Shown: piece by piece, positions 1-64,000 of the stretch | Numbering within the stretch: the first letter of the stretch is position 1 | Layout of the letters: each line of letters opens with the position of its first letter | Notes under the pieces: model-generated | Database searches by the model: none | Seen by the model: only the letters and a program-made list of their open reading frames with translations | What the model was told of the DNA's origin: nothing | Program-made: the position numbers and the translations under genes | DNA from: Gracilaria domingensis | Taxonomy: Eukaryota > Rhodophyta > Florideophyceae > Gracilariales > Gracilariaceae | Reading direction: 5' to 3' | Length of the DNA: 64,000 bases | Assembly (NCBI GenBank): GCA_022539475.1 | Contig: VCMS01000107.1 | Location: 222,256 to 286,255 of the forward strand

Positions 1-748
1 GTCCACGTATAGCAAACGTGCTCTCAGACGGCCTGCTTTTGAGGTTTGTTAAGGACCAAAGTTACACGACGCGTTGCCCGCGAGTGGAGCTCGACGTGGC
101 ACGCGTGACGCATCACGCAGCCATCAATTATGCGCTGACACAGAGGTTGGAACGGCGCGCGCGCACGCGCCGTGATGCTCTCTGGGAGGCGTCTCCCACG
201 TCTGCGCGAGCAGCGAGTTGCGCAAGTGGCGGGCGCCCGAGGAGACGAGAAGAATAGCCGAGGAGGGAGAGAGGAAGCGCTGCTGCTCTCTGCGCTTGGT
301 CACAGCTCTTGCAGAAGGCGCTCGCCGGCAGCCGAGCTGACGCTTGTCGCGAAGCTTCTCGGAGCTGGAAGTGCTTTCCGTGGCGGAGTCCATTGAACCG
401 CGCCGGACGCCGTTCCACCGGTTCCCACTTACAGCCCCGTACAGATAAACGAAATTGCGCCAGCGGCTCCCTCTCGCTGCCTGTGTCCAGTTCGTTTAGG
501 GCTAGCGCTCACACCCGCATCACGCCCCCCTGCGCCATACCACACCACCCCGCCGCCCGTATCACGCAACTCGAGTGCTCAAACGCAGCATAGAAAAAAA
601 TCCGCCACCGGGCTCCTTTCGCTCTTACTCCTCGTTTGTTTGTTTGTTCGTTCGTTACTCGCCCTGTTCGCGCTCCTTTCTCTGTCCGTCCTCTCCCGAA
701 TCCCCCCCCTCCTTCTTCCTTGACTGCCAAATCAACCGACGGTCCGCA
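1..748. other. Region upstream of the ankyrin gene, no supported gene
   Basis: Short overlapping reading frames occur on both strands but none shows a domain, biased composition or a counterpart elsewhere in the window. The last 150 bases form a pyrimidine-rich leader for the gene that starts at 749. I see no tRNA or other RNA gene here. The promoter of the ankyrin gene presumably lies in this stretch. Confidence 0.4.
600..748 (+). promoter_or_regulatory. Pyrimidine-rich 5' leader
   Basis: The bases before the ATG at 749 are dominated by C and T, including short TTTG repeats near 636-652 and a C-run followed by CTCCTTCTTCC near 703-719. A similar C/T-rich leader precedes the ORF at 8543. This resembles a transcription-start or 5'-UTR composition bias; no TATA box is obvious. 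Role is inferred from position only. Confidence 0.35.
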
Positions 749-2398
749 ATGTTCTCCTCCGGCGACGTCGCCCTCCGCATGGTATCCGCCTGCAATGGGC
801 ACGACTGGCACATTGCCGAGTCGCTACTCGATCTATACGGTCCTGAAGCCGCGCATGTTCGTGGTATCGGCGAGTATGACTGTACCCCGCTCCATGCCGC
901 CGCCGCCACCGGACAGCTACCTCTTCTCCAGCAGCTGCTGCGCGCCGGCGCGCACGTCGACGTCCCGGCTATGCATGCCTTCACGCCGCTCTTCATGGCG
1001 GTTCGGAACAACCGTCCGGCTGCCACGGCCATGTTGCTTGCTGCCGGCGCGGATCCTGACATAGTGTGCGCGGGCACAACGCCGTTGTTGGTCGCGGCTG
1101 ATGCGGGCTTTGGTCCGGTTGTTGCCGCGCTTCTGAGAGGGGGTGCTTCCACTTTTGCCACCGATGAGAGGGGGGATACTGCTCTGCATCTGGCTTGCTC
1201 AAATGGGCACGTCAATGTGGTGCAGATGCTTTTGGAGGCCGGTGCCGATCCTACCGTTGGCAATGCCATGGCGATTTCGCCGCTGCATATGGCGGAGGAG
1301 AGTGGTGACGTAGAGCTGGTGGAGATGATGCGCTCACCCAAGATGGCGCTGGTCGCGTCAGATTCTTATGGTCGTGTTGTCCCGTATCAGAGTGATATGT
1401 ACACACTGGATTTAACGGACCCGTCGTACTCGATGGGTATGTACCCGTATGATTCGCCGTATCATTCTATGGATATGATGCGTTCGGGATATGGCCCGTA
1501 TGCACTGGATACGTATTCTTCGCACTACGGAATGGGCCCATATTCATCCTACTACTCGTCTGCATACGGCCCGTATGCAATGGATTCGTATTCTCGTTAT
1601 GCAATTGACCGCTATGGCCTGGACCGCTACACTCCGTATGGCCGCTCCGGTTACGATCGTTTCGGTGTTGATCGCTACAGCTCTGTGCTTGGGCGCTATG
1701 GCCTCATGGACCCATACTCTTCTCCGTATTCCGGGTATGGGCGCTCTCGCTATGGGGGCTACATGGACAAGTATTCGCGATTTGGGCCCATGTGTTCCTA
1801 TTCCCGATACGACATGTCTTATGGATATGGCCCGTCCAGGAACCGCCGATACGGCTCTCGCTACGGCGGTGGTTATGGGAGGTACTCCATGTATGACAGA
1901 ATGGGCTACGACTATGATGGGTACGGTGCGTACGGCTCTCGCTCTCTCAGTCCGTCCCGCTCTGATTGGAGCGATGACTGGCACTCTCCCGCGTACGGAG
2001 GTATGTACGGCGACGACTATTACCGGTCGAGCATGGGCCCCTACGGCGGCTACCGCTACGGAGGTGCGTATGGATACCGTGGTGGTCGCGGCCGGCTCAC
2101 TTCTCGTGAACGCTATCGCATGAGAGGATACCGCAGTGATGACATTGCCGAAATGATTGGCTCGTTTGTCGGGCGTTCGTTGTCGTATTCGGAGCGCAGC
2201 CGGTTCATGAACCGCGTGGAGAGGAACGCACATCGCTACCGCGTGTCCGGTAGCACTCTACTGTCGGACCGTTACGGGGCGGAAACTCTGGCCCGCATGC
2301 TGGTGACCGATTCCAGTGGCCATGCTCGTGGGGACGAGTTGTGGTCCACCGCGGAGTTTATCCGTAGCTTCAGAGATGGCGGCAGCTATGCGTATTGA
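749..2398 (+). CDS. Ankyrin-repeat protein with long Tyr/Gly-rich low-complexity region
   Basis: The 549-residue product starts at the ATG at 749; the 58 upstream in-frame codons look like leader rather than protein. About five ankyrin repeats run from residue 43 to 200, with recognisable cores such as TPLHAAA and TALHLACSNGHVNVV. They are followed by about 250 residues (roughly 205-455) very rich in Tyr, Gly, Ser, Arg, Met and Asp, with recurring GYGPYA and DRYG-like units. A charged C-terminal segment of about 90 residues (SRERYRMRGYRSDD onward) looks foldable. Ankyrin repeats bind proteins; Tyr/Gly/Arg-rich tracts in other proteins drive condensate formation or RNA binding. No signal peptide or membrane segment is seen, so a soluble scaffold is likely. 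The exact function is not recognisable. No intron is needed. Confidence 0.85.
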   Translation: MFSSGDVALRMVSACNGHDWHIAESLLDLYGPEAAHVRGIGEYDCTPLHAAAATGQLPLLQQLLRAGAHVDVPAMHAFTPLFMAVRNNRPAATAMLLAAGADPDIVCAGTTPLLVAADAGFGPVVAALLRGGASTFATDERGDTALHLACSNGHVNVVQMLLEAGADPTVGNAMAISPLHMAEESGDVELVEMMRSPKMALVASDSYGRVVPYQSDMYTLDLTDPSYSMGMYPYDSPYHSMDMMRSGYGPYALDTYSSHYGMGPYSSYYSSAYGPYAMDSYSRYAIDRYGLDRYTPYGRSGYDRFGVDRYSSVLGRYGLMDPYSSPYSGYGRSRYGGYMDKYSRFGPMCSYSRYDMSYGYGPSRNRRYGSRYGGGYGRYSMYDRMGYDYDGYGAYGSRSLSPSRSDWSDDWHSPAYGGMYGDDYYRSSMGPYGGYRYGGAYGYRGGRGRLTSRERYRMRGYRSDDIAEMIGSFVGRSLSYSERSRFMNRVERNAHRYRVSGSTLLSDRYGAETLARMLVTDSSGHARGDELWSTAEFIRSFRDGGSYAY

Positions 2399-3251
2399 AG
2401 AACGCATGGGGTTACCTGCAGCGATGGTAATGTGTGAAGCCTTTTGCGCTCGCTGTACGGAATGCATGTGAACGTGACTTGTTCTTGCTTCTCCCGTGTG
2501 TTTGCCGTTGTATGATGTAAGTGTGCTGTGAGTTGCGGCTGTGAGCTGCCATGCTAAGCGGTGGCCGTGCTCATGGCGTTTGATAAATATATTGTGCTTG
2601 CTTTGCTTTGCAGTTGCGCGCCCTTCACTGCCAACGCGGTGCACAGTATAGATAACTGGCACTGCCACCGCGGCCAACTGTTGCTCCCAACTGTGATTGG
2701 CGCGCGTGTAACCTTACTGTACCCCAGGGGTAAGGATACCTGAAAACGGGTTTCCCGTGGCGCGTCGCGGCGACGAAAAAGGCGGCTTGTTTAGCTTGCG
2801 CGTTAGCCAGCCCGAATTTGCGCCAGCCCGAGTTTGCGCGCCGCAAAAAGGAGTCGGGCGCCTTGTTGCACGCTTAGCAAGACGGTATTGTTTTTAACTA
2901 GAGGCTTCTCCAGCATGCTACCCATGTTAGCACACGCGCGCACACGGGCGAATAAAAAGCGCGCGCGCGCGCACATACAAGGCGGTAAGAAGACACGCCC
3001 CAAGCAGCAGCGCGCGCGCGCGCGCATGTATTGTGATGACGCGCCTAACGCACGTTTCCGCCTTGTCGGCGTCCCATTATGGCATTGTTCAACGCTAGCA
3101 GAAGCGCGCGAGGCGCGCCATTTTGTGGCGCCGTGAGCTGTCCCACCGCGGATTGGCCGTGGCGCGCAAGCGAGTGAGGGAATTGGATTAGCTGTGATGA
3201 GCTGTGCTAATATGCGTGTAACAGCCGGGTGGACAAACACACGCCGGCGCC
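2399..3251. other. Intergenic region between two convergent genes
   Basis: This holds the 3' flanks of the ankyrin gene (plus) and of the dihydrouridine synthase gene (minus). It contains alternating GC tracts around 2959-3026. No ORF here has supporting features; the long minus-strand frame that crosses it is an artefact of high GC. Confidence 0.5.
2959..3026. repeat. Alternating (CG)n tracts
   Basis: Two uninterrupted alternating G/C runs of about 16-17 bases, at 2959-2974 and 3010-3026, lie 35 bases apart within a stretch rich in GCGC. Such alternating purine-pyrimidine runs can adopt Z-DNA. They sit between convergent gene ends. Confidence 0.7.
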
Positions 3252-4334
3252 TCACGGCTCGCGCCCGAGCTTGCCCCGCTCGGCAACAATTTGTGGCACA
3301 TGGACCGAAACTGCGTGTACGTTCACAGTGTGCAGCAGACGCTCGACGTGGCTGAGCGTTTCGGCGCGGTAGAGGCGATCCAACAAGCCGTCGGGCAGTC
3401 CGGTATATCCTTGTAGATACCAGCCGAACCATCGGCGCATGGAGCAAAGCGCGCGCTGCTCGGAAGCTCCGTGCGCGCTCATGAGCCATGCCGTGCCCCC
3501 GCTGATGTGCGCGCACATGATTTGTTTGACGCGCGCAAACGGGGGCACGGTCAAGCGCTGCTCGCCGTGGCGCATTGCATGCAGCAGGTCGGCAAAGAGC
3601 CACGGGCGGCGCAGGCAGCCGCGGCCAATGACGACGCCCGCCGCGCCGGTGCAGCGCAGCATGTCGAGGCAATCGGCGGCCGTGAACACGTCGCCGTTGC
3701 CAAACACGGGAAATGGCAACATGCTGCACGAGCTGCGCAATGTGGTGCCAGCGCTGGCGCGCCGCGCCGCGCTCGTACGCGTGCTCGGCGGTGCGCGCGT
3801 GCAAGGTGACGGCGGCCACGCCGCTGTGCTCCATGAGCTTTGCGGCGCGCAGGTAGGTGAGGCGGCCGCCGTAGCGCAGGCGCATCTTGGCGGTGACGGG
3901 CACGCGCGCGGGCGCGGCCACGGCGAGCACGCTGTCCACGATGCGGCGCAGGCGCGGCAGGTCGGCCAGCAGCGCGGCGCCGCCGCCGCGGCGCAGCAGC
4001 TTTGGCGCCGGGCAGCCAAAGCTGAGGTCGATGTGCTGCACGGCGTGGCGCGCGAGCAGCTGCTGCGCCGCGCGGCGCAGCTGCGCCGGCTCCGTGCCGT
4101 ACAGCTGCACGGAGCGCGTCTCGCGCGCGTGGAAGCGCGGCGACACGCGGCGCTGCAGGAAGAGCGGTGCGTGCAGCATCTCCGACACGGTGAGCGCGGC
4201 GCCGTACGACGCGCACAGCGAGCGGAAGGGCGCGTTGGTGACGCCGGCCATGGGCGCCAGCACCAGCGGCGGGTCCAGCGTCAGCTGCGCCAGCTGCACG
4301 GGCGCCACGGGCGCCACGGGCGCGCGGCTCGCGC

Positions 4335-4365
<31 letters not shown>

Positions 4366-4404
4366 GGGCGCGGCGCACCACGCGCGCGCGAAGGCGGCGC
4401 TCAT
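3252..4404 (-). CDS. tRNA-dihydrouridine synthase, DusB/NifR3 type, with a one-base frameshift
   Basis: The family uses FMN to reduce uridine in tRNA D-loops. Reading from the ATG at 4404, residues 49-57 give the FMN-barrel start (LAPMAGVTN), residues 127-138 contain the catalytic-cysteine motif (SFGCPAPK, Cys131), and residue 202 begins the HART motif. Near residue 227 the frame is lost. It resumes one base away with PVFGNGDVFT and later GVVIGRG, both expected in order in this family, and runs to the stop at 3252. The 1153-base span is one base longer than a multiple of three, which fits one extra base near 3714-3718. This could be a real inactivating mutation or a sequence error. The first 35 residues are Ala/Pro-rich and could be an organelle leader. 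The bacterial-type architecture suggests a plastid or mitochondrial role, which is inference. Confidence 0.85.
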
Positions 4405-4470
4405 CGCGGCGAGGAAGAAGAGGAACAAAAGGAACAAGAGGAAGCAGAGGCTGCGCCCGCGGCCGGCCGC

Positions 4471-4542
4471 ACCTCCCGCGGGGCTCGAACCCGCGACCAA
4501 CAGATTAAGAGTCTGTCGCTCTACCGACTGAGCTAGGGAGGC
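4471..4542 (-). tRNA. tRNA-Lys(CTT)
   Basis: A 72-nt cloverleaf without intron. The acceptor stem pairs GCCTCCC with GGGAGGT, the D arm is GCTC/GAGC, the anticodon arm is ACAGA-CTCTTAA-TCTGT with anticodon CTT, and the T arm is GCGGG-TTCGAGC-CCCGC with normal B-box bases. CCA is not encoded, as usual for a eukaryotic nuclear tRNA. It lies 66 bases upstream of the dihydrouridine synthase gene on the same strand. Confidence 0.96.
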
Positions 4543-4858
4543 CGCGCGCAGGCCGCGCGCCTGCGTGCGCGCGCGGCGCGCCGCCGCCGCCCATAAAGCG
4601 CGCGCCGCGCCGCCGCCACTGCCGCCGCGCCAAGTGTCGCCGCGCGCAGCCGCGCCCGCGGCGCGCGCCGCCCACACGTTCGCGCGCGCCGCGCCGCGCC
4701 GCGCCGCGCTCGCCGCGCCGCGCGCCGACCTCGCGCCGCGCGCGCCTCGCGCCTCGCGCCTCGCGCCCCCAAATGCGCGCGCCGTGCGCCGCCGCGCCGC
4801 CGCGCCGCCCCGGCCCCCCCCCCCCCGCCGCACCGCCCAGCCGCCGCGCCGCGCCGCC

Positions 4859-5416
4859 ATGACCGCCCGCCCCGCTCCACCCGCCGCCTTCGCGCTGTCC
4901 ACGCCGCTGGCGCCGCGCGCGCGCGCGCTGCCGCGCCGCTCGCGCGCGCCGCCGCGCCGCCGCGCCATGTGCGCGCCGCTGCGCGTGCGCATGGCCGACG
5001 TGCAGCAGGCGGCCGCGTCGGGGTCGGGGTCGGGGTCGGAGCCGCAGCCGCAGCCGCAGCCGCAGCCGGCGGCGGAGGCGCCGCCGCGCGCGGAGGCCGA
5101 GCTGCCGCCGCCCCCGGAGCCGGAGCTGGCGCCGGAGCCCGCCACCACGTCGGCCGCCGACATTCTCAAGTCGCTGCGGGAGGACTCTGCGGCCGACGCC
5201 GCCAGCGCCACGCCGGACGACAAGCCGCGCTCCATGCTGGGCGTGTACCGCGACGTGGACGGCCGCAGCAACGTGTGGGCCGTCGAGCCGCAGGAGCAGG
5301 AGGACACGCGCCCGCAGCTCAGCAAGATCGCGCTGCTGGCCGCCGCCGCCGCCTTCATCATTGCCGCCTTGCTCATTCTGCCGCTCTTGCCGCTCACCAA
5401 TCCGGACCAGCTGTGA
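4859..5416 (+). CDS. Small single-pass membrane protein with plastid-type leader
   Basis: The 185-residue product is read from the ATG at 4859; upstream in-frame codons are extreme-GC, Arg/Ala/Pro noise. Residues 1-45 are rich in Ala, Arg, Pro and Ser, lack acids and end in VRMA, which resembles a red-algal transit peptide and cleavage site. Residues 51-100 are a low-complexity Gly-Ser, Pro-Gln and Pro-Glu linker. Residues 101-150 contain a more conserved-looking stretch (GVYRDVDGRSNVWAVEP). Residues 157-178 form one strongly hydrophobic helix followed by a seven-residue tail. A thylakoid or envelope membrane protein with its domain in the stroma is a reasonable inference. I do not recognise the family. 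A T-run (5459-5471) follows the stop. Confidence 0.65.
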   Translation: MTARPAPPAAFALSTPLAPRARALPRRSRAPPRRRAMCAPLRVRMADVQQAAASGSGSGSEPQPQPQPQPAAEAPPRAEAELPPPPEPELAPEPATTSAADILKSLREDSAADAASATPDDKPRSMLGVYRDVDGRSNVWAVEPQEQEDTRPQLSKIALLAAAAAFIIAALLILPLLPLTNPDQL

Positions 5417-5677
5417 GCCCCGTCGCTTCTCGTAAACACACATACAATACCACAACGGTTTTTTTTTTTTTCTTGTGCTTTATACCTTTGTATAAGAAAA
5501 GAAAGCTTGCAAAGGAGGCGCCCTTCGTCGTTCACTCACTGCGCTTTAGTTATATGCAATTCGCTCACAAGACGCTCATCACCGACAAACACCAAACACA
5601 CGTCCACAAAAAAGAACAACAAAACGGACACAAACAAAACAAAACAAAAACAAAACAAACACAGCAACAACCTCTCG

Positions 5678-6875
5678 TCAGTTGCGTCTGCGGAACGCCA
5701 TGGAGCGCCCCTTGATCGAGTGCGGCAGCCGCCCAGCGTCCTTCCGCGCCGCGTCCTTGAGCTCGCGGATCCAGTTGCGACGGATTTCGTCCGTCTCCGC
5801 CGCGAAAAAGTACTCCTTCGCCTCCGTCCGCAGCACAAACATGAACCGTTCGTGCCCGCCAATCTCCAGCTTCTCGCGCACCGCCTTGCACAGCGAGTTG
5901 GCCAGCACCACAATCTGGCTCCTGGTGCTGATCACCCCGCCGCCCGAGTCGTAGCTGAACAGGCAAATCGCCTTGCCGAAGAACGGGTGCGACACAATGC
6001 TCGCATAGCGTCGTCTCCACCGCTTCCACACCACGCCCTTGCGCACCCACATGTCGCCCTCGATCTCCTCCACCACGCGCCCGCCGCTGCCGCTGGTGTC
6101 GATGGTGGACGGCGGCCCGAGCGCCGCCGCCGCCGGCGCCGCCGCCTCGGCCAGCGCGTTGCCCACCGACTTGCCGCCCTCCTGCATCACGCCGCGCCGC
6201 CGGTTGGGCGACACCGTCACGGCCGACCTGGCGCGCGGCTCCGCCGACATGGCGTCCATCTCGTTGGGGCCGAACCGGCGCGACACCTTGAGGCTGTACC
6301 TCTGGATGTCGCGCGCGGCGGCGTGCGACTGCGGCCGCGACAGCATGTCCTCCGGCGCGTCAAAGTACAACCTGGCCGGGCTGCCGGACGCGCGTTCGCG
6401 TCCAAGCCGCACCGGCGACGGCGTGGTATGCGGCGAGCACTCGGCGCGCAGCTGCTGCAGCGGCGGCGGCGTGAGCACGCTGTGGTTGTTGCTGCTGCCG
6501 TCGGCGCCGCCGTTGCTGTTGCGCATGTTGCTGCCGTGGTTGTTGGCCATCGGCGACGTGGTGGACACCGAGCGGTGCTGGCGCCGGACGCCGCGCGGAG
6601 GCGTGACCATGGCGGACACGTTGGGGTTTTGGTTCTCGTCGCCGCCGCCGGCGGCGGCGCGCGCCTCGTACATGGAGCTCATGGTCTGCGTGCGGCCGAG
6701 GCGCGCGGCGGACTTGGCGCGGCGCGACAGCGGCTTCTTCTCCAGCGCCTCGAGGCGGCTCTTCATCTGCTCGAGGTGCGACACGTAGTTGGGCGCGGTG
6801 GAGCGGCCGGTGACGCGCACAATGCTGACGTTGTTGTTGGCCAGAATGGACGCCGGGATGGGCGGCGCGTTGGGC

Positions 6876-6918
<43 letters not shown>

Positions 6919-7798
6919 TGTTGGAGTGCGGCGACACGGTGGAGGCGGACAAGGCCGGCGTGTCGGCGGTGTGCGACGACACGGAGCTGGCGGCGTACGG
7001 GGCCGGCAGCGAGGCCGGCGCGGCGGCGTTGGCGGCCTTGACGCGGTGCAGGCGCATGAGCTCGAGCTTGAGCGCCTGGATGTCGCTCTGCATGAGCTGC
7101 AGCGTCTCCTCGGAGCTGTAGTTGTTGAGCGGGTGCGACGCGCCGGAAGCGGGCGGTGACAGCGTGGGGTGCGGCGCACGGTCCGGCGACGACAGCGGGG
7201 TGATGGCGGCCAGCTGCGGCTGCAGCGAGTTGGGCGGCGGCGGCGGCGGCGGCAGCGGCAACAGCGCGCTGGTGGTGGCGGTGGCCGTGGCGGTGGCGGT
7301 GGCGGCGGTGGCGGTGGTGGCGGTGGGGTGCGGCGGCGGGGTGCGCTGGGCGGCGGCGCGCTTGGACTCCTCCTCCTTGACGGCGCTCTCCAGGCGCTCG
7401 ATGCCCTGCGCAAGCTCGATGGTGTTGTGGCCGCAGGCGGCCATGGCGAGCTTGGGGTTGCGGCGCTCGAGCGAGTGCACAAAGTGCTCGCCCTCGGTGG
7501 CGAAGAGCGCGCGGATGTGCAGCATGTTGCGCTTGAAGGAGGCCTTCTGGGCGAGGTAGCGCGGGTCGTCGTGCGACTCAAAGCGATCCAGATCGTCCTT
7601 GAGCGCGCGCGCGGCGAGCAGGTGGTGCTGGAAGCGGTGCAGAAAGGCGTCGAGCTGCGCGTCGAAGGCGCGGCCGCCGAGCGTGTCGGGCGGCGACTTG
7701 GGCAGCGACGCGGACGACGACAGCGTGGAGGACGCGAGCGCCATCTCGTCGGCCCACTGCTTGGGCAGCGCTGACTGGTCGGGCGGCGCGGCTGTCAT
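5678..7798 (-). CDS. PH-domain protein with helical N-terminus
   Basis: The 706-residue ORF starts with ATG at 7798. Residues 40-150 are predicted helical and charged (SFKRNMLHIRALF, ERLESAVKEEESKR). A long middle region is low-complexity with Thr/Ala and Pro tracts and a run of about 14 Ala. A short heptad-like helix (LQLMQSDIQALKLELMRLH) suggests a coiled coil. The last ~130 residues form a pleckstrin-homology domain: MWVRKGVVWKRWRRRY opens it and the terminal helix has the invariant Trp (IRRNWIRELKDA). PH domains bind phosphoinositides or proteins at membranes; the basic first strands fit lipid binding. The protein could be a membrane-trafficking or signalling adaptor. The start is the first ATG before the extremely GC-rich spacer. 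Confidence 0.85.
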
Positions 7799-8542
7799 GG
7801 CGGGCGGCGGGCGGCGCGGCGGCGGGCGGCGGGCGGCGGGCGGCGCGGGCGGCGCGGGGGCGGGCGGCAGACGCGAGACTGGCGGCTAAGAGCGCGCGGC
7901 GCGGGCGCGCGCGCGCCATGATTCGGCGAATTCAAACGTTCAAACGCGCGCGCCGTTCAAATCTTCGAAAAGTTTTCGCCAAAAAGCGCCGCGCCAGCAA
8001 TCGGCGCGCGCGTGCGCGCGCGCGGCGCACGCGCGCGGCGCGCGCGCACGCGCCGCACACACGCGCCGCGCGCGCGCGCCGCGCGCCGCAAAAGCGCCAG
8101 CCGAAAAGGCGCGCGCGGCCGCCAGCGCGCGGCCGCGCGTTGGCTGTTTCCAAAGCGCGCGCGCGCGCTCGACCGCGCGTGCCCCGCGGGCCGCGCGCCG
8201 TGCGTTGTAAACGACGCGCCGCGCGGCGCCGTGCTCGCGCGCGGCGCGCGCGCGCGCCGCGCCGCGCCGCCGCGCTTTACGCCGGTACGGCGGTACACGA
8301 CGGCGCGGCGCTGGCAGCCCGTGCATCGCATGCTGCCGCGCTCTCCGCGCCCGCCGCGCCCGCCGCGCCCGCCGCATAAAGACCGCTGCCGCGCCGCCGC
8401 CGCCGTCGTCCTCTCGTCCACCAGCCCCCCCGCCCCCCTTCCACCCGCCACCGCCCTCCACCCGCTGCCGCCCTCCACCCACCCCCCCCCTTCCGCCAGA
8501 CGCCGCCGACTCGCACGGCCTCGCCATCCCATCCCAACAGCC
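7799..8542. promoter_or_regulatory. Extreme-GC divergent intergenic region
   Basis: This separates the PH-domain gene (minus) from the ORF at 8543 (plus), so it would contain both promoters. It is very rich in alternating GCGC and includes tracts of GCGCGCGC near 7905-7915, 8008-8080 and 8240-8260. Short AT-richer islands (AATTCAAACGTTCAAACG near 7929) stand out. A C/T-rich leader fills 8400-8540. Reading frames on both strands are open only because stop codons are rare at this composition. Confidence 0.45.
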
Positions 8543-8827
8543 ATGCCCTCCACGCCGTACACGCCCACCAACCAGGGTACGCAGCCGTACAGCGGCGCGT
8601 ACGCGCCGGCGTCGTCATCGGCGTCGGCGTCGTGGTCCGACGCGGACATGCCGTCGCTGAGCCTGCCGACGTCGATGGGCTACGCGTCGCCGCCGCTGCA
8701 GGAGGCGGCGCGCAACGCCAGCAGCCAGCTGGGGCGCACGGCGCCGCCGGCCGGCGGCGGGCGCCACCGCCACCGCCGCCGCCGCCCGCCATCGAAGGGC
8801 TGCCACAGCCACCGCCGCTCGTCATAA
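8543..8827 (+). CDS. Small hypothetical ORF, low support
   Basis: A 94-residue frame from the ATG at 8543 follows a pyrimidine-rich leader like that of the gene at 749. The N-terminal half is Ser/Thr/Pro/Tyr-rich and has ordinary composition (PSLSLPTSMGYASPPLQEAA). The C-terminal third is His/Arg-rich where the DNA becomes CCGCCG-like, and an alternative frame there reads PPPP then IEGLPQPPPLVITAPTL. A frameshift or a different 3' part is therefore possible. No domain is recognised. Confidence 0.35.
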   Translation: MPSTPYTPTNQGTQPYSGAYAPASSSASASWSDADMPSLSLPTSMGYASPPLQEAARNASSQLGRTAPPAGGGRHRHRRRRPPSKGCHSHRRSS

Positions 8828-8998
8828 CTGCCCCCACATTGGCATCGCATGCACAGCTCACTCACTCACTGCACTCACTCACCCATTTAGAGATTCGATA
8901 ACAGTCCACTAGAGTCTTACGTTTTGCGGCGCGATACGCGCAGGTCAGCGGCTCGAGAGCGCGCGCACCCTGTAAAAAGTAAAAAAAAAAAAAAAACA

Positions 8999-10165
8999 TC
9001 ACGGCTGCAGCCCGACGGCGCGCGCCCACCACACCCACACGGCGCCGCCCAGCACGTTGTTGGCGGTGCGCAGCGCGGCGCTGCCGGCCTTGGCCGCGCC
9101 GGCGGGGCACAGCGCGAACAGCGCGCGCTCCGCGCCGGCCACCGCCTGGTAGCGCGGGTTGCTGCTGACCACCATGAAGCCCGCCCACGCCAGCGAGTTG
9201 GCCACCACGTCCGGCAGCTCGCGCGCCGCCGCGCCGCCGCCGCCGCCGCGCAGCCGCGCCGCCGCCGCGCGCACCGCCAGCAGCGCCTGCGACGCGCTGG
9301 TGCCCACCACGCTGCCCGCGAAGCCGCACGCCCCGAACAGCGCGCCCTTGTACACAAAGCCCGCCGCGCGCTGCGCCATCGAGTAGCGCCCCGCCGAGAA
9401 CACGTTGGACGGCAGCGCCGCCAGCGCGCCGCCCGACGCGCCCGCCACCGGCGCCAGCAGGTACACCAGCATGAAGTTGAGCGTGCCGCCCACCGCAATG
9501 TCGCACAGCGCAAAGTCCAGCTCCTGCAGGATGCGCTCGCCGCGCGCCGCAATCATCCCCGACGCCGCCAGCCCCAGCCCCACCGTCAGCTCCATCGCGA
9601 TCTTGAACCCAAACGCCGCGTCCGCCGCCACGCGCCGCCGCCACCCCGGCCACGCGCGCGCCAGCAGCCGCGGCAGCCCGCCCTGCACCGCGCGCAGGAA
9701 CGTGCGCAGCTCGTCGTGCGACAGCTGCTGCAGCTCGCCGGGCAGCTGCTCGCGGCTCGTGCCGTATCCCTTGAGCAGCTCGCTCATCTCCTCGTCGTCC
9801 TCCTCCTCGCCGCCGCCGCCGTCGCCGCCGCCGCCGCCGCCCTTGCCGCCCTTGCCGCCCTTGCCCGCGTCGCCGCCCATTCCGCCGCTGCCGTACTGCG
9901 CATCGAACGACTCGTCCGCCAGCGCGTCCGACTCGTACGGGATCGCCGAGAACACGTCCGTGCTGTCCGACGGCACGATGCGCGACACCGTCATCTTGTC
10001 GTCGATCAGTCGCGTAGGCTCAACCTGCCACGCGCAGCGCGCACGTACAACGCAACCCGCGCCGCCGCCTCGCGTACACACGCTGCTGCGTCTGTGCGAT
10101 GACGCCGTGCACGCCGAGAGCGCCGAGACGCCCGACACGAATGCACACCCCTGACGTTGCCTCAT
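8999..10165 (-). CDS. RETICULATA-related (DUF3411) plastid-envelope protein
   Basis: The 388-residue product begins at ATG 10165. Residues 1-50 form a transit-like leader without acidic residues and with the motif CAFVSG, as in red-algal plastid leaders. A Gly/Lys/Asp/Glu linker spans 92-127. Residues 160-385 match the RETICULATA-related family in order: FKIAMELTVGLG, a conserved RGERILQELDF-like segment, LPSNVFSAG, QRAAGFVYKGALFGACGF, VVSSNPRYQAVAG and the terminal ANNVLGG...WWARAVGLQ. Hydrophobic stretches lie near 187-205, 224-242, 268-290 and 318-335. Plant members sit in the plastid inner envelope and affect leaf development and metabolite supply; the transported substrate is unsettled. 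A run of about 18 T on the sense strand follows the stop after three bases. Confidence 0.88.
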   Translation of the reverse strand: MRQRQGCAFVSGVSALSACTASSHRRSSVCTRGGGAGCVVRARCAWQVEPTRLIDDKMTVSRIVPSDSTDVFSAIPYESDALADESFDAQYGSGGMGGDAGKGGKGGKGGGGGGDGGGGEEEDDEEMSELLKGYGTSREQLPGELQQLSHDELRTFLRAVQGGLPRLLARAWPGWRRRVAADAAFGFKIAMELTVGLGLAASGMIAARGERILQELDFALCDIAVGGTLNFMLVYLLAPVAGASGGALAALPSNVFSAGRYSMAQRAAGFVYKGALFGACGFAGSVVGTSASQALLAVRAAAARLRGGGGGAAARELPDVVANSLAWAGFMVVSSNPRYQAVAGAERALFALCPAGAAKAGSAALRTANNVLGGAVWVWWARAVGLQP

Positions 10166-10608
10166 GGAGCGCTTGCTCTTGTAGGCGGGCCGTGCCGCGA
10201 TCGCCCCTTCCCCCCGCGGTTGATCGCGGAGCACTTCTGTCACGTGGCCGGTGCGGCACGAAAGCGGCGCTTCTCGATGGGCCCCTTCACTGTGACTCAA
10301 CAACCTTCTGCTGGAAACGCAGCTGAAACGCTCTCACGTCATGCCGTTGCGAGCGCGCACAAACTTGAGCACGCGGGCACAGCTGTGCCGTCGTCGTCTC
10401 TCATTTTTTTTTTGACTACAATAACCCAAAGCAAAGTTCCAAACAGCCCAATTGTGTAAAATTTGGTTTAGCCGCCAGTACGCACCCCCATCAGTGCTGG
10501 GATGGCCAAAACGTGTCGTCGACGTGTTGCAAGAACACTTCCGTATGCGGAGATCATGCACATTCTTCTGCTTCTTTTGCAGCAGTTCTTGTGCCCACGT
10601 TCCTTCGA
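10166..10608. other. Edge of the gene island, no supported gene
   Basis: This stretch holds the 5' flank of the RETICULATA-related gene and the drop from about 70% GC to much lower GC. No ORF with features is seen. A T-run occurs at 10404-10413. The low-GC transposon tract begins here. Confidence 0.4.
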
Positions 10609-10803
10609 AAATGAGCCACACCTCCTCTGACGACGAGTTTATCACATTCAGTGACACCAAAGAAAAAATAGCCGCACGCAGTATAGCGGCTTTTACAGCC
10701 CTACTGCCCATCTCAAATACTTCTCACACACCATACTCTGGGCGTCAACCATTGACTGTAACCTTCCGTCGAGGTTATTGCGATTAATTTTTTTAAATTA
10801 TCT

Positions 10804-11952
10804 GTGTACACACCCTGTCTATCTAGCATCTCGCTTCCGTCAAATATTCGCATACATCTTGCGCTTAATGGGATATTTTACAAAGAACTTCTATACTGTG
10901 AACCGCGATTGCAACAACGATTTAATTGTGGTAATGTTTTAGACAATTTATTACACCAAAATATTCTCTTTACACTATGCATGTTAGCAACAGGGCTTTT
11001 GTTTGGTGAAATGAACGCCATGGCAAACATGTTTTCAGAAAGGCAGCGGTACTATTTTCAAATTGTACTTCAGAATATCTTTAATAGGTTTTAGCCTATG
11101 TACCTCAAACGAAAACAAACATTGCAGGAACTTTGTGCTATTGAAAACAAGTACAATAATTATGAATTTTCTGGCTGCATTGCTTGCATTGACTGTAAAC
11201 GTCTGCATTGAAAAACATGTTCAAAGTCTTTGAAAAGACAGCATCATAACTTCAAAGATAAAAAGCTTGAATTGATAAGTTCTGAGGCTCTCTGTTGCCA
11301 CAGCTTGTATTTCTCGCATTGGCTTGCCGGCAAGTGTAGTACAAACAACAATTTTACTGTTGTGGGCAACATTCTAGACATTCTATCGAAAAAGAGAAGG
11401 ATAACTCTACTGGAAGGCTATAAGGTCAATCTATCTGTTCAACATGACCTGCTCTATTACTTGGTAGATGGATTTTACCTTCCATGGGCAATATTAGTAG
11501 GTCCCAACTATACGCCAGTAAATGAACGAGAAACAACGATGACCAAAGCGCAAGAAAGAATACAAAAAGGTATCCAACGCATTTTCGGTTTCCTACAAGA
11601 CCCCTTAAAACTACTACGACAAAAGATGTTCGATTGGTGTGACGAGAAAATTGTTCTCATGAGCCAGGTTTGCGTAATCCTGCATAACATGTTATTGGAC
11701 ATGGACGTGCGCGGGGAACTAGGAAGCAAAAAAGAGGAAAACGGCCAGCCTGTGAGCATAGTTGAGACGTTTTCTCAAAAGGCATCATTGGAAATCACCG
11801 ACGAAGAGCAAAACGCTGGAAACGATAACAACTCGAGTTTCGGAGGGTTGACCTCTTTATTAGAGCAGTTTCATCTTGTGGGCAACGCACAGGAACACCA
11901 ACAACTTTACCAAGCGCTGACAAACCACTTGTGGGCACTGCGGGGATTCTAA
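10804..11952 (+). pseudogene. PIF/Harbinger transposase (plant-transposon type), two nonsense codons
   Basis: The frame starting at 10804 reads through to 11952 with stops at 11092-11094 (TAG) and 11209-11211 (TGA). Residue patterns follow the DDE family: LCMLATGLLFGE before the first stop, GCIACIDC around the first catalytic Asp, then TNNNFTVVGNILDIL, LLYYLVDGFYLPWAILV with the second Asp, QERIQKGIQRIFGFLQ with the expected acidic position, and VCVILHNMLLDMD near the end. The TGA sits where the family has Trp-Lys, so a TGG to TGA change is likely. A possible N-terminus starts at ATG 10609 in another frame. The protein would cut and paste DNA; this copy is dead. Confidence 0.8.
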
Positions 11953-12078
11953 TCCTGATCCACGCCCGGCGGTTACCTTACTATAAAGCGCCTACGGCGC
12001 CTGCGTAGCCGTAGACGCCCGAGCGGCTGCGGAATCTCAACTTTCAGCGGTTTAGAGGCAACGTCTGAAAGTCTTTCG

Positions 12079-12881
12079 TCACCATTCGTGACTACTGAAA
12101 GGACTTTCATCGTTTACACTCTCCTCGAAACCGCCCAACTGCGCTGCTTTCTGGATCAAATCTTTCAATCTCCTGTTCGTCTCTGTTGGCGATATACACG
12201 TGCGGTGCAAACTTTTGAGCTGTGGTGCTATAGATGCTGCCATTTTCTTGTTTTCCGCTGAGTCTCGGATGCTTGCAGACATGGCATCCATACTTTTAGC
12301 TACTTTGGAGAGGTTGCGTTCCGTTTGCTCTTCCGCCTTGCGACGTTTTGCCCCTGTTGGGCGTGCACTACATGGATTAGTCATCGGAATTTGTGTTGGA
12401 TGCTCGTCCGACAATTTTATGTTTTCCGTTTCTCGATTTCGTTTCGGACTTGGTTTGTACCCAACGACGTTCTGTGAGCTTCCTCCTACTTGTCCAGAAA
12501 ACTTTGGGCAGTTGAGAGTAGTCAAATGGCAGCAGGTGTTCGTAGCTCACCTTTGTACTTAAACTTGTTGTTGTACTGGTACAATGTCGTTTTGTTCTTC
12601 ACTTTATCTTCCTCCGTTTCGCCAGAGTGGATATTTGCGCGGTATAGTTTTTCAGCCGTCAAATACTTCTGTGCCGTACGAGCCACGGTAGTCCACCGTG
12701 AGTTTAGACTACTGTGAATGCGCGGACGAAAGCATTCCGGCTGTTTTGCGTAAACGTTTGCCACAGCTCTCCAAAAAGTGTCTGCGTTTTGCTCCATAGT
12801 GGATTGGGATGCAGATATCCATGATCGCGCCAGTGCGAGATCCTCATTTGGAGTAAAGCTAGGGCCTCTGGTGGTGTCCAT
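12079..12881 (-). pseudogene. Harbinger second ORF, Myb/SANT-like DNA-binding protein, frameshifted
   Basis: From ATG 12881 the frame gives a SANT-like module (FTPNEDLALARSWISAS, then FWRAVANVYAK and SLNSRWTTVAR) and ends near 12522. The neighbouring frame continues with LNCPKFSGQ, RPTGAKRRKAEEQ and a charged helical C-terminus to 12079. Together they match the layout of the Harbinger DNA-binding partner: SANT domain, then a Pro-Lys-Trp-like motif, then a coiled coil after RP-G-K. One frameshift near 12520 separates the halves. In active elements this partner brings the transposase to the ends. Confidence 0.75.
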
Positions 12882-13177
12882 GTTGGATCTTGATGTTGTA
12901 GGAACGAAATGTCACGAGAGAACATTGCGCAGGGAATGCGTTTGTCAAGATATGCGACACACCAGTGTTTCTGTTTGGAGTTGGCGCCAATTGTTGAATC
13001 AAAAAGCAGCACAACGTGGCGAGACCTCAGTGGTTTTGAAATTTAGGCAGAGACCCAAATTTCTGTCTCAACTCGTTCGAGTTTGGGAAGAAGTTTGGGT
13101 CCCTACCCAAATGTTTTGAGTTTTGGACACTTGATAGGGTTGCGCTTCTGACGTCAATCCTAAATAAATAGGATTTT

Positions 13178-13204
13178 GGGTCTTTGATAGAGATGCTCTT
13201 ACAG
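13178..13204 (-). repeat. Putative Harbinger right terminal repeat
   Basis: Read on the minus strand this begins CTGTAAGAGCATCTCTATCA. The same terminal block followed by about 220 bases and GTTTGGAGTTGGC is found inverted at 18667-18910, which supports it as an element end. Confidence 0.55.
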
Positions 13205-13424
13205 TCCTCGAAATTGCTATAGATCCAAAACTTTCTTTACGTCCTATTGAGAACCACATGACATTAGAAAGGTAAATAAAAATTATGGATTATTACCCCG
13301 CATAGAACTCTACAAAAACAGCAATAGAAACCACAAAATGATGAATAAACCTTGAGTAAACTTAAAAACAATATGTCGAAACTTCTAAAGATCCACAAAA
13401 TTTTATACAACACATGAAAGTCTT

Positions 13425-13443
13425 TTAACCCTTTTAGAACTGA
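13425..13443 (+). repeat. piggyBac left TTAA plus terminal inverted repeat
   Basis: TTAA then CCCTTTTAGAACTGA. It pairs with the right end at 16771-16789. Confidence 0.85.
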
Positions 13444-13980
13444 ACGCAAAGTCCAGCGAGATAGCGCTTAAGCGGTCACTCTTACTGGGCCATGAGAAAG
13501 ATTTTTGGATGTCATAACGCCACTTGTTCGGTTTGCTAAAGTCTATCTCAATAGCATTAAACACAACCCATTCAATTGGTTTCAAATCAGGCCGTTCTAC
13601 ATACAACCAATTAATGAAGCTATCATGGCACATACCTTCCTCCAATTGAAATCTTTTTCCCAACATCGTGGGTACTATCCACATTCGAATTTCACCCGGT
13701 GCTTCCCTGAGGATCACAATCTCAATCTGCGCTCGTCATTTTGGGAATGAGGGCGGCTTTCAAGAGCAAACAGAACACTCAGACTGGTTGCCATACAGAT
13801 CATAAAACCGCCAAACAGATTGACCACGCAGTCTGTAACTATGTTGGTACGCCTGTCCGTATTCTCCACACCAGTTTCCCAATGACCCATCCCTTTACCG
13901 ACGACGCTCTGTTTCTTTCTATATCACTATGGCACAGTATTACTCTCGTTCACTGAACCGAAGCTTATAAAGAACACAGC

Positions 13981-15869
13981 GTGAAGGAGGAAGTAGTACT
14001 ACCAAACATTTTGAGCACTCAAAGCGAACCGACACCAACTTCTGACGATTACGAATTTAACTTTGACAATGTTGGGCAGTTATTCTGGGATACATTTGAC
14101 AGCGAATAATTTGTGGTTACAGCTCTTAAAGCAGCCAAAGAGCGAGAGGTATATGAACAAGTTCCGTATTGCGCAGAATGGTACAAACGCAGCAGCTTGT
14201 ACTTAGACAAAGACACGCTATTAGAAAATCGTAGGCACACAAGAAAGAGCTTGAGTTGTTTCTATTATTTCTGAACAGTTCTTTCTTCAATTTTTTTCGT
14301 TTCTGGACGACCGCTGAGCAAACAAAGCGTGGAAAGAGAACTATATCGCTTCGAACGGACGAGCTGATGGCGTATTTTGGCTTCGACCCTGCCACCTCGG
14401 TGCATCATTTGAATAAACTCAAGGACTAGTGATGCTCTTCCAAGCTGCTCGGAATTTCCTTCTTCAAGAGGATAGTGGGAAAAGACTCGTTCCTGTCCCT
14501 TTGGGAAGCCTTACGAATGTATCCCGCCTACGAGCATGATGTCGCTCGCTCAAATCCATTATGGCATAGTAGGCAATTGCTGGAGTACTACGCCAGAAAT
14601 GCCGCTACACTTGCTGTTCCAATCGAAGTGAGCACACTCGATGAAAACACTGTAAGGTGTAAAGGGCGAACGCGCGCTTGCTCATACATGAAATCTAAAC
14701 CTGTGAAGTTTGGCATTCGTTTTTACGCGGTCGTTGAGTGGTCGCACGCATATTTGCACAGTCGTCAAGACAATGGATCCGGAAATCATTCCGGACAAAG
14801 CCCGGTCCAGAGATATACAAACGTGTTTTGGACTCTCCGTGGTGCAGTGGAGCGAAAGATAGATGGGAGCCTCGTAGCCAAATCTTCGCCATCTGCTCTC
14901 TGGTTCACACAGGTCACACATCAGACTCACTTGCTTTCTACGCCAATGACTGGGAGGTTGATAGTAATGGATAATTTCTACACTCGCCATGTCCTCGCGC
15001 GTCAACTTCAGAGTCTCTCTGACGGCGAGTGTAGAGTTCTCGGCACCGTCCGTTTCAACAACGTTGATGGGGTGAATTGTCCCGCACTCAAAGACGCCAT
15101 TGCAAATATCAAGAACGCTGGTAGAGGTAGCTGGTGCTTCGTTCACGTTTTTGAAAGAAGTGATGTACAAGACGCTCCTTCCCGTGTTGCGAAGAATGCT
15201 GGATTCATCGTCTTTAAGAACCGTACGGTAGTAACGTTTTACAGGAATGACTTAGCGGCTACACTTTCCGAACGCATTCAGAGTCCGGATCATCATGCCA
15301 TAAAATGTGGGCACGGCTTGGTTTCATTAGGAAGGTGGACTGGTAACGAGGCAATGAGTCGTACGACTTTTCAAGTTCCATATGTGATAGTCGCATACAA
15401 TCTTTTCATGAATGGAGTTGACCGCTTTGATCAACTGGGATTCACATCAGCCACATTGCGGAAGGAGAGGAGAGTTCCAATGAGCCTCCTTACTTTCATC
15501 CTCGATGCGAGCATTATAAATGCTCACGGCCTGCTAAACGCAATATCAAACGAAGGTGAATCAATCATTGATGTCGTTCTAATGAAACATCGTATAATAC
15601 AGCAGCTTGTAGCTGAACATGTCGATTACAAACAGCAGCGAGTGGTAACCAGACCTCTTTCTCAGAGTACCCAAAATCAAACGACTCCCAACATGACCAG
15701 CAGGATACAAAACGCAGCTCAAGTTTTGCTCGAGACGGAGGGTCAGAAGAGCGTTCTGTGCCTTCTTTGTATGCTTCTCGAACCCGACAAAGGTATAAAG
15801 TCCGCCATGTACTCGTGCAGTGAGTGTCGAAAGGGGTTCTACGTAAACTGCTTTCGCATTTCACCATAA
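13981..15869 (+). pseudogene. piggyBac transposase (DDE_Tnp_1_7), broken N-terminus
   Basis: The catalytic part from about 14433 to the stop at 15869 is open. It contains the family motifs STLDE and KGRTR (first Asp region), VMDNFYTR (second Asp), GVDRFDQLG (later Asp) and a C-terminal Cys-rich zinc domain (CLLC, then CSECRKGFYVNCF). Upstream, in the same frame, HHLNKLKD is followed by TAG TGA, where the family has Tyr-Trp, so two nonsense changes are likely (14427-14432). Further upstream the match continues in another frame (FDNVGQLFWDTFDSE then a stop), which indicates a frameshift. The enzyme excises and inserts DNA at TTAA without scars. This copy is inactive. Confidence 0.85.
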
Positions 15870-16016
15870 CAAAGACAGATTAGGTCACATTCGCCGTGAT
15901 GTCTACGAATCCATAGTCTCAGCCGATCGACATCTATCGGGCAAAGGTCACCGTTGAAGGGGCAACAAAGTAAGCGCTACCTTAGCGACAGCAACGGTAC
16001 TCCACGAGAACTAAAG

Positions 16017-16364
16017 TTACTCTTTCTTGAATCCCATATGAGCCTCTGAATCATCCGGCCATATTGCCCTTATGGCTTCAAGAACACAATGCGGTCGTTT
16101 CACTCGGTTGTGTATGCCTGAGAACCCATAAGGCTCATAGACGTACGTTTTGTAGGCTGTCTTACGAGCCACGTTGTTGTTCTTGCCAGGTTCACCTAGT
16201 GCGGGATATGTGACTTCGGTTTTGCTAATGATAGTCGTCCCCAGCTGCAACCAATAGCAAGGGGTGCCACCGCATTTCACACATGCTACATCTTCGTTCG
16301 CAGTGGTTACAGTAGAAATTGTTGCGCGAGAATGAGTCGACTTCTCTTGGTCGTTGGACGTCAA
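16017..16364 (-). CDS. Accessory ORF inside the piggyBac element, Cys motif
   Basis: A 115-residue frame convergent with the transposase and wholly within the terminal repeats. It has CVKCGGTPCYWLQLG (three Cys and a Trp), then NNNVARKTAYKTYVYEPYG and a tail RPHCVLEAIRAIWPD and HMGFKKE. The spacing and pattern look like a conserved fold rather than noise, and the frame is intact although the transposase is broken. I do not recognise the family by name. It may be a zinc-binding partner or an unrelated cargo gene. Confidence 0.55.
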   Translation of the reverse strand: MTSNDQEKSTHSRATISTVTTANEDVACVKCGGTPCYWLQLGTTIISKTEVTYPALGEPGKNNNVARKTAYKTYVYEPYGFSGIHNRVKRPHCVLEAIRAIWPDDSEAHMGFKKE

Positions 16365-16770
16365 GACGTTGGGAGAGGATTTGCGAGATGGAACTACGTT
16401 ACGCTGTGCGGCAGTATGTTGGGATTGTGGGCCAGGAGGTACATATAGATTGGCCGCGGTTTCTCGTTCGGACGTGGTGAAGTGTAGTGCCGCGCGTGGT
16501 TAGGAAGGTCTGCAATCTCCATGTTGGTCCATCGTAGTGAGAAAGATAATGTTGAGTGATATGAAAGCCTCAGGGTGCAGGTGTGCGAGGGAGAACAACG
16601 ATTGAGTGCGATAGCGCTCCACTCGAAACATGTAAAATGCACAGTAGTACTCGATTGACAATAGCGCTCAAGAGTGTTGATTCCAGAGCTGCTATCTGAA
16701 CAACATGGCCCACCATTTACTACATTCTGATTGGCGTTCTTAATTCTATCTGACTGGTACTTAAGAACTT

Positions 16771-16789
16771 TCAGTCCCAAAAGGGTTAA
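16771..16789 (-). repeat. piggyBac right terminal inverted repeat plus TTAA
   Basis: Read on the minus strand: TTAA then CCCTTTTGGGACTGA. It mirrors the left end with two mismatches in 15. Confidence 0.85.
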
Positions 16790-17329
16790 ACATCACTCCG
16801 CGACCAAAAACGCGCCATTATTCAAATCTAGCATACATATAAAAAGGCAAAAGAGCAATCGCCAGGCCAACTTTCATTGTAAAGAAAGCAGAAAATGCCT
16901 CAACGCAAACTACTAAACAAACAGCCCCAAGCAAAACTGGTTAAGGGAAACCTAAAAGGGTTTTAAGTAGACTTGCAGACAAGACGACTGGTGTAGTAAG
17001 GTAATATGACCAACGTCATTGAAAAATAAGTAAGTTTTTGTTTCACTGACATTTCCATGAGCGTGATTTTTTGAAAAAATTAAATTCCTTGAAAGTGCCT
17101 TTATATTTTATTGGAAGGCATCAATTTCATTTACCTCCGCATGATGATTCAATGACAATGGGTTTTGCTAGGGAGCGAAAAGGGATAAATCTTTGCGGAT
17201 TACCATCATGGCCTTTTTCAGCAAAATACCGCAAAGAGCTTGAGCAAAGTCTTAGATGCATCCAAAAGTTCCTCAATCACCAGCACTCTCAACAGCAGTG
17301 TGTACTTTAAAACAAAAATTCTCAACTGT

Positions 17330-18120
17330 TCAAGACAATTGTGCGGGCAATTGTTCCAAAAACCACTAAACCCCGATGCAGCGCCGCCCAGATGAAGAAG
17401 CTATATGACTTACCAATCTTTATCTGTAGAGTTCAACGTAGCCATTCAAATTTTCCGTATTGGAGATACAAAAACATAACGTAGGGTCCATATTTGTCAA
17501 AAGTGTTTTCAAAATTTTTGATTGAAATGGGCACGTTTAAAAGTACAATTCAAAGCAATCAAATAGAAAAAGTATTATCTTCAGCGACGAGAAGAAATTC
17601 AATTTTGATGATAACGTCGGACTAGCTTGTTATGGGCCCGAATTTCGATCCTGTTCTGAAGTTTTCTCAAAACAGCAGCAAGATACTGCATCTTTGATCC
17701 TTTGGCGGGCTATTTCGTACTATGTCGTTAGCAATCTGGATCTCTTGGAAGGCAATCAACACTCCAAAAAGTATTTTGAAACTCTGCGTCGCACGCTTTT
17801 ATCATTTGCTGCGCAATCTTGTAGGGAGAGGTGGACGTTATTGCAAGATGGTTTTTCCAGGTACAGGTCAAACTACACAAAAAAGTGAATGTCGGATAGA
17901 GAAGCTGATTTTTGGACCGGCAAGAAAAGTCTCTGCAATTTATATCCTATTGAGAACGTATGGTAATGGCTTGCTCGGAACGTCCACGAGAGTGCTAAGC
18001 AGTTTGAAGATGTTCAGGAATTGGCACAGAAAGTAGGGCAGTACTGGGAGGAAATCAAGGATAGATATATACGTTCGTTTTATCATTCTATACACAATCG
18101 TCTACTAAAGGTTACTAAAG
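17330..18120 (+). pseudogene. Tc1/mariner-type transposase relic
   Basis: Decayed but clear. The helix-turn-helix part gives LPIFICRVQRSHSNFPYW near 17410-17460. The catalytic core begins FSDEKKFNFD at 17580 (first Asp) and continues in frame to a stop at 17888. After a frame change, PIENVW then a stop (TAA for a family Trp-Gly) and WLARNVHESAKQFEDVQEL follow, to the end of the match near 18120. The order matches Tc1-like enzymes (DEKKFN, then NPIENVWG). At least one frameshift and one nonsense change break it. Terminal repeats were not found. Confidence 0.78.
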
Positions 18121-18660
18121 GAGAAAGGGCCACTAAGAAGTACTGATGGGGTCTGTTGGCTGATTGAGATGTTCTGGATCGTATAACAGTTGGCGGCTTC
18201 ATGTCTTTTTCGTGCAGGTACATCCAAGACAAAGATGTAAAACGTTGCGTTTAAGTGGAGCTTTATTGATTCTACCTCGCCGTCGTGGGCTCCTTTTTTG
18301 ACCCGCCAGCTAAGACACAAACTGAACTGCATACTTGTGGCTTGCGGGCAAAAAAGAATTTTGGATCTATAACCATTTCGCACACTTTATCAGTGTAGCC
18401 AAATACTAAAACCAAGAAGTCAAAAAGTTGCAGATAGTTTTGACTTGTTCCAGAGCAACGCTATCAGTGCAAACGACATGCGTACAGTATTTACTGTACT
18501 GTTCACTGGGCACACGATGGATCACGTGGGGCGAGAAAGACAGAACGGCAACGTGGCGTCTTTTGATTTGCTCTGCAGTTTAGCTCAGAGCTAAACGTAG
18601 TGCCAAATCGCCTCCCGTTTAGCATTTGACTTAGCTCGAAAGCAAAAAATTTTGGGTTTT
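18121..18660. other. Low-GC filler between transposon relics
   Basis: No supported coding sequence. One perfect small palindrome with a one-base centre, TTTAGCTC-A-GAGCTAAA, lies near 18580-18596. The stretch may contain the lost 3' end of the Tc1 element. Confidence 0.4.
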
Positions 18661-18662
18661 AC

Positions 18663-18910
18663 CTCATCTGAGAGCATACCTATCAGACTGGCCAAGAGAG
18701 TAAATAGATATATTTTTGTCTTTAGCATGGCTTCGTCCACCCCTATCAGATCAGGTAAAGCCAAATATTTGGCAGTTAAGGTCTATGAACTGCCAAATCC
18801 GATGAGATATGGCATTAAGTTGAGCTTGAGTGCTAAACTCCAGAGCAAATCGAAAAGGGCTACGTTGTGGTACTACTGCTTTGGTGCCAACTCCAAACCA
18901 GAACAAGTAG
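18663..18910 (+). repeat. Second copy of the Harbinger end
   Basis: It starts TCTGAGAGCATACCTATCAG and ends with GCCAACTCCAAACCAGAAC. The inverse of this matches the 12960-13204 end of the Harbinger element at both borders (GTTTGGAGTTGGCGCC and the terminal GAGCAT block). The copy lacks the ORFs and is cut off where the gypsy element begins, so it is an end fragment or a short non-autonomous derivative. Confidence 0.55.
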
Positions 18911-19200
18911 ACGTCATCTCAGCACGAAGATGAAGCAGGTGTGACTCCCGTGAGTGGGGGTACCGTGAGTGCTCAGTGCGGCGAAGTGCTACATTCTTCC
19001 GGTATTATGGTTACATTCTCTCTCGAGTGCGAGGCCTGGTTCTCCAGTGCAGTCTTCCATCGTGGCCGGGCTCCTTCCTTTCCAGTACGGTCTTTTCCGT
19101 GGTGCTCCTAAAAGTGGGAGCTGGCGTCGATGTAGTACCTTGGCCTTACCCTTGTGGGATTCCCACGCCACGCGGCGAAAGCGGGGAAGAACGAGATTAT

Positions 19201-19217
19201 CTCTCCCCCTCCCCAAC
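19201..19217 (-). promoter_or_regulatory. Polypurine tract of gypsy A
   Basis: The minus strand reads GTTGGGGAGGGGGAGAG, the primer for plus-strand DNA synthesis, placed after integrase and before the presumed 3' LTR. Confidence 0.55.
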
Positions 19218-19679
19218 TTGAGCTGGGGGTGTGAAGAGTAGTATCCCGGGTGACGGGGGCATGCGCGTGTGCTCTAACGTGCGGAAAACAGCGGCCTGGT
19301 TCGTCGCTGGCTCTGTCGGAAGAACGAAAAGGCCGCGCTCTGGACGCGGTTGGATCGATAGAGGTTGCTGGCCTTCTTCTGCAGCCGCGGGTAATTCCTG
19401 TGCAGGGACGATATCCGAGAGAGTCGGAGATGAGCTGAACGACTCCGGCTTCGGTGCCGGTACGATGCGATCGAGCGAGAAGCGCTCGTGAGCTCCCTTG
19501 AAATCGAGGACAACCGTGGTTTCGGTCGACTATACTACCCAGTACGAGCCATCGGCGACTGGCGACAACTTGTGGCGCTTCTCCTGCTCGGGGTTGCAGT
19601 ACTCTTTGCCGAGGAAAACGTGGTCATTCTCCCGAGTCGGAGTGGCGTTCCGACGTACCCGGACGTCGAGGATCCACTT

Positions 19680-20600
19680 TTACGCGGACAGATCCTTACC
19701 GAGGTTTTCTTGGACCTTCGGGACAAGGCGAGTGAACCAGGCGTTCCAGGCGTCCCTGTGTACCCGGGGTGACGGGAATATTTCCAACGTCGGTGGGAGT
19801 TCGAGAGCCACCGTCGGTGGAGTGCGAGAGAGCACTATCTTGAATGGCGAGAACTTCGTCCTGTGATGCACCTCTGTGTTATAGGCGTACTTCACCGCAC
19901 CGGAGTAGGGATCCCAATAAGTTGGGTGTTCTGACGCGTAAGTCCGCAATGCGTTTAACATCGTGCGGTTAAATCTCTCCACTTGACCGTTGCGTTGCCG
20001 ATGGTAGGTGGTCAGGAACCAGTTTTGGATGACCAGTATCCGGCATACGTCTTGGAAGAATTTCGTTGTAAACTGCGAGCCGTTATCCGATAACAGATCA
20101 ATCTGTGGTCCGTAGACAAACACCAAGTGGGTGACGAAGGCTTGTGCCCCTGCACTAGCAGTAATCTTAACGAGACGGACTGTCCGTACTAATTTCGAGA
20201 AGCGGTCTGTGATTAATAGTAGAAACCGGTTGTTCCGACGTGTTCGGATGAGCTCTCAGAGGATGTCAATTGCTTCAAACGCAAGAGGTAATCGCGATGG
20301 GAAGAGAACTCATTGCTTGGAATACCTCCGCAGATTCACGTGGTTCTTCCCGCAATCCGAACATCCACGCACCGTGGGATATGCGTCTAATGCCATTGCC
20401 GGCCAGTAGAAGTCCCTGCGAAGGGTGTCGTAAATTTCCTTTCACCGCGGTGACCTGATAACTTCGCACACTGCGCTAAGGTTAGAAATTGAGACTGTAA
20501 CGAGTGTGGTGCCACGATCTGTAGCCTTGGCTCGACTGTTTGGATGAGATACCCTGGTGATTAGTAAGAAGAGAATTTAAGCTCCACCGTTGAGTCGGGC
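19680..20600 (-). pseudogene. Gypsy A integrase fragments
   Basis: The zinc-binding part reads DTLRRDFYWPAMALDAYP and then GCSDCGKNHVNL around 20290-20420. The catalytic core from 20126 down gives DLLSDNGSQFTTKFFQ (second Asp) and TTYHRQRNGQVERFNRTM (the Glu motif), followed by a C-terminal segment. The pieces lie in different frames, so the enzyme is not made intact. Confidence 0.78.
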
Positions 20601-20641
20601 GCGAATCTGCGTGCACGTAAGGTCCCTGTATTGCTCCTGAA

Positions 20642-21400
20642 TTACCTCCTCTGAAACAATTGGGATGAACGATCCCGGCACGGATTCCGCGTCTGACGTG
20701 GCCAGAATGGCTTCGTAGACCTCCATCTCGGACTCAGCATCGGTGTCTCCGCCGTCTTCTTTTCCAAGAGGAAACATGGGATATCCACGTCATCCACTGG
20801 TTCAGCCTCCGCGCCTGTCGCCAGGTGAGAGAGCGCGTCAGCCTCACTGTTCAGGGTTCCCGTCCTGTAACGTACTTCGAAGCCAAACTCCGAGAGACAG
20901 AGACACCACCGCGGCAGGAGGGCTCTGCGATGGAGAGGAGCCAAAGCAATGATGTCTCTTCGGTGTTCACCACAAGAGGTCCACAATAAAGTACGGGCTG
21001 GGGTTCTGTAGCGCCCATACGACTGCCAAACATTCTTTCTCGGGTATCCAGTAATTCTTCTCATGAGCGTTGATTCTTCTTGACCAAAATCCGATTGGTA
21101 CGCGCTCCCCACTGTCAGTGGTCTGAAACAGTGAGCAATCAATCAGTTTGTTACTTGCATCCGTATCGACTTTGTACGGTAATCCGACTTCGTAGGCCAG
21201 GTAACGGCATCCACAAGGGATGAGAAGACCTGTGGCTCAGGGTCTCCAAATGGTTCCAGTGTGACTGGTTGCTCTTCTCGAAGAAGGAACTTCAACGGAG
21301 CTGCGGTATCCGCAAAGCGCGGTGTGAAGCCTCAGTAGAGGTTAAAAAGACAGGAAAGGATTGGAGTTCCGTCTGCGTCATCGGTTTTTGGCCTCCTTCA
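20642..21400 (-). pseudogene. Gypsy A RNase H fragments
   Basis: Segments such as EFGFEVRYRTGTLNSEADALSHL match the end of a Ty3-type RNase H and its link to integrase. Upstream parts are spread over several frames. Stops and shifts make it non-functional. Confidence 0.65.
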
Positions 21401-21458
21401 TGGATTTCACGCGCAAGTCGTCGGTGGACAGCCGCCCCGGACGGATTACATGTCCAAG

Positions 21459-23130
21459 TTACTTCACAGTTGATGTGAAGAACTCACATTTCTTCAGCTT
21501 GAGGGTGATACTTGCGTCTCGCAGTACTCGCATTACTTCCTTTACATGCTTCAGATACTCGTCCAGATTACTAGAAAACATGAGAATATTGTCCAGGTGA
21601 ACCAGGCAAGTCTTTTGCTTAAAGCAGGCGACTAAGATATCCACCGCTCGCTGGAAAGTGAGCGGAGCGTTCGTTAATACGAATGGAATCCGCTTAAAGC
21701 GATACAGGCCCTGGTAGCAGACAAACGCCGCCTTGTCGCGGTACTGTTCCCTAACAGGGACTTTCCAATATCCCCAGTTTGAATCTAGGGTCGTGAACAC
21801 TTTCGGGACTCCAAGCGAGTCAATACACTTATCCATCCCAGGGATGAGGTAAACGTCCCTGACGGTGACCGCGCTGAGCTTGCGTTATTCAATGCAAAAT
21901 CTCCACGAGCCATCGACCTTAGGAGCCAACACTACGGTCGAGGCCCATCGTGACTGGGCCGGTTCAATCACTCCAGCACGGAGCATCTTCTCAACTTGAG
22001 TCTTTTCTTCCTCAGAAGCTGTCGGTCCAGCCCTGTACGGTTGTTGCGAAATGGGCCCGGTTTCCAGGAGTAAGTCAATCCGGTGGTCCGTAATCCCAAT
22101 CTTAACAAAGGAACCGTCCCAGATCGGGGTAAATTCACGGAGTATGTCCCGTAACTGATCGCGGTGAGACTCCGGGACATGGGAGAAGTCCAATGCCTCC
22201 AGTTCCTCAATGGGGTCCTTCGTCGATTCCGCCTCTTGCGGCTTCAGCTGTCCATCAAGTGGGGATAACATCTCGTTTCCTGACAAGTTCGGTTCATCCC
22301 TTGTTTGAAGTGGAAGGCTGTGATGCCCCCCATCTTCCGACAAATGTGCAGTATGTTCTACCGAGGGGGGCGAGTGAGAGGAATAGATACCTTTCTCCTC
22401 CCCCTCCCTAAGAATAACGAGCACGAAAATCTCGGCGGCGGAGGCCTTAGTAAGGATCATGGCCACCGGGTGTGGCAGTTTCGAGCCAATTACTTGGTTC
22501 TTCACCAAGCACTGCTGGATGGGGCTGAGGTTAGCCACGAATACCTTGAAGGGTTTCTCAGGTTGCACGAGGACACTACCGTTTTCCGACGTAAGTTGGT
22601 TTTTCTTATACAGCTGAGGTGACGTTTGCACCGTCTGTAGACCATGTCGAGCGGAAATTACCGGGAACACTACTTGCGTTCCGGGTGGGAGACAGTTCAG
22701 CCGCGCCACACGGATCTTCGTGGAAGGACGGCCTGTCTCCTGGGGCACCTGAGCCGCTCGGAGCGGGGCCTGTTTCTTCAACGCCCCGGCGAAGTGGTTC
22801 CCGAGTAATCGGGATTGTATTGCCGTCCACCAACTCGACAACTTTGTACCGTCGTCAGATTGCTGGAAAGAAGCGGTCTCAAAAGTCGCATCTTAAAATG
22901 ACTGGGGCTGCAGGAGCTCGACAAACGAGGAAGGACCACTGCACGAGGCAGCCCTCCAACTTTACCCTGAGGTCCATCGTACTCACCAGCGAGATGGGCT
23001 TGTTGTTCGCGTCAGCAATGTCCATCTCCGGCGGAGGGCGTACGAAGAACCGCAACGGATGTGGTAACAATGAATGAACCAAAACATTTGGCCCATCGCT
23101 TGTATCGGGAACGGATGATTGCCGAACCAT
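21459..23130 (-). pseudogene. Gypsy A protease and reverse transcriptase fragments
   Basis: The piece at 23130-22879 resembles a retroviral-type protease region (MDIADANNKPISL then LRVKLEG). The piece at 22841-21885 covers the RT N-terminus (DHRIDLLLETGPISQQPYR, VIEPAQSRWASTVVLAPKVDGSWRFCIE in two parts). The piece at 21836-21459 has GLYRFKRIPFVLTNAPLTFQ. Its active-site motif is HLDN instead of YLDD, so a catalytic Asp is lost besides the frame breaks. Confidence 0.78.
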
Positions 23131-23890
23131 GTACTCGTCTCAGACACCCAGGTCGTCGTAAACTTTGTAATTTAGTTTCCCCACCAGGACTCTGTCCGTA
23201 GTACGGAGATTTCTAGACCGCATCCACGGGCGACGGAGAACAGCTAAATGTTCCGAGTTCACGTCTGTGGGCTCCATGTTCCTTGTGGGAATTTTGACCG
23301 GGAAGCGAGGCGTGGGCGCCTCAGACGCCTCCAACCTCGACTCAGGAGACGCTTCTCCACGAGAGGAGACTCTCGCACTCTGTTTTTCTGAGCACCATCC
23401 CTGTCTGGCGGTGCTTGGGAAGCACTCGAGGCTTCCACGGTGCCGTTACTTCCTTGAGGATGGCGAGATTCCTTGTCGTGTGACGAGGGTTTCGAATATG
23501 AAAATCAATTACATACTAATATTGATATGTTTAGGGGTCCCTCCATTCAGGGCATTGATTGCGCATCTCATTAGAGTGGGGAACCGGCAATGCTAGAACA
23601 TGGTTCCCGGCATATAGGGTAGGGTCGACGCCTTCAGTAGATGCCTCCGGTGTGGCCGAGAGCCCCATGGTGGGAAAGGAACCGTCGTTCTGTAGCAGAT
23701 GGAAATTATCGTACTCCTCCTGAGCTGAGCTCCTCGTGAGGGACGCCCATGGCGATCGAGATTCCATGCGGAGTACCTTTTTGGTCTTGTCCCTTCGACC
23801 CCCTCCGGGCTCGGATTGCATCACCCTCAGCTTGTGAAAACTGTACTAGTTCGAGGTATGTGATCTTCCGTCGTTCCTCACGATGAAGGG

Positions 23891-25631
23891 CTACCCATGT
23901 CCTGATACCGGGCTACGTCCACCAAAAAAGATGGAACATTTTTCCCTGGCGGAGTAGACGTTACCACAGCTGTGGAAGGCTTTGTTCAACCTAGTAGAAT
24001 AGGTGATTTCCGTTTCATCCGGCTTCTGCTTCGTGTCCCACAATGCGAGGACAGCCTGCTGGATGGCAGTACCAGTCGCGTAAGATCGCGATAGGTACTG
24101 CACTGTTTCCGGCCAGCAGGTTACTTCTCCCTCCGACGCTCGTGGCGAAACGCGGACCGAATTGAACTTGTCCTGGGCCACTCCCTTCACAAAGTAGGGG
24201 ATAGCTACATAAGCTTGAGTTTCACTCATGAGAGGCATCCCCGCCTCCTTCAAAAAATGGGCTAAGAAGTCCAACACCAAAATTGGGTCCTCCCCCTAGA
24301 AGAAATTTTTCGTTTTTGTGACGGCATTTGGAATGCAAATTTTGCTCTTCTAAAACCCCCAAGTGTACCTCTCTGTGTACGCCATTCCCGTTCCATTTGG
24401 ACACCTCTGCGACGGCAAATCAAGATTCTTAATAGTTTATTTCATTACTCGGAGTGCGCTTGTAGTGGAATCTGACAACGCGGGGTGCAACATGCGAGCA
24501 ATGTGGGCGCAGATGGAGTGCAGAGTGTATCGCTTGCTCTCGTAATGCCCTCCATCGGCATGGCACCTGTCCTCTATTTGGATACCTCGAAATTGACCTG
24601 AAAACAGACATCGCGCGTGCGCCAAATATAGTCCATATGGCATCCAATTATCATCCATGAGTGCCAATCAACCTCAGATTGCGCTCCCCTTTCCCCAGAA
24701 GTTTCTTATAGGGTCCTCGGAGAACTTATTGTACTTCAGGCTCAGTTTCAGCTGACGGATGCAATCCTTCACCCTGTCTGTCCCCCATGAGGTTTGCACG
24801 CCGCTGGAGTCCTCCAACCAATAGTATCGATACGGAGCAGCTTCCGATAGAAAAGGGTAGTCGGCTTCAATTCCTTAAGACCAAGGTGCTCTCGTTTTTT
24901 CTCCCGACGTGAGAGGCCCAAGGATAGCTCTCTCAACTCCGACTTAGTGGGTGGGCTCCTTGAGGGGACCTCTACATCCCCCACGGAGGAGTCAGACGGC
25001 GAGCTACTGTCCGAATCCGACTCCGACGAGGAGTTAAGGCGCGAATCCACCTCCAACATCATTTTTTTCTTCAACTTCGGTCCACAGCGACCTTTCTGAG
25101 GTGGGACTTCAGCGATGCTTCAGCATCGGAACCACCTGGTGGTAAGGCATGAGCAACGATGATTGCCTCCACCATTTCACTACGGCCTTTCAGGCGGCTG
25201 ACAAGCTCGGAGCTCTCCGTGCGAAGGGCTTTCGACACCTGCTAGCCTTCCATCAGCTGATCAACATCAGATCTCAGCACAGGAATAAAGTCTGTGTTGT
25301 CCTGCTCGCCCGAATCCCCCATTCGGCTGCGGAGCGAGGTAATCTCCTGAATCAGGTTTACCTGCGAGTTCTGCAGAATCCTCACTTGTGCCTCCAATTC
25401 TCGTAGTGTATATTCATCAGACTTCGACGACAGGGCCTGTACCGCAACTTCAGGATCAGCCAGTCCTTGAACTTTGCTTTGGGGGGTACCGTTACTAGTC
25501 GAACAGGCACCCCTGCAAGCAGGACCTGGTTCATCATTTCCCTGGACGTTGACGGCACCCCTGCAGAAGCGGTGGTAGGCTCTGGAGTAGACGAGAAGTT
25601 CCGGGTGGAACATCAGAGCCGGGAACCGCAC
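23891..25631 (-). pseudogene. Gypsy A gag-like fragments
   Basis: The segment 24280-23891 (VLDFLAHFLKEAG, AYVAIPYFVKGVAQDKF, AIQQAVLALWDTKQ, ETEITYSTRLNKAF) matches the helical retrotransposon gag pattern. Pieces at 25074-24769 and 25631-25242 are Ser/Glu/Asp-rich or coiled-coil like (LRELEAQVRILQNSQVNLI) and fit the gag N-terminal part. Frames differ, so no full protein remains. Confidence 0.55.
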
Positions 25632-25700
25632 CCGTTCTCGAACGGTTATTCTGGGAGCGATTCTGAGACGGACGATTATTGTTCGCGGTTGACATCCTTT

Positions 25701-27200
25701 CGAAACGATTGGGCCATTGGAGAACCAGACAAGCTTCCTCGAAAGAGATCAATAAACACAATTTCGCTGAGCGGTTCTCCCAGACTCCAGAAGTGAAGAG
25801 AAAGTCCAAATTCGATTCTAGGTCGGGAGACCACTTGTAGTGCAAAACCACTCTATAGGCGGAGAGAAAAGCCCGTCGCGTGCATAAATTGCTAAACCGC
25901 GCTCTCTATGTTAGGCGGCCTACTGCGAGAGCCTCCATTGAGGCCGACACGTGCCGGGCGTAACTCCGGGCTAACTCTTCATGCCCCACAGATGGCGGTG
26001 AGGCCGGAGAATACACTTATGTGGCAGGCCCCAGGATGTAGGACACAAGCCACCAGAGTGGGAAGATCCACGTTAGCGCTGGTAAAAAGAGGGGAGAATG
26101 GGGGATCGGGCCGTGTATATAGGACACGAACCCAATAACGAGCGGTGGATGGCGGAAGCAGATCTGAATAAACTTGTATACACAAGGCGAATCACACGAC
26201 AAGCGCAGACAAGTAACATACGGGTATTAAGTACAGAAAAAGCAATAGAACAAGTAAGTAGCAATTTAATATGCAGAGAGTTGTTCCTCGACGGGCAAGA
26301 TCCGATAACTACACCAGAATAATGGCGATAGTCTCCTCGAAAGAGTAGAACCGTTCACCAGCGGAGCTAGTTAGAGCCAAGATTCCTCTTGTTGGGGGCT
26401 TACTTAGTGGGAGCGATGGCGGTCGCCGTCGCCTAAATAATAACACAAAGCTACCCTAAATAACTATTTATTGCTGGCACCGTGGCCAGTATTGGCCACG
26501 TGTGCCTCACTTTGCCCCCTTGATTCACGAGCGTCCGCCTACTGGGACCCCTCTACACCTGTCCGGAACCCTATTCTTCTCCGGTAGATTCTCAAAATGG
26601 GTGAGTTCTCCCTCTCGATACTCACAAGCGGAAGGGTTACAGTCACCACCGATCTAATAGTTATGAGACGCAATTAGCGGTTTTCCCCTCAAAAGGCGTT
26701 TTGATCTACATTCCGTTGAAAACTGACGGTAGAGTAGAGTTCCTAAATCCACACATTTCACCAAATCAAAAAAACTTTAGGACATTTCCATCAGTTATGA
26801 AGGGTTCCTGTACCTGATAGAAACCCAGGCATAAATGAATAAGATTCCATTGGGTACGGTCGACGATGAGATTGTTCCTGTGCATCGGCGGAAGCCAAAC
26901 TTCAAGGTTCTTACGGCCGAGCATCTCGTTGCGGTATTTGATGACGTTAGACAGAGGTTGATAATCGGCTCCTATTCAAATGATGAACGGATTCTTGATG
27001 TGAATGATTCGATGACTTGCGGGTGGGTAGAGGTGGTGAGTGTCTGAGTATCGATCCATTCGTTCTCGATCTCGTCGGTGTTTTCCTAGTGAATAAGATA
27101 CTGCAGACGACTATTCTTCATGCGGTGATCCAACATCTTATCAATTCTACTTTCTACTAACTTAACTATCTCGCCTCTCGTTTTCTATCTTCTTTAACTT
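25701..27200. other. Between the two gypsy elements, no supported gene
   Basis: The 5' LTR of gypsy A and the 3' LTR of gypsy B are expected here but no repeat pair could be matched by eye. A near-perfect hairpin (GTGGCCA-GTAT-TGGCCAC, 26482-26499, extended by GCAC/GTGC) lies in the middle. A short ORF at 26835-27047 has no features. Confidence 0.35.
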
Positions 27201-27210
27201 CTGCTACACC

Positions 27211-28160
27211 TTACCTACCTTTGTATTCCATGAGTAGAGACGCATAGAATTTGGGGTGAATGTTCTTCCATTCTTCAGGGAGGTCCAACTCATACGGTCT
27301 TCCTTCAGCCATTACTTTCTTCACTTCATATGGTCCAATATGCTTCGGTGATACTTTCTTTGCACGACCTTGTTTGAGATTGAGATTCTTTGTGGACAGT
27401 AGTACCTTATCTACAACCATGAATGTCCTATCTTCTCCTCTTCTCTCGCTTTCGTCCATCATCTTCGAATTCATGGCTTCAATTGACATTTTTGCCATTT
27501 CAGATGCGTTCTTGAGGTTCTCGATGGATTTCTCTGTTGCATCAGTCGACAATGCTACTTCATCGTGATGTAGAAAATCGGATATTGTCACAGGAAGTTG
27601 TCCATACTCCAAATAAAACAGTCTTTAATTTGTTGAGGAGTTGATATGGTTGTTGTCAGCAAATGTAAGAGCAGGGAGTAATATGTTCCAAAATTTTCGA
27701 TTATAGCTCGCAAAACAACGTAACATGTTTTCCATTGTCCTGACAGCTCTCTCCGACTGATCATCAGTGTGAGGATGGAATGCCGATGAAAGATTCAGCT
27801 TGGCCTTAAGAATCTGCACTACTTCTTTCCAGGGGTTTCCATTAGACCTTGAGTCTCTATCGGAAATAATCTTCCGTAGTAGTCCATTATGTTTGTAAAA
27901 TTCTCGGTAGTATATACCGGCTGTGTTCTTCGCATTGACGTTCGATTTCATGGGAGTAAAATGCGTTCGTTTCGATAGCTTGTAGACGACGACAAGGATA
28001 GAACACATATTTCTCTTTGTCTTCGGTAACTAAAAGATAAAATACATTGATATGACTTCCCATTTCTTACTTGGTGAAGCAAACGGTTTTATTATTCGTT
28101 ATCGTTTCTGATTCTTACTTTTTGCTTTCTGACATTCATGACAGTTCTTTACCTCCTCTT
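27211..28160 (-). pseudogene. Gypsy B integrase fragments
   Basis: The finger remnant NCHECQKAKSKNQKR lies near 28105-28155. The core from 28008 gives RKIISDRDSRSNGNPWKE (second Asp, within a degenerate motif) and SSAFHPHTDDQSERAVRTM (Glu motif). The C-terminal SH3-like part reads VDKVLLSTKNLNLKQG and GPYEVKKV with YELDLPEEWKNIHPKF. A stop separates core and C-terminus near 27625. Confidence 0.78.
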
Positions 28161-28218
28161 TGATATCTTTACTCATTCCTGACCAGAAGTAATCTCGTTT
28201 GATGGGTGATATTGTCTT

Positions 28219-30860
28219 TTGAGATCCTCTGTGTGCCCTAAGGAGAGTTTTTTGGTTGTCATGCATTATGTTGTCCCTTACGTTTCGTTTTGGAATACAG
28301 AGTCTGTTTTCAAAATGAAGTCTTCTGTTCTTTCAGTCAAAAGGTTCTTTCAATTTATGGAATATATCTTTAAAGAACTCTTCTTCGTCATACCCTTCTG
28401 TAAGTTTCTTCAGTGCATTCTCCTGTATTTTCACGGTGGCCACATGAAGGAGATTTCTGATGAAATCAGAAGATACTTTATGCACTTGAGCATGCTTCCT
28501 TGATAAGGCATCGGCTACACAATTAATTTTTCCTTTGATTTACTTGATTTCAAATTCAAATTCTTGCATAAACTCAACCCATCTAGCTTGCCTTCTTGAC
28601 AGACTTTTCTGGGTTATAATATGTGTATATGGTGAACTTTACTCCATAGATATATGTTGTCAATATCTCCAGTGCGTAAATTATAGCCAGTAGTTCTCGT
28701 TCGTTGTAGAGCAAGACCCTAGCGATGGGATGGTTTCTCAAGGCATTCGAGTCGTAGCCATCTTGACGAGATTACTTCACTGATGAGCTTTCTGAACAAG
28801 GATAATGCGATTTTAAAACCGCCCGTTGTATGGGATATACCTACGAAAATTGGGGAAGAACGGGTTTCAATCCGGGAGTCCAGCGAAGTGGGCGGTGGAG
28901 GATACCATATAGAGGTGTAAGCTATAGGCGAAAAGGGGGCAAAAGAAGGCAAAATTCGAGGAGGAACCCTCTGCAGGCCATGCGAAAAGCGGCAACAGAC
29001 CCAGTAACCTCGGATGCGGTTGTGTATCAAGCCCACACGGCAGGGGTCTCTATACAGAGTCGGAAGCGCTACCACTTGTTGTTGAGCAACTAACTGCACA
29101 ATGAAAACTGTCCGAAGACTGAATCAGCCCAAGGGCAACAGTCACAAGCGATCAGAATTGCCCAAATGATCCCGAGGCGTGAGGCTAGTCCGTGCCATAC
29201 GTAGTGACCCTCCTGAAGAAGTTGTCCATTTCGCGCAGGCGAATATATTTCAGAGCCAAACTCGGCTATCCTTTACTGAAGGTGGAGGTGGCCGGGAGGT
29301 CACCTCTCATATCGTAACCGATAAATTAGTTAATCTAAACTAAATAATCTAATGCACGGCTGAGCAGGTCCATACACGAGGTGCACGTGACATCCCGCGG
29401 CAGCGGCGAGTAACATATGCGACAAATATTCCGGGACATGTATGAACGCACCCATTCCTTCACACGTGTACATGCGACCAGCACTAATCCTTGCCACTTC
29501 CCTGTCTACCCCGTAGGGCGCCATGCCTCAGTACTGCCGAGGAGTATCCCATCCATGGGCCAATGCTCATACATTCCGAGTACCCCGAATCATTCCTACC
29601 AAGTAGTTATTATGATCATCCCCGTTATAGCGGGCGAGCACGTTTTGCTCTACATTCGTGTATAGAGTAACCTTGTTCTGTTGCTGATAATTTGCGTGAT
29701 GTTTATGCGACTGGTAGATTTTCTTGTTCGTCGGTTTGTGTTACCACAGCACCTTTTCTGTTTGGGACTCGTCATCTGTAAGTTGATAAGGTATTTTGGA
29801 TCAGCACAGCGTAGGACTGGTGTATTTCTCAGAGCTTCCTTGAGGTGTTCAAAAGCTCTTGCTCCTTTGCGATCTATTCAAAAGTAATATCTATCTTCGT
29901 GAGATCAGTAAGTCGTGCAGCGATTTGGGAGAAATTCCTGACGAATTGTCTCTACTAATTATACCAACCAAGGAAACTTTGCACCTGGGTTACATTGCTT
30001 GGTACTTCCGAGCTGCGAATGGCTTTTGTCTTCTTGGGGTTAGCTTTAATATCATAGGATGTAATGATGTGTCCGAGATATTCGGTGGAGTCTTTCATGA
30101 ACTCACACTTTGACAGCTTAACATATATCCTATTTTCTCTCAGGATCTTGAATGCTTCTCCTAGATGTTTCAAATGTTCTTCTTGATTTTCACTATATAT
30201 AACAATATCATCTAGGTAAACAAGTATAAATCTATCCAAATGTTTCCTAAATATCACATTCATCTACGTCTCGAAACATGCGGGAGCTCCAGTTAAACCG
30301 AATGGCGTTACTAGATACTCAAACTGTCCATACTTTGTTCAGAATGCCGTCTTTTCAATGTCACCTTCTCTCGTATTCGTATCTGGTTGTATCCAGATCT
30401 TAAATTGCTAACGGAGAATACTTCGGCTCCTCCAACTCGATCCCATACTTCATCAATTCTTGGAAGTGGTACTTGGTTCTCGAGGGTCTGTTTTATTTAA
30501 CACTCGGTAATCAACACACATTCTTAGAAAACGATCCTTCTTTTTTGTGAACAGTACCTGACTTCGGCAAAGATTAAGACTTGAACGAATGAATCCGTGA
30601 GCCATGAGCTCTTCGATATGAGTGTTCATTTCCGCAAGCTCTGCTCGGGATAACTTGTATATTGGTCCTAAGTTAGGCTTTGCGCCTTCTTCCAAGTTAA
30701 TCCTCATTCCGACTCTTCTATGAGATGGTAACTTTCGAGGTAATTCCTTCGGAAAAATATCTTCGTACTTACTTAATAACTTCTGTAATTGTATATCCAG
30801 GTCTTTTTCTTCTTCTGCAGGTTGGGACTTTGACTTAGACGGGTTTGGACTTGCCTTCAC
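28219..30860 (-). pseudogene. Gypsy B reverse transcriptase and RNase H, split by a solo LTR
   Basis: RT parts: 30860-30453 with PSHRRVGMRINLEEGAKP and CVDYRVLNKT; 30263-29955 with the catalytic YLDDIVIYS and STEYLGHIITS. RNase H resumes near 29890 and reads LSATEQGYSIHE at the right edge of the insertion, then RELLAIIYALEILTTYIYG at the left edge, then KYIKGKINCVADALSRK near 28510. Removing 28705-29654 and one TTCGT copy restores the reading across the joint. Several frameshifts elsewhere inactivate it. Confidence 0.8.
28705..29654. repeat. Solo LTR inserted in gypsy B RNase H
   Basis: The 950-bp insert begins TGTAGAGCAA and ends TTGCTCTACA, a perfect 10-bp inverted terminal repeat with TG...CA ends. 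It is flanked by TTCGT at 28700-28704 and 29655-29659. It has no coding content with features. These are the hallmarks of an LTR left after recombination between the two LTRs of a full element. Its parent family is not otherwise present in the window as far as I can see. Confidence 0.88.
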
Positions 30861-31245
30861 AACAATATGATATACCCTACGTTTTTCTTCCTTACACGCC
30901 TTGAAAATTAATTACTGGTAAGCATATATGTTGGACGAGATGTGGTCCCATGCCAACCACCCTTTGTGTCCAGAGTGACCAACTAGTCTTTTACTCTGAC
31001 CAACATACGATTACCTTTCCAATCGATAACTGGATTGGCATCTGTTAAACAAGATATGCTTGGGATTATGTCAAAGGATATGAGATCTACCACATATGGT
31101 TGTATTCTAAAGGTGGTACTTCAAATATGAAGAGAAACTGGACTTGAACTAATGTCCGTAAGAAAAAGAGTTCCGTGCCATAACTCGGCTTGTAGTTCAT
31201 CACCTCCAACTTGCAGATTTAATTCTTCTGCGTACTTCTTTGAGA

Positions 31246-32437
31246 TTAGCATCTCCTCGAGAGCACTTTCAACCAAAACATTACAATTATAACTGGTTTG
31301 CTTCTGAACTTTCCCTTCGTAAAAACTGAAATGGTTTGTCTTCTATACTTCTTTCTTCTCTTGTAAGGAGAGAAGGTACATGTTTTAACGATCTCATTAC
31401 TACACACTGTTTTCTCTTTGCCTTTTTCTTTTTGTACTTTATTCCTTGCTTTTAAATTTTCACAATGTACAGCTTCTTCATTAAAACTTGGTTGTGCGCT
31501 AGGGCTTTCTAGTGCCATTTTTAATTTTTTTGCGATTCGGTTGTGCTCATCACCTTTGGTAATGTAGTGATTCTTTGCCATAACCTTGATTTTTGCATGC
31601 AAAACATAGTCTTTTCTGTTTACAGCATCTCTTCTCTTCTCCGGAGACGTGAGTAATGCGTTTTGTATTAACATTGCCAATCTGCCTTGGAACTGGTCCT
31701 TGTCTGTTACCATTGTCAGAACGATTAGAAATCGTGTTCCAATTGCCTTCATTTCTAAACATATTATCTACTCTGTCGGCCACTTTGATGGTTTCTTGTA
31801 ATGATGCTGGCTCTGAACGTTCTACCTCAATTCTATTCATTCTCTTCAACTCTTGACTCTAAGAATGAAATATTTATTCGGCTTCAGTCATCGTCGGCGC
31901 TTGTAATAACCACTTGATAAACTCCTGGTTATAAGATCGTGCAGTACCATACTTCCCAATCTGTGTCAATTCACTTTAGTGTTGTCGGGCAGTTACTTCC
32001 CTATTAACTGGTTCAAAATACTCCATTAGTTTATTTTCGATTTCTTCAAAATCTTCAAAACTCGTATCATTCAAAGAAACTAATTCAATCCATTTTAAAT
32101 CTCCTCCGGTGTAAATTATTTAAAATTTTATGTTTTGCTCTTCAGAAGGTGGAGGTAATTTACCTCTAAAATTATTTTCAAGTTCATTGAACTAGCTACG
32201 CACATTCTTTCCGTAGAGTTTCTCTGGCTTCCCTACTTTGAGAAGAATGTTATTTTCGCGTTGGGTACTTAAATTAACAACTTGTAGCTGTAATTGTTGA
32301 ATTGCAATATTCTTTTCAGGATTTTGTTGTCTGGTGACCCTTACGTAACTGCTGTTCAAGCAGTGGCCATGCTTCAGAGTTCTTCTGCTCCCAATCAGAA
32401 TACTCCTCAATGCATCCCCATTCCAAAAGCTATGCAT
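31246..32437 (-). pseudogene. Gypsy B gag fragments with zinc knuckle
   Basis: The segment at 31849-31550 ends in LCFACKNQGYGKESLH, a CCHC-type knuckle lacking the usual last Cys, preceded by a basic Asn/Arg-rich stretch. The segment at 31752-31246 is Lys-rich. The segment at 32437-32192 has a coiled-coil-like QQLQLQVVNL. Frames are broken. Confidence 0.6.
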
Positions 32438-33530
32438 CGTCGGAGGATGAAAGAGTCTGATAGGAACGGCACACGGAATTGGGCTGTAATCTCTGCGAGG
32501 CTAGTATTCAGTCTTCTCTTCCGTGAGAGTTTTCCGGACTACGTTAGGCACGCAGGGACACGGGAAAACGAAGATTCGGCACAAAATGTGGACCCTGGTC
32601 ACTGCGCAGTCTACCTCGAAATGGCAAATGCCGTCAAAGATATGATACTTCAGTTCCTCTAGCACACCTTGGGTCTGACTCATAGTGTCATACGTTGGGT
32701 CTGACTGGTGGTGCTCGTACTTTCCACTACGTGAAAATCGAGTACGCCTCCCAGCTTTTGCAGCTAAAGTTAAAGGTAGTGAAGGCCTTTCCAGCTCTTG
32801 GAGCTGCTTGAAACTATTGGATAGTTACCTCTTTTGTGAAGAAAGCAATGCAGAGAGACAAGAAGGTTGTGGAGGAAGGCACGAAGAGGACCATCGCTCG
32901 CGTTAATGGGGTTATAGAGCGGGGATCGGCAGGAAGCGGAAACCTCCAGAATGGTATCCTTATGTCTGATGGCGACAGTCGGGAAATGACTGATTCGGGG
33001 GCCAGTGATGAAGGAGTTGCTACTAATGGTGATGGTGTAATTCCGAGCGGTCATGAGCAAAGGTCGGCTGAAGAACATGGTGAAGAGATTGTTCACTCAA
33101 ACTGTGATGCGCATTCCAATGATCCAGAGACTGCTTATGGATCTCAAGATGATGAATTGAAAGGCTAACAAATTAATAGAAAGGCGTCCCAGTCGGGCAA
33201 AGACTCTCAAGAAATAACCCCTGAGGTTGAGCAAACAGCAGGTTCTCAACGTGGAGAAAATCGTACTCGGTGACATGGTCCCCACGTGAGCCGCAAACGG
33301 ACTGAAGTTGCGTCCATCAATCGTGACCAAGATAAATCCCACCGTCAGAAGCGTCGCCGCACAAAGTCAAAGAACGCTCGATGTCGTTCGACTGTCATAT
33401 CAAGCAGCCAGAACAATCAAAAACAACCACCTCGTATGCCTCGCCATGCTTCATCCAGACGTTCTCGTGTGGCTGGCACCCGAACGCATCGACGTCAGTA
33501 GACGATCAACGCAACGTAAGTAGTTCGCGC
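32438..33530 (+). other. Unassigned sequence with short plus-strand ORFs
   Basis: Plus-strand frames at 32294-32662, 32836-33168 and 33286-33523 have non-random look. The first has SDRNGTRNWAVISARLVF, the second is acidic and Gly/Ser/Asp-rich (GDSREMTDSGASDEGVATNG), and the third is very basic (KSHRQKRRRTKSKNARCR). They could be remnants of one gene or of a transposon gag broken by mutation. No family is recognised. Confidence 0.3.
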
Positions 33531-34684
33531 ACAAGATGGTCACGATTATGACCCCAACAAATCTCCTACTACAATCATAAGGGAAGATGCGGGGTGTACA
33601 CCGGCGTATTTAGAAAATTGGATGTTCAAAATTGCAGTCTACCCCGTGCGCCCGCCCTTTGCATCCCGTGAATGAACAACAGTTTTCTAAATAAACCCGT
33701 GCACACCTCGTACTTACCATCCAACAAAACATGATTCTCTTACGGATCTGCAGGTGACCATCTCACTCATTTCTCTTTGATACTTGTGTCGTGACTAACG
33801 TTTATATCCTCAGCAATGGTTAAAAAGATTGTCGTAGTTGCTCTGTCCGAAACCGTGACTTAATTTTAAGTTCCCTTGCGCAGCTCTTGTGCCGTATGCA
33901 AGTATTGATTTTGGACCAAAACAAGGTTCTAGGGTAAATTTGTGTTCTCAGTCCACTGTCTGATCTCGAAATGCATTGCATCAGCTTCCGCTTATATACA
34001 AGTTTTCTGATATCTGCTCTGATCTTCGTAGACATTTTGACAAAATTTGGCGTACATGGCGTACCTTCTCGGACAGATCTGAGGTCCAGTATTGTACAAT
34101 AATTGACCTCAACAGAGACAACAGGAAAAAGGTCAGGTAGTACTGATAATGCTCTACTTTGACCGCTTTCCGTCCAAAGAAGGCACAGATTATGTCTTAG
34201 TATATCATTCCTCAATGGCCTTTGTTTTGTCCTTTCTAGGATCCGTTATGATCTGACTCTGAAAGCCGGATAGCGTACAAATCATGGACCACGTCAGGCG
34301 GCTTTGGAACATCCAGGACGTACTGGCTTAGAAATGATTTTGAACAGATTTGGTGCTGCAAAGGTCACAATTTCGAACCTCCTCTCGGACAGATTTAGAA
34401 CAAATTGGGCAACATAACAAACCTTGTTGGACCAGCTACCTTTGCACATACATTGGCTATCTTGTGGACGACCGTGGTTCGCCATGTTTCGGCACACATT
34501 ATATAACTTTCTTTCGGAACAAATTACTACACATCTGAGCTACTTGCGGGACACTTAAATCAGGATTTTTTTGGACCATTTATCGTCCATTATTGAGCCA
34601 TATTTGGATCTTTTACATTGCTTGTATGGTAACTCCCGCCTCTGATATAATCATTGCCAGTACTAGTGCAGTGGCTGCCAATTC
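33531..34684. other. Non-coding stretch, no supported gene
   Basis: No ORF with features on either strand. Phrases such as CTCGGACAGATTT recur loosely (near 34068 and 34384), so this may be an old repeat or LTR. Confidence 0.35.
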
Positions 34685-35374
34685 TGATAGAGGTTAAAGC
34701 TGAGAAGGCAAAGTTTGGGGGATGGAAGGGAAGTTCGCCAGCTCTTGCTCGGATTTTACTTGGAAGTGCTTGTGTCACCGCTTATATAGAACTACTTTCG
34801 CAATCCTCGCACAAATCCAACTCCAAGCAATGCCTAAACCACTAGCTAGAGAAACTAAATACTACCAATCATCTTCTTACATGACATGGTAACACTGCCG
34901 TACTCTCATGGCCGCTTACAACAACAAAGCACAACAGTGCACAACAGTGCACAAAAAGTTACGTGCCTACACATAACCATGACCATACACAGATTCATAT
35001 ATTGTAAACACCTTGTACTCCCTCCATGATACCATGACAGTTATGTTCACGCTCACTAACTAACACGTCACCACAAACTCACTCCAGGTCCTACGTCAGC
35101 AACCATACCAGTGTAAACCTCTTGACAGCGCATCAACTCCTCACCATAGTGCCCAAGTCACACAAAGCTATCCTACATGTCCTCGTAAATTTGTGTATAT
35201 CCTGTGCAACATGTACAGCATGCACAGTGTACTAGCTACACACGTGTACCCCGGAAACAACTCATTAGCGCCACAACACTTGGGCGAAAGGCAATGCACA
35301 TGATCATTTGCAGTAGCCAATCGGAACTTCGTTTCAGGTTCAGTTTGCGCACAGGCGCATATGCGCTTTTCCTA
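34685..35374 (-). repeat. Truncated LTR of the copia family
   Basis: On the plus strand it starts TGATAGAGGTTAAAGCTGAG and follows the LTR of the E1/E2 family in inverse orientation as far as the GCGCATATGCGC palindrome. The outer ~75 bp of the LTR are missing. It abuts the divergent copia fragment that follows. Confidence 0.8.
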
Positions 35375-35399
35375 CGACCCACACTGGAAAGTCCGGGCT

Positions 35400-36950
35400 T
35401 CCACAAGAAAAATTCGGAGGCTCCATTGTCAGTAAGAGGCATGTGGATACCCTTCATGGCCTCCACTGAGTCAGCCAAAGGGCTGAAGTGGTTGAAACGT
35501 AAAGACGTTGAGGTTTGGTGAGAAGATAGAGATTGCTGGAATGTCATGTGAAAAAGTGACAGTCCTGCCACCTCCACAACGGGAAATGGACATCTATGCA
35601 GACAGTAGAGCAATTTTTCATCACTTCTACTCCGCAGCTGCCTTCGTTCGAATCTCTTTGTACGATGTGGAGGAGCGACAAATACGGCTGGAAGACGAGA
35701 AAATTGTGTCTGCGATGAAATTCGGAGACGTTATTCTGCCTTTTGAAAATGTGAAACTAAAGTTGACAGACGCAGTTCTCGTACCTGACATGGAGTATAA
35801 CCTAGTTTCCGTTGGATGTCTAGAAGACAAGTTTATCGAGTCGCGGTTCCGAGCACGTGAAGTTCGCCTGATTCATGAAAACGGGTTGCACATCGGGTGT
35901 GCACAGCGCGAAAAACGTTCTGGCCTGTAAACTTTGCAGGAACCAGTTATGCACTTCGGCGCGAATCATGCACTACTCGTTGGTAAAGCTGACTTTCAAT
36001 GCATGTTAACGGCATCGTTACCGGAGTTGACTCAACTATGGCACCGCCGACTGGCCCACATCCACCCGCAGGACCTTCAAATGGTACACATGCATGCACA
36101 TGGTTTTCCAAAGCTCACAGAAATGAAGGATGTATGTCACCCCTGTCGTCTCGGGAAAGCACATAAGCTTCCATTTCCTGGAGTATTTACGCGTGAATCC
36201 GCAGTTAGTGACACTGCGCACTCCGACATAACAGGTCCACTCACCCTGTTTTTTCCTGACAGGTTCAAGTATACGTCAGCATTTGCGGATGACCACTCGC
36301 GTTATGTCATCTTAGAATTCATGGAACACCGCTGTGAGGTCAATGATGTGTATGACGGAGTGGCGCACAATTTCAAGCAGCTTGGACGAGCTGTGGTGAA
36401 GAAGGTCTACTCTGACGACGCAAAATAGTACATAGCTCTGCCGGAGAGTCCTGAGAATGCCTTCGACGATACATCGTTCTCTGCCACATACGCTCCAGAA
36501 CATAACCTTATTGCCGAGCGCATCAACCGTACCATGGAAGAAGCTGCTCTAGCTTTGCTCATTCAAGCAAATCTACCAGAGTGCTTGTGGCTATTCGCAC
36601 TCAAACATGTTCTGAATGTGCGTCACCGTGTACTACATTCTACAACTAGGAGAATGCTGTTCTTGTTACTGACTGGGAACAAACCAACGTTGAAGCACAC
36701 TCGCCTGTTTGGTTGTTTCGCATTCGTACTCGAGATGACTGGTGGAACCAAGTTCGAGTCTCGTGCACTTCAGAGGGTGTACTTGGAGACTCTTGAACAT
36801 GATGTATACGACATTTTCGTTGCTGGCGATAATGTACTCGCGCGTATCATGCGTTCGCGTCACATCACATTTGACGAAGATTCATTCGCAGGTGCAGAGT
36901 ACTTAGAGAAGCACATGGAGGATGAAGGCGCATCTGATAACGACTTTTCC
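35400..36950 (+). pseudogene. Divergent Ty1/copia fragment: protease tail, pre-integrase and integrase
   Basis: A different copia lineage from E1-E6. It gives LTDAVLVPDMEYNLVSVG (end of protease region), LWHRRLAHIHPQDL with CHPCRLGKAH (integrase zinc finger), HSDITGPLT and FADDHSRYV (first Asp region), EHNLIAERINRTMEEAA (Glu motif) and LFGCFAFV. Stops at 35928-35930 and 36426-36428 interrupt it, and RT and RNase H are absent. It is cut on the right at 36950 by an LTR of the main copia family. Confidence 0.78.
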
Positions 36951-37728
36951 TGATAGAGGTTATAACTGGTAAGGGAAGGTTGAGAGAAAGGAAGGGGAAA
37001 TGAAAGGAAGTGAGCCAGCTTTGGCTTGGAATTTACTTGGAGGTGCTCAAGTCACCGCTTATATAGAACTACTTTGCGCAACCATCGCACAACTCCAACT
37101 CCAACCAAGATCTAAACCACCAGCTGGAGATACTCAATACTACCAATCATCTTTTAACATAACATGGTAACCCTCCCACACTATCATGGCAGCTTACAAC
37201 AACAAAGCACAACAGAACACAGCAGTGCACAACAAGTTACGTGCCTACACATAACCATGACCATTCACAGATTCACATAGTGCCAACACACTGTAATCTC
37301 TACACGACACCATAACAGTTACGTACAAGCTCACCAACAACACTTCACCACAAACTCACTCCAAGTCCTACGTCACCAACAACACCACACTGTAATCCTC
37401 TTGACACCGCATCAACTCTTCACCATAGTGCCCAAGTTACACCAAGCTGTCCTACATGTCCACGTACATACGTGTGTACTCTGTGCATCATGTACAGTAT
37501 GCCCAGTGTACTAGCTACACACGTGTACCCCGGAAGCAACCCATTAGCGCCACAACACTTGTACGAACCACAATGCATATGACCATTTGCAGTAGCCAAT
37601 CAGAGGCCCGTTTCACGTTGAGTTTGCGCAGAGGCGTATATGCGCTTTTCCAACGGCACCCTCCAAAACAGCCCATGCTGCCCAGCAACTTTTGGTATTC
37701 AGTGACAGCATAGGGTCGACATCCAACA
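36951..37728 (-). repeat. E4 3' LTR
   Basis: 778 bp, on the plus strand from TGATAGAGG to CATCCAACA. The next bases (CTCCCCCTCTGTCAC) are the inverse of the polypurine tract. The central palindrome is mutated to GCGTATATGCGC, so this copy is older. Confidence 0.88.
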
Positions 37729-37749
37729 CTCCCCCTCTGTCACTGACTT

Positions 37750-38425
37750 CAAACTTCTATGTGGATCACACCACCGGCTTCGTGGAACCTTTCGGGCTTC
37801 ACTCAGGCAAGCAGCGAATTCAGCATATCGGCAACCATGGAATCCGTCGGACAGTAGAAAAGTACAATCGACTTGGCCTGCAGAGCTTCTCGAGTGAAGT
37901 GGAACCGAATCTCAATGTGTTTGGTTCTCCTGTTCACCACTTCATTTCGAGCAAGGTCAATGCTGCCCTGGTTGTTAACATACATGGGAGTTATTTCAAC
38001 TAGCAGCTTCACACACCCGTTTGCTTCCATTCCAATCACACTCCCAATGCCGTTTCGAAGTCGCCTGAACCAGATCGCCTCTTTGGTGCCAGAGCACAAG
38101 CTCACGTACTCAGCCTCCGCACTGGGGAGAGCCACTACCTCTTGTTGACGAGACCACCACAACACGGCACCACCACACATCATGAACGAGTATCCGCTAG
38201 TGGACTTGCGGTTAGCAACGTCGCCAGCCCAGTCCGAGTCCACATAGCCGTGCAGTTGCAAATCAATGGTGGAGCCATACGTCAACCCGAATGTGGTAGT
38301 TCCATTGAGGTAGTGAAGAACACGCTTTACGGCCTCCCAGTGAGTGTTGCCCGGCTTCTCAACATACTTGGCCAGCTTAACCACAGCATATGAGATATCC
38401 GGACGAGTTCTCACAGGGCGATACA
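37750..38425 (-). pseudogene. E4 RNase H-end fragment of pol
   Basis: Matches the end of the E1 polyprotein: TRPDISYAVVKLAKYVEKP, GYVDSDWAGDVANRKSTSG, SAEAEYVSLCSGTKEAIW and VNRRTKHIEIRFHF. The final ~20 residues are lost by a frame break after MLNSLLA. Confidence 0.85.
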
Positions 38426-39790
38426 TAGAAAAAAATAAAAAATACTGAGCGTGCCAAAAGCGATTTTTCGGGAGTACGTGAGCGCAAGCGGGTCCAAGTA
38501 CGCATTCGTAAGAGATTAGTAGCCTGCCGCGCCCCTCCTTCATTGGACGGGTGGAAAGAGGCCCTGTTTAATCAGAAATCTCCAGGTTTTCGTAACCGAA
38601 GAGCTGATGGAGTGCTCGGGGAAGCAGACAGAAGTCGGCCTCCGCTGGGAAACCCCAGAGCGGTACAAGTCAAGCAACGCTTCGGTGCGGAAACCTGTCT
38701 GTCCAAGAGGCAGTCAAGACTGTGCCGAAGTCGAGCAAACAGGGACCCAGTGATAGCCACGTGAGACCACGTTGTGTCGGAGGGCCACAACTCCTGTGTT
38801 TCGACTTTCGCAGGCGATTCGGCTGTCACCGCCCAGTTATAAGGTGTCGGACCCAGTGGGTGCAGTACCCGCTCCATTGTGAAAGGCAATGGTCCAGAGT
38901 TGACTGCTCGTGGGGTACCGCACGGTCCGTACAGACCACTCGTGACACATCTGCGAAGTGGTCTCCCTAGTCGTTGCGTCATCGGACACTCGTTCATTGG
39001 AAGATCCATTCTTGAGATTGTCACTGCGTCCGATGTATTTCACAAATTAGTAGCAGGAATGCGTGCAGCTGGATACACGCATGTGACGAACTTCTCAGCC
39101 ACCTCGAATGCAATGTCATCTAGAAAGATGATGAGTAAGGCTGAGAGAAAGAAGAAGAATCTGGATCAGCCTCTGTACCGCTTCCGCACTGCCGCCAATT
39201 GCACCACCTCCTCTTGGGCCAACGATTGGTACGAGGCCCAAGTGAAGATGGCTGGGAAAATGCTCGGCCAAAATAACAAGGTTACATCTGCGAGGCAACA
39301 GAAGAGAAGACAAGCGAATTTTGAAACGTTGAAATTTCAACCGTGAAGGCTTCTCCGAATGTGCCGAAACGGCACGCGACTGGAGCAATGGACCTTCTGG
39401 ATGCCACGCGAACGCATCTTCGATTTACCGAAAACTCCGAGATTACGGAAAAGCCAATCGACGGACGTGCTGACTTGAGAACTCATGTTCGCTTTGCAGA
39501 GGATTCGACTCCATCTGCTGTCGAAAAAAGGGTTCCAACCACTGATGATCACCCTGCAAAGCCATTAGACGGACATAGTGCACTGCGCACTCACTTACCT
39601 TTGAGTGCAGAAAACACTGAATCAGTACCATGGGTTCAGACCATGAGCATTTCAAGCGGTTCTGAAACTCAGGATGATCCGCAACTCATCTCAAAAGATT
39701 ATGGATCTCCTCATAACATCGAAGCCGAGCAACAGTGGCAGTCGTCAGACTTGTTCACCGACTCTCGACAAAGCGCTGTTTTGGTGTCTG
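38426..39790 (+). other. Unassigned segment between E4 and E5
   Basis: A plus-strand frame at 38879-39346 (155 codons) ends in a basic helix-like tail (QVKMAGKMLGQNNKVTSARQ). It ends where the frame at 39343 begins, overlapping by four bases. No family is recognised. On the minus strand an open frame at 39024-38572 exists but has no features. The segment is cut on the right by the E5 LTR. Confidence 0.3.
39343..39790 (+). CDS. Truncated ORF with internal RTH-repeats
   Basis: About 149 codons before the E5 LTR breaks the frame. It has three imperfect repeats centred on RTHLRFTENS, RTHVRFAEDS and RTHLPLSAEN, each preceded by an Asp-rich phrase (DATRTHL, KPIDGRADLRTH, KPLDGHSALRTH). The remainder is acidic and Ser-rich. 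Start and family are uncertain (the first in-frame start-like codon is a GTG). Confidence 0.35.
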
Positions 39791-40568
39791 TGTTGGATGT
39801 TAACCCTGTGCTCTCACTGAAAACAAAAAGTGCTGGGGAGCATGGGCTGTGTTGGAGGGTGCCGTTGGAAAAGCGCATATGCGCCTCTGCGGAAACTCAA
39901 CGTGAAACGGGCCTCTGATTGGCTACTGCAAATGGTCATATGCATTGTGGTTCGTACAAGTGTTGTGGCGCTAATGGGTTGTTTCCGGGGTACACGTGTG
40001 TAGCTAGTACACTGGGCATACTGTATATGATGCACAGGGTACACACGTATGCACGTGGACATGTAGGACAGCTTGGTGTATCTTGGGCCCTATGGTGAAG
40101 AGTTGATGCGCTGTCAAGAGGATGACAGTGTGGTGTTGTTGGTGACGTAGGACTTGGAGTGAGTTTGTGGTGAAGTGTTGTTGGTGAGCTTGTACGTAAC
40201 TGTTATGGTGTCGTGTATGGATTACAGTGTGTTGGCACTATGTGAATCTGTGCATGGTCATGGTTATGTGTAGGCACGTAACTTGTTGTGCACTGTTGTG
40301 TTCTGTTGTGCTTTGTTGTTGTAAGCTGCCATGATAGTGTGGCAGTGTTACCATATTATGTTAAAAGATGATTGGTAGTATTGAGTGTCTCTAGCTAGTG
40401 GTTTTGGTTTTGCTTGGAGTTGGAATTTTGCGATGGTTGCGCAAAGTAGTTCTACATAAGCCGGGACTCGAACACCTCCAAGTAAATTCCGAGCCAGAGC
40501 TTGCGAACTTCCCTTCATTCCCCCCATCCTTTCTCTCAACCTTCCCTTTCCAGCTATAACCTCCATCA
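39791..40568 (+). repeat. E5 5' LTR (copia family)
   Basis: 778 bp from TGTTGGATGTTAACC to CCTCCATCA, followed directly by the primer site. It includes the GCGCATATGCGC palindrome, an ATTGGCT (inverse CCAAT) box and a TATA-like region, which is mutated here (CTACATAAGC). Confidence 0.9.
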
Positions 40569-40583
40569 GGTTATGGGCCCAGC
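40569..40583 (+). promoter_or_regulatory. E5 primer binding site (initiator tRNA-Met anticodon arm)
   Basis: GGTTATGGGCCCAGC directly after the LTR. It is complementary to the anticodon stem-loop of eukaryotic initiator tRNA-Met (GCUGGGCCCAUAACC), as in Drosophila copia. Confidence 0.85.
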
Positions 40584-41310
40584 CCCGCTGACCTCTGCCG
40601 TTATCGTTCGTCTATCGCCGCTCTCCCTCACCGCCGTTCACCCGCTTCGCTGTTTCCCTTCTCTTTCTCTTCGTCGTTGCGTCGGGTGTGTTGACCGTGT
40701 TGTCGGTTGGTGTTGATCTTCTCCTTTCGGTCTTGCGTTCCTCCCTGAGGGCGTTGTGGTAGTAGTGGTTCGACGTTGATTCTGTGTCGTGATTGTGTTT
40801 GGGCGCTTGTTGTTGCCCGTGTTGTCGATCGCTATCCGTTTCGTTTGGTCTCCCTCTGTCGTTATTGTTGGGATCCCTGCGTCGTGTTGCGGGTTCTGAT
40901 CCGAGAGGTTGAGGACCGTTCGTTGTTGAAGTCTGTGCACTGCGTGTGTGCTCAGCAGTTGTTGAAGTCTGTGCACTGTGTGTGCTCAGCGTTTGGGGTT
41001 GTCATCTGAGGTCCAGCGACGAGCGGTTGATCCGAGCAATCGGGGACGTTAGTCTGACGGCTTGAACCAAAGCGGACGTGATGTCTAGCGGGCTCCCACC
41101 AGTCCTTCGGGGCGGATAACGGTGTCGGTCGGAAGATCTGGTAGTACCGCGAGTGCTGAAGTGGACGGGGTGCCGTGACGCACTGTTGGACTTGGGTGGC
41201 TCACCTTTGTTGTTGTTGACCTGACTTTGTGTCGGGTTCTTGATCTGTGGTGAAGGCCAACCGAAACGAGCTTTTGATGCGTGTAACCTCGGTTGAGCAG
41301 GGAGGCGACG
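40584..41310 (+). other. E5 untranslated leader, first part
   Basis: Homologous to the leaders of E1 and E6. It is interrupted by E3 at CGACG (41306-41310) and resumes at 60608. Confidence 0.85.
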
Positions 41311-42330
41311 TGTTAGAGGTTAAAGCTGGGATCGGAAAGTGATGGAGGTTTTAGCTGGAAAGGGAAGGTTGAGAGAAAGGATGGGGGGAATGAAGGGAAG
41401 TTCGCCAGCTCTGGCTCAGATTTTCTTGGAGGTGCTTGAGTCACAACTTATATAGCACTTCTTCGATACTCTATCATGCGACTCCAACTCTGACCAACAT
41501 GCAACTCACTAACCAGAGACACTCAATACTACCAATCATCTACAGACATAACATGGTAACAGTGCCAAAACGGCTTACAACAGCAGTGCACAACAACGCA
41601 CAACAGTGTACAACAGTGCACAACAATTCCGTGCACTACTGCGCAGCAGTGCACAACCATGCACAACAATGCACACCAATGTAGCAGCCATACACGTCCC
41701 TGACAGTGTACCGACACATTTCGACAGCACACCACAAGCACCACACATCAATGCAGTCAACAATATGACAGCAGACCATAGCAACCCGACCATGCATACA
41801 CACAATGCAGCACCTCACCATTATGACCAGACATGCTTACGGAACATGACACCACACTTCACGTGTTGCTTGCACGCTGTAATCCGTACACGACACCGTA
41901 ATGTGTACGTTCCAGGTACCCAAGTCCCACATCATCAACAAGTACCTGTAAACCAGATGAAGTTAGTCACTCAGCTGCAACATGTTCTATTCATCCATAC
42001 ACACACATTTGCATGTAGCACAACTCAAACATGGTGTAAACTTCACAACACTGACAGTGCTGCAACCTGTACCATGTGTTCACATACAAAGCTTTGCAAC
42101 CTGTACTCCATGACCACTGTACAACCTGTCATCGTTGTACCTTGTGGTCATCCCAGCTGAACGACAGCATTCCAATGTAGCTGTAAACGTTCAATCCATA
42201 CTGAGTATACCACACAGCAACATAGTATACCAAACAGAACAACATCAATCTCGGTTTCACATACCAAGGTACCATTCTAGACTCCACACATCTCAACTGC
42301 TTGATGTCAGTGACAGCATGACTTCCAACA
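41311..42330 (-). repeat. E3 3' LTR
   Basis: 1020 bp, plus-strand TGTTAGAGG to TTCCAACA. The U5-side ~150 bp resemble the E1/E2 LTR; the rest is different. The LTR terminus contains two near copies of a GAGGTTATAGC-like end block about 29 bp apart. Confidence 0.9.
41575..41680. repeat. GTGCAC-rich tandem motif in E3 LTR
   Basis: About nine near-copies of CAGTGCACAACA spaced 8-14 bp, with variants GTGTAC and ATGCAC. GTGCAC is a self-complementary hexamer. The same block is in the other LTR (59858-59956); the main copia LTRs have only two or three copies. Confidence 0.75.
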
Positions 42331-42809
42331 CCCTCCCTCTGTTACTGACTTCAAGCAACCAGCGCTCCTGGCCAAGTACATGCTAAGTAACAAGTCGGGC
42401 AGTCAGGAAACCAGCGTCACTGCACTTAAACCTTACGATGGCCAACGGTGACAACCAAACATCAAGGGCAGTTAGTGTGTGTCCAAGTCCACAGGTGTAC
42501 CGTTCTACCAGTATACCAAGATCATAGTTCTGTTCTATACGATTCGGATGTTCTGGAAACACCCTTCTTTTGGCACATGCTCTGAAATTCTTACTCATCC
42601 TACGTATGGCAACGAAAGCAACAGCTTCCGGTTCAAACAGATATCAACAACAGGCAGTGAGAGCCTAAGTCTGAGGATGTTACTCTGACACCCTCCCTCT
42701 CTCACTGGCTTTGAACTTCTCTCGGAACCAAAATGCACCTCAGAGTCCTTCACAAAAGGGATCTAGACGTCCACAAGTGACCACATTCTAGACACCGAAT
42801 ACAAATGTT
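42331..42809 (-). other. E3 3' internal region with two purine-tract-like sites
   Basis: The purine tract next to the 3' LTR is the inverse of CCCTCCCTCTGTTACTGAC. A second similar site (CACCCTCCCTCTCTCACTGGC) lies near 42690. Both resemble the copia pol end plus tract, which suggests E3 was derived from a copia element and its 3' end was duplicated. No coding sequence is seen. Confidence 0.6.
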
Positions 42810-43498
42810 GCTCCGAGCATGTAACACATAACAACCTCTCGGAGCGCCATTAATCACAGTACTTCAACCAGACATGCAAACACACGCAACCTTCTGGTTC
42901 AAGACCGATTTTCTGAATACCGGACATGCAACAAGTAGCAACCTTCCGGTTCAATATCACTTTCTTAACAGCTGGACATGCGAAACAGAGCAACCTTCCA
43001 GCTCAAGGAATCTCTTCACACTGCGGACATGCAAAATCACAGCAACCTTTCGCGAACAACACATAAGAGAATTGCAACACAAGCAACCTGGACATGCAAA
43101 ATGACAACCTTCCAGGCCCCGTCCATACAAAATGATGTCCTACACACTCAGGCATGAAACACTCAACCTCCTTAGTCAATTAGCTCTTTCATTCACATCG
43201 GACATGCAAACACATAGCAAACTTCCAGTGACAACAAACTGAAACAAAGAGCAAAACAAACATCACAAGCAATGAAACAAACACTCAGGCATGAAACACT
43301 CAACCTCCTGAATCGAACAGCTCTTCCATATCCCAGACATGCATACAAGTAAATTTCTTCTGGTAACATGACAACATGGAGAGCAAAGCATACATCTCAA
43401 GTGATCAATAATAAACTCAGGCATGAAACACTCAACCTCCTGAGTTGAACAGCTCTTCAATTCACACCGGACATGCAAACGAATAGCAACCTTCCGGT
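42810..43498 (-). repeat. Array of about twelve hairpins with covarying stems
   Basis: Units start at 42810, 42866, 42919, 42970, 43023, 43087, 43146, 43198, 43283, 43333, 43414 and 43466. Each has an outer stem of 5-8 bp, then CATG, a variable centre, AACCT, and the complementary stem arm. Stem pairs differ: GCTCCGAG/CTCGGAGC, AACCAGA/TCTGGTT, ACCGGA/TCCGGT, AGCTGGA/TCCAGCT, CCTGGA/TCCAGG, AACTCAGG/CCTGAGTT. Inside, a 3-bp inner stem also covaries (TGC/GCA, TGA/TCA, TGT/ACA). Unit 43198 has a weak outer stem and 43333 a diverged centre. Degenerate copies continue to about 43715. The array lies where gag-pol would be. Confidence 0.85.
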
Positions 43499-43734
43499 AC
43501 AACATAAGTAAAGCGAAGAGCACAGCATACATCCCGGGCATACATAACGACAACCTTCTGAGCATGCGTAAGGAAGTCACGATAACAACAAACAAGTAAC
43601 ATCGCAACTTTCCAAAGTTGATACAAAGAAGAGCTCAGACATGTTCAACAACAAACACCCAGGAAGTGTCATAAACGAATCTCACACACACAGTCTCAAG
43701 CAGGAAACACTCCACCTCCTGAACTGTAGCGAGC

Positions 43735-44151
43735 ATAACAACAACAAACTGCAAGCGATCGGGTGCATAAGGAACTAAGATTTCTGGTACCCTAGGGAGT
43801 CGGACCCCTGACCCCGTATAACCCTCTCTGGTCTCTTGCAAGAACTTGCGCGACCCTGATACTGCAGGTACTGTGACAAACCGAGGTACGCTTCTAGCAA
43901 GCAAACAATCAAGTTCACAAGCGGCCTGATCCTGGAAAGGAGGCCAGCCTACGACACGTCGCCTCCTCGCACCACCGCAGCAGTACGGATCAAAAGCTCG
44001 TTTCAGTTTGTCTTCCCAACAGATCAAGAACCCAACACACAGTCAGGTCACACACAACAAAGGTGAACCACCCCTGTTCGATGCAGTACGTCACGGCACC
44101 CCGTCAACTTCAGCACTGGAGGTACTACCAGGTCTTCCGACCGACACCCTT
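43735..44151 (-). other. E3 leader, distal part
   Basis: Homologous to the distal leader of E1/E6 (matching 50100-50410), including a (CAA)n tract that corresponds to their TTG tract. It ends at CCCTT where E2 inserted. Confidence 0.85.
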
Positions 44152-44933
44152 TGATGGAGGTTATAGCTGGAAAGGGAAGGTTGAGAGAAAGGATGGGGGG
44201 AGTGAAAGGAAGTTCGCCAGCTCTAGCTCGGAATTTATTTGGAGGTGCTCGAGTCACCGCTTATATAGAACTACCTTGCGCAACCATCACAAACCTCCAA
44301 CTCCAAGCAATACCTAAACCACTAGCTAGAGACACTCAATACTACCAATCATCTCCTAACATAACATGGTAACACTCCCACACTATCATGGCAGCTTGTT
44401 GGATGTTGACCTGTGCTGTCACTGAAAACAAAAAGTGCTGGGGAGCATGGGCTGTTTTGGAGGGTGCCGTTGGAAAAGCGCATATGCGCCTCTGCGCAAA
44501 CTCAACGTGAAACGGGCTTCTGATTGGCTACTGCAAATGGTCATATGCATTGTGGTTCGTACAAGTGTTGTGGCGCTAATGGGTTGTTTCCGGGGTACAC
44601 GTGTGTAGCTAGTACACTGGGTATACTGTACATGATGCACAGGGTACACACGTATGTACGTGGACATGTAGGACAGCTTGGTGTAACTTGGGCACTATGG
44701 TGAAGAGTTGATGCGGTGTCAAGAGGATTACAGTGTGGTGTTGTTGGTGACGTAGGACTTGGAGTGAGTTTGTGGTGAAGTGTTGTTGGTGAGCTTGTAC
44801 GTAACTGTTATGGTGTCGTGTAGAGATTACAGTGTGTTGGCACTATGTGAATCTGTGCATGGTCATGGTTATGTGTAGGCACGTAAGTTGTTGTGTACTG
44901 TTGTGCACTGTTGTGCTTTGTTGTTGTAAGCTG
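44152..44933 (-). repeat. E2 outer LTR with internal inversion
   Basis: 44152-44396 is the start of an LTR in minus orientation (plus-strand TGATGGAGG...). It ends with CAGCT, where the remaining LTR part (44397-44928) follows inverted, beginning TGTTGGATG. The inverted part ends GTTGTA and is followed by AGCTG (44929-44933), the inverse of CAGCT, then directly by the next LTR. Restored length is 777 bp, equal to a normal family LTR. Confidence 0.85.
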
Positions 44934-45709
44934 TGATAGAGGTTGAAGCTGAAAGGGAAGGTTGAAGAAAGGATAGGGGAATGAAAGGAAGTTCGCCAGC
45001 TCTGGCTCGGAATTTACTTGGAGGTGCTCGAGTCACCGCTTATATAGAACTACTTTGCGACACCATCGCACAACTCCAACTCCAAGCAATACCAAAACCA
45101 CTAGCTAGAGACACTCAATACTACCAATCATCTTCTAACATAACATGGTAACCCTCCCACACTATCATGGCAGCTTACAACAACAAAGCACAACAGAACA
45201 CAACAGTGCACAACAAGTTACGTGCCTACACATAACCATGACCATGCACAGATTCACATAGTGCCAACACACTGTAATCCCTACACGACACCATAACAGT
45301 TACGTACAAGCTCACCAACAACACTTCACCACAAACTCACTCCTAGTCCTACGTCACCAGCAACACCACACTGTAATCCTCTTGACAACGCATCAACTCT
45401 TCACCATAGTGCCCAAGTTACACCAAGCTGTCCTACATGTCCACGTACATACGTGTGTACCCTGTGCATCATGTACAGTATGCCCAGTGTACTAGCTACA
45501 CACGTGTACCCCGGAAACAACCCATTAGCGCCACAACACTTGTACGAACCACAATGCATATGACCATTTGCAGTAGCCAATCAGAAGCTCGTTTCACGTT
45601 GAGTTTGCGCAGAGGCGCATATGCGCTTTTCCAACGGCACCCTCCAAAACAGCCCATGCTCTCCAGCACTTTTGGTTTTTCAGTGAAAGCACACTGTCAA
45701 CATCCAACA
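44934..45709 (-). repeat. E2 inner 3' LTR
   Basis: 776 bp, plus-strand TGATAGAGG to CATCCAACA, next to the inverse purine tract CTCCCCCTCTGTCAC at 45710-45724. Confidence 0.92.
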
Positions 45710-45729
45710 CTCCCCCTCTGTCACTGACT

Positions 45730-48300
45730 TCAAACTTCTATGTGAGGCACACCACCGGCTTCGCGGAACCTCTCGTGCTTCACTCGCGCAAGTGGCTTAT
45801 TCAGCATGTCGGCAACCATGGAATCCGTCGGGCAGTAGAACAGTACAATCGACTTGGCCTGCAGAGCTTCTCGAGTGAAGTGGAACCGAATCTCAATGTG
45901 TTTGGTTCTCCTGTTCACCACTCCATTTCGAGCAAGGTCAATACTTCCTTTGTTGTCAACATACATGAGAGTTGGTTCAACCAGCAGCTTCACAGACCCA
46001 TCTGCTTCCATGCCAATCACACTGCCAATACCGTTCCAAAGTCGCCTAAGCCAGATCGCCTCCTTGGTGCCAGAGCACAAGCTCACGTACTCAGCCTCCG
46101 CACTGGACAGAGCAACTACCTCCTGTTGACGAGACGACCACGACACAGCACCACCGCACACCATGAACAAGTATCCGCTAGTGGACTTGCGGTTGGCAAC
46201 GTCGCCAGCCCAGTCACAGTCCACAGAGCCGTGCAGTTGCAAATCGGTGCTGGAGTCATACGTCAACCCGAACGTGGTAGTGCCATTGAGGTAGCGAAGA
46301 ACACGCTTGACTGCCTTCCAGTGAGTGTTTCCCGGCTTCATAACATACTTGGCCAGCTTAGCAACAGCATATGAGATGTCTGGACGAGTTCCCACAGAGA
46401 GATACATGAGGCAGCCAATCGCCTGACGATACGGTACATGCGTGAGCACTTCATCGTCAACAGACAGGTCCACACCGCACTCCATAGGAGTGTCAACGGG
46501 TTTCGACAGCTGCATGCCAAATCGCTCCAGGACCTTGTTCGTGTACGCGGACTGCGTCAAGTACAGCTCTCGCTTGGTTCTGTCTCGATGGATTTCAAAT
46601 CCAAGAACCATGCGAGCTTCTTTGAGGTCCTTCATGCGGAAACGACTTGACAGCTCTGCCTTCACACGTTCCACGGTTTTCATGCTCGGACTCGCAATCA
46701 GCAAGTCGTCAACATACAGAGCAATGATAACCAAGAAACCCAGTATGATCCCGGTGTAGACACACTCGTCTGCGTCATTCGACTTGAGGTGCATTTCACC
46801 AACAAGGAAGGCGTATATCTTGGCGTGCCACTGTCTTGGTGCTTGTCTAAGCCCATAGATCGCTTTCTTCAGTCGGCACACCAAGTCCTCCTTTCCCTGC
46901 TGTGTGAACCCCATTGGCTGCTCCATGTACACTGTCTCGTCAAGGTCACCGTTCAGAAACGCAGTCTTCACGTCCATCTGGTGCAAGTGAAAGTCTCGCA
47001 CGGCAGTCACAGACAAGATCATTCTGATGGATGTGAACTTCACCACAGGTGCATAAGTCTCTGAGAAGTCCACACCCTCGATCTGCAGGAAGCCTCTTGC
47101 AACCACACGAGCCTTGTAACGCACTGTCGGTTCACCAGATGACGAAGCCTCATACTTCTGCACATACACCCACTTGGACGAAATCACGTTGTTGTCTGCT
47201 GGCCTTGGCACTAGATCCCAAGTGTCGTGCTCCATCAACGATTGATACTCACTTTTCATCGCCTTCTTCCAAGCTTCGGAATCAGGACGTGACACTGCGT
47301 CACCGTACGACGAAGGAGTATCATCACTGGCTGTAAGCAAAGCAATGGCACCACGCCACCATGAGGATGGCGTCTTTCTCTGACGTGTGGATCTACGAAG
47401 AGGCTGCGTCTCTGGCACTCCTGGCTCATCATGGGCGTCTGGTGTGGTGTGTTCATCCGTACTGGCATTCGTGGTACTCTCGTGAGAAGCTGGTGCAGAA
47501 GGGTCATCTTTAGAATCATCTATGGATGTGTCAGAGGTTGAGGCTTCAGCAGCTCCCGACTTGTCGACCAAGTCGATTTCCTCATAGTCCTCGTGTTCAG
47601 AGTGCTCGTCACTTTCAGTTGCAGAGCACTCGTCAAACCTCACATCTCGTGACACAATCACCTTCTTCTTCTGGCTGTCCCACAACTTGTATCCGTGGGA
47701 GCCTGAAGTGTACCCAATGAAGATGGCTTCTACTGCACGTTCTTCCAGCTTCTTCAACTTGTGATCAACCACCTTGTACCAGCAACGGCTACCAAACACA
47801 CGCAGATTGCTCAGATCAGGCTTCTGTCCATGCCACAGCTCAAACGGAGTTACGTCACTCGGAAGCGCTTTGCAGGTCACTCTGTTGCGCACATACACAG
47901 AAACATTCAGAGCCTCAGCCCAAAAGCCTTTTGGCACATTCTTGTGATGCAATATTGACCTTACCAAGTCCATGAGTGTGCGATTGAACCTCTCGGCAAG
48001 CCCGTTCTGCTGTGGATTGTAAGGCAATGTTCGCTGATGCTCAATACCGTACTGCTCCAGTTTCTCGGAGAATCGATTGGACAGGTACTCACCACCGTTG
48101 TCTGTGCGCAAAGCACGCAGCACACTTTTACGAGCGGTGATGGTTAGCACCTTCCTGCCCATCTGGTTCTCCACAAACCTGAGCCACTTGATGAACATCC
48201 GGAACACCTCACCCTTCGTCTTGAGCATGTACAGAAAGCAGTAACGGCTGTGGTCATCGATGAATGTGACAAAGTAGTGCGAGCCTCCCAAGGACTTCAC
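45730..48300 (-). pseudogene. E2 pol, 3' part (integrase core, RT, RNase H)
   Basis: Open from the E1 insertion point to the stop at 45730. It carries FVTFIDDHSRYCFLYM and RTDNGGEYLSNRFSEKL with AERFNRTLMD (integrase DDE), then DVKTAFLNGDLDETVYM, the RT motif YVDDLLIA, and RNase H (GSVDCDWAGDVANRKSTSG, SSAEAEYVSLCSG). The 5' half of the same gene lies at 56956-55414. The first codons in this frame belong to the E1 LTR and are not part of E2. Confidence 0.92.
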
Positions 48301-49317
48301 TGTTGGATGTTGACCCTGTGCTGTCACTGAAAACCAAAAGTGCTGGGGAGCATGGGCTGTTTTGGAGGGTGCCGTTGGAAAAGCGCATATGCGCCTCTGA
48401 GCAAACTCAACGTGAAACGGGCTTCTGATTGGCTACTGCAAATGGTCATATACATTGTGGTTCGTACAAGTGTTGTGGCGCTAATGGGTTGTTTCCAGGG
48501 TACACGTGTGTAGCTAATACACTGGGCATGCTGTTGGATGTTGACCCTGTGCTGTCACTGAAAACCAAAAGTGCTGGGGAGCATGGGTTGTTTGGAGGGT
48601 GCCGTTGGAAAAGCGCATATGCGCCTCTGAGCAAACTCAACGTGAAACGGGCTTCTGATTGGCTACTGCAAATGGTCATATGCATTGTGGTTGGTACAAG
48701 TGTTGTGGCGCTAATGGGTTGTTTCCAGGGTACAAGTGTGTAGCTAATACACTGGGCGTGCTGTACATGATGCACAGGGTACACACGTATGTACGTGGAC
48801 ATGTAGGACAGCTTGTTGTGACTTTGGCACTATGGTGAAGAGTAGATGCGCTGTCAAAAGCTTTACACTGTGGTATTGTTGGTGACGTAGGACTTGGAGT
48901 GAGTTTGTGGTGACGTGTTAGTTGGTGAGCTTGTACGTAACTGTTATGGTGACGTGTACGGATTACAGTGTGTTGGCACTATGTGAATCTGTGCATGGTC
49001 ATGGTTATGTGTAGGCACGTAACTTGATGTGCACGGTTGTGCACTGTTGTGCGTTGTTGTGCTTTGTTGTTGTAAGCTGTCATGATAGTGTGGCAGTGTT
49101 ACCATGTTATGTTAGAAGATGATTGGTAGTATTGAGTGTCTCTAGCTATTGGTTTAGGTATTGCTTGGAGTTGGAGGTTTGCGATGGTTGCGCAAAGTAG
49201 TTCTATATAAGCGGTGACTCGAGCGCCTCCAAGTAAATTCCGAGCCAGAGCTGGCGAACTTCCTTTCATTCCCCCTATCCTTTCTTCAACCTTCCCTTTC
49301 AGCTTCAACCTCTATCA
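48301..49317 (+). repeat. E1 5' LTR with 231-bp 5' duplication
   Basis: 48301-48531 repeats the first part of the LTR and ends GGGCATGC; the full LTR (48532-49317, 786 bp) then starts again with TGTTGGATG. The two pieces differ at several sites. Regulatory signals: palindrome GCGCATATGCGC (48383-48394 and 48613-48624), ATTGGCT (inverse CCAAT), and TATATAA at 49204-49210 about 110 bp before the LTR end. Confidence 0.9.
49204..49210 (+). promoter_or_regulatory. TATA box of E1 LTR
   Basis: TATATAA followed by GCGGTGACTCGAG, kept in most family LTRs. It would set the transcription start in the last ~80 bp of the LTR. Confidence 0.65.
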
Positions 49318-49332
49318 GGTTATGGGCCCAGC
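49318..49332 (+). promoter_or_regulatory. E1 primer binding site
   Basis: GGTTATGGGCCCAGC immediately after the LTR, complementary to the initiator tRNA-Met anticodon arm. Confidence 0.85.
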
Positions 49333-50563
49333 CCCGCTGACCTCTGCCGTTATCGTTCCCTCTCGCCGCTGATTCTCGCCGCTCTCCCTCACCGCCGTTC
49401 ATCCGCTTCGCTGTTTTCCCTTTCGTTCCCTTCTCCGTTGCGTCGGGTGTGTTGACCGTATCGTTGGTCGGTGTTGACTTTCTTCTTTCGGTCGTTCGTT
49501 CCTCCCTGAGGGCGTTTTGTTGGTGGTGGTTCGACGTTGACTTTCTATCGTGATTGTGTTTGGGCGCTCGTTGTTGCCCGTGTTGTCGATCGCTATCCGC
49601 TTCGTTTGGTCTCCCTCTGTTATTATTGTTGGGATCCCCACGTCGTCTTTGTGGGTTCTGATCCGAGAGGTTGAGGACCTTGTGTTGTTGAAGTCTGTGC
49701 ACTTGTGTGTTGTGCTCAGCATTCGTTTCTGTTGAAGTCCGTGCACTGCGTGTGTGCTCGGCAGGTGTGGTGATCACTTGAGTTTCGGTGCGACGAGCGG
49801 TTGATCCGAGCAATCGGGGACGTTAGTCTGGCGGCTTGAACCAAAGCATTTGTTCCGTCTTGCGAGTTTCCCACCGGTCCTTAGGGGCAGATAACGGTGT
49901 CGGTCGAAAGACCTGGTATTCTTCGCGAGGGCATTTGTAGACGGGGTGCCGTGACGTACTGCACTGGACAGGAGGTGGTCCACCTTTATTGTTGCTGACC
50001 TGACTTTGTGTTGGGTTCTTGATCTGTGGCGAAGGCAAACTGAAACGAGCTTTTGATCCGTACTGCTTCGGTGGTGCGGGGAGGCGACGTGTCGTAGGCT
50101 GACCTCTTTTTTAGGATCAGGCCGCTTGTGAACTTCATTGTTTGCTTGCTAGAAGCATACCTCGGTTTGTCATAGTACCTGCAGTTTCAGGGTCGCGCAA
50201 GTTCTTGCAAGAGACCAGAGAGGGTTTTACTTGGTGAAGGCATATCTTCGGTCATTAACCATCCTCTGGAAGTCTCGTAGAGAGCGACGCACCTTCTCCT
50301 AGAACGCAGGAGGAGGTAGACTGCAGAAGGCGTTTCTTACCCGGAGAGTCTACGGGGGTCAGGGGTCCGACTTTCTAGGGTACCAGGAATCTTAGTTCCT
50401 TTTGCACCCGACTATTCATCTTTATTGTTGTTGTTGTTTGTTGTTATTGTTGTTTGTTGTTGTTTGTTGTTGTTGTTTGCTGTTGTTGTTTACCGCTGTC
50501 GTTTGCTATTGCCGCCTGTCTGCCACCGCATTATCTGGTTCGCTGCAGTTCCTCTCTTACATC
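49333..50563 (+). other. E1 untranslated leader
   Basis: About 1.23 kb without coding features. It ends in a (TTG)n tract (50420-50500) just before gag. Short ORFs on both strands reflect composition. The E6 leader has the same length and few differences. Confidence 0.85.
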
Positions 50564-53500
50564 ATGGACTCGTTTAGTGGGCTCAAGATCGAGAAGTTAG
50601 GTGAGGATAACTTCCATACTTGGAAGCAGAAGATTCAGTATGTACTTGCACTGAAAGACCTCAAGAACCATCTCACCACTTCTGCACCCACGGATGAAGA
50701 GGAACTGGTAAAGTGGCAAATCCGCGACGAAAGGGCTAGAGCTATCATTGGACTCACGCTTGCCGACGAGCACTTGGATCACATTCGAGACATCGAGACT
50801 GCTGCTGACGCATGGAAGGCCATTTGCAATGTGTTTCAACGTAAGACTCTTCTTAACCGAATCAACGCCAGACGTGCCTTCTACTCTGTCAAAATGCGCG
50901 AGGACGAGAAGATGTTGCAATTCATCAATCGTGTTCGGCACTTGGCCTCCGACCTCAAGAGTATGGATGTCAACGTTGAAGAAGAGGACATTGCTATGGC
51001 TGCTCTATGTGGACTTCCGGATCGTTTTGAGCACCTCATTGTTGCAATTGACACCACGATCGGAGATCGCCAACTCACTATGGAGTTTGTGAAGAGCCGT
51101 CTATTGCAAGAAGAGCAACGTATGAGTGATCGTGCCAAGGAGGAGTCCGGTGTTGATGCTGCACTCTTGGGACGCCAGTTTCGTAGGAAGTCATTGAAGT
51201 CGGTTGTGTGTTACTATTGTGGCATAAAGGGTCATATCCAGAAGAACTGTTTCAAAAAGCAACGTGATGGGGCTAACAAGGATCAGATCGATGCTGCTCA
51301 CCCAAGTGTACATACCGCGCTCAACGATGAGCAAGGTACGGGCGGCAGCGATTCTGACTTTGTATGCCTCATTGCGAATGGTGCCAACAAGGCCACTAAC
51401 AGTGACTGGATTGTTGACTCTGGAGCTACTGCGCACATGACTTATGATGACTCAATGTTCCAAACGTTTGAGACAAAGGTGTCGTCGGGTGTGAGTACCG
51501 GCAATGATTCCAAGTTGCAGTCTGTTGGTCACGGAAGTGTGGAGCTCGATCTGACTGTGGAAGGGTCCAAACGTAAGTGCAAGCTAAAGCAGGTGGTGCA
51601 CGTGCCCAACTTGCGGTACCACTGTTGTCAGTGTCGCAGATATGTGATCTGGGCTGCACGGTAGTGTTTGACAAAGAAAAGGTATGTGTGTACAAGGGGT
51701 CAAAAGTGGTTGCCGTTGGGCGCCGCGTCAAAGACCTGTACTACCTTTGCACTGCTGCAGATCAGTTCACGGATACGGATACGGACAGTGCGCTTGTGTC
51801 AGACTTGTCTCTTTGGCATGCTCGAATGGCTCATGTGAATGTGGAAGGCATCAAGCAGATGGTTCGAAACGGTGTTGTGTCAGGTCTGAATGTGGATGTG
51901 GCTCAGAAGCTGGATGTGTGTGGCTCTTGTGTAGTGGGCAAAACAACCCGTGCTCCGACTCCCAAGCAAGGGGGGGAACGAGCTGAACACGTACTGGACC
52001 TGGTACACTCTGATATATCGTGTCCAGTGAACGTGAAGTCCTTGGGAGGCTCGCACTACTTTGTCACATTCATCGATGACCACAGCCGCTACTGCTTCTT
52101 GTACATGCTCAAGACGAAGGATGAGGTGTTCCGGATGTTCATCAAGTGGCTCAGGTTTGTGGAGAACCAGATGGGCAGGAAAGTGTTAACCATCACCGCT
52201 CGCAAGAGTGTGTTGCGTGCATTGCGCACTGACAATGGTGGTGAGTACTTGTCCAATCGGTTCTCCGAAAAGCTTGAGCAGTACGGTATTGAGCATCAGC
52301 GAACTGTGCCTTATAATCCACAGCAGAACGGGCTTGCCGAGAGGTTCAACCGCACACTCATGGACTTGGTCAGGTCAATGTTGCATCACAAGAATGTGCC
52401 AAAAAGCTTTTGGGCTGAGGCTCTGAATGTTTCTGTGTATGTGCGCAACAGAGTGACCTGCAAAGCGCTTCCGAGTGACGTGACGCCGTTTGAGCTGTGG
52501 CATGGACAGAAGCCTGATCTGAGCAATCTGCATGTGTTTGGTAGCCGTTGCTGGTACAAGGTGGTTGATCACAAGTTGAAGAAGCTGGAAGAGCGTGCAG
52601 TGGAGGCCATCTTCATTGGGTACACTTCAGGCTCCCACGGGTACAAGTTGTGGGACAGCCAGAAGAAGAAGGTGATTGTGTCACGAGATGTGAGGTTTGA
52701 CGAGTGCTCTGCAACTGAAAGTGACGAGCACTCTGAAGACGAGGACTATGAGGATATCGACTTGGTCGACAAGTCTGGATCTGCTGAAGGCTCAACCTCC
52801 GACACATCCGCCGATCATTCTGAAGATGATCCTTCTGCACCAGCTTCTCATGAGAGTACCACGAATGCCAGTACGGATGAACACACCACACCAGATCCAC
52901 AAGATGAGCCGGAAGTGACAGAGACGCAGCCCCTTCGTAGATCCACACGTCAGAGAAAGACGCCATCCTCGTGGTGGCGTGGTGCCAGTGCTTTCCTTAC
53001 AGCCAGTGATGATACTCCTTCGTCGTACGGTGACGCAGTGTCACGTCCTGATTCCGAAGCTTGGAAGAAGGCGATGAAGAGTGAGTACGAGTCATTGATG
53101 GAGCATGACACATGGGATCTAGTGCTAAGGCCAGCAGACAGCAACGTGATTTCGTCCAAGTGGGTGTATGTACAGAAGTATGAGGCTTCGTCATCTGGTG
53201 AACCGACAGTTCGTTACAAGGCTCGTGTGGTTGCAAGAGGCTTCCTGCAGATCGAGGGTGTGGACTTCTCAGAGACATATGCACCTGTGGTGAAGTTCAC
53301 ATCCATCAGAATGATCCTGTCAGTGACTGCCGTACGAGACTTCCACTTGCACCAGATGGATGTGAAGACTGCCTTTCTGAACGGTGACCTTGACGAGACA
53401 GTGTACATGGAGCAGCCAATGGGATTCACACAGCAGGGAAAGGAGGACTTGGTGTGCCGACTGAAGAAAGCGATCTATGGGCTTAGACAAGCACCAAGAC

Positions 53501-54603
53501 AGTGGCACGCCAAGATATACGCCTTCCTTGTTGGTGAAATGCACCTCAAGCCGAATGACGCAGACGAGTGTGTCTACACCGGGATCATACTGGGTTTCTT
53601 GGTTATCATTGCTCTGTATGTTGACGACTTGCTGATTGCGAGTCCGAGCATGAAAACCGTGGAACGTGTGAAGGCAGAGCTGTCAAGTCGTTTCCGCATG
53701 AAGGACCTCAAAGAAGCTCGCATGGTTCTTGGATTTGAAATCCATCGAGACAGAACCAAGCGAGAGCTGTACTTGACTCAGTCAGCGTACACGAACAAGG
53801 TCCTGGAGCGATTTGGCATGCAGCTGTCGAAACCCGTTGACACTCCTATGGAGTGCGGTGTGGACTTGTCTGTTGACGAGGAAGTGCTCACGCATGTACC
53901 GTATCGTCAGGCGATTGGCTGCCTCATGTATCTGTCTGTGGGAACTCGTCCAGACATCTCATATGCTGTGGCTAAGCTGGCCAAGTATGTTGAGAAGCCG
54001 GGAAACACTCACTGGAAGGCGGTCAAGCGTGTTCTTCGCTATCTCAATGGCACTACCACGTTCGGGTTGACGTATGGCTCCAGCACCGATTTGCAACTGC
54101 ACGGCTATGTGGACTCTGACTGGGCTGGCGATGTTGCCAACCGCAAGTCCACTAGTGGATACTTGTTCATGATGTGCGGTGGTGCTGTGTCGTGGTCGTC
54201 TCGTCAACAGGAGGTAATTGCTCTGTCGAGTGCAGAGGCTGAGTACGTGAGCTTGTGCTCTGGCACCAAGGAGGCGATCTGGCTTAGGCGACTTTGGAAC
54301 GGCATTGGCAGTGTGATTGGCATGGAAGCAGAGAGGTCTGTAAAGCTGCTGGTTGAACCAACTCCCATGTATGTTGACAACCAGGGCAGCATTGACCTTG
54401 CTCGAAATGGAGTGGTGAACAGGCGAACCAAGCATATTGAAATTCGGTTCCATTTCACTCGAGAAGCTCTGCAGGCCAAGTCGATTGTACTGTTCTACTG
54501 CCCGACGGATTCCATGGTTGCCGACATGCTGAATAAGCCGCTTGCGCGAGTGAAGCACGAGAGGTTCCGCGAAGCCGGTGGAGTGTTTCACATAGAAGTT
54601 TGA
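50564..54603 (+). pseudogene. E1 gag-pol polyprotein, copia type, one-base deletion
   Basis: Starts ATG 50564 (MDSFSGLKIEKLGEDNFHTW). Gag ends with a CCHC knuckle CYYCGIKGHIQKNC (Cys216 onward). Protease has DSGATAH (Asp285). A C is missing between 51622 and 51623 relative to E6, so the frame moves; it resumes as LLSVSQICDLG. Integrase has LWHARMAHVN with CGSC (zinc finger), LVHSDIS, RTDNGGEY and NGLAERFNRTL. RT has YVDD at 53617-53628. RNase H has SDWAGDVANRKSTSG and SSAEAEYVSL. With the base restored by comparison it would encode about 1346 residues in one frame, the normal copia layout. Apart from this, no stop is seen. Confidence 0.95.
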
Positions 54604-54610
54604 AGTCAGT

Positions 54611-54623
54611 GACAGAGGGGGGG
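54611..54623 (+). promoter_or_regulatory. E1 polypurine tract
   Basis: GACAGAGGGGGGG directly before the 3' LTR, the primer for plus-strand synthesis. Confidence 0.85.
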
Positions 54624-55413
54624 TGTTGGATGTTGACCCTGTGCTGTCACTGAAAACGAAAAAGTGCTGGGGAGCCTGGGTTGTTTTGGAGGGTGCCGTT
54701 GGAAAAGCGCATAAGCGCCTCTGAGCAAACTCAACGTGAAACGGGCTTCTGATTGGCTACTGCAAATGGTCATATGCATTGTGGTTGGTACAAGTGTTGT
54801 GGCGCTAATGGGTTGTTTCCAGGGTACAAGTGTGTAGCTAATACACTGGGCGTGCTGTACATGATGCACAGGGTACACACGTATGTACGTGGATATGTAG
54901 GATAGCTTGATGTGACTTTGGCACTATGGTGAAGAGTAGATGCGCTGTCAAAAGGTTTACACTGTGGTATTGTTGGTGACGTAGGACTTGGAGTGAGTTT
55001 GTGGTGACGTGTTAGTTGGTGAGCTTGTACGTAACTGTTATGGTGGCGTGTACGTATTACAGTGTGTTGGCACTATGTGAATCTGTGCATGGTCATGGTT
55101 ATGTGTAGGCACGTAACTTGATGTGCACGGTTGTGCACTGTTGTGCGTTGTTGTGCTTTGTTGTTGTAAGCTGTCATGATAGTGTGGCAGTGTTACCATG
55201 TTATGTTAGAAGATGATTGGTAGTATTGAGTGTCTCTAGCTAGTGGTTTAGGTATTGCTTGGAGTTGGAGTTGTGCGATGGTTGCGCAAAGTAGTTTTAT
55301 ATAAGCGGTGACTGGAGCGCCTCCAAGTAAATTCCGAGCCAGAGCTGGCGAACTTCCCTTCACTCCCCCTATCCTTTCTCTCAACCTTCCGTTCTCAGCT
55401 ACAACCTCTATCA
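54624..55413 (+). repeat. E1 3' LTR
   Basis: 790 bp, TGTTGGATG to CCTCTATCA, followed by the target copy TTCAC. The palindrome is altered to GCGCATAAGCGC. Confidence 0.93.
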
Positions 55414-56956
55414 TTCACGTTCACTGGACCCGAAATATCGGAGTGTACCAGGTCCAGTACGTGTTCAGCTCGTTCCCCCCCTTGCTTGGGAGTCGGAGCA
55501 CCGGTTGCTTTGCCCACTACACATGAGCCACACACATCCACCTTCTGAGCCACATCCACATTCAGACCTGACACAACGCCATTTCGAGCCATCTGCTTGA
55601 TGCCTTCCACATTCACATGAGCCATTCGAGCGTGCTAAAGAGACCAGTCTGACACAAGCGCACTGTCCGTGTCCGTGAACTGTTCTGCAGCAGTGCAAAG
55701 GTAGTACAGGTCTTTGACGCGGCGCCCGACGGCAACCACTTTTGACCCCTTGTACACACATACCTTTCTTTGTGAAACACTACATACCTGTTTGACTTTT
55801 CTTTGTCAAACACTACCGTGCAGCCCAGATCACAAATCTGTGACACAGACAACAAGTGGTACCGTAAGTTGGGCATGTGTACCACCTGTTTCAACTTGCA
55901 CTTACGCTTGGACCCTTCAACTGTCAGATCGAGCTCCACACTTTCGTGACCAACAGACTGCAACTTGGAATCATTGCCGATACTCACACCCGACGACACC
56001 TTTGTCTCATACGTTTGGAACATTGAGTCATCATACGTCACCTTTGTCTCATACGTTTCGAACATTGAGTCATCATAAGTCATGTGTGCAGTAGCTCCAG
56101 AGTCAACAATCCAGTCACTGTTAGTGGCCTTGTTGGCACCATTCGCAATGAGGCATACAAAGTCAGAATCGCTGCCGCCCGTACCTTGCTCATCGTTGAG
56201 CGCGGTATGTACACTTGGGTGAGCAGCATCGATCTGATCCTTGTTAGCCCCATCACGTTGCTTCTTGAAACAGTTCTTCTGGATATGACCCTTTATGCCA
56301 CAATAGTAACACACAACCGACTTCAATGACTTCCTACGAAACTGGCGTCCCACGAGTGCTGCATCACCACCGGACTCCTCCTTGGCACGATCACTCATAG
56401 GTTGCTCTTCTTGCAACAGACGGCTCTTCACAAACTCCATGGTGAGTTCGCGATCTCCGATCGTGGTGTCAATTGCAACATTGAGGTGCTCAAAACGTTC
56501 CGGAAGTCCACATAGAGCGGCCATGGCAATGTCCTCTTCTTCAACGTTGACGTCCATACCCTTGAGGTCGAAGGCCAAGTGCTGAACACGATTGATGAAT
56601 TACAACATCTTCTCGTCCTCGCGCATCTTGACAGAGTAGAAGGCACGTCTGGCGTTGATTTGGTTCAGAAGAGTCTTGCGTTGGAACACATTGCAGATGG
56701 CCTTCCATGCGTCAGCAGCAGTATCAATGTCACGAATGTGATCCAAGTGCTCGTCGGCAAGCGTGAGTTCAATGATCGCTCTAGCCCTTTCGTCTCGGAT
56801 TTGCCATTTCGCCAGTTCCTCTTCATCGGTGGGTGCAGAAGTGGTGAGATGGTTCTTGAGGTCTTTCAGTGCAAGTACGTACTGAATCTTCTGCTTCCAT
56901 GTGTGGAAGTTATCCTCACCCAACTTTTCGATCTTGAGCCCACTGAACGAATCCAT
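55414..56956 (-). pseudogene. E2 gag-pol, 5' part, with two nonsense changes and small duplications
   Basis: From ATG 56956 it reads as E1 gag until CAA to TAA at about 56597 (MLQ to ML-stop). The CCHC knuckle and protease DSGATAH remain. A 42-bp tandem duplication at 55997-56080 repeats TYDDSMFETYETKV. A second 33-bp near-duplication (VVFDKEKSNRY/VVFHKER) with a one-base loss at about 55765-55825 shifts the frame. Near 55634 TGG becomes TAG in the pre-integrase region. The gene resumes after E1 at 48300. Confidence 0.9.
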
Positions 56957-58201
56957 GTTGTCAGAAGGAAACAGCGGAGCAAATCAAATACGGCGGTGGC
57001 AGGTAGGCAGCAACGGCAAACAACGACGGCAAACAACGACAGCAAACAACAGCAGTAAACAACAGCAGCAAACAACAGCAGCCAATAACAACAACTGCAA
57101 ACAACAACAACGGCAAACAACAACAACAACAACAACAAAAACTTCAATAGTCGGGACCACTGGCAGGAACTAAATTCCCAGTACCCTAGGGGATCGGACC
57201 CCTGACCCCCGGAGACCCTCCGGGTAGGAAACGACTTCTGCAGTCTACCTCCTCCTGCGTTCCAGGAGAAGGCGCGTTGCTCTCTACGAGGCATCCAAAG
57301 GATGGTTAATGACCAAAGATATGTCTTCACCACTTAACCCAATCTGGCCTCTTACAAGAACTTGCGCGACCTCGAAACTGCAGCTACTATGACAAACCAA
57401 GGTACGCTCCTAACGAGCAGACAATAATGCCCACACGCGGCCTGATCCTGAAAAGGAGGTCAGCCTTCGGTACGTCGCCTCCCCGCTCAACCGAGGTTGC
57501 ACGCATCAAAAGCTCGTTTCGGTTTGCCTTCACCACAGATCAAGAACCCGACACAAAGTCAGGTCAACAACAACAAAGGTGAGCCACCCAAGTCCAACAG
57601 TGCGTCACGGCACCCCGTCCACTTCAGCACTCGCGGTACTACCAGGTCTTCCGACCGACACCGTTATCCGCCCCGAAGGACCGGTGGGAGCCCGCTAGAC
57701 AGCACGTCCGCTTTGGTTCAAGCCGCCAGACTAACGTCCCCGATTGCTCGGATCAACCGCTTGTCGCTGGACCTTAGGTAAGAAACCCCAAACGCTGAGC
57801 ACACACAGTGCACAGACTTCAACAACTGCTGAGCGCACACGCAGTGCACAGACTTCGACAAGGAACGGTCCTCAACCTCTCGGATCAAAACCCGCAACAC
57901 GACACGGGGATCCAAACAATAACGACAGAGGGAGACTAAACGAAACGGATAGCGATCGACAACACGGGCGACAACGAGCGCCCAAACACAATCACGATAG
58001 AGAATCAACGTCGAACCACTACCACCACAACGCCCTCAGGGAGGAACGCAAGACCGGAAGGAGAAGATCAACACCAACCAACAACACGGTCAACACACCC
58101 GACGCAACGACGAAGAGAAGGAGAAGGGAAAACAGCGAAGCGGGTGAACGGCGGTGAGGGAGAGCGGCGATAGACGATCGATAGCGGCAGAGGTCAGCGG
58201 G
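56957..58201 (-). other. E2 untranslated leader
   Basis: Homologous to the E1 leader in inverse orientation, including a (CAA)n tract at 57100-57150. It has no coding features. Confidence 0.85.
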
Positions 58202-58216
58202 GCTGAGCCCATAACC
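58202..58216 (-). promoter_or_regulatory. E2 primer binding site
   Basis: The minus strand reads GGTTATGGGCTCAGC, one mismatch to the E1 site, directly after the 5' LTR. Confidence 0.8.
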
Positions 58217-58998
58217 TGATGGAGGTTATAGCTGGAAAGGGAAGGGTGAGAGAAAGGATGGGGGGAGTGAAAGGAAGTTCGTCAGCTCTGGCTCGGAATT
58301 TACTTGGAGGTGCTCGAGTCACCGCTTATATAGAACTACTTTGCGCAACCATCGCAAATCTCCAACTCCAAGCAATACCTAAACCACTAGCTAGAGACAC
58401 TCAATACTACCAATCATCTTTTAACATAACATGGTAACACTGCCACACTATCATGACAGCTTACAACAACAAAGCACAACAGTGCACAACAGTACACAAC
58501 AACTTACGTGCCTACACATAACCATGACCATGCACAGATTCACATAGTGCCAACACACTGTAATCTCTACACGACACCATAACAGTTACGTACAAGCTCA
58601 CCAACAACACTTCACCACAAACTCACTCCAAGTCCTACGTCACCAACAACGCCACACTGTAATCCTCTTGACACCGCATCAACTCTTCACCATAGTGCCC
58701 AAGTTACACCAAGCTGTCCTACATGTCCACGTACATACGTGTGTACCCTGTGCATCATGTACAGTATGCCCAGTGTACTAGCTACACACGTGTACCCCGG
58801 AAACAACCCATTAGCGCCACAACACTTGTACCAACCACAATGCATATGACCATTTGCAGTAGCCAATCAGAAGCCCGTTTCACGTTGAGTTTGCGCAGAG
58901 GCGCATATGCGCTTTTCCAACGGCACCCTCCAAAACAGCCCATGCTCTCCAGCACTTTTGGTGTTTCAGTGAGAGCAGCACACTGTCAACATCCAACA
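58217..58998 (-). repeat. E2 5' LTR
   Basis: 782 bp, plus-strand TGATGGAGG to CATCCAACA, followed by CCCTT. The palindrome GCGCATATGCGC is intact. Confidence 0.93.
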
Positions 58999-59003
58999 CC
59001 CTT

Positions 59004-59572
59004 ATCTGCCCCGAAGGACCGGTGGGAGCCCGCTCGACAGCGCGTCTGCATTGGTTCAAGCCGCCAGACTAACGTCCCCGATTGCTCGGGTCAACCGCTC
59101 GTCGCACCGAAACTCAAGTAATCACCACAACTGCCGAGCACACACGCAGTGCCCGGACTTCAACGAAAAAACGAATACTGAGCACAACACACAAGTGCAC
59201 AGACTTCAACGACAACAGTACTCAACCTCTCGGATCAGAACCCGCAAACGCGACACGGGGATGCCAACGACGAAAACAGAGGCGAGAAACCAACAAGAGC
59301 GGATAGCGATCGACGAAAACGAAAATGAACAAGAAACCAAACAGAGTCACGAAAGAATAACAACGTCGACCCAGTACCACCACAACGCCCTCAGGGAGGA
59401 ACGCAAACCAAAAGGGAATTACAACACCACCAAACCAGTCAACGACAAGAAACAAGACGGCAAATAAACATCGAAAACGTCAACAGCGACGTTCAACAAC
59501 ACGGTCGGCGGTGAGGGAGAGCGGCAGAACGGGAAACCTCATGATGAACGAAAAACGGCAGAGGTCAGCGGG
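59004..59572 (-). other. E3 leader, proximal part
   Basis: Homologous to the first part of the E1 leader but more diverged (for example a different stretch at 59240-59460). No coding features. Confidence 0.8.
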
Positions 59573-59587
59573 GCTGGGCCCATAACC
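59573..59587 (-). promoter_or_regulatory. E3 primer binding site
   Basis: The minus strand reads GGTTATGGGCCCAGC right after the E3 5' LTR, identical to the E1 site. Confidence 0.85.
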
Positions 59588-60607
59588 TGTTAGAGGTTAT
59601 AGCTGGGATCGGAAAGTGGTGGAGGTTATAGCGGGAAAGGGAAGGTTGAGAGAAAGGATGGGGGGAATGAAGGGAAGTTCGCCAGCTCTGGCTCAGATTT
59701 TCTTGGAGGTGCTTGAGTCACAACTTATATAGCACTTCTTCGCTACTCTATCATGCGACTCCAACTCTGACCAACATGCAACTCACTAACCAGAGACACT
59801 CAATACTACCAATCATCTACAGACATAACATGGTAACAGTGCCAAAACGGCTTACAACAGCAGTGCACAACAACGCACAACAGTGTACAACAGTGCACAA
59901 CAATTCCGTGCACTACTGCGCAGCAGTGCACAACCATGCACAACAATGCACACCAATGTAGTAGCCATACACGTCCCTGACAGTGTACCGACACATTTCG
60001 ACAGCACACCACAAGCACCACACATCAATGCAGTCAACAATATGACAGCAGACCATAGCAACCCGACCATGCATACACACAATGCAACACCTCATCATTA
60101 TGACCAGACATGCTTACGGAACATGACACCACACTTCACGTGTTGCTTGCACGCTGTAATCCGTACACGACACCGTAATGTGTACGTTCCAGGTACCCAA
60201 GTCCCACATCATCAACAAGTACCTGTAAACCAGATGACGTTAGTCACTCAGCTGCAACATGTTCTATTCATCCATACACACACATTTGCATGTAGCACAA
60301 CTCAAACATGGTGTAAACTTCACAACACTGACAGTGCTGCAACCTGTACCATGTGTTCACATACAAAGCTTTGCAACCTGTACTCCATGACTACTGTACA
60401 ACCTGTCATCGTTGTACCTTGTGGTCATCCCAGCTGAACGACAGCATTCCAATGTAGCTGTAAACGTTCAACTCATACTGAGTATACCACACAGCAACAT
60501 AGTATACCAAACAGAACAACATCAATTTCGGTTTCACATACTAAGGTACCATTCTAGACTCCACCCATCTCAACTGCTTGATGTCAGTGACAGCATGACT
60601 TCCAACA
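59588..60607 (-). repeat. E3 5' LTR
   Basis: 1020 bp, the partner of 41311-42330, with about 15 substitutions and no length change by eye. Flanked by CGACG at 60608-60612. Confidence 0.92.
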
Positions 60608-60702
60608 CGACGTACCGAAGGGTGGCTTCCTTTTCAGAATCAGGCCGCGTGTGGGCATTATTGTCTGCTCGTTAGGAGCGTACCTTGGTTTGTCATAGTA
60701 GC
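60608..60702 (+). other. E5 leader, second part
   Basis: Continues the E5 leader after E3 (CGACGTACCGAAGGGTGGC) and runs until E6 begins. Confidence 0.8.
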
Positions 60703-61504
60703 TGTTGGATGTTGACCCTGTGCTGTCACTGAAAACCAAAAGTGCTGGGGAGCATGGGCTGTTTTGGAGGGTGCCGTTGGAAAAGCGCATAGGCGCCTCT
60801 GAGCAAACTCAACGTGAAAAGGGCTTCTGATTGGCTACTGCAAATGGTCATATGCATTGTGGTTGGTACAAGTGTTGTGGCGCTAATGGGTTGTTTCCAG
60901 GTTACACGTGTGTAGCTAATACACTGGGCATGCTGTACATGATGCACAGGGTACACACGTATGTACGTGGACATGTAGGACAGCTTCATGTGACTTTGGC
61001 ACTATGGTGAAGGCACTATGGTGAAGAGTAGATGCGGTGTCAAGAGGTTTACACTGTGGTATTGTTGGTGACGTAGGACTTGGAGTGAGTTTGTGGTGAC
61101 GTGTTAGTTGGTGAGCTTGTACGTAACTGTTATGGTGGCGTGTACGGATTACAGTGTGTTGGCACTATGTGAATCTGTGCATGGTCATGGTTATGTGTAG
61201 GCACGTAACTTGATGTGCACGGTTGTGCACTGTTGTGCGTTGTTGTGCTTTGTTGTTGTAAGCTGTCATGATAGTGTGGCAGTGTTACCATGTTATGTTA
61301 GAAGATGATTGGTAGTATTGAGTGTCTCTAGCTATTGGTTTAGGTATTGCTTGGAGTTGGAGGTTTGCGATGGTTGCGCAAAGTAGTTCTATATAAGCGG
61401 TGACTCGAGCGCCTCCAAGTAAATTCCGAGCCAGAGCTGGCGAACTTCCTTTCATTCCCCCCTATCCTTTCTTCAACCTTCCCTTTCAGCTTCAACCTCT
61501 ATCA
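60703..61504 (+). repeat. E6 5' LTR
   Basis: 802 bp from TGTTGGATG to CCTCTATCA. Longer than its relatives by a small tandem duplication (GGCACTATGGTGAA) near 61000-61025. TATATAA is at 61390-61396; the palindrome is altered to GCGCATAGGCGC. Confidence 0.92.
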
Positions 61505-61519
61505 GGTTATGGGCCCAGC
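61505..61519 (+). promoter_or_regulatory. E6 primer binding site
   Basis: GGTTATGGGCCCAGC immediately after the LTR. Confidence 0.85.
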
Positions 61520-62750
61520 CCCGCTGACCTTTGCCGTTATCGTTCCCTCTCGCCGCTGATTCTCGCCGCTCTCCCTCACCGCCGTTCATCCGCTTCGCTG
61601 TTTTCCCTTTCGTTCCCTTCTCCGTTGCGTCGGGTGTGTTGACCGTATCGTTGGTCGGTGTTGACTTTCTTCTTTCGGTCGTTCGTTCCTCCCTGAGGGC
61701 GTTTTGTTGGTGGTGGTTCGACGTTGACTTTCTATCGTGATTGTGTTTGGGCGCTCGTTGTTGCCCGTGTTGTCGATCGCTATCCGCTTCGTTTGGTCTC
61801 CCTCTGTTATTATTGTTGGGATCCCCACGTCGTCTTTGTGGGTTCTGATCCGAGAGGTTGAGGACCTTGTGTTGTTGAAGTCTGTGCACTTGTGTGTTGT
61901 GCTCAGCATTCGTTTCTGTTGAAGTCCGTGCACTGCGTGTGTGCTCGGCAGGTGTGGTGATCACTTGAGTTTCGGTGCGACGAGCGGTTGATCCGAGCAA
62001 TCGGGGACGTTAGTCTGGCGGCTTGAACCAAAGCATTTGTTCCGTCTTGCGAGTTTCCCACCGGTCCTTAGGGGCAGATAACGGTGTCGGTCGAAAGACC
62101 TGGTATTCTTCGCGAGGGCATTTGTGGACGGGGTGCCGTGACGTACTGCACTGGACAGGAGGTGGTCCACCTTTATTGTTGCTGACCTGACTTTGTGTTG
62201 GGTTCTTGATCTGTGGCGAAGGCAAACTGAAACGAGCTTTTGATCCGTACTGCTTCGGTGGTGCGGGGAGGCGACGTGTCGTAGGCTGACCTCCTTTTTA
62301 GGATCAGGCCGCTTGTGAACTTCATTGTTTGCTTGCTAGAAGCGTACCTCGGTTTGTCATAGTACCTGCAGTTTCAGGGTCGCGCAAGGTCTTGCAAGAG
62401 ACCAGAGAGGGTTTTACTTGGTGAAGGCATATCTTCGGTCATTAACCATCCTCTGGAAGTCTCGTAGAGAGCGACGCACCTTCTCCTAGAACGCAGGAGG
62501 AGGTAGACTGCAGAAGTCGTTTCTTACCCGGAGAGTCTCCGGGGGTCAGGGGTCCGACTCCCTAGGGTACCAGGAATCTTAGTTCATTTTGCACCCGACT
62601 ATTCATCTTTATTGTTGTTGTTGTTTGTTGTTATTGTTGTTTGTTGTTGTTTGTTGTTGTTGTTTGCTGTTGTTGTTTACCGCTGTCGTTTGCTATTGCC
62701 GCCTGTCTGCCACCGCATTCTCTGGTTCGCTGCAGTTCCTCTCTTACATC
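61520..62750 (+). other. E6 untranslated leader
   Basis: Collinear with the E1 leader at a constant offset of 12187 bases. It ends in the (TTG)n tract before gag. Confidence 0.85.
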
Positions 62751-64000
62751 ATGGACTCGTTTAGTGGGCTCAAGATCGAGAAGTTGGGTGAGGATAACTT
62801 CCATACTTGGAAGCAGAAGATTCAGTATGTACTTGCACTGAAAGACCTCAAGAACCATCTCACCACTTCTGCACCCACGGATGAAGAGGAACTGGTAAAG
62901 TGGCAAATCCGCGACGAAAGGGCTAGAGCTATCATTGGACTCACGCTTGCCGACGAGCACTTGGATCACATTCGAGACATCGAGACTGCTGCTGACGCAT
63001 GGAAGGCCATTTGCAATGTGTTTCAACGTAAGACTCTTCTTAACCGAATCAACGCCAGACGTGCCTTCTACTCTGTCAAGATGCGCGAGGACGAGAAGAT
63101 GTTGCAATTCATCAATCGTGTTCGGCACTTGGCCTCCGACCTCAAGAGTATGGACGTCAACGTTGAAGAAGAGGACATTGCCATGGCCGCTCTATGTGGA
63201 CTTCCGGATCGTTTTGAGCACCTCATTGTTGCAATTGACACCACGATCGGAGATCGCCAACTCACTATGGAGTTTGTGAAGAGCCGTCTATTGCAAGAAG
63301 AGCAACCTATGAGTGATCGTGCCAAGGAGGAGTCCGGTGTTGATGCTGCACTCTTGGGACGCCAGTTTCGTAGGAAGTCATTGAAGTCGGTTGTGTGTTA
63401 CTATTGTGGCATAAAGGGTCATATCCAGAAGAACTGTTTCAAAAAGCAACGTGATGGGGCTAACAAGGATCAGATCGATGCTGCTCACCCAAGTGTACAT
63501 ACCGCGCTCAACGATGAGCAAGGTACGGGCGGCAGCGATTCTGACTTTGTATGCCTCATTGCGAATGGTGCCAACAAGGCCACTAACAGTGACTGGATTG
63601 TTGACTCTGGAGCTACTGCGCACATGACTTATGATGACTCAATGTTCCAAACGTTTGAGACAAAGGTGTCGTCGGGTGTGAGTACCGGCAATGATTCCAA
63701 GTTGCAGTCTGTTGGTCACGGAAGTGTGGAGCTCGATCTGACTGTGGAAGGGTCCAAACGTAAGTGCAAGCTAAAGCAGGTGGTGCACGTGCCCAACTTG
63801 CGGTACCACCTGTTGTCAGTGTCGCAGATATGTGATCTGGGCTGCACGGTAGTGTTTGACAAAGAAAAGGTATGTGTGTACAAGGGGTCAAAAGTGGTTG
63901 CCGTTGGGCGCCGCGTCAAAGACCTGTACTACCTTTGCACTGCTGCAGATCAGTTCACGGATACGGATACGGACAGGGCGCTTGTGTCAGACTTGTCTTT
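62751..64000 (+). CDS. E6 gag-pol, partial, frame intact
   Basis: Begins ATG 62751 and is open to the window end (about 416 codons). It covers gag with the CCHC knuckle CYYCGIKGHIQKNC, the protease DSGATAH and the start of the pre-integrase segment (RYHLLSVSQICDLG). At the position where E1 lost a C, E6 has it (GGTACCACCTGTTG), so gag and pol are in one frame. If the rest is also intact, E6 could supply proteins for the whole family. Confidence 0.93.
   Translation, partial: MDSFSGLKIEKLGEDNFHTWKQKIQYVLALKDLKNHLTTSAPTDEEELVKWQIRDERARAIIGLTLADEHLDHIRDIETAADAWKAICNVFQRKTLLNRINARRAFYSVKMREDEKMLQFINRVRHLASDLKSMDVNVEEEDIAMAALCGLPDRFEHLIVAIDTTIGDRQLTMEFVKSRLLQEEQPMSDRAKEESGVDAALLGRQFRRKSLKSVVCYYCGIKGHIQKNCFKKQRDGANKDQIDAAHPSVHTALNDEQGTGGSDSDFVCLIANGANKATNSDWIVDSGATAHMTYDDSMFQTFETKVSSGVSTGNDSKLQSVGHGSVELDLTVEGSKRKCKLKQVVHVPNLRYHLLSVSQICDLGCTVVFDKEKVCVYKGSKVVAVGRRVKDLYYLCTAADQFTDTDTDRALVSDLS

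Follow-up and report, generated by a model that had tools for sequence, protein, structure and literature searches.

Tandem hairpins with covarying stems in a gene-less copia-type LTR element of the red alga Gracilaria domingensis

A 64,000-nucleotide stretch of Gracilaria domingensis DNA (the window) contains an array of same-shape hairpins within a non-autonomous copia element, here called E3, which resembles the large retrotransposon derivatives (LARDs) and lies on the minus strand. Each copy of the array holds about 13 hairpins, in which the internal-loop letters hardly vary and the stems covary from unit to unit; some of the hairpins stand on paired stalks. RNA-level selection on the E3 transcript is likely; the strand on which it acts is less sure.

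In the window the array occupies 42810–43736 of the minus strand. About twelve hairpins had been predicted at 42810–43498, and all twelve are there as described: U1 (42810–42845), U2 (42866–42899), U3 (42919–42950), U4 (42970–43003), U5 (43023–43053), U6 (43087–43116), U7 (43146–43176), U8 (43196–43230), U9 (43283–43313), U10 (43333–43363), U11 (43414–43446) and U12 (43466–43498). U5 lies within the stalk 43011–43016/43065–43070, U8 within 43183–43189/43246–43252, U10 within 43320–43324/43380–43384 and U12 within 43452–43458/43515–43521. U10 is decayed in the window copy (E 0.015). On the same strand beyond this span are a decayed further unit at 43533–43562 (covariance model E 0.62) and a good one at 43695–43723 (E 9e-7), the latter outside the original prediction. 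On the plus strand CATG follows the left arm in 12/12 units, and AACCT, said to precede the right arm nearly always, does so in 10/12 (exceptions at 43203 and 43338). The predicted spacing also holds, with CATG-to-CATG distances of 48–65 nt and two gaps of 84 and 87.

The plus-strand plan of a unit is an outer stem, CA, an inner 3-bp stem, a loop, the inner stem again, ACCT and the outer stem, which in the sense RNA reads stem-AGGU-UGC-loop-GCA-UG-stem. Across 33 units AGGU never changes at its A, first G or U, nor UG at its G; the second G of AGGU varies in a few. A covariance model of the unit matched only in this array within the 64 kb, at E values up to 5; a second model added two partial matches (E 2.5) in E3-type LTRs of the window. 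When 36500–64000 was searched against Rfam 15, the array had no match even at E 5, and four sub-threshold matches fell elsewhere in the interval. Outside this genome, 80 of at least 120 IMG/VR matches to the motif and 46 GTDB contigs showed a single match each, with no array visible in the match rows.

Pairing between a unit's own arms was compared with that of shuffled arms. With right arms permuted among the 12 window units, own arms paired at 65/72 positions against a shuffled mean of 38.9, and 0/200,000 permutations scored as high; the count rose to 1/200,000 without two ACTCAGG-arm repeats and to 7/200,000 without all three. For the 12 units to which the original prediction and the fold had pointed (those at 43533 and 43695 being left out), 92.6% of cells were paired compared with 72.9% on shuffling (0/500), and 18–51% when the partner was slid by 1–3 columns. 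Between these units both sides change in each of the six outer pairs and in one inner pair, in line with the paired changes predicted, and RNAalifold, given no structure, recovered the same unit structure. A set of 33 sense units from the copies L046, L050 and L052 (28 distinct rows), whose selection by a structure model leans towards pairing, gave 97.2% standard pairs versus 77.3% shuffled (0/500). It comprises 33 of 36 model matches, the three weakest-looking (L046 2439–2468, L050 1081–1111 and L052 2048–2077) having been left out. Double-changed cells numbered 56 in these units versus 17.7 on shuffling (0/500), at least 12 pair replacements remained when each distinct double-changed pair type was counted once, and slid partners destroyed pairing. 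Shuffles overstate significance because the units are paralogues related by duplication; the slid-partner controls keep this relatedness and still fail to pair. Own arms beat both controls, which is the kind of covariation that selection on RNA structure gives, as had been proposed.

The covariation is seen between units; across copies, a given unit seldom changes on both sides in 40 aligned sequences. The only clear double-sided change is pair 43335/43361 of unit 10, seen as A-T in 12 copies, G-C in 8, G-T in 10 and A-C in 8. In unit 11, one outermost position pairs in just two of the 40 copies, as A-T in one and as C-G in the other, and is unpaired in 38. This across-copy test is low in power, since most array copies are 87–95% identical to the window array. 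Subfamily variants stood at 7/148 in stems versus 29/308 in linkers (p 0.096), so stems were not significantly poorer in them.

The window copy of E3 ends in a 3' LTR at 41311–42331 (minus; sense TGTTGGAAG...CTCTAACA). Its E3-specific part (41640–42331) occurs in at least 40 genomic places (40 of 147 candidates scored), its end part (41340–41639) is 77–81% identical to other copia LTRs within the window, and a 202-aa frame in this LTR had no Pfam match. The polypurine tract (PPT; 42332–42342, minus) reads AGAGGGAGGG in sense, then TGTTGG, a layout shared with autonomous copia. Between array and PPT lies an E3-specific 3' region (42343–42809, minus). It contains a second PPT-like tract at 42691–42703, which in sense precedes the real PPT by about 357 nt and is followed by TGTCAGAG, which could be an older LTR start remnant or a central PPT. 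On the other side of the array, 43737–44151 (minus) is part of the 5' leader, with 84–90% identity to other copia leaders of the window (49893–50432 and others). The 5' end of this copy is broken by rearranged LTR sequence at 44152–44933, of which 44152–44397 is LTR end part in the E3 direction and 44397–44933 LTR sequence in the opposite direction. The same end carries a duplicated LTR, rearranged or inverted, in the form of an inverted repeat of LTR sequence (44425–44933/45171–45679; 509 nt, 98% complementary, 237 nt between the arms). A lone E3-type LTR stands at 59590–60608, with autonomous-type leader sequence on one side.

Complete E3 copies run in the order LTR (~988 bp), primer-binding site (PBS), leader (~1.1 kb), array, 478-nt 3' region, PPT and LTR. 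The PBS, GGTTATGGGCCCAG, directly follows the LTR and presumably resembles the anticodon arm of initiator-methionine tRNA; the leader is ~85% identical to the autonomous leader along its length. Seven two-LTR copies measure 4101–4513 bp in total, with an internal region of ~2.5 kb. Their LTR pairs are 98.8–100% identical, and movement of E3 has therefore been recent. A 5-bp target-site duplication is present in 3/7 (L042, L043 and L046), not clear in L044, L045 and L048, and absent from L047.

Searching with the array returned at least 40 copies in the genome (40 of 59 candidates scored). In these 40, which were found by the array itself, the E3 3' region adjoins the array in 40/40, an E3 LTR lies in the flank in 40/40 and the leader adjoins in 36/40. 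Six further array copies (L042, L043 and L049–L052) have the 3' region adjoining in four (not L049 or L052) and the leader in four (not L049 or L050). An array-independent LTR search gave seven fetched two-LTR intervals of E3 size (L042–L048), two of them chosen for being absent from the array-search list, and the array is present in 7/7. Covariance model R2 counted 481 hairpin matches in 37 copies, about 13 each (300 of the 481 listed), leaving out L001, L008 and L012 and with flanks that may contain pieces of neighbours. Some E3 copies have gained a two-hairpin repeat of ~135 nt and others have lost units; in L033, L034, L035 and L037 the array is longer by a repeated ~135-nt stretch equal to one extra hairpin pair. 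An 8.3-kb interval between two E3 LTRs (L041, on C340) was considered as an autonomous element with E3 LTRs. It holds an alanyl-tRNA synthetase-like frame (1961–2644), a hAT dimerisation frame (3976–4764) and copia pieces, and no array; it is therefore not one element.

The window also carries an autonomous-type copia relative on the plus strand at 48532–55413, with LTRs at 48532–49317 and 54624–55413, a PBS at 49318, a leader extending to ~50411, a gag frame with a CCHC knuckle (50396–51664) and a pol frame (51577–54603). A 230-nt tandem duplication of LTR sequence (48300–48764, 97% matches) lies at its 5' LTR. The pol frame is 44% identical to Chondrus crispus, the best organism-named match among the 120 listed, other matches reaching 75%. 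E3 and the autonomous copia of this genome share PBS, leader, PPT and LTR end, and by these sequence features E3 qualifies as a non-autonomous member of the Ty1/copia superfamily. Its description as a non-coding LTR element proved apt, for E3 has no gag-pol and, among the frames listed in L042, the longest measures 179 aa from stop to stop; the array does sit where the relative has gag-pol. An autonomous copia as helper, another part of the original prediction, is likely from the common PBS, leader, PPT and LTR end. Both covariance models, run with filters off on the autonomous copia at 48.5–55.4 kb, found no such hairpin, the best scores being 9.9 and 9.8 bits. The 9.8-bit match in the leader (49967–50004) was not counted, as AGGU is not kept in two other leader stretches compared by eye. 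With the motif missing from the only autonomous copia scanned, there is no obvious sign that the Gag of that copia evolved to bind the array. Some 1.1 kb of the autonomous leader is kept in E3, a region in which one would expect packaging signals.

The original prediction described the hairpins on what turns out to be the antisense strand. PBS, PPT and leader show that sense, and with it the element transcript, corresponds to the minus strand; a TATATAAG box in the LTR agrees with this. To compare strands, non-Watson-Crick states were tallied at 114 stem pairs of the 12 units over 40 copies. States present in at least 5 copies were 10 A-C on plus (G-U in sense), 2 G-T on plus and 3 others; those in 3–4 copies were 0 sense-type G-U, 3 antisense-type and 2 others; and those in 1–2 copies were 11 sense-type, 12 antisense-type and 25 others. 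With the threshold at 5 copies the tally favours sense by 10 to 2 (binomial p 0.019; Fisher against private variants 0.07); lowered to 3 copies it becomes 10 to 5 (one-sided p ~0.15), which makes the outcome sensitive to the threshold. Unit 8 was lengthened from 3 to 7 pairs after the folds had been seen, and without the state this added the tally is 9 to 2 (p ~0.03). Outside the hairpins, propagated transitions comprised 14 A/G and 10 C/T and private ones 53 A/G and 32 C/T. Over the 40 copies, 3035/3096 outer cells (98.0%) are standard in sense versus 2899/3096 (93.6%) in antisense. The four stalks, picked by eye from folds, are paired in 995/995 cells in sense and 987/995 in antisense; three of the four are invariant and hence say little. 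The U12 stalk has two variants (in 5 and 3 copies), both G-U in sense.

Folding energies lean the other way. The array of L046 has a fold z of -3.2 in sense and -7.0 in antisense, and the window-copy array -2.2 and -5.1, respectively. Within the window copy U5, U7, U8 and U10 pair better on plus, U9 on minus and the other seven about alike. For L046 the sense z is -1.3 in the leader and -0.3 in the 3' region, neither being significant on either strand. In the window copy the flank 42090–42809 (part of the LTR plus the 3' region) outdoes its shuffles on either strand (z -3.8 and -3.6), which indicates that structure is not confined to the array; the E3 LTR may hold structure of its own. We read the antisense advantage in z as a probable composition effect, given that good folds also come from shuffles of the G/U-rich sense strand. 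Of the two, sense RNA is probably the selected molecule.

Readings other than a selected sense RNA structure fare unequally against these data. That the array is an ordinary minisatellite-like tandem repeat, with arms matching by common descent only, is very improbable and already contradicted by own-arm pairing that exceeds between-unit shuffles and slid partners, even if some copies expand by hairpin pairs of ~135 nt and tandem repeats are on record for LTR elements. Template switching is common during reverse transcription of LTR elements, and copying of one arm onto the other in reverse transcription or replication could yield covariation by mutation without selection; switching during DNA replication can create and repair stems (PMC8794818). 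This process predicts equal pairing on both strands, contrary to the strand difference in outer cells (the strand test on wobble states being modest), and leaves the invariant asymmetric internal loop and the separately covarying inner pair unexplained; we think it decidedly improbable. The functional strand might instead be the antisense one (window plus), as antisense RNA or single-stranded cDNA. Its stronger fold z-scores, the four units that pair better on plus and the wobble states in 3–4 copies (3/3 antisense-type) speak for it. Against it stand the PBS, PPT and leader, the 10 to 2 excess of G-U on minus among states in at least 5 copies, both U12 stalk variants, and the unproved possibility that the z difference stems from G/U-rich shuffles folding better. 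On balance an antisense function appears improbable.

If the sense RNA is the selected form, its role is harder to assign. That the loop letters are fixed while the stem letters are free suggests a partner that reads the loop within a helical frame, and ~13-fold repetition suggests many partner molecules per RNA. We tentatively propose that the array is a structured-RNA cassette in the E3 sense transcript, bound by the Gag/nucleocapsid of the autonomous copia and aiding particle entry. The repeated invariant loop (AGGU/UG in sense) would be a putative protein-binding site that places many proteins on one RNA. Gag/nucleocapsid of the autonomous copia, with its CCHC knuckle, is the most likely protein, and we infer that Gag is the obvious partner because gene-less E3 must use that of another element. 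Binding would favour E3 RNA for entry into virus-like particles, in which helper enzymes would carry out its reverse transcription and integration. E3 was presumably moved in trans by an autonomous partner, as its recent insertions and the termini common to both suggest. A serious though doubtful competitor is that the sense structure is real and serves another end, such as stability, nuclear export or retention, ribosome blocking, dimerisation, or binding or titration of a host protein. It draws on the same covariation, wobble states and sense pairing, and absence of the motif from the autonomous copia scanned fits a need that arises in a gene-less element only; nothing positive singles out any one such role, and the array matches no Rfam family. 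Since the autonomous copia scanned has no such hairpin and E3 retains the leader, the array could have been added to strengthen competition, or could instead act in RNA stability or through a host factor. A more specific version of the Gag-binding proposal, in which gene-less E3 swapped gag-pol for a multivalent packaging cassette whose GG-containing loop binds helper Gag cooperatively and out-competes helper RNA, we regard as rather unlikely.

To our knowledge, the entry of RNA from a non-autonomous LTR element into another element's particles is poorly known. E3 has been active recently, and its array is a compact, repeated RNA motif with strong covariation, whose 33-nt unit is a ready test object for helper Gag binding. 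Should the function differ, it would still be a well-supported structured non-coding RNA cassette without an Rfam match. The barley copia element BARE2 keeps most of its coding sequence. Unable to make Gag, it still has its signals for dimerisation and packaging, and its RNA enters virus-like particles (PMC3735527); E3 differs in having no gag-pol and in carrying the hairpin array. RNA viruses offer a functional analogy only: multiple dispersed RNA motifs that share a coat-protein recognition element promote capsid assembly (PMC6281560), whereas E3 has a compact array of putative binding sites in a non-coding LTR element.

LARDs, for example Sukkula of grasses, are the closest kind to E3. They are LTR elements whose core domain codes for no protein and which are assumed to be moved in trans. 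E3 likewise lacks gag-pol coding capacity and has a sizeable conserved internal domain of ~2.5 kb (frames from L042 and the window LTR). LARDs are longer than ~4 kb, and the seven E3 copies measured above lie just at this limit. E3 departs from them in its internal domain of tandem same-shape hairpins with an invariant internal loop, and in its red algal host. Assignment to the TRIMs, which have short LTRs and almost no internal domain, was rejected given the ~988-bp LTR and ~2.5-kb interior of E3. TRIMs with small-RNA-derived parts (Cassandra, Helenus and Ajax) are also non-autonomous LTR elements with structured-RNA-like portions, but these are 5S rRNA- or tRNA-like and sit in the LTR (PMC10886601, PMC7215508), whereas the E3 array is internal, larger and without a Rfam match. 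Assignment of the array to a known RNA family was likewise rejected, with no Rfam 15 match at gathering score. No described LTR element with such a hairpin array was found in the open-licence PMC literature, covered mostly by title and abstract start.

Elsewhere in the window, transposase-like frames (Plant_tran and DDE_Tnp_1_7) lie at 11212–11952 and 14433–15869. Host genes for a dihydrouridine synthase and a RETICULATA-like protein lie in GC-rich DNA at 2803–5535 and 8999–10333. For the RETICULATA-like gene, Gracilariopsis chorda provides the closest organism-named match (56% over 62% of the query), with other matches up to 64%.
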